From a bacterium (GTDB taxonomy: Bacteria; Pseudomonadota; Gammaproteobacteria; Methylococcales; Methylomonadaceae): a stretch of 34,914 nt of DNA. The stretch is from assembly GCA_030591965.1 (NCBI GenBank), contig JAUVAA010000013.1:1-34914 (forward strand), written 5' to 3'. The notes under the pieces are model-generated. The model was not told where the DNA came from. It worked only from the letters and a program-made list of their open reading frames with translations, and did no database searches. Position numbers and translations under genes: made by a program. Shown here piece by piece: positions 1 through 34,914 of the stretch. Each line of letters opens with the position of its first letter. Position 1 is the stretch's first letter.

Positions 1-503
1 CTATAGATCCGACCACTCTGGAATATACCAATGTTAATGCTCAATTGTATGGTGTAGATATGGAAACAGGTTACCGTTTTCTTGAAGATTGGCGTGTCGA
101 TTTTATGCTTAGCTATGTGCGTGGTCAGCGGACTGATGTGACAGATAATTTATATCGTATAGCGCCAGTTAATGGGAAAATTAGTTTATTCTATGATACA
201 GAGGAGTGGCTAGCGGGAACTGAGTTGATCGGCTATGGCAAACAGACTAAAACAGCTGAATATAATGATGAACCCTCTACACCCGGTTATATACTTTGGA
301 ACTTACGTATGCAATACCGTCCTCAATATAAGTATGTGAAAGGCTTAGAGGTAGGTTTTGGTATTGAAAACCTTCTTGATAAGGGTTATCGAGTGCACCT
401 TAATGGGCTGAATAGAAACCCGACTAATGATGGCACTGCCATTGATGAGCATTTACCCGGTGCAGGAAGAAATTTTTATGCGACTTTGAGTTATGATTGG
501 TAG
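1..503 (+). CDS. TonB-dependent outer-membrane receptor, C-terminal fragment (5' end outside window)
   Basis: The reading frame is open from base 3, with no start in the window, so this is the last ~167 residues of a larger gene. The visible part alternates short beta strands rich in aromatic residues, as in the 22-strand barrel of TonB-dependent receptors. Typical pieces are YTNVNAQLYGVDM near the start, GFGIENLLDKGYRVHLNG late in the barrel, and a C-terminus GRNFYATLSYDW ending in an aromatic residue, the usual outer-membrane insertion signal. Family role: energised uptake of iron chelates, cobalamin or similar ligands. The ligand cannot be told because the plug domain is outside the window. 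A stem-loop follows at 538-561 and mobile DNA begins just after it. Confidence 0.85.
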   Translation, partial: IDPTTLEYTNVNAQLYGVDMETGYRFLEDWRVDFMLSYVRGQRTDVTDNLYRIAPVNGKISLFYDTEEWLAGTELIGYGKQTKTAEYNDEPSTPGYILWNLRMQYRPQYKYVKGLEVGFGIENLLDKGYRVHLNGLNRNPTNDGTAIDEHLPGAGRNFYATLSYDW

Positions 504-537
504 CTAAGGGGGGCAGATTAAATAAAACCCGAAACTT

Positions 538-561
538 TAGGGCTGGCTTTAGCCCGCCCTA
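538..561. terminator. Stem-loop downstream of the TonB receptor; member of a dispersed palindrome family
   Basis: TAGGGC pairs with GCCCTA, then one mismatch, then GGC pairs with GCC around a TTTA loop. There is no downstream T run, so it may be a processed end or a REP-like repeat rather than a classical terminator. The core AAAGCC..GCCCTA recurs at 18986-19008 and in related form at 22831-22883. Confidence 0.5.
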
Positions 562-609
562 ACGTTCAATGCTGTTGTGGAGATTCACTACCGTACACTT
601 TTCACCACC

Positions 610-1545
610 TTACAGCAAAGCCTTACCCGATAAAGTGAGGCAGAACTGAGGCAGCGTTTTACCTTCTCTTAGCAGGCGCTTTAATAAGCGCATACCAAGT
701 GTAAATAAACTTAAATCACAACGATCTTTGCGGTGGATAATTTTATCCCAGCCCTTATCTTGCGCAAACTCACCTAAGTAAACCATCCAAATATAAGCTA
801 AAGCTGCCGCTATAATAAGTCGAGAAACTCGCTCAGGGGCTTTTAATCCACTTTTCTGTAAGTTAAACCCTCGACTTTTGAGGTCAGAAAAAAGGGTTTC
901 TATACGGAAGCGTTTTCGATACCAATTAAACGCTTCACCGCCTGTAGGGAAGTTAGTAACCAGATAAATAGGATCATTATATTTTTTCCCCCAATAAACA
1001 ACCGCCCTGACTACAATGCTACGTTTACGTGTGAATTCAACCTCTGATACTTCAGTCATTCCACCTTGTTCGGGGCAAATATCTTTAAATGTAAATTCTT
1101 CTCCATTTTCATACAATATTGCATTATTGGCAGTTCGGCAGGCATATTCCCAGCCATAATCACTGAGGGTTTTCAGCCAATCTGCACCATCAAATTCCCC
1201 ATCACCTAAACAGATGACGGCTGTACCTTCTGGAATTATTCCCTGAACTGATTTAATCAGCTCAATATGCATATCTTGAGGGAAATGCCCTTTTTTACCT
1301 TTACGGGTTACCCACAACAATGGCAGAGACCTACCTTTATAAATCATACTCACCATTAATGTAATGCAGCCTTGCGCTGTCGTACTACCATCAATAGCAA
1401 GGACCAGTGTTTGTTTGGCTAAACACTGGATAAGAACTTCTACAAAAGGTAAATAAAATAAATCGACCCCCACCTTTTCATTGCTCAGCCAACGGCGCAA
1501 TTGCATGATTTGGCTTTCTTCTTTACCTGAGCCAGTATTTTCCAA
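610..1545 (-). CDS. IS4-family transposase, N-terminally truncated
   Basis: DDE transposase of the IS4 family. Catalytic residues read directly: D52 in LAIDGS, D115 in LGDGEFDG and E216 within the YREK signature Y209-x2-R212-x3-E216-x6-K223. The C-terminus looks complete. The N-terminus is short: the frame opens at a TTG directly preceded by an in-frame TAA, and the protein begins near the conserved RRWLSNEKV region, so tens of residues usual for the family are missing. The 5' edge lies at the left end of the D,D(35)E insertion sequence (1552), which suggests that element disrupted it. An alternative frame upstream offers ATG at 1571 behind GGGGTGG, reading MLCSDSFVNWK, which would need a frameshift. 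Probably non-functional. Confidence 0.8.
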   Translation of the reverse strand: MENTGSGKEESQIMQLRRWLSNEKVGVDLFYLPFVEVLIQCLAKQTLVLAIDGSTTAQGCITLMVSMIYKGRSLPLLWVTRKGKKGHFPQDMHIELIKSVQGIIPEGTAVICLGDGEFDGADWLKTLSDYGWEYACRTANNAILYENGEEFTFKDICPEQGGMTEVSEVEFTRKRSIVVRAVVYWGKKYNDPIYLVTNFPTGGEAFNWYRKRFRIETLFSDLKSRGFNLQKSGLKAPERVSRLIIAAALAYIWMVYLGEFAQDKGWDKIIHRKDRCDLSLFTLGMRLLKRLLREGKTLPQFCLTLSGKALL

Positions 1546-1550
1546 TTAAC

Positions 1551-1564
1551 AAATGAGTCTGAAC
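1551..1564 (+). repeat. Left terminal inverted repeat of the insertion sequence
   Basis: AAATGAGTCTGAAC. Its reverse complement appears at 2876-2888 (one mismatch over 13) and at 2912-2924 (perfect over 13), marking candidate element ends. Confidence 0.6.
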
Positions 1565-1588
1565 AGAGCATTTAGTCCACCCCTAAAA

Positions 1589-2500
1589 TCAGGCTTTTTT
1601 CTGTTCATTTATTTGTTTAAATAATCGCTTTTTAGCGAGGTTCATTTGGTCGGCAGCTTTATTGTCACTCACCTTGTAAGCCTCTTTATCAAGCAGCTCA
1701 AAAGATAGCGCACCTTTCAGGTAATCTTCACTCCGACCCAGTGATTTCAGCTTTTCATAAGGCGTCATCATTTTATCATAGTGATATTGTTTTCTTTCTT
1801 TTCCCTTATCATCGGTAAGGGTTGTTGGGAAATAGCAAGGACGGTGATAGTTGAGAAAAGGATTTAAGTATTCTCTATTAAAGTTATTAAATTTATCTGC
1901 CCAGTGTTGTTCTATATGACTATAACCAAAGATTTTACGCACGACTGAGGCATTTTTACTTTCTGCTAATGCATTATCATTACTGTGTCTTGAGCGCGAT
2001 TTAGTGAGTTCAATATTGAGTTTGTTAAGCAATTCAGCGACTTTGTGATTAATGTATTCCGAACCATTGTCCGCATGAAAACCAGTAATATTAAAAGGAA
2101 AGGTTTCAAGCATTTCGGTCAAAATCGGTATCAAAAATTGTTCGCTAATGCGCTCGCAAGATAAGACGACTTCATATTGAGTGACTTCATCGACGGCATT
2201 GATATGGTACACGCCTTTTATGCCATCTTGGTCGCCTTGATGCACCGTATCTATACGGATATAACCAGGCTTCCCTTCTGCGTTTGGTTTGCGCCTTTCG
2301 CCAATGGAAATCTGCCTAGATTTGGTTTTATCAAAGGTTCTTCGTTGCTTTTGATAGCCGATAGAATGGCGTAAATTGTAGAGATGCGAGACTGAAATAT
2401 TGGCAATATTTTTATAGTCATCTTCATTAAAAATGCAGTAGGCTCGCTCACAAAGCTTTTTAACGACAGCACCACTAGGTGTGTCATATCGCTCATCCAT
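1589..2500 (-). CDS. Insertion-sequence transposase, catalytic part (orfB, rve-type integrase core)
   Basis: Integrase-core (rve) catalytic domain with the retroviral-type triad D84 (YIRIDTVH), D144 (FHADNGSEY) and E180 (NALAESKN); D144 and E180 are separated by 35 residues, the D,D(35)E spacing. The basic stretch KSRSRHSNDNA just before the Glu is typical. The ATG at 2500 is probably not the real beginning: the same frame is open and sensible for 21 codons upstream to 2563 (AHKPPGFKQKYSATDIALLAE), giving family-like sequence that joins orfA after a -1 shift at the A AAA AAG heptamer. Joined, 93 orfA codons plus 324 orfB codons make a 417-residue transposase. Confidence 0.85.
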   Translation of the reverse strand: MDERYDTPSGAVVKKLCERAYCIFNEDDYKNIANISVSHLYNLRHSIGYQKQRRTFDKTKSRQISIGERRKPNAEGKPGYIRIDTVHQGDQDGIKGVYHINAVDEVTQYEVVLSCERISEQFLIPILTEMLETFPFNITGFHADNGSEYINHKVAELLNKLNIELTKSRSRHSNDNALAESKNASVVRKIFGYSHIEQHWADKFNNFNREYLNPFLNYHRPCYFPTTLTDDKGKERKQYHYDKMMTPYEKLKSLGRSEDYLKGALSFELLDKEAYKVSDNKAADQMNLAKKRLFKQINEQKKA

Positions 2501-2505
2501 TTCTG

Positions 2506-2841
2506 CTAATAAGGCAATGTCGGTTGCGCTATATTTCTGTTTGAACCCAGGGGGCTTATGTGCTTTTTTAGCTGCACAACCCCTGTTTTTAGGTATTGGT
2601 TAATCAGCCGTGTCAATTGCTGGCGGGAATAACCGGTAACTTGTAATAAAAACCGAATCACAATACCTTTTTGTCGTTTCGTGATAGCTCGGTAGTGAAA
2701 CTGCTTTAAGGTTGATTGAATAAAGGCATAGCGTTCCCCTTTTTTACCTGGCAAGCTAAAGGCAACCGCTTGTGATCCATTCAAAAACGACTGTAATTCT
2801 TCAGTATTTTTTAGTGCGTTAAGATTCATGATGGCTTTCAT
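2506..2841 (-). CDS. Insertion-sequence transposase, N-terminal DNA-binding part (orfA)
   Basis: Short 111-residue product matching the N-terminal part of the integrase-core transposase encoded by orfB. The family N-terminus MNLNALK is at residue 5, so the true start may be the second ATG. Residues about 55-90 (KGIVIRFLLQVTGYSRQQLT) look like a helix-turn-helix that would bind the element ends. After the slippery heptamer at codons 91-93 the zero frame runs only 18 more codons (HISPLGSNRN...) to a stop and loses family resemblance, while the -1 frame keeps it. So this ORF alone would give a DNA-binding, non-catalytic protein, as OrfA repressors do in IS3-type elements. Confidence 0.75.
   Translation of the reverse strand: MKAIMNLNALKNTEELQSFLNGSQAVAFSLPGKKGERYAFIQSTLKQFHYRAITKRQKGIVIRFLLQVTGYSRQQLTRLINQYLKTGVVQLKKHISPLGSNRNIAQPTLPY
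2563..2569 (-). promoter_or_regulatory. Programmed -1 frameshift site (A AAA AAG slippery heptamer)
   Basis: In the orfA frame the codons are CTA-AAA-AAG, so bases 2569 to 2563 on the minus strand form A AAA AAG, the most efficient bacterial -1 slippery heptamer (used by dnaX and IS3-family elements). Slipping by -1 enters exactly the orfB frame, which is open from 2563. A mutational loss of one A from an original A7 would give the same sequence, so function is inferred. Confidence 0.6.
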
Positions 2842-2875
2842 TCCTTCATCATGAACAGATTATCTGATTTTGTCA

Positions 2876-2924
2876 GTTTAGACTCATTCTATATTAGAAT
2901 ACGTGGCTACTTTCAGACTCATTT
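2876..2924 (-). repeat. Right-end inverted repeats of the insertion sequence (two candidates)
   Basis: GTTTAGACTCATT at 2876-2888 and TTCAGACTCATTT at 2912-2924 both complement the left end at 1551-1564. Either the element ends at 2888 and the outer copy belongs to an older insertion, or the end is at 2924 with an internal degenerate repeat. Confidence 0.5.
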
Positions 2925-3125
2925 CGTATTGGAGAAGGCTGCAGCTGGCTGTGGAATGGGTTCCGAGTTATGCTGGTCGATGGCACAACTTTGCTTATGC
3001 CAGATACGGATAACGGCATTAGCGTCAGCCAGCTTGATTTCCGTCATTATCGAACGCAATTTTCACCACAATCTGCACTTCCAAGTCAGTCCCCGTTAAG
3101 GTCAACAAATTGTTATCCAGCTTAA
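2898..3125 (+). pseudogene. Decayed IS4-type transposase fragment
   Basis: One short open stretch encodes CSWLWNGFRVMLVDGTTLLM followed by PDTDNG, recognisable as the region around the first catalytic Asp (VDGT..MPDT) of another IS4-type transposase group, unrelated in sequence to the transposase at 610-1545. Sequence after ~3017 no longer resembles the family, and no start or downstream catalytic residues are present. Treated as a remnant left by earlier insertions at this hot spot. Confidence 0.6.
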
Positions 3126-3455
3126 ATAGTACATTGGCAAGAATCGATTATCTTAATGACGATGGTGAGTAAGGCTAAAAGCTGCTGAATAGTCGTTTTT
3201 AAACGATAAATCAGCATTTTACCCTGTTTTTGAGGTTGTGACTAAGATTGAACAGAAGAGTTGCTAAGATGCTGTTAAATGCCGCCTTTAAGTGGCATAA
3301 GCGTGTGAGAAATAACAAAATGATGACTGAAATTAAGCGTCGTAGCTTGAGTTAGATTATCTAGCGGAGCGCAGATAACATACCCCAGCGACGCTAAATT
3401 TTGATATAAAAATGACCATTGAAAATGAACCTGAGTTGCCAACCGTCAGCTTAAT
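3126..3455. other. Non-coding stretch with unrecognised remnants
   Basis: No gene supported. A 37-codon open stretch at about 3242-3355 (+), containing LLNAAFKWHKRVRNNKMM, has protein-like composition but is unrecognised and has no clear ribosome-binding site; it may be a tail of a decayed mobile gene. A short repeat lies at 3356-3395. Confidence 0.4.
3356..3395 (+). repeat. Short dispersed repeat, copy 1 (flanks the DUF1090 gene)
   Basis: TTATCTAGCGGAGCGCAGAT followed by AACATACCCCAGCG resembles 3963-3996 (TTACTAGCGGAACACAAATA then ACGTAACCCAACA) at roughly three quarters of positions. The two copies lie in the same orientation on either side of 3456-3884. Confidence 0.45.
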
Positions 3456-3884
3456 TCAATCTAGGTCTGATAATTTATCTTCAAGACGGTTTATCTTACT
3501 TTTCTCTTCATTTATTTTATCGTTGTACTTACGAATTTTATCAGTTTTTCCGTATTTTTTAGCTTCCTTTAAATCGGACTGATACTCTTCAATCTCTTCA
3601 TTGACAGCACTTATCTCTTCAACCAAGTCGGACTTAAGGCCTTTGTCAGTGCAATTTTCCTTAGCATTAGTCAATGACCTCCTTAAGCCATCTTCCTTGT
3701 CCGCATTGCCTTTTTCTTGAGAAATCTTAAGTTGCCTTTCTATCTCACAGAACTTTTTTCCACAGCCTTGCAAATTCCCACAATCATCTGATGCTATAAC
3801 TGGGGTAGATGTTGAAAATAATAGCACTCCAGTGAGTGCAACTGTTGAAACTGCTGATAATACAGTAATACCCTTAACCATCAT
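3456..3884 (-). CDS. DUF1090 family secreted protein (YqjC-like)
   Basis: 142 residues with a signal peptide (basic MMVKG, hydrophobic core to about residue 28, cleavage near VIA-SD), so periplasmic. The mature part matches the DUF1090/YqjC pattern: an early Cys-rich GNLQGCGKKFCEIERQL segment, a middle GNADKEDGLRRSL..KENCTDKGLK motif, then a charged helical coiled-coil tail rich in Glu and Lys. Family function is not established; YqjC in E. coli is a periplasmic protein in the yqjC-yqjD-yqjE-yqjK region, but none of those neighbours is present here. Start supported by AGGAG five bases upstream. It stands alone between mobile-element debris and a conserved gene, flanked by short repeats, so it may have arrived as a small cassette. 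Confidence 0.75.
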   Translation of the reverse strand: MMVKGITVLSAVSTVALTGVLLFSTSTPVIASDDCGNLQGCGKKFCEIERQLKISQEKGNADKEDGLRRSLTNAKENCTDKGLKSDLVEEISAVNEEIEEYQSDLKEAKKYGKTDKIRKYNDKINEEKSKINRLEDKLSDLD

Positions 3885-3962
3885 TTTTCTCCTTTTGGCT
3901 TGTAAAGCTAACGACCTAGGTAAAGGGCCGCTTGCTTTTGACGTTCCCAGTTACGCTGGGTT

Positions 3963-4000
3963 AGGTTACTAGCGGAACACAAATAACGTAACCCAACATT
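3963..4000 (+). repeat. Short dispersed repeat, copy 2, with local inverted repeat
   Basis: Partner of 3356-3395. Here the sequence also folds locally: TGGGTTAGGTTAC at about 3957-3969 can pair with GTAACCCAAC at about 3988-3997. Confidence 0.45.
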
Positions 4001-4023
4001 GCTCCATACCAACAGCCCTGTAA

Positions 4024-5445
4024 CTACCGGTTAGACCCAAAACCAAGTAGTCTATTATTAATAATCATTTCAGCAATGGATTCTGGGACTTGATTTTCCC
4101 ATTCGCCTCGACCTTTTTTAATATCCAACAATACTTGGTGTGGATTAATATCCAGCACACTTTCATCAACATTTTCTAAGCCTACTAAATAACCATTATC
4201 TTTACAATGCTGGTATAAATGGTTTAATTTTTTAGGTGCCTGAAATGTATCGACAGTCACTAATTCATCTTGCTCAACACTATGAATCGGATAAATATAT
4301 AAACGTGTATTATCTGGAAATAATTTAGCAAAGGCTTCTAAAATTCCCCCCTCTAAACCATTGTAATATTCTTCTCTAAAAATAAGATCCAAATTAGAAA
4401 TCCCCAGAATCATACCTAATTGCTGTTGTGTATAACGACGGAAATACTGGCGTAAACGGAAATAACGTAAATAATTAGAAATCATTACCGTATAACCTTG
4501 GGTATTAAGCATATCGACTCGCGCAAGAAAATCGGCATCATCAATTCGATCACCTACGGTTAAACTCGCCATAGTGATTTCGGCTAAAACAATGGTTCTA
4601 TCAGTATCAATATTTTCTACTTGATTAAAATGACGTTGACCACATTGCACCATATCTTGATGAACATTGGTTAGCGGCGTAAACGTGCCGCGAATAACTA
4701 AAATATTTTTTTTATACAATAATTCACTAGGAACTTGGACTTCACCTTCAGGGCTAAACATAATCGCGTGGGTCAGATTACTGTGCACCAAATGCAAATT
4801 CATTAATCTATTTTCTACTTCTTCAAAATAGGGGCCTGAAAAATTAATGCTATCGACTTCTATACGACAAGGATCTAAATCATCTACTAAAGATTCAATA
4901 ATTTTTTTCGGTTGAGAGTAATAATGAAAAGCAGCATGAATTAAATTAACCCCAACGACACCCAAGGCTTCTTGCTGTGAGCCACCATCATTATCCAACA
5001 TACGCACATGCACGATAATATCACTTGGAGCTGCGCTAGGGTAAAGCTGTAAACGAATACCTAACCAACCGTGGCATTCATTTTTTTGTAAATAACTTTT
5101 AGCCGTTACCGTTGCTGCATAAGAAAAGAATGTTGTATTTTTCGGGCGACTTTCAGTCAATAAGTTAGTAACAGCGGTATATTCCCTATCCAGCATTTTC
5201 ATTAAACGACTACGTGTCACATAGCGTTTTGATTCTTCTGCACCATAAATACTATCACTGACTTGCATATCATAAGCTGACAGCGTTTTAGCTATCGTTC
5301 CTGCTGCACCACCTGCCTGAAAGAAGTTTCTTGCTACTTCTTGTCCTGCTCCAATTTCAACAATCGATCCATACTGGCAATTATTCAAATTAATCGCTAA
5401 GGCTTTTTGTAAGGTCTTCTGTCTTTTCTCGTTATCTGATGCCAT
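4024..5445 (-). CDS. Conserved protein of unknown function, 473 aa
   Basis: Cytosolic-looking protein without signal peptide or membrane segment. I recognise it as a widely distributed bacterial family (sometimes given unrelated names in databases) by its N-terminus GSIVEIGAGQEVARNFFQAG then GAAGTIAKTLSAYDM, the middle KNECHGWLGIRLQ and IIVHVRMLDND segments, and the late GLEGGILEAFAKLFP segment. The GAGQEVAR..GGAAGTIAK stretch recalls a nucleotide- or phosphate-binding loop but does not fit Walker A. No function is claimed. Start is ATG at 5445 with a weak AGGA about 12 bases upstream. The entire 290-bp gap behind it is filled by a reversed copy of the DnaA-box element, so its promoter must lie in or at that element. 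Confidence 0.7.
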   Translation of the reverse strand: MASDNEKRQKTLQKALAINLNNCQYGSIVEIGAGQEVARNFFQAGGAAGTIAKTLSAYDMQVSDSIYGAEESKRYVTRSRLMKMLDREYTAVTNLLTESRPKNTTFFSYAATVTAKSYLQKNECHGWLGIRLQLYPSAAPSDIIVHVRMLDNDGGSQQEALGVVGVNLIHAAFHYYSQPKKIIESLVDDLDPCRIEVDSINFSGPYFEEVENRLMNLHLVHSNLTHAIMFSPEGEVQVPSELLYKKNILVIRGTFTPLTNVHQDMVQCGQRHFNQVENIDTDRTIVLAEITMASLTVGDRIDDADFLARVDMLNTQGYTVMISNYLRYFRLRQYFRRYTQQQLGMILGISNLDLIFREEYYNGLEGGILEAFAKLFPDNTRLYIYPIHSVEQDELVTVDTFQAPKKLNHLYQHCKDNGYLVGLENVDESVLDINPHQVLLDIKKGRGEWENQVPESIAEMIINNRLLGFGSNR

Positions 5446-5497
5446 CTGAGTAAAATCCTATAAACGTTATTATTTCTGATATTTTTAAGAATTTGTG

Positions 5498-5734
5498 CCG
5501 GGCTAATAGAAATTAAAATTATTTATATATAACTTTATTATTACTATTAGCTAGACAAAGTCTTGTGGATAAGTCGTTTTTTGAAATAAAAATCATTTGC
5601 TTAGTTTAACAATAATTGTGTGTTTAAGTTTAGATTAAAATGTTGCTAAGCTGTGCTTAAATGATAGTTTAAAAATTAGTAACAAGTTAACAACAATTAG
5701 CGCATTACGTAAAACACAGACTTATCCACAGGCT
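5498..5734 (-). repeat. DnaA-box/TAR-triplet intergenic element, copy A (reversed, diverged)
   Basis: Read on the minus strand: TGTGGATAA (5730-5722), 149 bases of AT-rich DNA, TTATCCACA (5572-5564), a 14-base spacer, then TAATAGTAATAATAA (5549-5535). The outer edges of the two 9-mers are 167 bp apart, as in copies B and C. The arms extend to a perfect 12-bp inverted repeat, TGTGGATAAGTC/GACTTATCCACA. The middle has diverged from B and C but the ends and triplet tract are conserved. It abuts the tesA stop codon and fills the space to the next gene. Confidence 0.7.
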
Positions 5735-6334
5735 TTAGAGTAGTTTTAGTAGGTAGGGGTAGATATGTTCGGTAATAGTGGGTTGCGCTAGTGCATTGGG
5801 GTGCAGCCCATCGTGTTGCATGTGACTTTTGTTCAAAGCAACATTTTCCAAGATAAAAGGCACGACAGGAATACCGTGCTGTGTGGATAACTTTTGATAA
5901 GTGTTATAAAACATGTCGGTAAAGCGACGGCCATAATTACTAGGAATGCGCATACTCAATAACAACACTTGAGCACCTGATTTTTTTGACTTTTTGATAA
6001 TAGCGGATAAATTTTTCTGCATCGCGGTCAAAGACATGCCGCGTAAACCATCATTAGCGCCTAATTCAAGCATAAGAATATCTGGCTGATATTTCTTTAT
6101 GATCTTAGGCAAACGAGCTAATCCACCTGCCGTCGTATCACCACTAATACTTTCGTTATATATCGTATAGCCAGGGTAATCCGCTTGAATTTTTTGTTGC
6201 ATTAACGCGACCCAACCCTGTTGCGCTTCAAATCCATAACTAGCACTGATACTATCCCCTAGAACTACAATTGATTTTGCCTGTGTTAATGATGAAAAAC
6301 ACAGGACAATCCCGAGCAAAAAAAACTTAAACAT
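5735..6334 (-). CDS. tesA: GDSL lysophospholipase/acyl-CoA thioesterase I, periplasmic
   Basis: 199-residue SGNH hydrolase with a signal peptide (MFKFFLLGIVLCFSSLTQA). Block I is VVLGDSIS with nucleophile S28; the oxyanion residues are a Gly in SGDT (~64) and N94 in GANDG; the catalytic Asp175 and His178 are in HDGLHPN. The family hydrolyses lysophospholipids, acyl esters and acyl-CoA in the periplasm. An in-frame extension to 6577 exists but overlaps ybbA coding sequence; ATG at 6334 gives the signal peptide and has GGAG about 8 bases upstream. It is divergent from ybbA, and the two ATGs share the CATG at 6332-6335, as the E. coli tesA/ybbA locus also has an overlapping divergent arrangement. 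Confidence 0.92.
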   Translation of the reverse strand: MFKFFLLGIVLCFSSLTQAKSIVVLGDSISASYGFEAQQGWVALMQQKIQADYPGYTIYNESISGDTTAGGLARLPKIIKKYQPDILMLELGANDGLRGMSLTAMQKNLSAIIKKSKKSGAQVLLLSMRIPSNYGRRFTDMFYNTYQKLSTQHGIPVVPFILENVALNKSHMQHDGLHPNALAQPTITEHIYPYLLKLL

Positions 6335-7025
6335 GACTAACTCCGCATTAGAAAAAAATAATTCACATATTATTACAGTCGAAAACCTGTACAAAACAGT
6401 TAATAGTATAGAAGGTTCTTTGACAATCTTGTCAGATGTCGGATTTACGATTAAACCTGCAGAAAGTGTCGCAATTATTGGTGCATCCGGTTCAGGAAAA
6501 TCAACATTACTGAGTTTATTGGCAGGTTTAGATAGTTCAACATCAGGGAATATCGAAATATTTGGCCAATCGCTCAATAAACTAAATGAAGATCAGCGCG
6601 CGGCATTGCGTAATAAAATGATTGGCTTTGTTTTTCAATCGTTTCAATTGTTGCCCAACCTCAATGCATTGGAAAATGTTATGCTGCCTTTGGAGTTAAT
6701 TGGTGATAAACAAGCAAAACCACTCGCCACGCAATTATTAGGTCGAGTTGGATTAAGCCATCGCCTAAAACATATCCCCAATCAATTATCGGGCGGTGAA
6801 CAACAACGCGTCGCTTTAGCGCGTGCTTTTGTCACTCATCCGAAAATTTTATTTGCGGATGAACCGACAGGGAATTTAGATAGCAGCACAGGTGAACATA
6901 TTATTGATTTGCTGTTCGAATTAAATAAAGAAAACCAAACGACCTTGGTGTTAGTGACGCACGATCAACGTTTAGCCAATCGTTGTGCTCGCACGATAGA
7001 GTTAAGTGCAGGGCGTATTGTATGA
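6333..7025 (+). CDS. ybbA: ABC transporter ATP-binding protein YbbA (LolD/MacB-type)
   Basis: 230-residue ATPase with Walker A GASGSGKST (50-58), Q-loop Gln102, signature LSGGEQQRVALARA (152-165), Walker B ILFADEP (172-178) with Glu177, D-loop NLD and switch His210. It belongs to the LolD/MacB/FtsE class that works with FtsX-fold permeases. It overlaps the downstream permease by ATGA, so the two are translationally coupled and form one complex at the inner membrane. The substrate of YbbAP is not well defined; neighbouring tesA suggests a lipid-related role (inference). The leader sits inside tesA and shows no strong Shine-Dalgarno. Confidence 0.93.
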   Translation: MTNSALEKNNSHIITVENLYKTVNSIEGSLTILSDVGFTIKPAESVAIIGASGSGKSTLLSLLAGLDSSTSGNIEIFGQSLNKLNEDQRAALRNKMIGFVFQSFQLLPNLNALENVMLPLELIGDKQAKPLATQLLGRVGLSHRLKHIPNQLSGGEQQRVALARAFVTHPKILFADEPTGNLDSSTGEHIIDLLFELNKENQTTLVLVTHDQRLANRCARTIELSAGRIV

Positions 7026-9505
7026 ATAAATTAAAATTAGCTTTGCGGTTTTTACGTCGCGATAGTCGTTCTGGGGAATTAACTTTATTAATGTTGGCGC
7101 TAATTATTGCTGTCGCAAGTTCGACCGCAATTAGTCTCTTTGCCAATCGTATGAATAGAACGATGAACTTTCAAGCAGCAGAGTTTTTAGCCGCTGATTT
7201 GGTCGTTAGCAGTCCAGAATTAATAAAAACACATTATCTGCAACAAGCTGAAAAGCTTAATTTAAAGCAATCACAGACGAGTGAATTTTCCAGTATGCTT
7301 ATTGAGAATGAGCAGTTTTTACTGGCAGGCATTAAAGTCGTTAGTGATAGCTACCCATTACATGGCACTTTAAAAGTCCGTAAAGATACTTATGCACAGG
7401 AGCAAATACTTCAACATGGCCCAAAACAAGGTGAGGCATGGGTCGAATCGCGTATTTTATCAGCCCTAAAACTTAAATTAGGGGATCCGTTACAAGTAGG
7501 TGAAATCCCTTTATTAGTCAGTCATATTATTACTTATGAGCCTGATAAGCGGGGCGACTTATACAGCCTATCACCGCGAGTGATGATGAATGCGGCTGAC
7601 TTAGCCGCGACCAAAATATTACAACCCGGTAGTCATGTGCATCATTTCTTTCAGTTTGCAGGCGCAGAAGTGGATATCGTTAAGTTTAAGCAATGGCTTA
7701 AACCTCAGTTAACGGCCTCTCAGCGCTTAATGGATATTTATGATGATCGACCTAAACTGGGATCTGCATTACAAAAAGCAGAACGTTATTTAGGGCTGTC
7801 CAGTATTGTGGTTATTTTAATTGCCGGTGTTGCTATTGCTATGGCAACACGCCGTTTTAGTGAGCGTCATTTTAATAGCACCGCGATTTTGCGTTGTTTA
7901 GGTTATAAACAAAATGAAGTATTGCAGCTGTTTTTATGGCAATTTTTGTTAATTGGACTGATTGCCAGTTTTATCGGTTGTATTTTGGGCTGGATCAGTC
8001 AAGAATTATTATTTCAATTGCTACGCGATTTATTACCCGCACAAGTGGCAGATCCAAGTTATTTGGCGGTGTTATTCGGTATGATTATCGGCATTGTGGT
8101 TTTATTTGGTTTTGCTTTGCCGCCTTTATTACGCCTAAAACAAGTATCTCCCTTGCGTATATTGCAACGTGATTTAACGCCACTACCGAGTAGTGCCTGG
8201 TTAGTCTATGGTTTAGCAATCAGTTTATTAGTCTTATTGATTAGCCAATATACTCAAGACCTGAAAATGACATTCAGTATTGTTGTTGTCGGAATGCTCA
8301 GTTTAGCTGTTTTAGGAGGCCTTACCTATGGCTTGTTGGGGCTTACTCGTTTATTACTACCACATGTCAGTTTAACTTGGCGCTTTGGCCTACAAGGGCT
8401 GTCAAAGCACCGAAATAGCAATATTACGCAAATTCTGGCTTTCAGTCTTACCTTGCTAGCAATTATTCTCAGTTTTACCGTGCGCACGGATTTAATTAGG
8501 GATTGGCAAAAGCAATTACCGACAAACGCACCTAACCATTTTGCACTTAATGTCTTTGCCGAGCAAAAAGATCAGTTGGCACTCGATTTAAAAGAGCAGG
8601 GCGTAATGATTGAAAATTTTTACCCTGTAGTCAGAGGTCGGTTAGTCGCTATTAACAATATTCCGGTACAACAAATTGTTAGCAAAGAATCTCAAGGAGA
8701 ACGCGCGATACACCGAGATTTAAGTTTAACTTGGGGCTCCACTCTACCTGTGGATAACAAAGTTGTTGCAGGTGATGCACAGCAGAATCGAAAACCAGGG
8801 CTTGTTTCAATAGAAGAGAAATTAGCTAAAAGTCTTAAAGTGGTCATGGGCGACCGGCTCACTTTTACCATTGCTAATGAGCAAATCGAAGCGCAAGTCG
8901 ATAGCATTCGAAAAGTCGATTGGGATACCATGCAGCCCAATTTTTATATGTTTTTTTCCAGCGGCACGATAGAGCAGTTTGCACATACTTATATCACTAG
9001 CTTTTATTTACCGGCTGAAAAAAAACCTGTCCTTAATCAGTTGCTAAAAAATTACCCAGCAATGACAGTATTAGATGTGGACTTTATCTTGCAACAATTA
9101 ACCAGAATTTTGGCGCAACTGACCGCAGCCATTAATTACTTATTATACTTTGCCTTAGTCGCAGGTTTTTTAGTGCTCTTTTCTGCGGTATATTCGACTT
9201 TAGACGCGCGTATTTATGAGGGTGTTTTGATGCGTACTTTAGGCGCTAAACGAAGTTTTTTACAAAAAATTCAGTGGATAGAATTTAGTGTTTTAGGTTT
9301 TATTGCTGGGCTTTTAGCGGTCTTAATGGCTCAGCTCATTATTTATGGTTTATATGCTTGGGTGCTAAAAATGGATTTTAATCCTAACTTAACGCTATGT
9401 TTGGCATTTCCCATTGCTTCCGCTTTATTCATTGGCTTAGCTGGTTTTTGGGGAACTCGATCTGTGACTAATCAATCGCCTATGCAGGTTTTAAGGCAGT
9501 TATAA
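7022..9505 (+). CDS. ybbP: ABC transporter permease YbbP (FtsX/MacB-type, large)
   Basis: 827 residues from ATG at 7022, which overlaps the ybbA stop (ATGA). Topology seen in sequence: a first membrane helix at about 19-38 (LTLLMLALIIAVASSTAISL), a large periplasmic domain, three to four helices around 255-400, two more around 400-450, a second periplasmic domain about 490-690, and a final three-helix FtsX domain at about 700-825 ending in a PMQVLRQL tail. Two FtsX-type membrane blocks in one chain is the YbbP arrangement. The longer frame opening at 6983 lies inside ybbA and is rejected. Partner is the ATPase YbbA; the likely process is extraction or efflux of a hydrophobic substrate (inference). 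A stem-loop follows at 9591. Confidence 0.92.
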   Translation: MNKLKLALRFLRRDSRSGELTLLMLALIIAVASSTAISLFANRMNRTMNFQAAEFLAADLVVSSPELIKTHYLQQAEKLNLKQSQTSEFSSMLIENEQFLLAGIKVVSDSYPLHGTLKVRKDTYAQEQILQHGPKQGEAWVESRILSALKLKLGDPLQVGEIPLLVSHIITYEPDKRGDLYSLSPRVMMNAADLAATKILQPGSHVHHFFQFAGAEVDIVKFKQWLKPQLTASQRLMDIYDDRPKLGSALQKAERYLGLSSIVVILIAGVAIAMATRRFSERHFNSTAILRCLGYKQNEVLQLFLWQFLLIGLIASFIGCILGWISQELLFQLLRDLLPAQVADPSYLAVLFGMIIGIVVLFGFALPPLLRLKQVSPLRILQRDLTPLPSSAWLVYGLAISLLVLLISQYTQDLKMTFSIVVVGMLSLAVLGGLTYGLLGLTRLLLPHVSLTWRFGLQGLSKHRNSNITQILAFSLTLLAIILSFTVRTDLIRDWQKQLPTNAPNHFALNVFAEQKDQLALDLKEQGVMIENFYPVVRGRLVAINNIPVQQIVSKESQGERAIHRDLSLTWGSTLPVDNKVVAGDAQQNRKPGLVSIEEKLAKSLKVVMGDRLTFTIANEQIEAQVDSIRKVDWDTMQPNFYMFFSSGTIEQFAHTYITSFYLPAEKKPVLNQLLKNYPAMTVLDVDFILQQLTRILAQLTAAINYLLYFALVAGFLVLFSAVYSTLDARIYEGVLMRTLGAKRSFLQKIQWIEFSVLGFIAGLLAVLMAQLIIYGLYAWVLKMDFNPNLTLCLAFPIASALFIGLAGFWGTRSVTNQSPMQVLRQL

Positions 9506-9590
9506 CCTTAATCGTTTGGTTACTCTTAATTCACAGTGTAGTATTGATAAATAACAGAAATGTCCCAATCTTAATGGCTATACCTTACTT

Positions 9591-9620
9591 AGGAGCGAGG
9601 ATTATTAAACCCTCGCTCCT
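9591..9620 (+). terminator. Stem-loop terminator after ybbP
   Basis: AGGAGCGAGG and CCTCGCTCCT form a perfect 10-bp stem with a 10-base AT-rich loop. A T-rich stretch (ATTTTTAT) follows about 11 bases downstream, not immediately, so efficiency is uncertain. Confidence 0.6.
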
Positions 9621-9663
9621 TAACTTATGTATTTTTATACTTTTCACAAACAGTACTTAAACA

Positions 9664-10491
9664 ATGAAAACAAATAAAATAGGATTTATCGGCGGCGGTA
9701 ACATGGCAACTAGCTTAATTAGCGGACTTATTGCCAGTGGCCACTCACCTCAACAAATTTGGGTTTCTGATGCCGATCAGAATAAATTATCTAGCCTAGC
9801 TACTAGCTTGCAGATTAATACTTCAGCAACTAATGATGCCTTAATTAGCGAAGTTGATGTCGTTGTCTTAGCGGTTAAACCACAAGCGATTGCTCAAGTG
9901 ATTAAAGGATCTTTAAGTTCATTTAATCAATCAAACGCCTTAGTTGTTTCTATTGCTGCGGGTATTAATCAAGCCAGTTTAAGTAAATGGTTGGGCGAAA
10001 AAGCAGCGATTGTGCGCTGTATGCCAAATACACCAGCCTTAGTGCAAACCGGTGCTTCAGGTCTCCATGCCAATGCTAATGTTAGCGAAGACCAGCGTGA
10101 TTTAGCTGAAAATATTATGCGTTCTGTGGGCATCTCAGTTTGGGTCGACACTGAAAGTGAAATAGATGCTGTGACTGCCGTATCAGGTAGTGACCCTGCG
10201 TATTTCTTTTTATTAATGGAGGCGATGGAAAAAGCAGCGACTGATTTAGGTCTAAGTCAACATACGGCACAGTTATTAATTGAACAAACCGCCCTCGGTG
10301 CGGCAAAAATAGCCTTGGAATCTAATGAATCTCCCGGAGAGCTAAGAGCAAGAGTAACTTCACCAGGAGGCACAACTGAGCAAGCGATAAAAACCTTTAA
10401 TGAGGGTAATTTTAGCGTTTTAGTTAAACAAGCTCTACAAGCAGCACATGACCGCTCTATCAGCCTTTCTAAAGAATTAGGAGCAGATTAA
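9664..10491 (+). CDS. proC: Pyrroline-5-carboxylate reductase
   Basis: 275 residues. Last step of proline synthesis: NAD(P)H-dependent reduction of 1-pyrroline-5-carboxylate. The N-terminal Rossmann loop is IGFIGGGNMATSLISG (6-21). The middle has VVVLAVKPQ and CMPNTPALVQ(T)GASG, and the C-terminal dimerisation domain carries the family signature with TAVSGSDPAYFF and SPGGTTEQAIKTF. Start ATG at 9664; no clear Shine-Dalgarno. The stop TAA shares its last base with the ATG of yggT, a conserved proC-yggT neighbourhood; yggS, often upstream, is not here. Confidence 0.95.
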   Translation: MKTNKIGFIGGGNMATSLISGLIASGHSPQQIWVSDADQNKLSSLATSLQINTSATNDALISEVDVVVLAVKPQAIAQVIKGSLSSFNQSNALVVSIAAGINQASLSKWLGEKAAIVRCMPNTPALVQTGASGLHANANVSEDQRDLAENIMRSVGISVWVDTESEIDAVTAVSGSDPAYFFLLMEAMEKAATDLGLSQHTAQLLIEQTALGAAKIALESNESPGELRARVTSPGGTTEQAIKTFNEGNFSVLVKQALQAAHDRSISLSKELGAD

Positions 10492-11066
10492 TGGGCTCTA
10501 GTTATTTGAGTGATCCGATTATTTTTTTATTAGATACGGTTTTTTCTTTTTATATTTTAGCGGTATTAATTCGCTTTCTTTTACAGTGGGTAGGCGGGGA
10601 TTTTTATAACCCTATTTCACAATTTTTAGTCAAAATCACTCACCCAATACTGCGTGTTTTACGTCGTTACATCCCTGCAATCGGTAAAGTCGATACTTCA
10701 TCTGTTGTCTTGCTGTTAGTGTTACAAATGATTTCTGACTCAATCGTCTTAATGCTAAAAGGCTTAAGCTTTAGTTTTGCGGCCTTGACCTTATTATCTT
10801 TTAGCCAGTTAATCTCACTGCTTATTAATGTGTTTGTTTTTGCTATCTTTGCGCGCGCTATTTTAAGCTGGTTAAACCCTGGCACTTTTAATGCTGCTTC
10901 AAATTTACTTTATAGCTTAACTGAGCCTTTATTAGCAACTTGTCGACGTATGGTTCCTGATTTAGGAGGGATCGATTTATCACCATTGATAGTGCTAGTC
11001 GGCTTGCAATTAGCAAAAATGCTTATTATCCCGCCTCTACAACAACTAATTAGCCTTGTTGGTTAA
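10491..11066 (+). CDS. yggT: YggT family integral membrane protein
   Basis: 191 residues with two tandem YggT units of about 90 residues. Each unit has two hydrophobic helices joined by an amphipathic loop: ILAVLIRFLLQW..NPISQFLVKITHPILRVLRRYIP and VFAIFARAILSWLNPG..LLYSLTEPLLATCRRMVP. The P-(L/I)L..RR(Y/M)(I/V)P ending repeats in both. YggT proteins sit in the inner membrane; roles in osmotic tolerance and, in plastids, in cytochrome assembly or thylakoid organisation are reported for relatives, but the bacterial function remains poorly defined. It overlaps proC by one base (TAATG). Confidence 0.9.
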   Translation: MGSSYLSDPIIFLLDTVFSFYILAVLIRFLLQWVGGDFYNPISQFLVKITHPILRVLRRYIPAIGKVDTSSVVLLLVLQMISDSIVLMLKGLSFSFAALTLLSFSQLISLLINVFVFAIFARAILSWLNPGTFNAASNLLYSLTEPLLATCRRMVPDLGGIDLSPLIVLVGLQLAKMLIIPPLQQLISLVG

Positions 11067-11080
11067 TATTTGCACAATAA

Positions 11081-11112
11081 ATAGCAGTATTTTTAATTAA
11101 ATACTGCTATTC
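11081..11112 (+). terminator. Stem-loop after yggT
   Basis: AATAGCAGTATTT and AAATACTGCTATT form a perfect 13-bp stem around TTAATT. No strong T run follows. Confidence 0.55.
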
Positions 11113-11169
11113 TACAAAAGTAAATCTCTTTTTTATCACTCGTATTTCATCTAACTATCTTAGCTACTT

Positions 11170-12165
11170 ATGAATTATCCCCATGCACTTTTTTGTTCAA
11201 TAGCGCTTGCCAGCTTAATTGCTGTGCCGTCGCCTGTTGCTGCAAAAATGTATCGCTGGGTAGATCACAATGGCAATATTTATTATTCTGATAAAGTCCC
11301 ACCCCAACAGTCAAAATTAGAGCGGAAAGTGCTCAATGAACACGGTCGTGTCATTGATACGATTGACGCCGCAAAAACGGATGAGCAATTTGCTTTAGAG
11401 AAAAGGCTGGTCTTATTAAGACAAGAACAAGAAAATATTATTGCTAAACAAAAATCCAATGACAAAGTACTACTTAGTACATTCCGCAATATTGATGACT
11501 TACGTTTAACTTTAAAAGGTAAATTAAATTCAGTTAATGTGCATAAACGCATGCTCGAAGGCGCATTAGCAAGCTTAAATGACACTTTAGCGAGTACTCG
11601 TAGTAGGGCTGCCCAAGAAGAAAGAAAGGGAAAACACGTTCCTGCCGCTATTTTAAAACTAATATCTGATACCGAAGACGAAATCAATAATACCTATGGC
11701 CAAATCGCTAAGGTTGTAGAGCAATACCAAGAAATACAAAGAAAGTTTGATAAAGATATAGAGCGTTTTATATTTTTAACTCAAGGCAGTAGATCCAACA
11801 CACAAACATTAATCGATGAAAATGCTGAAACTCAAGCCGCTAATGTTTTAGGATTATTTAATTGTTTTGACCGAAAAACTTGTGACCTAGCTTGGGAAAT
11901 TGCACGACAATTTGTTATGTTTCATTCGACAACACATATCAACTTTAATACTGAAACGCTGATTATGAGCAGTGACCCTAAGGTCGGCTCAGATTTAAGT
12001 TTGTCGGTATCTAAATCCAAACGGGCTAACAATAAAACCAGTATCTTTTTAGATATTCGTTGTCATCACTCAACGCGAGGTGCTGAGTTATGCAAAAGTG
12101 CACAAGTTACCCGGATTCGTCAATCTTTTATGCCTTATATTGAAAGTAAATTACCTAAAAAGTAA
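11170..12165 (+). CDS. DUF4124 domain protein with coiled coil, exported
   Basis: 331 residues. A signal peptide (to about AAA25) is followed at once by a DUF4124 domain, recognisable by KMYRWVDHNGNIYYSDKVPP, a short beta unit common in exported gammaproteobacterial proteins. Residues about 75-215 are long, charged and heptad-like (ALEKRLVLLRQEQENIIAKQ and onward), predicted coiled coil. The C-terminal 100 residues carry two Cys pairs (CFDRKTC, CHHSTRGAELC) that may form disulfides in the periplasm. Function unknown. It precedes thiO by about 70 bp, but no shared regulation is visible. Confidence 0.8.
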   Translation: MNYPHALFCSIALASLIAVPSPVAAKMYRWVDHNGNIYYSDKVPPQQSKLERKVLNEHGRVIDTIDAAKTDEQFALEKRLVLLRQEQENIIAKQKSNDKVLLSTFRNIDDLRLTLKGKLNSVNVHKRMLEGALASLNDTLASTRSRAAQEERKGKHVPAAILKLISDTEDEINNTYGQIAKVVEQYQEIQRKFDKDIERFIFLTQGSRSNTQTLIDENAETQAANVLGLFNCFDRKTCDLAWEIARQFVMFHSTTHINFNTETLIMSSDPKVGSDLSLSVSKSKRANNKTSIFLDIRCHHSTRGAELCKSAQVTRIRQSFMPYIESKLPKK

Positions 12166-12234
12166 CGCCCTTGTGAATCAGCTTGGTTTTAGTTGATATA
12201 ATAGCTATATACTTTAGTTAAGCTTCTATTTTTT

Positions 12235-13335
12235 ATGCACAGCACTCCTGATATAACATTTGTTGGCGGAGGTATTACCGGCCTATTATGCGCGCGCCTA
12301 TTTGCTCTAGCAGGAGCCAGCGTAACTATCATTGATAAGAATCAGATAGGTCAAGAATCATCTTGGGCAGGTGGGGGGATTTTATTACCTTTGTATCCTT
12401 GGCGCCAAGCCGATGCAATTAGCCAACTGGTCATTCCGAGCATTAAAGCTTACCCTAAATTAGTCCAAGACTTAATTGATGCGACTGGAATAAATCCAGA
12501 ATATCTTGTTAGCGGCTTATTAATGAACTCCCTGCCTGATTCAGACGATGCCCATGCTTGGAGCAACAAGTACGCCATAAAGACCAGCATTGCCAGTAGT
12601 AAGCAGCGTCAACAGTTCCCACACATACAAGATTCTTCTTTATATTTGCCTGGTATTGCCCAAGTTCGAAACCCTCGTTTACTCAAATCACTTAAACAAG
12701 ATTTGTTACAGCGCGGCGTTAAAATTATCGAAAACTGTGCCATTGAAAAAGTAACGATTAAAGATAATCACATCATTGAAATAACGAGCCATACTGAGAC
12801 TTTACCCGTTAAGCAATTAGTAGTTAGTGCAGGTGCATGGACAGGAAGTTTATGGCCCCAGTTATTAGGTAAAACCGAACCAACATCAGCTAAAGTGTTC
12901 CCAGTAAAGGGACAAATGCTCATTTTAGATGCGCCTATAGGAGTACTAGATACTATGGTGCTGGAAAATGATCGCTATTTAATTCCGCGTCGCGATGGCA
13001 AAATATTATGTGGTAGCACGGTTGAGCATGCAGATTTTGATAAAACAACGTCAGCACAAGCTAAACAATCATTAGTTAATTTTGCACATAACTTGCTCCC
13101 AGAACTACGGTCCGCACCCGTTATTCATCATTGGGCAGGTTTACGCCCCGGTACTGAGCAAGGCATACCTTATATTGATCAGCACCCTAAAATACAAAAT
13201 TTAGCCATCAGTGCAGGCCATTTTAGAAATGGCTTTGCTATGGGGCCGGCATCTGCGCAGTTGCTTTATGATCTGGTAACAGAACAAACGCCAAAAATCG
13301 ACCCAACTCCTTATCAACTTTCTGCTCAGCATTGA
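12235..13335 (+). CDS. thiO: Glycine oxidase ThiO (FAD-dependent)
   Basis: 366-residue DAO-family flavoenzyme. The dinucleotide-binding loop is TFVGGGITGLLCARLFALAG from residue 8, followed by an acidic strand end VTIIDK. Then come SSWAGGGILLPLYPWR (typical ThiO segment) and, near the end, HWAGLRPGTEQGIPYI and GHFRNGFAMGPASA. ThiO oxidises glycine to iminoacetate (dehydroglycine) for the thiazole moiety of thiamine. No other thi gene is in the window. Start ATG at 12235, with a TATAAT-like hexamer at 12197. The stop lies 13 bases before pyrD, so the two are likely cotranscribed. Confidence 0.88.
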   Translation: MHSTPDITFVGGGITGLLCARLFALAGASVTIIDKNQIGQESSWAGGGILLPLYPWRQADAISQLVIPSIKAYPKLVQDLIDATGINPEYLVSGLLMNSLPDSDDAHAWSNKYAIKTSIASSKQRQQFPHIQDSSLYLPGIAQVRNPRLLKSLKQDLLQRGVKIIENCAIEKVTIKDNHIIEITSHTETLPVKQLVVSAGAWTGSLWPQLLGKTEPTSAKVFPVKGQMLILDAPIGVLDTMVLENDRYLIPRRDGKILCGSTVEHADFDKTTSAQAKQSLVNFAHNLLPELRSAPVIHHWAGLRPGTEQGIPYIDQHPKIQNLAISAGHFRNGFAMGPASAQLLYDLVTEQTPKIDPTPYQLSAQH

Positions 13336-13348
13336 GAACCTAAGCCTT

Positions 13349-14368
13349 ATGAATTATTACCCCCTAGTAAAGCCTTTCCTTTTTCAATTAGATGCAGAAA
13401 ATGCCCACTATCTAACTTTAAAATTACTTAAACTGGCACATAATAGCGGCGTTGATCGTTTATTAAACCCTGCCATCATTGAACAGCCTGTTACTGTGAT
13501 GGGCTTAAACTTTAAAAATCCAGTAGGTTTAGCCGCAGGACTAGATAAAAATGGCGATTATATCGATGCTCTAGCGGCCATAGGCTTCGGATCAGTAGAA
13601 ATAGGTACCGTTACCCCACGACCACAACCAGGCAACCCTAAACCGCGTTTATTTAGATTGCCCGAACACCAAGCGATTATTAATCGTATGGGCTTTAATA
13701 ATCAAGGGGTAGATTATTTATTAAAACAAGTGGAGCGCAGTCAATATAAAGGTATTTTGGGTATTAATATTGGCAAAAATTTTGATACACCCATCGACCA
13801 AGCTACCGAAGATTATTTAATTAGTTTACGTAAAGCGTATCTAGCGGCGAGCTATATTACGATTAATATTTCTTCACCGAACACGAAAAACCTGCGTCAA
13901 TTACAGCAAGGCGATGAAATTAAAAAGCTCTTGTCAGCCTTAAAAGAAGAGCAAGGAAAGTTACAGGCAAAGCATAATAAATATACACCACTCGTAGTAA
14001 AAATAGCGCCTGACTTGAATGATGAAGAAATTCAGCATATTGCTAAATTATTAATCGAATTTTCAATGGATGGCGTTATTGCCACCAATACCACAATAGA
14101 TCGTAGTGCAATACAAGGCCACCCTTTAGCTGATGAGGCCGGTGGTTTAAGTGGCTCACCAGTTAAACAAAAATCAACTTATGTGGTGTCTCGCTTAGCT
14201 GATAAATTACAAGGGGAACTACCTATTATCGCTGCGGGTGGGATTTTATGTTATGCCGATGCGCAAGAAAAGCTTGATGCAGGAGCCAGTTTAGTGCAAG
14301 TTTACAGCGGCCTAATTTATACCGGTCCACAATTAGTGCACGATATTATGCAAGGTTTATCGAAGTAG
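13349..14368 (+). CDS. pyrD: Dihydroorotate dehydrogenase, class 2 (quinone-linked)
   Basis: 339 residues, standard for class 2 enzymes. An N-terminal helical extension (1-45) that docks to membrane and quinone is present, followed by the FMN barrel: NPVGLAAGLDKNGDYIDAL, IINRMGFNNQG, catalytic Ser175 in TINISSPNTKNLRQLQ, VVKIAPDL, and the phosphate-binding end IIAAGGI...GASLVQVYSGLIYTGP. It oxidises dihydroorotate to orotate in pyrimidine synthesis and passes electrons to the quinone pool. Immediately downstream is a composite inverted repeat (14404-14503), which separates it from the convergent kinase gene. Confidence 0.95.
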   Translation: MNYYPLVKPFLFQLDAENAHYLTLKLLKLAHNSGVDRLLNPAIIEQPVTVMGLNFKNPVGLAAGLDKNGDYIDALAAIGFGSVEIGTVTPRPQPGNPKPRLFRLPEHQAIINRMGFNNQGVDYLLKQVERSQYKGILGINIGKNFDTPIDQATEDYLISLRKAYLAASYITINISSPNTKNLRQLQQGDEIKKLLSALKEEQGKLQAKHNKYTPLVVKIAPDLNDEEIQHIAKLLIEFSMDGVIATNTTIDRSAIQGHPLADEAGGLSGSPVKQKSTYVVSRLADKLQGELPIIAAGGILCYADAQEKLDAGASLVQVYSGLIYTGPQLVHDIMQGLSK

Positions 14369-14403
14369 TTAAGTGTCTGTGTAAACAAATTTAACATTTC
14401 TGT

Positions 14404-14503
14404 AGGATGGGTAGAATGGAGTGCCTGCTTTTTAGGCGCGTAATGAAACCCATCAACCTCACGCAGAATGATGGGTTTCGCAAAAAAACGCTCTACCCAT
14501 CCT
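14404..14503. repeat. Composite inverted-repeat element between convergent genes
   Basis: Outer arms AGGATGGGTAGA (14404-14415) and TCTACCCATCCT (14492-14503) are a perfect 12-bp inverted repeat. Inside, GAAACCCATCA (14445-14455) and TGATGGGTTTC (14469-14479) form a perfect 11-bp stem with a 13-base loop. The GGATGGGTAGA..AACCCATCA vocabulary is that of a dispersed non-coding repeat common in proteobacteria. It may act as a bidirectional terminator here. Confidence 0.75.
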
Positions 14504-14520
14504 TGCAATAATTTTAAACG

Positions 14521-15822
14521 TCATAGGATAATCAACCAAGCACTCACACCTCCGCCTCGACGATTTTTAATGGCAACGTACCAACCATGGGTTTCTGCTA
14601 GCTGTCGAGTAATAGCAAGCCCCAGCCCACAGCCGCCCGTTGAACGATTACGTGAAGACTCAATTCTGAAAAATGGGCGAAATATATTTTCAATGAGATC
14701 TTCTGGGATTCCTGGGCCTCGATCACGGACACTAATACAGAAAGCGTTGTGATATTGTCTACAAACGACTTCAACTTTCCCTTGTCCACTATAGCGCAGG
14801 GCATTAGTGATTAAGTTATCCAAACAACGGCGTAATGATACCTGAGCAACATTAATCGTTCCTTGTGTGCAAATACGCAACATTAACCGCCCTGGCTCAC
14901 GTGCTTCTGAGCCATCCATCACGTCAGTCAATAACTGTTTAATATCCGTTGTTTTAGCGGCTTCTTGCTCTTGAGCGCGGGCTAACTCCAATTGCGAGCC
15001 AATTAAGGAATCCATTTCTGCAATATCACGTTCCATTCTCTGAATCATAGGAGATGATTGCTCTTCAGCAAGCACACCTAAAGCCATTTTCATGCGCGCC
15101 AATGGGCTACGTAAATCATGAGAAATACCGGCTAATAATGTCGTTTGATTTTCACGCCTAGCTTGCAATTGCTGTGAGCTATTATTAAAGGCTTGTGCTA
15201 ATTCTGCGAGTTCAAAGCCTCCCGTTTCTGGAAGTTTTGGCGGCTGTTCACCTTGGCCAATACGACGTACTGCTTTAAGCAATCGTGCAACCGGTGCGGT
15301 AATTCTTCCTGCTAAAAGCCAAGTAATAATCAGTGTGGATAAAAAACCTGCCAATAGAGTCCACGCCAATGCAACGATGGGTTTAGGGCCTAGTATGGAT
15401 TTAGATAAATCAAAGTGAATGAGTTCACCTTGTTGTTGAAATTCCACCTGAAAGTGTTCATTAGCATCGCTTATTAAGCGCAAATTCTGATTTTCAGGTA
15501 AAGACTTATTGAGGGCAGTGCGCAAAAAATCGAGATAAGGGTAATTACTGGGAGTTTCCTCTAATGGGTGAGTCACTGAACTTATCCTTAATCCATGACT
15601 TTTATACAGCTCTTGCTCAAGGTCTTCGCGTTTTTCTGCTGAAGATTCTTGCCAAGTACGTGCTGATAAAACCAGTACAATCGCCAGATCATTGGCAGAG
15701 CGCTGAGCAAGCGGAAAAACGATATTCATGGCAACCGCTAAGCCCGAAACTACCTGAAAGATAATCAGCCCTGCGGCTACAGTTGCCGAAGTATGGCTAA
15801 AAAGAGAATACTTCCGTTTCAC
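14521..15822 (-). CDS. EnvZ-like sensor histidine kinase
   Basis: 433 residues: first membrane helix about 12-38, periplasmic sensor region about 40-145, second helix about 150-172, HAMP about 173-225, then dimerisation domain with phospho-acceptor His235 in AGISHDLRSPLARM. The ATPase part shows the N-box DNLITNALRYS (N336, N340), G1 DRGPGIP (D367), F-box FRPFFRIES, and G2 GGCGLGLAI. The periplasmic loop is EnvZ-like in size; the signal is unknown. It overlaps the regulator upstream by ATGA, so both are translated together. The output presumably includes the divergent cytochrome/DUF2202 operon (inference from position). Confidence 0.9.
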   Translation of the reverse strand: MKRKYSLFSHTSATVAAGLIIFQVVSGLAVAMNIVFPLAQRSANDLAIVLVLSARTWQESSAEKREDLEQELYKSHGLRISSVTHPLEETPSNYPYLDFLRTALNKSLPENQNLRLISDANEHFQVEFQQQGELIHFDLSKSILGPKPIVALAWTLLAGFLSTLIITWLLAGRITAPVARLLKAVRRIGQGEQPPKLPETGGFELAELAQAFNNSSQQLQARRENQTTLLAGISHDLRSPLARMKMALGVLAEEQSSPMIQRMERDIAEMDSLIGSQLELARAQEQEAAKTTDIKQLLTDVMDGSEAREPGRLMLRICTQGTINVAQVSLRRCLDNLITNALRYSGQGKVEVVCRQYHNAFCISVRDRGPGIPEDLIENIFRPFFRIESSRNRSTGGCGLGLAITRQLAETHGWYVAIKNRRGGGVSAWLIIL

Positions 15823-16541
15823 ACAATTTCCTTAGTTCCCGTTGCGAATAAATAACCCTCGCCCCAAATTGTGCGAAGGTAGATTGGCTTATCGGCTTGT
15901 GGTTCTATTTTTCGACGTAAACGAGTCACTCGAATATCGATACTGCGATCATAAGGCGAACGCTCATAGCCTTTTAATAAGCTGATTAAAAGGTCGCGAG
16001 TTAAGACTTTATTCGGATGTTCTAAAAAAACGCGTAATAAATTATATTCTCCCGCCGTTAATGGAACCTCATCAGTGCCACTGGTCAAGGTATGGTTATC
16101 CAAATTTAACTGAAAAGGGCCAAAGCCTAAAGTGGATACATCGGGCTGAGGTGTCGGTTCACTACTTTTTGAGCGCCTTAATACTGCGCCTACGCGAGCG
16201 AGCAATTCACGTGGTGAAAAGGGTTTCGCCAAATAATCATCAGCGCCCATTTCCAAACCGACTATTCGGTCGGTTTCATCACCTCTTGCTGAAACGATAA
16301 TAACGGGCGGACCATTCTGTTCCCGAATCCAGCGCAATAAACTTAAGCCATCTTCGCCAGGCAGCATTAAATCAAGTGTTAATAAGTCAATTGCCTGCTC
16401 TGCTAAAGCCATTCGCATCTCACTGCCATCACCCGCAACAGAGACTTGGTAGCCACTATTTTTCAAGTAATCAGCCATTAACTCGCGTAAATCAGGATCA
16501 TCATCAACAATAAGAATATGTTTTAAAGTGTCATTTTCCAA
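15819..16541 (-). CDS. OmpR-family response regulator
   Basis: 240 residues from a TTG start at 16541, preferred over the longer frame from 16586 because AGGAT lies 8 bases upstream of the TTG and the sequence just after it (ENDTLKHILIVDDD) is where OmpR-family proteins begin. Receiver: acidic pocket D13-D15, phosphorylated Asp57 in LLTLDLMLPGEDG, Ser84 and Lys106 (AKPF). C-terminal winged helix: FQLNLDNHTL..LTAGEYNLLRVFLEHPNKVLTRDLL, then YDRSIDIRVTRLRRKIE. OmpR-type regulators bind tandem ~10-bp direct repeats; one lies at 16581-16600 just upstream of this gene. Confidence 0.9.
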   Translation of the reverse strand: MENDTLKHILIVDDDPDLRELMADYLKNSGYQVSVAGDGSEMRMALAEQAIDLLTLDLMLPGEDGLSLLRWIREQNGPPVIIVSARGDETDRIVGLEMGADDYLAKPFSPRELLARVGAVLRRSKSSEPTPQPDVSTLGFGPFQLNLDNHTLTSGTDEVPLTAGEYNLLRVFLEHPNKVLTRDLLISLLKGYERSPYDRSIDIRVTRLRRKIEPQADKPIYLRTIWGEGYLFATGTKEIV

Positions 16542-16580
16542 GTCAGTTATCCTATGCTGTAGTCTTAATATTGATAGATG

Positions 16581-16600
16581 AAACAAATTGAAACAAATTG
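16581..16600 (+). promoter_or_regulatory. Tandem 10-mer direct repeat, candidate operator for the OmpR-type regulator
   Basis: AAACAAATTG is repeated twice head-to-tail without gap. It sits in the gap between the divergent response-regulator gene and the cytochrome c' gene. The 10-bp period matches the way OmpR/PhoB-type dimers read DNA; assignment is inferred. Confidence 0.5.
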
Positions 16601-16674
16601 ATACCGTTTAGAAAAGCAAATGAAATAGTTAATGACTATAATAAAATCAAAGCATACTAATAAAGGAATCGAAC

Positions 16675-17226
16675 ATGTACCAACCAACTAACAAACAGTC
16701 TACCAGCAAGTCTTTCTTTAAACACTCAATCTTAGTGCCTGTTTTAGCATTAGGCTTAGTGAGCTTTAATGCTAGTGCTAATGAATTTGATCCACGCCTA
16801 GCAATAGACCTTAATGAGGAACATAAAGCTCAACTTCTATCTAATATGCGTGGCGCGTTAGCAGTCACTCAGTCTATTGTAAAAGCCTTAGCAGAGGATG
16901 ATATGCAAGCCGTTGCTGATTATGCTAGACCTATGGGTTTTAAGGTAAGGCGTCAAAAACCAAAGGATGGATTACATGATGCTCTACCTAGATCGTTCAA
17001 AATGCAAGGTAAAGCAATGCATCAAAATTTCGATAAAATTGCAGACGATGCGGAAACCCTTAAAGATCCAAAACATACCTTACAACAATTATCAGAAGTA
17101 ATGAATAACTGCCAAGGATGCCATGCAACCTTTCGAATTGAATCTATTGATTCCGTTGATTCGACTGATTCCGAAGCTAATGAGTCAGAAAAATCATTCT
17201 TTCAAAAACTATTTATGATGGAGTAA
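16675..17226 (+). CDS. Cytochrome c'-type monohaem protein, exported
   Basis: 183 residues. A signal peptide (hydrophobic stretch about 18-35, SANEF) is followed by a mostly helical domain with a single C-terminal haem site, NNCQGCHATFR (Cys146, Cys149, His150). Haem near the C-terminus and an early Met in LLSNMRGALAV (M59) are typical of cytochrome c'/c556 four-helix bundles in the periplasm. After the haem site comes an acidic Ser/Asp/Glu tail (ESIDSVDSTDSEANESEKS) that is unusual for the family and could bind metal or a partner. Ribosome site AAAGGAA precedes ATG 16675. It heads a three-gene operon. Family roles include electron transfer and NO handling; none is proven here. Confidence 0.85.
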   Translation: MYQPTNKQSTSKSFFKHSILVPVLALGLVSFNASANEFDPRLAIDLNEEHKAQLLSNMRGALAVTQSIVKALAEDDMQAVADYARPMGFKVRRQKPKDGLHDALPRSFKMQGKAMHQNFDKIADDAETLKDPKHTLQQLSEVMNNCQGCHATFRIESIDSVDSTDSEANESEKSFFQKLFMME

Positions 17227-17231
17227 ATATC

Positions 17232-17510
17232 ATGAAAAAGTCATTAATCAGTATCATAGTTATATTAGTAACACTTAGCTCATTTTCTATTCAGGCTGCA
17301 GGAAAAGGTCAAGGTAATGGACAGGGTTCTCGACAAGGTTCAGGACAGAGCCAAGGGAGTGGTTCTGGAGATATGAAGCGAAACCAGTCGCGAACTCATC
17401 GGCAAGATTCAAGTCAATATCAGCAAAATGGGACTCAAGAACAACGCCGTACCATGAATCAAAACCGTAGTAGATCAGGTACATCGACTAATTCAGCCCC
17501 AGTTCAGTAA
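17232..17510 (+). CDS. Small exported Gln/Ser/Gly/Arg-rich protein
   Basis: 92 residues: a clear signal peptide (MKKSLISIIVILVTLSSFSI, cleaved near QAA-GK) and a mature low-complexity chain built of GQG, GSG, QSR and NRS repeats, predicted disordered and basic. No domain recognised. Its ribosome site GGAG is within the last codons of the cytochrome gene (5-base gap), so translation is probably coupled. Such small Gln/Ser-rich peptides occur beside redox or metal-handling periplasmic proteins, but a function cannot be given. Confidence 0.75.
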   Translation: MKKSLISIIVILVTLSSFSIQAAGKGQGNGQGSRQGSGQSQGSGSGDMKRNQSRTHRQDSSQYQQNGTQEQRRTMNQNRSRSGTSTNSAPVQ

Positions 17511-17558
17511 TAATTTTTAAATTAACTCGGTATTGTTTACATATAAAAGGTGATCATC

Positions 17559-18122
17559 ATGAAATCATTAAAGCCCATTTTAGCCACAGCAAAAGAAGGA
17601 AATAATCGTCAAGCTGTTGTTACCGAGTTATATCCAGAGGATGAAAGTACTTTATTATCGATGCGTGAAGAAGAGAAATTAGCTAAAGAGGTTTATCTAG
17701 CGATGGACGAGCAGTGGAATCAACAAGTATTTAGAAATATTGCTAATTCCGAACAAAGCCATATGGATACACTGTTAAGAAAAATTAATTCATTTGGATT
17801 ATCTGACCCTGTACTACCAAGAAGAGGAGAATTTTATTCTGATGACTTACAAACCTTATATCGTGATTTAGTTACCAAAGGTAAGCAGTCTTATATTGAT
17901 TCACTAGAAGTGGGAGCAACGGTTGAGGACATAGATATTTATGATTTTATGATGGCTATTGAAGCAACCAATAATCTAGCCCTTAAAACAAGCTATGAAA
18001 AATTGCTGGAAGGGTCAAAAAATCATTTACGTACCTTCATCGGCTTATTGCAACAACAAGGAAGAACTTACCATCCACAGCGTATAAGTCAGGAATTATT
18101 TGAAGCCATTATAGATGCGTGA
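17559..18122 (+). CDS. DUF2202 ferritin-like protein
   Basis: 187 residues from ATG at 17559, with AGGTGA 7 bases upstream; a GTG at 17550 is in frame but overlaps that ribosome site. The DUF2202 pattern is clear: MREEEKLAKEVYLAMDEQW, FRNIANSEQSHMDTLLRKI, LQTLYRDLVTKGKQSYIDSL, GATVEDIDIYDF, and YEKLLEGSKNHLRTFIGLL. The E-x2-H (SEQSHM) and the early EEEK glutamates correspond to ferritin-like four-helix-bundle metal ligands, so iron or another di-metal centre is probable. No signal peptide is seen, unlike many relatives, which suggests cytosolic location or loss of the leader. Third gene of the operon opposite the two-component system. Confidence 0.85.
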   Translation: MKSLKPILATAKEGNNRQAVVTELYPEDESTLLSMREEEKLAKEVYLAMDEQWNQQVFRNIANSEQSHMDTLLRKINSFGLSDPVLPRRGEFYSDDLQTLYRDLVTKGKQSYIDSLEVGATVEDIDIYDFMMAIEATNNLALKTSYEKLLEGSKNHLRTFIGLLQQQGRTYHPQRISQELFEAIIDA

Positions 18123-18135
18123 AATAAGTGTAAAC

Positions 18136-18166
18136 TCCCCCAGTCACATTACCTTCTGACAGGGGA
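18136..18166 (+). terminator. Imperfect stem-loop after the DUF2202 gene
   Basis: TCCCC/GGGGA and GTCA/TGAC pair with a small bulge around a 10-base loop. No T run. The rest of 18167-18355 shows nothing clear apart from the Nudix ribosome site. Confidence 0.4.
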
Positions 18167-18355
18167 CTTATAGTATTAAATCACCCACATAAAACCATTA
18201 TTTCCATATTAAAGCATTCAATTCTTTCCTATTAGGTCTTCTGTTTTTTCATCTAGCTCAATACAAAAAATATGCACGTCAAACCCCCGTATTAGGTAAA
18301 CTCCACACAGGCAAGATCAAACTATTCAGTACGGTAATAACTCAGGAGAATAAAA

Positions 18356-18916
18356 ATGGGCTCTGGTGTCATACCTTTTTCTGTACGCGATAAGGATGTC
18401 TATTTTTTATTTCAAAGGACTTTTACTGGCCGAAAAATCGGTTATTTAATTGATTTTGGTGGTGGGCTTGGTGAGGGTGAAAACTACCAAGAAGCTGCGA
18501 TTAGGGAGTTTGTCGAAGAAACTGAAACGATGTATTTTTCCGATAACCTACAGCTTGCAAAGCGCTCTATTGAAAGCGTTAAAGCGCAAATACCTATTGT
18601 TAAAGCATTGTTTGATAAGACTCTCTCAGATCACCCTGATTACTGCTGTAAGCGCGCCACTATTAATAAGCTTAAACCGAAAGATTGGCAAACCTTCTTT
18701 GTCAAATTCCCCTACCGAGATATTAACGAGTTAAATTGTGCATGGGAAAATGATAGGATCAAACGATTTAAAAAGCGGCGTGAATTAGTTTGGGTTAGGT
18801 CTGATGAGTTACTTTCTATTTATGCGTCTGAACCGAATCTATTATGGAAACGTGTCCGACAATTGGAAAATGCTAGAGAAGTTATCTTGGCTATACAGAA
18901 AGGTTTCACTCCTTAA
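18356..18916 (+). CDS. Nudix hydrolase
   Basis: 186 residues. The Nudix box GX5EX7REUXEE is present from Gly36 (GGLGEGENYQEAAIREFVEE, with Glu42, Arg50, Glu51, Glu54, Glu55), but the usual Gly after EE is Glu57. Family: Mg-dependent hydrolysis of a nucleoside diphosphate linked to another moiety; the substrate cannot be read. The C-terminal half (LKPKDWQTFFVKFPYRDI then NELNCAW..RIKRFKKRRELVWV) resembles other uncharacterised Nudix proteins with a long lid between the box and the ends. AGGAGA lies 6 bases before ATG. Monocistronic, ending just before a palindrome pair. Confidence 0.85.
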   Translation: MGSGVIPFSVRDKDVYFLFQRTFTGRKIGYLIDFGGGLGEGENYQEAAIREFVEETETMYFSDNLQLAKRSIESVKAQIPIVKALFDKTLSDHPDYCCKRATINKLKPKDWQTFFVKFPYRDINELNCAWENDRIKRFKKRRELVWVRSDELLSIYASEPNLLWKRVRQLENAREVILAIQKGFTP

Positions 18917-18954
18917 CAATCCTGTATGAAGCTGAATCTTGCGCAATTTCTTGT

Positions 18955-18973
18955 TCCCAAACGGAGTTTGGGA
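18955..18973. repeat. Perfect short palindrome (TCCCAAAC-GGA-GTTTGGGA)
   Basis: An 8-bp perfect stem with a 3-base loop, between convergent genes. This unit type (CCCAAAC..GTTTGGG) is a known kind of dispersed palindromic repeat in gammaproteobacteria. Could serve both genes as terminator. Confidence 0.6.
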
Positions 18974-18982
18974 TCGCAAAAT

Positions 18983-19010
18983 ATTGGCGGACTAAAGCCA
19001 CGCCCTACCG
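18983..19010. repeat. Dispersed ACTAAAGCC-ACGCCCTAC repeat
   Basis: TTGGCGGACTAAAGCCACGC followed by CCTACCG. It matches the right half of the hairpin at 22831-22884 (ACTGAAGCCACGCTCTAC) and the complement of 538-561. Confidence 0.5.
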
Positions 19011-19019
19011 AAAATACGA

Positions 19020-20204
19020 TTACCCTGCTTTTAAATCTAGCACACACAATTCTTTCGCGGCATGTAACTCACCGTTTAATAATAAGTCTTTAAGCTTTTC
19101 TGTACGCACCATATACACTTCTGTGTGCTCTTTAAACGCTTGCGGTAAATGAAAACGCTCTAGTTGTGATAAATGACCATCAAAAGCGGCTGAGACGCAG
19201 AGTAAATCCAGTAAAAAATTACGCTCTTGTTCTGAAACTTCATCAAGAATGGTTAGAAAATCTTCCCAGTTATCGTATTCTTTATTTTCTTCGATATTAA
19301 ATTTGTCACATAAACGGATTAATAACACTAACATATTTGGATGATAATTCTGCGCTAGCACCATCATGGTCGCAACGGCTCGAACTGATCCTTCTCGTGC
19401 TTTAGGCCCAAGCTGATCAATCAATTCATCGGTTAAAATATCGCTAATAATATGTTCCGCGAGTTTATTACCAAAGAGTCTCAAGCGTGCTTCTTTAGCC
19501 ACTTTATATAAAGTGAATGCATCCCATATTCCAGTAATCGGAATGGCTACCCAGCTAAAGGTAAGTCGCACATCCCCTTTACCAAACAGACGAATCAAAA
19601 TAAACTTTACCGCTAAACCAGTTAAGATGACTTTCGCTTTGTATAAAAAAGCGACCATAACCAATTTAGATTTGGATAAATGTTTAAGCGGATCTATACC
19701 CAAATAATGAATAATTGGGTCTGGTACTTCCAAAGCCGCACGCGCTAAAAGATTTGGCACAGCATCATCACCCGGTAAACAGGAGCCTTTTACCGCCTGA
19801 TTATGACCTGTCAAACAGGCTAAACTGTAGACTATTTTCATACCTAGCCAAAATAATACTGACATTTCAAGAATCAGCATCACAATAAGCACACTACCAT
19901 AGAGTAAATAATAAGAGGTACTATCCATGGTATCCATATAAGTCCACTCGACCCATATAGTGACAAAAGTGGTTAAAGCACCAATGGCAAATGCAATGAC
20001 CGCAGCAAAAGCGGTAATATTAGCAGACAATGTTTTTAAAGTAATATCTGGAGCCAAGTCATCGATACTGACATTTTCCATGCCTGCTGTACCTGATTTT
20101 TGCGCCAGATAGCGATAATATTTAACGCCTATGTTTTCTAAAAATCCTGCTTCCTCTTCACGACTATAAGCCGCTTTTTTTTCTTGTTTCATTTCTTCAG
20201 ACAT
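19020..20204 (-). CDS. Multi-pass membrane protein, LBF_2804-like family
   Basis: 394 residues from ATG at 20204, which has AGGA 6 bases upstream; the frame starts 12 bases earlier at a GTG touching the upstream stop. Membrane helices are seen at about 62-88 (ITAFAAVIAFAIGALTTFVT), 100-135, and around 185-230. The cytosolic C-terminal half (~250-394) is helical and charged, ending with a TerB-like feel (LLDLLCVSAAFDGHLSQLER). I associate it with the LBF_2804 family, which is found next to TMEM143/DUF3754 genes, as here with the preceding gene stopping 13 bases upstream. Function unknown; the pair probably forms a membrane complex (inference). Confidence 0.7.
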   Translation of the reverse strand: MSEEMKQEKKAAYSREEEAGFLENIGVKYYRYLAQKSGTAGMENVSIDDLAPDITLKTLSANITAFAAVIAFAIGALTTFVTIWVEWTYMDTMDSTSYYLLYGSVLIVMLILEMSVLFWLGMKIVYSLACLTGHNQAVKGSCLPGDDAVPNLLARAALEVPDPIIHYLGIDPLKHLSKSKLVMVAFLYKAKVILTGLAVKFILIRLFGKGDVRLTFSWVAIPITGIWDAFTLYKVAKEARLRLFGNKLAEHIISDILTDELIDQLGPKAREGSVRAVATMMVLAQNYHPNMLVLLIRLCDKFNIEENKEYDNWEDFLTILDEVSEQERNFLLDLLCVSAAFDGHLSQLERFHLPQAFKEHTEVYMVRTEKLKDLLLNGELHAAKELCVLDLKAG

Positions 20205-20216
20205 TTTTATCCTCAC

Positions 20217-21485
20217 TTAAGCTATAACTCTATTATCAATCACCTGATCCCATTGCTGTCTTAATTTACTATTTGCTTGGGCTAATGGAATGGCATTGAT
20301 CAATTGATCAGAACGCGATAATAACGATGATTTTTGTAGTTTTCCTAGGCCATCATCAATCTCAAAATCCATGGGAATCGCATATTTTTCGTGTATATAA
20401 CTTTCAATACGTTGATCTAAATTGGCTCGACTCGTTTCACCATCAACTAATAAAAAGAAGTACGCAAGTATCGCTTCTTTACATTCTTCCGCTTCCGCTG
20501 TATCAGCTAAATAAGTCAGCGCACCCATATTATTATCTAAGCTGTAAAAATATAGATTCTTGGTTAAAGTGGCGCTGTATTTAGCTCGCTGCGAAAAAAT
20601 CTTAGATATTTGCCTCCATAACAAGCCCAGTAAACCACCAATAGCAATTAATGCAGACATAGGATCAACAGTAGCGCTGAGTTTACCAATCGTTGCCATT
20701 ACACCGCCAGCGGTTCCCCCTCCTCCCGTTACGGCTAATTTAATTTTATCGAAAAGGCGCATTTGTATGCGTGTATTAGGAAATTGCATTTCCAAATCTT
20801 CACGCGGAATATCTTTAAATAATTTTAAATACACGACATCATTGTCATTGCTAATGCCAAATACATTTAAGGCTTCATCGGCTTTTTTTTCTGCTTTTTG
20901 TACCGACATTTTTTTGTTATTAATGAAATGTTCTATCCATTGCTGGCGATTTTTCGGCTGTAGCAAAACAAATAAACGTCGATAAATTAAAATATCAATG
21001 GGCTGTTTTTTAAAGCTGAGTTTTTTCCAGTTACGATACAATTTTTGTTGTATTGCCGAACCACGATAAAACAACGCGACTTCAGAAAAATCTTCAAAAT
21101 CGACAGAAACCTGCACACCATAAGGCGAAATTTTATTTAAAGCCTCATTCAAATCATCTTCTGAAATTCGCTCATAATTAGCATCTTCCAAAATAGCGTA
21201 CAGTTTCTCTTTTAAATGAGTTAGCTCTGTGCCGTTATTTTCTTGCGGATTAATTAAGGTATCTCGATCGGGATTAAACGGTAAATACAGTTGCTTTAAA
21301 TCCTGTAAATGAGCATGAGATTGAGCGTGGAATAATGAGCGATATGTTGAGCAGAATTGTTTGAATACATTGTGCTGCTCTGCGGGTAGTAACTCGGCAG
21401 TTAATAAGTCACTGATCAATCTATCTAAACTAATGGGGATAAAACGTTCCAATACGTCGGCTTGATAATGGGTGTTGTTTTGCAT
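20217..21485 (-). CDS. TMEM143/DUF3754-like protein
   Basis: 422 residues. Recognised by the N-terminal ERFIPISLDRLISDLL, the central RGSAIQQKLYRNWKKLSFKK, YLKLFKDIPREDLEMQFPNT and the Gly-rich membrane region VTGGGGTAGGVMATIGKLSA..SALIAIGGLLGLLWRQI, all typical of DUF3754/TMEM143 proteins. Human TMEM143 is a mitochondrial membrane protein of unknown role; bacterial relatives are equally uncharacterised. One or two membrane segments lie at about 255-300; the rest is soluble. First gene of a two-gene unit with the LBF_2804-like protein and divergent from the DUF937 gene. Confidence 0.78.
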   Translation of the reverse strand: MQNNTHYQADVLERFIPISLDRLISDLLTAELLPAEQHNVFKQFCSTYRSLFHAQSHAHLQDLKQLYLPFNPDRDTLINPQENNGTELTHLKEKLYAILEDANYERISEDDLNEALNKISPYGVQVSVDFEDFSEVALFYRGSAIQQKLYRNWKKLSFKKQPIDILIYRRLFVLLQPKNRQQWIEHFINNKKMSVQKAEKKADEALNVFGISNDNDVVYLKLFKDIPREDLEMQFPNTRIQMRLFDKIKLAVTGGGGTAGGVMATIGKLSATVDPMSALIAIGGLLGLLWRQISKIFSQRAKYSATLTKNLYFYSLDNNMGALTYLADTAEAEECKEAILAYFFLLVDGETSRANLDQRIESYIHEKYAIPMDFEIDDGLGKLQKSSLLSRSDQLINAIPLAQANSKLRQQWDQVIDNRVIA

Positions 21486-21728
21486 GTCTGTTCCTTGTCT
21501 TGCCTATTTATTAAATCATTATCTACCTAGCTAAACCTTAGGGTAAATAATTATTATAGATCTTTTTTACAATCTACCCTGAATATAGCACTAGTAGAAA
21601 CAGTTTAAATGTTTTATATTCAAGCAATGTGTTTTCTTGATTTAAGCCACATCAAATAATTATAAAGCACTGTTTTTATTAAAAATTATTACTATAACCT
21701 AGATATTTTTATATATTAAGGAGGTTTA
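21486..21728. promoter_or_regulatory. Divergent promoter region between TMEM143-like and DUF937 genes
   Basis: 243 bp, very AT-rich. AGGGTA (21540-21545) and TACCCT (21575-21580) form a small inverted repeat with a 29-base gap. A perfect AAGGAGG lies 6 bases before the DUF937 start. No reliable -35/-10 pair could be chosen by eye. Confidence 0.35.
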
Positions 21729-22298
21729 ATGGGAATTTTAGATACACTTTTAAGCGGTCAAAATATTCAACTGGTAACTCAATTAGCAAAAAATAGCGGC
21801 ATTGATAGTGCTGATGTGCAAAAAGTTATTGGTCAATTATTACCCGCTCTTTCTCAGGGAGTAAAAGCTAATGTTAGCCAGTCAGGCGGTATTGATCAGT
21901 TAATCGGCGCTTTAAGTAAAGGTAATCATCAGCAGTATCTGGATAATCCGGAATCTTTATCCGATACTTCTGCCGTTAATGAAGGTAATGCAATTTTAGG
22001 TCATGTATTAGGTAATAAAGAAGCCAGTCGAAATATTGCCGCTCAAACTGCGCAATCTACCGGCGTTAGTAATGACATCGTTAAGCAATTATTACCTTTA
22101 GTTGCGACCGCTATGATGGGTGCTTTAAGCAAAGAAACCAGTAATAGTGCTATCGGAGGCGTGGGTAATTTAGATTTAAGTGGCTTATTGGGTGCTAATG
22201 CTAGCCCTGTTGTCGGCATGGTTACTTCATTTTTAGATGCCGATAACGATGGCGATGTGACTGATGATTTACTTAATTTAGCTAAAAAATTCTTTTAA
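21729..22298 (+). CDS. DUF937 family protein
   Basis: 189 residues, no signal peptide. Helical repeats with the DUF937 pattern: VTQLAKNSGIDSADVQKVIG, LLPALSQGVK, NEGNAILGHVLGNKEASRNI, and VKQLLPLVATAMMGALSK. Near the C-terminus FLDADNDGDVTDDLLNLAKKF resembles an EF-hand-like calcium loop (D-x-D-x-D-G), which is usual for the family. Function unknown (YidB-type in E. coli). It is followed after 22 bases by a BON-LysM gene, so the two are likely cotranscribed. Confidence 0.82.
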   Translation: MGILDTLLSGQNIQLVTQLAKNSGIDSADVQKVIGQLLPALSQGVKANVSQSGGIDQLIGALSKGNHQQYLDNPESLSDTSAVNEGNAILGHVLGNKEASRNIAAQTAQSTGVSNDIVKQLLPLVATAMMGALSKETSNSAIGGVGNLDLSGLLGANASPVVGMVTSFLDADNDGDVTDDLLNLAKKFF

Positions 22299-22320
22299 TC
22301 TATTGTAATTGGAGATACAT

Positions 22321-22806
22321 ATGGGACTTTTTGATTTTGCCAAAGACATAGGCAGTAAACTTTTCACTAGCGATGCGGATGCGGCTAAAAATATTACCGA
22401 CCATATCTTATCGAATAACCCAGGAGTAGAGAATCTTAGCGTCATCTTTAAAGATGGTGAAGCAACACTCATTGCAGAGTCCAATACCTTTGAAGCAGCA
22501 CAAATAGCCGTACTTATGGCGGGAAATGTTAAAGGCGTTACTAAAGTAATACCAAAATTTCAAATTAACGATGTCGCAGACGATACAGAAGCTGAAGCTA
22601 AAACTGAAGCCGATATAGTTGCCGCGTTAGAGCCTGCTAATGTGGAATACTATCTTATTCAGAGCGGTGATTCTTTATCTAAAATTGCTAAAAAATATTA
22701 TAACAATGCCGCAGAATACCCACGTATTTTTGAAGCTAATAAAGAAGTGATTAAAGATCCTGATCTTATCTATCCAGGGCAAAAAATTAGAATTCCTTTG
22801 GATTAA
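22321..22806 (+). CDS. BON-LysM protein, Kbp/YgaU-like
   Basis: 161 residues from ATG 22321 with GGAG 9 bases upstream. N-terminal MGLFDFAKDIGSKLF matches the Kbp start; a BON domain covers about 25-80 (VENLSVIFKDGEATLIAES), an acidic linker follows, and a LysM domain fills about 112-161 (YLIQSGDSLSKIAKKYYNNA then IFEANKEVIKDPDLIYPGQK). The same order and length as E. coli Kbp, a cytosolic potassium-binding protein; LysM domains otherwise bind peptidoglycan, but there is no signal peptide here. Potassium binding is inferred from the family. Confidence 0.88.
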   Translation: MGLFDFAKDIGSKLFTSDADAAKNITDHILSNNPGVENLSVIFKDGEATLIAESNTFEAAQIAVLMAGNVKGVTKVIPKFQINDVADDTEAEAKTEADIVAALEPANVEYYLIQSGDSLSKIAKKYYNNAAEYPRIFEANKEVIKDPDLIYPGQKIRIPLD

Positions 22807-22830
22807 TAGTCGAAATACTTACTTAAAATC

Positions 22831-22873
22831 TGGCTTCAGTTTGTCACTGATAAATATTAGTCGACTGAAGCCA
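22831..22873 (+). terminator. Stem-loop after the LysM gene (dispersed repeat)
   Basis: TGGCTTCAGT and ACTGAAGCCA form a perfect 10-bp stem with a 23-base loop. The right arm and its flank belong to the same family as 18983-19010. Confidence 0.55.
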
Positions 22874-22938
22874 CGCTCTACTCTAAATATAAAAATACAA
22901 ACCTCCCTCTTCATGTTCTTAAAAATTAAGAGAAATGA

Positions 22939-23607
22939 ATGAAATTGTTAACAACCAATTTATCGTTATTATCTTTAACGCTTCTGAGTGCTTGTAGTGG
23001 CAATCAAATCACAGCAGATACTTCAATTAATCAAAGCAGATTCCCCGCGCAAACCTATGTTTATCACTGCGCTGATAATAAAAGTTTTGTGGCTAGAATT
23101 GAGCCTAAAAAAGCATGGTTATTTTTACCCACAAAAACCCTATCTTTGCCGCAAATACCTGCTGCTTCGGGTAGTAAATTTAGTAATGGATCAGCTACTT
23201 TTTGGAATAAAGGAAAATCAGCAATATTTGAAAGCACAACTCAGATTTATAAGAACTGCACCAACAATCGCGCTCAAGCTATCTGGGAACATGCCAAACT
23301 TAATGGCGTAGATTATAGAGCAGTCGGGAATGAACCTGGCTGGTCATTAGAAATAACACACGATCAAACAACCATTTTTACCAGTCATTACGGACAAGAT
23401 AGATATGAATTTGAAACTTCTAAACCACTAATCGATACTGCGGCTCATACTAGAGAGTATCAATTACAAAATAGCTCACATAAATTATCCATTAGCCTAA
23501 GTGCTAAGCTATGTAAAGATACTATGAGTGATCAGTCATTTTCTAGTACTGTAAGCGTTAGGTTAGATAATAAAAAATTTACCGGCTGTGGAAAAGCACT
23601 GCATTAA
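22939..23607 (+). CDS. Lipoprotein with MliC-like and COG3650-like domains
   Basis: 222 residues. A lipoprotein signal has the lipobox LLSAC with Cys19. Residues about 38-108 look like MliC (inhibitor of c-type lysozyme): TYVYHCADNKSFVARI, LPQIPAASGSKFSNGSATFW then NKGKSAIFE, with Cys44 and Cys107 placed for the disulfide. Residues about 125-222 match the COG3650 type domain (YRAVGNEPGWSLEI and a late Cys pair). This suggests an outer-membrane lipoprotein defending peptidoglycan or acting in the envelope. Domain identities are by eye, so the second is less sure. Positioned directly after the LysM gene, with a hairpin between, hence probably separately transcribed. Confidence 0.75.
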   Translation: MKLLTTNLSLLSLTLLSACSGNQITADTSINQSRFPAQTYVYHCADNKSFVARIEPKKAWLFLPTKTLSLPQIPAASGSKFSNGSATFWNKGKSAIFESTTQIYKNCTNNRAQAIWEHAKLNGVDYRAVGNEPGWSLEITHDQTTIFTSHYGQDRYEFETSKPLIDTAAHTREYQLQNSSHKLSISLSAKLCKDTMSDQSFSSTVSVRLDNKKFTGCGKALH

Positions 23608-23652
23608 ATCCTTCTTACTAACACTATTCAACTAATAAGGGACTTTGTAAGC

Positions 23653-24396
23653 ATGTTATCCAATAATCCAAAACAGAAACACCTTCTACTGCTTAGTACC
23701 AGCTTTTGTCTTATCATTTTGGCTATCTTAATCGCTACAGACCCTGTTCCTCAGGATCTTGTTTACCATCTGTTAATTGATCAACGACAGTGGTTTACAG
23801 TACCCAACTTCGCCAATATTATCAGTAATCTACCCTTTGCTACTATTGGGCTATCAGGATTTTTTCTTACTCTGAAAAACAAAGAAACTTCTACCTCTTG
23901 GTACCTATTTTTTATCGGCCTTTTTTTGGTTGCATTCGGTTCAAGCTATTATCACTTACATCCCAATAACCAAACACTGATCTGGGATCGTTTGCCGATG
24001 ACAATCTGTTTTATGAGTTTATTCTCAGCATTATGCGCAGAAAATATTTCCTCTCGATATGAAACAGTAATTCTGCCTGTGGCTATTTTCTTAGGCTTAT
24101 CCAGTGTCATCTACTGGCATTACACGAATGACTTACGATTTTATGCGCTTATTCAGTTTGGTGCTTTGCTTTCTATACCGCTTATATTGAGCTTCTATAA
24201 AAGCCAATATAGCCACCACCATTATCTGCTCTATGGTTTACTTTTCTATATTCTTGCCAAAGTTTTTGAGCTCAACGATAGCTTGACTTTTGAACTAACG
24301 GATCACTTATTAAGTGGTCATACGATCAAACACTTACTTGCTGCCGCGGCTACCTATTGTGTTTATCTCATGTTAAAAAAACGGCTACCCACTTAA
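23653..24396 (+). CDS. Ceramidase-like (CREST superfamily) integral membrane protein
   Basis: 247 residues with about seven hydrophobic segments. Motifs of the alkaline ceramidase/CREST hydrolases: NFANIISNLPFATIG (52-66), GSSYYHLHPNNQTLIWDRLP (96-115; Ser, His101, Asp112) and SGHTIKHLLAA (221-231; His223, His227). His101, His223 and His227 would hold zinc. Family members hydrolyse amide bonds in sphingolipids or act as receptors; in a bacterium the substrate is open. The gene is convergent with the Prs-like gene, with a 29-base gap. Confidence 0.75.
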   Translation: MLSNNPKQKHLLLLSTSFCLIILAILIATDPVPQDLVYHLLIDQRQWFTVPNFANIISNLPFATIGLSGFFLTLKNKETSTSWYLFFIGLFLVAFGSSYYHLHPNNQTLIWDRLPMTICFMSLFSALCAENISSRYETVILPVAIFLGLSSVIYWHYTNDLRFYALIQFGALLSIPLILSFYKSQYSHHHYLLYGLLFYILAKVFELNDSLTFELTDHLLSGHTIKHLLAAAATYCVYLMLKKRLPT

Positions 24397-24425
24397 AGCC
24401 CGTATTCCACTTTGTGCTCTACGAG

Positions 24426-25301
24426 CTACAAAATCTCTCTAACCGCCTTAGCCAATAACTTATCCAGATAAATACATGACGTCGGATGGCTAATACTATC
24501 CGTACTCCAAATGTTTTTTATCCCTGATTGCAAAATATGAGCCTCAGCATCGCCACAAAACAGCGGATGGGTTATCACTGCATCAATTTGTTGAGCGCCA
24601 GCTGCTAATAGCAGGTCAGTTGCCTTAGATAAGGTTCTACCGGTGCTAGCCATATCATCGATAATAACCACAGGCTGCTGACTAAAATCGAAATCCGGCA
24701 AACTTACTTCTACCTGTTTATCTCCATAACGTATTTTTGTCGCCACAGAAAAATCAAAACCAATTTTATTAGCAATAGCCGAAACCCATTGTTCTGACTC
24801 ACCATCGGGACCTAATAACAGTGCATGATCAAATTTCTGCTTAAGAAACTCGGCAATATCATCAGCCGCCGTTAAACTTATCGCATTGCTAATTGGTATC
24901 GCCTGATCTAGCGAAGTAATACGATGCAAATGAGGGTCGACGGTAATCACATCATCAAATAACTCAGCCAACATTTGCCCCATAATCCGTTGACTGACCG
25001 CTTCACCCGGTTGATTGGCAATATCCTGGCGCATATAACTGAGATACGGTGCAATTAGCGTCAGCCGTTTTGCTCCTAATTCTCGAGCCGTTCTGGCGCA
25101 GAATAATAGTTCAATTAATTTATCATTCGGTTGGTTCAAACTACGACAAATAAGCACGTGCTCTGGTAACGAGGGTGGCAAACGTACTAAGCTTTCACCA
25201 TCGGGAAAGTGATGCAGGTGAATACTTTCCGTTGGCATTGCCAAGCGTGCCGCTAACCGTTCTGCCTGTGGTTGATAATCAGGAAATACGAGCATTAACA
25301 T
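24426..25301 (-). CDS. Ribose-phosphate pyrophosphokinase-like protein
   Basis: 291 residues, somewhat shorter than typical Prs (~315). Motifs: FPDGESLVRLP, APYLSYMRQD (84-93) for the ATP/catalytic region, DPHLHR (122-127), flexible-loop basic residues near K189/R191, and the PRPP loop VVIIDDMASTGRT (211-223). These fit ATP plus ribose 5-phosphate to PRPP. The DPHLHR motif and the shorter length resemble archaeal or divergent Prs more than the housekeeping bacterial enzyme, so this is probably a second, specialised copy. AGGAGGA precedes ATG; gap to the upstream phosphorylase gene is 13 bases, so one operon. Confidence 0.85.
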   Translation of the reverse strand: MLMLVFPDYQPQAERLAARLAMPTESIHLHHFPDGESLVRLPPSLPEHVLICRSLNQPNDKLIELLFCARTARELGAKRLTLIAPYLSYMRQDIANQPGEAVSQRIMGQMLAELFDDVITVDPHLHRITSLDQAIPISNAISLTAADDIAEFLKQKFDHALLLGPDGESEQWVSAIANKIGFDFSVATKIRYGDKQVEVSLPDFDFSQQPVVIIDDMASTGRTLSKATDLLLAAGAQQIDAVITHPLFCGDAEAHILQSGIKNIWSTDSISHPTSCIYLDKLLAKAVREIL

Positions 25302-25314
25302 AAGTATTCCTCCT

Positions 25315-26850
25315 TTAAAAATCGACCAGTGGTTTTAACATTTTTTCTCCCTCTCCTATCACATAGCCACTGTCCTGCTGCGCTAAGTTGGTAGAAAAAT
25401 TAAAATCAGCGGGAAACTCTGCATAGATTTGATACAGCGTCTCACCTTTTTTAACTTTATCTCCTAATTTTTTCAATAAATCGACGCCTGCTTTTTTATC
25501 CATCGGCGCACCTGCTAAACGGGCAACTTTCGACATTTGAAAATTATCAATACTGATAACAACCCCATCACGCTCCGCACACACTTGATAACATAATTCT
25601 CCAGGCTGCAAATCAATCTCACGCTCACCTTGCGCTTTGATAATCTCATGCATTTTTTCATAAGCACGCCCCGACTCTAAAATATCTCGAGCGATTGCAT
25701 AGCCTTGCCCACCGCGTACATCAGGATCAAATTCAATAATTCGACCTGCCAATAGTAAAGATTTCTGACGTAAATCCGCGGGCGCATCAGGATCATTATT
25801 CAGTACTTGCATCACATCACGCGCTTCCAATACGGGACCAATGCCCTTACCTATAGGCTGCCTGCCATCGGTGATCATAACTTCTAAATGAATATTCAAA
25901 TGATCACCAACAAATTCGAATAATTTACGCAAAGCTAACGCTTGACGCATATGTCGTACTTTAGCTGTTGGCCCTACTGGAATATCGATAATCAAATGCG
26001 TGGAACCCGCTGCTAATTTTTTAGACAAAATAGAAGCAACCATTTGTCCTTGAGAATCTATACCAAGAGGCCTTTCCACTGAGATTAACAAATCATCCAC
26101 AGGGGCTAGTTTTGCCGTTCCCCCCCAAGATAAACAGCCTCGTTCCTGACGCACTATATCCAGCATCTGATCAGGTTCGAGATTGACATTGGCCAGCACT
26201 TCCATCGTATCTGCCGTACCAGCTGGTGAAGTAATGGCTCGACTGGAGGTTTTAGGAATTAGCATGCCATGTGCAGCAACAATTGGCACTACTAACATCG
26301 AAGTACGATTTCCCGGAATACCACCGATACAATGTTTATCCGCAACGAGAGACTCATGCCAGTTCATGCACTCGCCAGATTCCAACATCGCTTGAGTTAA
26401 ATACAATATCTCATCGCGATCAAGATTATTCTGCCCAGTTGCAACTAAAAATGCAGCCATTTCCATTTTTGAATAACGAGTTTCAGCAATATCGTTAGCA
26501 ATTTCATTAAAATCCGCTTGATTTAATCGTTCACCGTTAATTTTACGGCGCACAGCATCCATCGATTTAGGTGGTTCCGCGTGATTAACCGTGACGAGTG
26601 TTCCTTCTTTAACATTCAAATAATTAAAAGCTTGTTGCGATAAGCCTAGTTCTCCTGGCAGTACAATTGAATTATCATCCACGACATTCAGCACAGCTAA
26701 TAGTTTTGACCCGTTATTACTTACCTGAATTTTGGACAAAGCCTGAAATCCTTCCGCTCGATAAACACTACATTCGCGGTTTAAATAAGCGACATTTTCA
26801 TGATAGGTATCAATTCCCACCTGACGAACTTTTAAAGTATCAATGCTCAT
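25315..26850 (-). CDS. AMP phosphorylase/thymidine phosphorylase family enzyme
   Basis: 511 residues from ATG 26850 ([10 protein letters not shown]); a longer frame to a TTG at 26898 is less likely. The N-terminal ~85-residue extension before [19 protein letters not shown] is characteristic of archaeal-type AMP phosphorylase (DeoA-like) rather than E. coli DeoA (~440). Conserved catalytic and phosphate sites: [14 protein letters not shown] (171-184), [20 protein letters not shown]. Reaction in the family: nucleoside monophosphate (or nucleoside) plus phosphate to base plus ribose 1,5-bisphosphate (or ribose 1-phosphate). With the Prs-like neighbour it likely serves nucleotide salvage; no RubisCO or isomerase gene is seen. 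Its upstream region is copy B of the DnaA-box element. Confidence 0.88.
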
Positions 26851-26952
26851 AGTTTTTTTATTATTGTATTTTAAGAATAGCGAATGTGATGAAGCCAACT
26901 TTAAACTCTACCCATCTACATTGTCAGGAAAAAAATAGTTAACACTTACTGA

Positions 26953-27190
26953 TAGCCTGTGTATAACTCTGTGGATTATGTTAGTAACATACTGTGCGCA
27001 ATCTGTAGCTTAATTTTAGACCTATTTTTTCACTCAGTTTCAATACACTTAAGCCCAAACTTGATAACAAGCTTAAAATGATCGTAGTTCTTTGATAGTA
27101 AATATAAAAAATGGCTTATCCACAGATTTTAAGCTAACTAATAGTAATAATAAGTTTATATAAATATTCAATCTTATTTATATATTAAGC
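26953..27190 (+). repeat. DnaA-box/TAR-triplet intergenic element, copy B
   Basis: Near-identical to copy C (30940-31177); I count about 18 differences over 238-239 positions, about 92% identity. Order: TGTGTATAA (26958-26966, one mismatch from the box), TGTGGATTA (26970-26978), AT-rich middle with TTAAGC/GCTTAA hairpin potential, TTATCCACA (27116-27124), 14-base spacer, TAATAGTAATAATAA (27139-27153), then a very AT-rich stretch to 27190. Same orientation as C; bracket gene 27271-30573. Confidence 0.8.
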
Positions 27191-27270
27191 AGCGGCTTTA
27201 AACATTAAAGTCTTAAAAACAGCTTCTATAACCAATGTACGGATCAATACAAAAGCCACTGTTTGTATAT

Positions 27271-30200
27271 TCAAATATGATTAGCTTCAGTTGGAATTTC
27301 CAATAAACCTTTTTGATTATTTGTAGCCAAAGCTTTGAGTTGCTCGGTAAATTCTGCTTCCGGTATAGGTTTACTAAAATAGTAACCTTGGTATTGCTTA
27401 CATTCGACAGATTGTAAAAAATTCAATTGCTCTAAAGTTTCAACTCCTTCAGCAATTACCTGAAAACCAAGCAATTTGGCCATTGAAATAATTGTTTCCA
27501 CAATAGCAGCATCATTTGAATCAGTATGAATGTCACGAACGAAGGCTTGATCAATTTTCAATTGATCGAGAGGAAGTTTCTTTAAATAAACCAAGGAAGA
27601 ATAACCAGTACCAAAATCATCAATAGAAAATTTAACCCCAGTGGATTTTAGCGCCCACATTTTATCGATTGTTTGCTGAATATTATCTATAACAATACCT
27701 TCAGTCAACTCCAGTGTTAAATAGTGTGGGTTAATTTTTGAAGCAGTGATTAATTCTTGTAATTGCGGCGCAAACTCCTTTTTACGAAATTGTTTAGGGC
27801 TAACATTCACTGCTAAGTGGAAATCTTTAGGTAAGCAATACTGTTCCCATAGTTTGAGTTGGTAACAAGCAGTGGTAAGTACCCAATTTCCAATAGCTAT
27901 AATGAGTCCCGTTTCTTCAGCGACTGGAATAAATTCAGCGGGTGAAATCATTCCTCGTACTGGATGATTCCAACGTATTAGAGCTTCTGCACCAATAATA
28001 TTAGAGTGGTTGCCATACTGTGGCTGGTAATACAATTGCAGCTCATTATTATGCAAGGCTTGGCGCAAATCTTTTTCTAAAGCTAAGCGTGAATCAGCTG
28101 TCACTTGCATGCTTGGGTGAAAAAAATTAAAAGTATTTCGGCCTGCTTCTTTAGCACGGTACATTGCTGTATCAGCCTGTTTTAGAAGTGTATCCGCTGT
28201 TTCAGAATCACCAGAAAATAAAGTAATACCGATGCTTGTGGTTATTATATGTTTATGTTGTTGAATATTAACGGGGTTAACTAATGCCTGAATGATCTTT
28301 TCAGCAATGTCTTGTGTTTGTTTTACAGCGGTGTCTTTTTCACTGTCTAGTTCTTTCAGTAATATAACAAATTCGTCACCACCTAAGCGCGCAACGGTAT
28401 CCTCTTCTCGAAGCAACGCTTTCATACGTTGCCCTACCTCTATTAAAAACAGATCACCGACCGAGTGACCCAGGGAATCGTTCAAGTGTTTAAAATTATC
28501 CAGATCGAGAAATAAAATAGCGGAAAAATTTGCGTGCCGTTTAGAGATTTTTTGCCCCTGATCTAACCGATCCAAAAATAAACGCCGATTAGGTAAACTA
28601 GTCAATGGATCATAATAGGCAAGTCGCTCGATAGCTTCATTAGCTTTTTTAGCGTCTGTAAGATCAATATCGATGCAAAACATTTCAGCACTTTCTTCAG
28701 TTTCACCTAATTTGATATGACTGGAATAGACCGGGACAATTGAACCATCTTTACGCTGCAAACGTAATTCTCCTGGTGGAATTTCACTATTGTAATGTAG
28801 AAAATTATCAGTTGCTGTAATCACCATATCTTTGAGTTCGAGAGGAATAATAAGATCTTCCAACTTTTTTCCTATCGCTTCTTCTTCGGTATAACCGTAA
28901 ACAGTTTCACTCATCTTATTCCAAAAAATTACATCTCTTTTGTGGTTATAGCCTTGTACGGCGATATTGGGCATTTTTTCAAAAATTTGTCGAAAGCGAC
29001 TCTCGCTGGTTTGCAGAGATTTTAATGCTCGTTTTGTTTTGGAAATATCACGCGTTATCCAAATAACACATCGTGACTCACCTTGTTTATACTGCATAGG
29101 AGCGGTTCGCCCCTCAAAATAACATCTGCCTTGCGCTAACTCCAATTCATATTCTAAGACTTGTGTTTTATTGGTGTCACAAGTCATCTGTATAGTGCTT
29201 ATGATTTGTAAAGCTAGAGGAATGGGGAGAGTATCCATAATATTCTGATGCAATAATGTTTTAGCATCTTGAACAAGTAATTGCTGTTCAGAACCATAAA
29301 TATCTATGTAGGTTCCTTGTTCATTCAATACAAATGCAATATCTGGGATAGCAGAGACAAAAGCTGCAAATTTTTGATTACTCTCCACTAAAGCGTATTG
29401 AGCTTTATATTGTTCACTGACATCGTGAAATACCAGAATAACACCGGTAATATCATTATTTTCATCAATGATAGGCGCTGCACTATCAGCGATTTGTATT
29501 AATGACCCACTACGAGTTATTAAGCTGCAGCCATTCGATAAGTGAATTACTTTTTTGCTCTCAAGTACTTTAGCGACAGGTGTATTAACAGTTTTTCCTG
29601 TTTCAGTATTACAAAGTTTAAATATTTTATTGATAGGCTGACCAAGTGCTTCAGCTAAAGTCCACTCAGTCATTTGTTCAGCGATGGGATTCATGCGAGT
29701 AATGCGTTGCTGGGTATCTGTTGCGATAACCGCATCACCAATAGAGTTTAAAGTGGTTTCTAGGTTTTTTTCACTTAATTTAAGCGCTTTTTCAGTAGCA
29801 ACTTGAGTGCTAATATCAATTGAGTAGCCAATCATACCTATTGGATTATGCTGACTATCGTATTGTAAAGATAAAGATAAATGTGCGTGGAAACTATCGC
29901 CATTTTTTCTAAGCATCACCACACGGATCTCATGAAAACCTTTAGCCTGAAGTGGGGTAATGACTTTTTTTTGTAAGAACTCATATTCTTCATTTGGGTA
30001 AACAAAGCTGATATGTTGTCCGATCGCCTCATTATTATTAAAGCCAAATAGTCGTTCCGCACCTTTATTCCAGCTAGTGACATAACCTGCTAAATCAGTT
30101 GCCACCACTGAGTCATGAATTTGATCTATAATTTGAGCTTGCTCAAGAACATAAGCTTCGGCCTTTTTTCGAGCAGTGATGTCTCGATCCATTCCTCGAT

Positions 30201-30573
30201 ACCCAAGTAACTCTCCTTGTTCACAAAAAAATGGAATACCACTGGTTTCCATAATGACCTGATGTCCGTCTTTATGCAGGTTAATATTTTCCAGATGATT
30301 AAAAGCACGCTTTGCTAAGATTATATCTTGGAAAAGAATTCCAACACGTTGTGCTTCTTCAGCGGACATTAAATCAAAAGGCGTTTTACCTATTAGCTCT
30401 TCAGCTTGGTAGCCAAGTAAATCAATACATTTAGGGCTACAATAAGTATATATGCCGTTTTGGTCTACTTCCCAAATCCAATCAGACGAGTTTTCGACTA
30501 AATTACGATACCGTTCTTCGCTCTCGCGTAGAGAATTAAGCAGGGTTGTTTCTAATTCTGCCGTTGAAATCAT
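27271..30573 (-). CDS. PAS x5-GGDEF-EAL cyclic di-GMP enzyme
   Basis: 1100 residues, soluble. Five PAS domains in series, roughly 15-135, 143-260, 268-388, 398-512 and 524-642, several with the PAC ending (e.g. GYRGMDRDITARKKAE). Then GGDEF about 650-815: YYDPLTSLPNRRLFLDRL, active site RLGGDEFVILL (GGDEF 731-735) and an inhibitory I-site RxxD at R722-D725. Then EAL about 830-1080: GAEALIRWNHP (E863), DDFGTGYSSL (D985, D986), QLKIDQAFV, ITEGVE-like AEGVETLEQL. All key residues look intact, so synthase and phosphodiesterase activity are both possible; which dominates cannot be read. The PAS array suggests redox, haem or ligand sensing. Single gene, bracketed by direct repeats B and C. Confidence 0.92.
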   Translation of the reverse strand: MISTAELETTLLNSLRESEERYRNLVENSSDWIWEVDQNGIYTYCSPKCIDLLGYQAEELIGKTPFDLMSAEEAQRVGILFQDIILAKRAFNHLENINLHKDGHQVIMETSGIPFFCEQGELLGYRGMDRDITARKKAEAYVLEQAQIIDQIHDSVVATDLAGYVTSWNKGAERLFGFNNNEAIGQHISFVYPNEEYEFLQKKVITPLQAKGFHEIRVVMLRKNGDSFHAHLSLSLQYDSQHNPIGMIGYSIDISTQVATEKALKLSEKNLETTLNSIGDAVIATDTQQRITRMNPIAEQMTEWTLAEALGQPINKIFKLCNTETGKTVNTPVAKVLESKKVIHLSNGCSLITRSGSLIQIADSAAPIIDENNDITGVILVFHDVSEQYKAQYALVESNQKFAAFVSAIPDIAFVLNEQGTYIDIYGSEQQLLVQDAKTLLHQNIMDTLPIPLALQIISTIQMTCDTNKTQVLEYELELAQGRCYFEGRTAPMQYKQGESRCVIWITRDISKTKRALKSLQTSESRFRQIFEKMPNIAVQGYNHKRDVIFWNKMSETVYGYTEEEAIGKKLEDLIIPLELKDMVITATDNFLHYNSEIPPGELRLQRKDGSIVPVYSSHIKLGETEESAEMFCIDIDLTDAKKANEAIERLAYYDPLTSLPNRRLFLDRLDQGQKISKRHANFSAILFLDLDNFKHLNDSLGHSVGDLFLIEVGQRMKALLREEDTVARLGGDEFVILLKELDSEKDTAVKQTQDIAEKIIQALVNPVNIQQHKHIITTSIGITLFSGDSETADTLLKQADTAMYRAKEAGRNTFNFFHPSMQVTADSRLALEKDLRQALHNNELQLYYQPQYGNHSNIIGAEALIRWNHPVRGMISPAEFIPVAEETGLIIAIGNWVLTTACYQLKLWEQYCLPKDFHLAVNVSPKQFRKKEFAPQLQELITASKINPHYLTLELTEGIVIDNIQQTIDKMWALKSTGVKFSIDDFGTGYSSLVYLKKLPLDQLKIDQAFVRDIHTDSNDAAIVETIISMAKLLGFQVIAEGVETLEQLNFLQSVECKQYQGYYFSKPIPEAEFTEQLKALATNNQKGLLEIPTEANHI

Positions 30574-30793
30574 ACTAATTGACCTTTAACCTGTATAAAA
30601 AATATGTAAATTTCATATAATTCAGTCATCTATCGTTAATAAGGAAAAAATAAATTGTTACTTATCAATGACTGTACCCAAATAATGTTTATATTGCCAG
30701 TGTTAAACACACACATTCCTCAGTTATTACAGTCTCGAAGCATTCGTATGGTAACCGTTCAGATCCTCCCCCTAGAAAACATCAAAATACCTT

Positions 30794-30865
30794 GTCATTC
30801 CTGCATGCTTTTAGCAGGAATCTATATCAACAAACAGATTCCCGATTAAATACTTCGGGAATGAC
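30794..30865. repeat. Two-hairpin dispersed repeat (GTCATTCC...GGAATGAC), copy 1
   Basis: ATTCCTGC (30797-30804)/GCAGGAAT (30814-30821) and ATTCCCGA (30838-30845)/TCGGGAAT (30855-30862) form two 8-bp hairpins, and outer GTCATTCC/GGAATGAC ends are also complementary. REP-like. Related copies at 31289-31377 and 34871-34914. A 64-codon open frame over this stretch is not a gene. Confidence 0.65.
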
Positions 30866-30939
30866 GATATTTTTATGAAGGTCTGTGAACAGTTACTTCG
30901 TATGTTCTAACTCCTAAAATAGGATCTAAAATAATAAAC

Positions 30940-31177
30940 TAGCTGTGGATAACTCTGTGGATTATGTGAGTAACACACTGTGCGCAATCTGTAGCTTAAT
31001 TTTAGCGCTGTATTTTCACTCAGTTTCAATACACTTAAGCCCAAACTTGATAACAAGCTTAAAATTATCTTAATACTTTGATAATAAATATAAAAAATGA
31101 CTTATCCACAGATATTAAGCTTACTAATAGTAATAATAAGGTTATATAAAATATTCAATCTTATTTATATATTAAGC
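30940..31177 (+). repeat. DnaA-box/TAR-triplet intergenic element, copy C (best preserved)
   Basis: TGTGGATAA (30944-30952), TGTGGATTA (30956-30964), 137 bases of AT-rich DNA, TTATCCACA (31102-31110; both outer boxes perfect), 14-base spacer GATATTAAGCTTAC, triplets TAA-TAG-TAA-TAA-TAA (31125-31139), then GGTTATATAAAATATTC and more AT-rich DNA. Outer 9-mers form CTGTGGATAA/TTATCCACAG inverted arms. Looks like a DnaA-box plus DnaA-trio unwinding module, or a duplicated regulatory element. Confidence 0.8.
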
Positions 31178-31288
31178 GCTAACAAATTTTTTTATCTACC
31201 GCTTAAAAGTAAAATTTCTCAGAATTACAGCAAAGAATACACATTAAATAAAACCTGTAGCTAAAGGATACAAGATATTTCTTAGCTC

Positions 31289-31377
31289 ATCATCCTGCAT
31301 GCTGTTAGCCGGAATCTATGTTTAACGTGGATTCCCGATAAAGCTTGTGTCCAACGCTTGACTGACGATATTTTTAT
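31289..31377. repeat. Degenerate copy of the GTCATTCC dispersed repeat
   Basis: CATCCTGCATGCTGTTAGCC then GGAATCTATG, later GGATTCCCGATAAAGC and GACGATATTTTTAT, aligns with 30796-30877 but has lost the perfect stems. Confidence 0.45.
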
Positions 31378-31393
31378 ATGTATTTGTCCCTGA

Positions 31394-31552
31394 ATAAGAA
31401 GAAGTTACAAAAACCTATTCCAGGCTATTGATACTTCGTTTCAGGGGCGGGATATTGGTAAAATTTTTAATGAGGGGATGAATACTTACGAAACTTTAGC
31501 ACTACCAGACCTCAAAGGACTGTTAGTGTTTTCGGGTATTATTGAATTTTAA
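31394..31552 (+). pseudogene. Unrecognised C-terminal gene remnant
   Basis: Short open stretch ending in TAA that reads FQAIDTSFQGRDIGKIFNEG and then MNTYETLALPDLKGLLVFSG (ending IIEF). It has natural protein composition and a plausible C-terminus but no start; TGA lies upstream at 31391. I do not recognise it. Probably the tail of a deleted gene. Confidence 0.4.
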
Positions 31553-31677
31553 TTCCTAAATACTTGTTAACTTAGGGGGAGAAACATTTAGGAATGAGGT
31601 TTTATAATTTCCTAAAATATAGTCTGTATAAAACTTGTGCAATACAGGAGAATCAGTAACGATAATCCACGAAACGG

Positions 31678-32385
31678 TCATTTTTTGCCCCGATAATTAG
31701 CAAAGGATACGCAGGCTAAAAACTGCGCTGCTACGCGTAGCTGATTGATAGCACTTATTTTGGATACTGGGTACTGTCTACGCCATTTTTTCCAACCAGA
31801 TAACAGAGCTGTGTCATTTTGATGCAGGTTTGAAGTCAGAGCTAATATCTTTTGGTCAATTTGTTCAGTGGAATTAAAAAATATAGTTAAAATGTTAGGG
31901 TGATTTTGCCAGAGTAGCCGGTGAAAAAATGCAAATAAGGCTGTACGTTAGTATTGATTAACACTGTGTTGTTAATTTCTAAAGGGTGGCGATTTATCCA
32001 ATCTATGGCAATCATGCCACCCATAGAAATTGCAATAAGATTAATATTTTTTTCCTGCAAGTTGCGAGCGCAAAGCTTCAGTCAGGCCTTCTATGGTATT
32101 GGGACTGGTTTGTTGATATAAACCACCATTACCTAGAATATCTAAAGTCAGTATCTCGGTATCAGGAAATTGTTGGGTTAATGACTGTGTAAATTCATCC
32201 CAGTGGCGCTGTTCGCGTAAGAGCCCACGAATTAAAACAAAGCAGGATTTATTTTTGTTGCATGACTTGACTTGACTATGGCTTTCATTCAGCCATTTTT
32301 TATAAGACAGAGAAGAATAAAACCACCTGATTTTATTCTTCCTTACGAGCTTAGAGTTGTTATTTATGGATAATAAATAAGCCAA
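31678..32385 (-). pseudogene. Alpha/beta-hydrolase pseudogene (two frameshifts)
   Basis: The first part (32385-32041) reads SCFVLIRGLLREQRHWDEFT and TLDILGNGGLYQQTSPNTIE, the oxyanion and early strands of an alpha/beta hydrolase, then runs out at AGKKY-stop within an A7 run. In another frame the gene continues with NINLIAISMGGMIAIDWINR (nucleophile elbow, Ser in SMGG), breaks again around 31930, and resumes as HRLLWQNHPNILTIFFNSTE to ALLSGWKKWRRQYPVSKISA, stopping at 31678. The catalytic Asp/His end is missing. No working product. It starts one base after the Usp stop. Confidence 0.75.
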
Positions 32386-32386
32386 A

Positions 32387-33253
32387 TTACCTAAGCAACA
32401 GCAACGGCCTTTTAGTTTTCAACAACATCTTATGCGTAAAACTACCCAATAAAATATCGTGTAAACGTGTATGGCTAAACGCGCCCATAATGGTCATATC
32501 AATATTATGAGTGCTTTGATAAGCGCATAACTCTTCTTCTGCTTTACCTTGTAAGCTGGCAGTGATAATTTCAATATCACCAGCAGCACGTAGTTTACTA
32601 GCGGCTTGTTTTAGTAACGTTTCTGCACTGTCTTTTTTACCGACACAAACCAAATGACATACTAAACCTTTATACAAAGGGCTAGTAGCAACCATATCCA
32701 CGGCTTTATCGGCGGCTTCACTGCCATCATAAGCAATCATGATTTGTTCTGGTGCTTTGAAAGCTTCATAAGCGACTAGAATGGGGCGATGTAAAGAGCG
32801 AATCAAGCCATCAATTTTAGCTCCGATTTCATTTTCCTGATCTTCATGCTGTTTACCCCGTGCGCCAACGACTAAAACACGAATATCTTGCTCTATGTCG
32901 TTTAATGATTCCAGTAAACTACCATGCTGTAAGCGGGTCAAAGGATTAGTAATACCAGATTGAATAACGCGTTCTTTAGCTTCAGCTAATACAGCTTTAC
33001 CTTGTTGCAAACGAATTTTGCTTTGCTCTTGTTCTTGATCTGCCATATCTTCAAGCAAGTGTTCACGGCTATCCATACCGATATTGCCTGACAGATCAGT
33101 ATTTGCAGCTTTTTCGTGATGGTGATCAATGGTATGTAGTAACTTTAAAGGTACATCCACGCGTTGTGCGATCCATGCAGCGTAATCACAAACGGCGTTA
33201 GTTAAAGCTGAACCATCGATACATGCTAGCACTATCTTTTTATTAGTATTCAT
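32387..33253 (-). CDS. Tandem universal stress protein (UspA domains x2)
   Basis: 288 residues with two Usp domains. Domain 1 (about 5-150) starts with KIVLACIDGSALTNAVCDYA and has VLVVGARGKQ; domain 2 (about 158-288) starts with PEQIMIAYDGSEAADKAVDM and has TIMGAFSHTRLHDILLGSFT, where GS near the end fits the ATP-binding G-S/T loop, though the first Gly pair is modified. Likely an ATP-binding stress or regulatory protein in the cytosol. Its ATG shares one base with the SulP stop (TAATG), so translation is coupled, which suggests it controls or serves the transporter. Confidence 0.9.
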   Translation of the reverse strand: MNTNKKIVLACIDGSALTNAVCDYAAWIAQRVDVPLKLLHTIDHHHEKAANTDLSGNIGMDSREHLLEDMADQEQEQSKIRLQQGKAVLAEAKERVIQSGITNPLTRLQHGSLLESLNDIEQDIRVLVVGARGKQHEDQENEIGAKIDGLIRSLHRPILVAYEAFKAPEQIMIAYDGSEAADKAVDMVATSPLYKGLVCHLVCVGKKDSAETLLKQAASKLRAAGDIEIITASLQGKAEEELCAYQSTHNIDMTIMGAFSHTRLHDILLGSFTHKMLLKTKRPLLLLR

Positions 33254-34746
33254 TAGTGTCCTCCCATTACTTTTTCAATTTCTTCAGGTTTATCGTGTAC
33301 CCCAAAACGGTCAATAATCGTGGTACTGGCTTCATTTAAACCGATAACCTCTACTTCTGCACCTTCACGGCGGAATTTAATCACCACTTTATCTAAAGCG
33401 CCAACCGAAGATATATCCCAAAAATGCGCGCGCTGTAGATCGATCACGACTTTGCTAACCGCTTCTTTAAAATCAAAGCTATTGGTAAATTTATCGGCAG
33501 AATTAAAGAACACTTGGCCAACGACTTCATAGCTACGCGTATCGCTAGGCTCATCAAAGCTAGACTCGACATACATAAAATGACTGATTTTGTTGGCGAA
33601 GAATAGAGCGCCTAACAGTACACCGGCCAATACGCCTAAAGCGAGGTTATGTGTCCAGACAACAACGGTCACTGTGGATAACATAATGATATTAGTGGAT
33701 AGTGGGTGATGCTTTAGGTCAATAATTGAACCCCAGCTAAACGTTCCGATAGAGACCATAATCATTACGGCAACTAAAGCGGCCATCGGAATTTGTTTAA
33801 TCCACTCGTCCAAAAAAACTACCATAATGAGTAAAAAGACACCGGCCACCATAGTAGATAAACGGCCACGGCCACCTGATTTTACATTAATGACCGATTG
33901 ACCAATCATTGCGCAACCTGCCATACCTCCTAATAACCCTGCACCGATATTAGCAATTCCTTGCCCCTTGCATTCGCGATTTTTATCACTGCTGGTATCG
34001 GTTAAATCATCAACAATCGTGGCTGTCATAAGTGATTCTAATAAACCGACAACGGCTAATGGTAAAGAATACGGCAAAATTATTTTCAGCGTTTCTAGGT
34101 TTAGAGGGACTTCAGGCCATAGAAAAATAGGTAAAGTATCGGGTAATTCTCCCATATCACCGACCGTACGAATATCCAATTGTAAGTAGACAGCCAAACC
34201 AGATAATACGGTGATGCACACTAAAGGCGAAGGAATTGATTTACCGATAAAAGGTACGTAGGGAAATAAATAAATAATCCCCAAGCCGCCTGCAGTCATA
34301 GCATAAACATGCCATGAAACATTAGTTAATTCAGGCAATTGTGCCATAAAAATCAGAATGGCTAAGGCATTTACAAAACCGGTAACAACCGAGAGGGAAA
34401 TAAAACTCATCAAACTACCGAGCTTTAAATAACCGGCAATAATCTGAAAAACACCGGTTAATAAAGTGGCAGCTAATAAATATTGCAGGCCGTGATCTTT
34501 AACTAAGGTCACCATTAATAAAGCCATCGCACCGGTCGCAGCACTAATCATACCCGGACGACCACCAATCAGCGCAGTAATAACGGCAATACAAAACGAG
34601 GCATATAAGCCCACTTTCGGATCAACCCCAGCAATAATTGAGAAGGCAATCGCCTCTGGTATCAGAGCTAAAGCCACGACAGTTCCTGCCAGTAGATCAC
34701 CTCGGACATTGCCGAGCCAATCTTGTTTTTTCGAGAGTAAGAGCAT
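33253..34746 (-). CDS. SulP family inorganic anion transporter with STAS domain
   Basis: 497 residues from ATG 34746 with AGGAAA 6 bases upstream; the longer frame to 34902 runs into a dispersed repeat and is rejected. Transporter core of about 10-14 membrane segments: [20 protein letters not shown] (13-32), [77 protein letters not shown] domain at about 405-490 ([20 protein letters not shown]). Length and sequence are like compact bacterial SulP proteins that move bicarbonate or sulfate, often with Na+; the substrate cannot be assigned. Followed by the coupled Usp gene. Confidence 0.9.
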
Positions 34747-34870
34747 AAATTTCCTGTTTATAAAAAGAGAATGACGTGAATTTTCGCGACGCCAAAGGGT
34801 TAAGGTAAAAAGAAGGTAATCGTATGGAGTGGAGTTATACCAATCCCAATAAATAATCACTGTAATAGCC

Positions 34871-34914
34871 GTCATTCCCGAAATATTTAATCGGGAATCC
34901 ATGCATACACTATA
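34871..34914. repeat. GTCATTCC dispersed repeat, copy 3 (runs to window end)
   Basis: ATTCCCGA (34874-34881)/TCGGGAAT (34891-34898) hairpin, matching the second hairpin of 30794-30865 in reverse order. It lies upstream of the SulP gene. Confidence 0.6.

Follow-up and report, generated by a model that had tools for sequence, protein, structure and literature searches.

Background

The accepted view is that a bacterial chromosome uses a single oriC, and an excerpt of PMC4403523 (Gao 2015) treats as an open question whether natural chromosomes use more; at that time, it states, there was no evidence that any bacterial chromosome has two functional origins, and predicted doubles are listed. That multiple oriCs are predicted is stated again for Ori-Finder 2022 in part of PMC10225481. 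The elements of an unwinding region are captured by the rule for the basal unwinding system (BUS), which is given in an excerpt of PMC8287927 as a DnaA box with at most two mismatches, a spacer of at most 16 bp and at least three 3'-NAN-5' trios. For bipartite oriCs, passages of PMC4285127 and PMC6669920 indicate that the unwinding element is confined to one of the two regions. In gammaproteobacterial origins the trio motif is TAATAATAA in the gammaBOriS account, and GATC richness is not common to all of them (both from passages of PMC7174414). The main text of that paper contains no word beginning with Methylo, and in a literature search on origins of Methyloprofundus, Methylomonas or Bathymodiolus no paper on a Methyloprofundus origin was among the matches listed.

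The DNA analysed here is contig C85 in its full length (34.9 kb), referred to as the window; it comes from an assembly of 2.93 Mb in 223 contigs, designated G000. Its relatives in the same genus include MAGs of Methyloprofundus and methanotrophs that live as gill symbionts in Bathymodiolus mussels. Judged from sequence comparisons, a module near the right end of the window is very probably one full unit of chromosomal oriC in a methanotroph of the Methyloprofundus type, which has several copies of it and carries dnaA elsewhere.

Results and discussion

Architecture of unit B

A sequence-only reading of the window had recorded two convergent DnaA boxes, an extra box next to one of them and TAG/TAA-type triplets in front of an AT-rich tract. 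All of these elements are present where they had been placed, correct to the base, with the outer edges of the boxes 167 bp apart, and the proposal of an origin-type unwinding module made of a DnaA box and DnaA-trios is well supported by the sequence features described below. Its trio element stands, but by the BUS rule, as excerpted from PMC8287927, the spacer is 13 bp long and not 14, and the trios are found on the lower strand and not as TAA-TAG-TAA on the upper one.

The module, designated unit B, extends on the plus strand from the R4-like box through the AT-rich tract (30944-31177), its box-to-trio part covering 30944-31139. The R4-like DnaA box at 30944-30952 lies on the minus strand, reading TGTGGATAA on the plus strand and TTATCCACA on the minus strand; it is separated by CTC from a second minus-strand box, TGTGGATTA on the plus strand, at 30956-30964 (array position -146). 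Two TGT half-boxes follow on the minus strand at 30979 and 30990 (30979-30992; array positions -123 and -112, each present in 17/17 representative units, see below), and half-boxes of an opposed array, ACA on the plus strand, are found at 31031 and 31053 (31031-31055; positions -71 and -49). The array sites at -82 and -37 are not ACA in unit B. An IHF-like site, TAATACTTTGATA, is located on the plus strand at 31071-31083 and shows no mismatch to YAANNNNTTGATW, the IHF consensus used for scoring; its TTGAT is at -24, matching E. coli oriC. The R1-like box, TTATCCACA on the plus strand at 31102-31110, adjoins the trios, which read 3'-GAT-TAT-CAT-TAT-TAT-5' on the lower (minus) strand at 31124-31139 after the 13-bp spacer (TAATAGTAATAATAA at 31125-31139). 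Directly beyond the trios, an AT-rich tract at 31140-31177 is presumed to be the unwinding region. Unit B retains 0.94 of 83 positions conserved in the genus. An RNA reading of the module was dropped because Rfam and tRNA scans of the window gave no match.

Palindromic repeats of the CATTCCTGC/CGTCATTCCCGA type flank unit B (30799-30866 and 31293-31319) and are found again where the contig ends (34870-34899).

Further copies in the window and in the assembly

The box-N14-trio pattern occurs three times exactly in the window and not at all in 100 shuffles of it. The second occurrence belongs to unit A (26958-27190, plus strand; module 26958-27153), which is 92% identical to unit B and consists of boxes at 26958-26966 (one mismatch) and 27116-27124, an IHF-like site at 27085-27097 (one mismatch) and trios at 27138-27153. 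The third, unit C, lies on the minus strand at the ancestral site (5500-5730; module 5535-5730), is about 60% identical to units A and B, and has its boxes at 5722-5730 and 5564-5572, its IHF-like site at 5591-5603 (one mismatch) and its trios at 5535-5550. The convergent boxes span the same 167-bp outer distance in A (26958-27124), B and C (5564-5730), and all three units have an R1-like box without mismatches, a 13-bp spacer and five trios.

A count of copies in the whole genome, which the sequence-only reading had proposed as a check, returned A, B and C as the only full units, all of them in the window; no further full copy was detected in the assembly, the other eight of 11 matches being fragments of 16-33 bases with E values above 0.002. 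TTATCCACA itself occurs 45 times in the 2.93-Mb assembly compared to 28 sites for a reversed control pattern, and nine of the 45 are on the 34.9-kb window contig, for which an even spread would give 0.54.

With up to three mismatches, the box/trio pattern is also found on contigs C109 and C143 of the same assembly. The match on C143 (G000:C143:17093, L244) is box/trio-like with three mismatches. A related motif, TTATGCAGA-N14-TAATAGTAATAATTA, is present at G000:C109:7186 (L242), G009:C2:7255 (L243) and G008:C114:4643; in L242 and L243 it precedes iteron-like repeats and a gene for a Rep3 initiator, and the G009 copy is on a 42-kb contig. The motif probably marks a plasmid origin in which DnaA-trio-like repeats are used as well.

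Conservation of the unit among relatives

With at most three mismatches, the pattern was detected in 33 of 101 genomes, 32 of 61 within the family and one of 40 from other families, and a reversed control pattern gave three matches in the 101 genomes. A DNA search of the relatives matched 36 of the 101 genomes, but many of these matches cover just 22-27 bases of the double box, and the pattern search was therefore used for counting. For a detailed comparison, 37 units with at most three mismatches from 16 genomes were stacked; 220 bases upstream within the same piece were required, and three rows with five mismatches (G010, G016, G017) were excluded. Units whose interiors are less than 75% identical served as the 17 representatives.

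Allowing one mismatch, the R4-like and R1-like boxes are exactly 158 bp apart, start to start, in 32 of the 37 units; two units have no partner box at 158, and the partner is found at 159 bp in two units and at 163 bp in one, which score 0.53-0.64 in the fixed register. Ungapped identity among the representatives is highest in the boxes (95% and 91%) and the trios (93%), reaches 57% in the interior and is lower in the AT tail (48%), the spacer (37%) and the flanks (29-36%). TGT half-boxes at -158, -146, -123 and -112 and ACA half-boxes at -82, -71, -49 and +6 are present in 16-17 of the 17 representatives, ACA at -37 in 13. As read from these positions, the predicted TGT and ACA half-boxes are two opposed arrays, as an excerpt of PMC4285127 describes for E. 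coli oriC. The GATC content is low, zero to two per unit compared to 11 in E. coli oriC, and the units are thus not GATC-rich. GATC richness goes with Dam/SeqA control and is found in taxa that carry Dam. The best IHF-like match, a sequence match to the consensus, is at -31 in 28 of 32 units.

Position of the units on the chromosome

The sequence-only reading had also named the relation to the GC-skew minimum as informative. In the near-complete genome G009 the cumulative minimum, determined in 10-kb bins over the last 400 kb, is at 4076 kb and, at this resolution, adjoins the two units (4077.2 and 4078.8 kb). In the same genome, a skew curve of coarse resolution (20 samples of 20 kb) peaks at 1.75-1.97 Mb, and a dif-like site is found at 1949 kb. 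On a 195-kb contig of G001 the minimum falls into the 65-70 kb bin with units at 68.6-70.4 kb; the skew there is weak. Around the units of G005 no clean V was seen, the skew being positive on the left side at 20-60 kb. The dif-like pattern was found in seven of 12 genomes, with three mismatches in each; the point opposite to it is 3 kb from a unit in G053, about 64 kb in G009 and 186 kb in G027.

Clusters of parS-like sites are located 2-12 kb from a unit in five of six Methyloprofundus genomes. Since in G000 and G012 the reversed control matched at least as often as parS itself, it is the clustering near the units and not the number of sites that counts as evidence. The window's genome has a single parS-like site, on a contig other than that of the window. 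A search of 11 genomes detected dnaN in 10 of them (nine above the family cut-off), always within 10 kb of a unit and in six of the 10 about 16 bp from one; in the window's assembly, one of the 11, it was not found.

Displacement of dnaA

No dnaA, dnaN, gidA or mioC was found among the window genes scanned, as the sequence-only reading had noted; dnaA is on contig C75, 17.4 of whose 18.0 kb were scanned without finding a unit at up to five mismatches. Among 12 Methyloprofundus genomes, dnaA is on a contig other than that of the units in nine, and 15, 26 and 308 kb away in the other three, the last being G009, where it lies inside the right arm. Among 16 genomes from the family's other genera in which both a unit and dnaA were found, 10 have the two no more than 0.7 kb apart; the six exceptions have dnaA on another contig (G024, G042) or 10-41 kb away (G025, G027, G031, G053). 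In G033 and G059, which belong to one genus, units are present on both sides of dnaA. The pattern search found no unit in G043, G044 and G084, in which dnaA is present. The term ectopic, used in the earlier reading, was not upheld, given the units of relatives next to the skew minimum (G009), parS clusters and dnaN, and next to dnaA in the 10 genomes of other genera.

The place corresponding to that of dnaA is held in Methyloprofundus by a gene for a 473-aa protein (4024-5445, minus strand in the window), which in several relatives is found between two units. No family match was obtained for the protein. Its structural model (mean pLDDT 77.7) predicts, for half of the protein, a fold resembling NMN/NaMN adenylyltransferases (NMNAT; best Foldseek E value 6.5e-7). 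The idea that it might be a diverged DnaA was rejected on the lack of a family match and the predicted NMNAT-like fold. Of 240 relatives found, 80 loci encoding the protein were kept, 13 of which have a unit at up to five mismatches (L161-L169, L172, L173, L175, L177), and these 13 are named Methyloprofundus, Methylococcaceae or Bathymodiolus symbionts. In the other 67 loci, from other genera such as Azoarcus and Thauera and some of them short, no unit was detected. For genomes of the Methyloprofundus family the position of dnaA is a poor guide to the origin.

Number and descent of the units

Two or more units with at most three mismatches are carried by 15 of 18 Methyloprofundus genomes, including that of the window; G016 has one, and none was found at this threshold in G003 and G013, listed as 90% and 71% complete. 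The common pair combines a unit upstream of the 473-aa gene (type I) with one that adjoins dnaN (type II), for example in G001, G004, G007, G015 and G017. Four genomes, G000, G005, G008 and G012, have type I (unit C) together with the tandem pair A/B, 21-30 kb from C in G000, G005 and G012 and on a separate contig in G008. A and B are 0.5-0.6 kb apart in G008 and G012 and about 4 kb apart in the window. The part of the window from 18300 to 34914, with A and B inside, is inverted relative to G005:C62.

In other genera of the family, two origin-like units are located about 9.3 kb apart on G022:C74 (L034, L048), and on G032:C15 (L049) two such units follow dnaA in tandem, 0.34 kb apart, the second with four mismatches.

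A single tree of the modules was calculated from sequences of about 240 bases. It groups A/B with type II units (support 0.94), and C falls in one group with A, B and the units beside dnaN (0.91), away from the type I units that share its place. The tandem pair may therefore derive from the dnaN-side unit and have taken over its role as that unit decayed, a proposal that is tentative because it comes from one tree of short sequences in which C is also misplaced. The two tandem copies of G005, of G008 and of G012 each group together within their own genome (support 0.86-1.0), suggesting gene conversion or repeated duplication.

At the dnaN/gene-side place, the four genomes with A/B score 0.51 (G005), 0.53 (G008), 0.57 (G012) and 0.58 (window) over the 83 positions, and the highest of 336 background windows, taken entirely from G009, scores 0.51; the G005 value does not exceed this background, and its remnant was called on visible homology. 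In the window, the probable remnant of the type II unit is on the minus strand at 3128-3350, limits approximate, and is cut off towards the contig start. Thus, the dnaN-side unit looks decayed in all four A/B genomes. Transposases of the IS4 family and rve type are encoded at 610-2500, beyond the cut-off remnant, which lies near 3190.

Which copies could be active

By analogy with known oriC biology, DnaA would nucleate on the strong boxes, fill the half-box arrays with the help of IHF bending and move from the R1-like box onto the lower-strand trios, upon which the AT-rich tract would open and the helicase be loaded. The question is at which of the copies this could take place. Positions conserved outside the clade vary less than the others in each unit of the window: 12 of 89 versus 45 of 136 in A (Fisher p 9e-4), 12 of 89 versus 52 of 136 in B (p 4e-5) and 7 of 89 versus 51 of 136 in C (p 3e-7). 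By this comparison, the motif positions are constrained in each of A, B and C.

Skew at third codon positions was followed along the G005 contig, separately for genes on the plus and on the minus strand. The values are -0.106 and -0.206 over the 24 kb to the left of C, 0.007 and -0.236 between C and A/B, and 0.239 and 0.212 right of A/B. Between C and A/B, plus-strand genes are thus near zero and minus-strand genes left-arm-like, and the right-arm pattern sets in only past A/B. Initiation at A/B, or a mixture, would fit this better than initiation at C alone; as the contig has another reversal further left, at 20-60 kb, this is suggestive only.

Methyloprofundus may have a natural multi-origin chromosome with two to three oriC copies under selection, in which the clade of the window would initiate at C and at A/B, 21-30 kb apart, after one unit had been copied away and the original had decayed. 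We regard this as possible, though less likely than not. An alternative arrangement, in which only C at the ancestral site works as an origin and A and B are redundant DnaA-binding copies or silent backups, appears rather unlikely, at perhaps one chance among a few. It would agree with the ancestral locus of C and with its retention of 0.99 of the conserved positions compared to 0.93-0.94 for A and B, and any firing of A or B is a prediction from sequence; but it would not account for the constraint on motif positions in A and B, for right-arm skew in G005 beginning only past A/B, or for the decayed appearance of the dnaN-side unit in all four genomes that have A/B.

Another function for the units would be DnaA titration or reactivation, as the sequence-only reading had proposed by comparing the module to datA and DARS. 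Such loci are clusters of DnaA boxes without an unwinding element, away from the origin, and would act by DnaA binding or nucleotide exchange without unwinding. Dense DnaA boxes with an IHF-like site fit such loci, and extra oriC copies would titrate DnaA anyway. The units, however, keep trios at a fixed distance and an AT-rich tract, and those of relatives are at the origin, coincide with the skew minimum and have dnaN and parS nearby, making a role of this kind improbable.

A dispersed, MITE-like repeat or a plasmid or phage origin captured in the chromosome would be in line with near-identical copies 4 kb apart and with transposases and palindromic repeats nearby, but was rejected as very improbable: there are no further full copies in the assembly, a blastn search (E 0.01) of 72,556 plasmid and 50,697 phage records gave no match, and the chromosomal position is conserved in relatives. 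Equally remote is a DnaA-regulated promoter element of the neighbouring genes, since, although A and B flank a PAS-GGDEF-EAL gene (27271-30573, minus strand) and A adjoins a pyrimidine phosphorylase-like gene (25315-26898, minus strand), the PAS-GGDEF-EAL gene has no match in the A/B-bearing contigs of G008 and G012, where the units stay and the neighbour changes.

Comparison with known origins

The repetition of a whole origin in nature is unusual, and the multi-copy chromosomes of Methyloprofundus could be used to test whether bacteria use more than one origin. The family provides a natural series, from units on both sides of dnaA, to a pair around another gene with dnaA gone, to a tandem pair 21-30 kb off with the dnaN-side unit decayed. 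The units also give a comparative picture of which oriC positions are important in a gammaproteobacterium without a GATC-rich origin.

Compared to E. coli oriC, order and orientation of the strong boxes are the same (inverted R4/R1), with trios beside R1 on the DUE side, and in both the IHF site places TTGAT at -24 from R1; scored against the consensus used for the units, E. coli's own IHF site differs at more than one position. On the trio side E. coli reads TTATCCACA-N13-CTAATAAG, CTAATA after N13 being common to both, as is TGTGGATAACTCTGT at the R4 end. Differences are the distance of the strong boxes (180 bp in E. coli, 158 in Methyloprofundus units), a longer trio run and almost no GATC in the latter, their location not between mnmG and mioC, and the presence of two or three units in most Methyloprofundus genomes. 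The predicted units of the window also agree with the BUS as described in excerpts of PMC8287927 and PMC6669920, having a 13-bp spacer and five 3'-NAN-5' trios that start with GAT, and differ in that several BUS-bearing units are present on one chromosome.

In the bipartite oriCs of Bacillus subtilis and Helicobacter pylori, two DnaA-box regions flank dnaA, according to passages of PMC4285127 and PMC6669920. A similar arrangement is seen in relatives such as G001, G007 and G015, in which a gene of about 1.4 kb lies between the regions, beside dnaN; in the window the second region looks decayed. In contrast to bipartite origins, both Methyloprofundus regions carry trios and an AT-rich tract, and the gene between them is NMNAT-like by its predicted fold and not dnaA. 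Fused chromosomes of Vibrio cholerae likewise have more than one origin on one natural chromosome, but an excerpt of PMC6284228 describes two origin types, oriC and the plasmid-type ori2, whereas the Methyloprofundus units are copies of one oriC. Natural keeping of two to three full copies of one oriC per chromosome, with a tandem pair moved by 21-30 kb, was not described in any of the literature matches listed. The kind of element is known, a gammaproteobacterial oriC with a BUS; the variation lies in its natural multiplication and its separation from dnaA.
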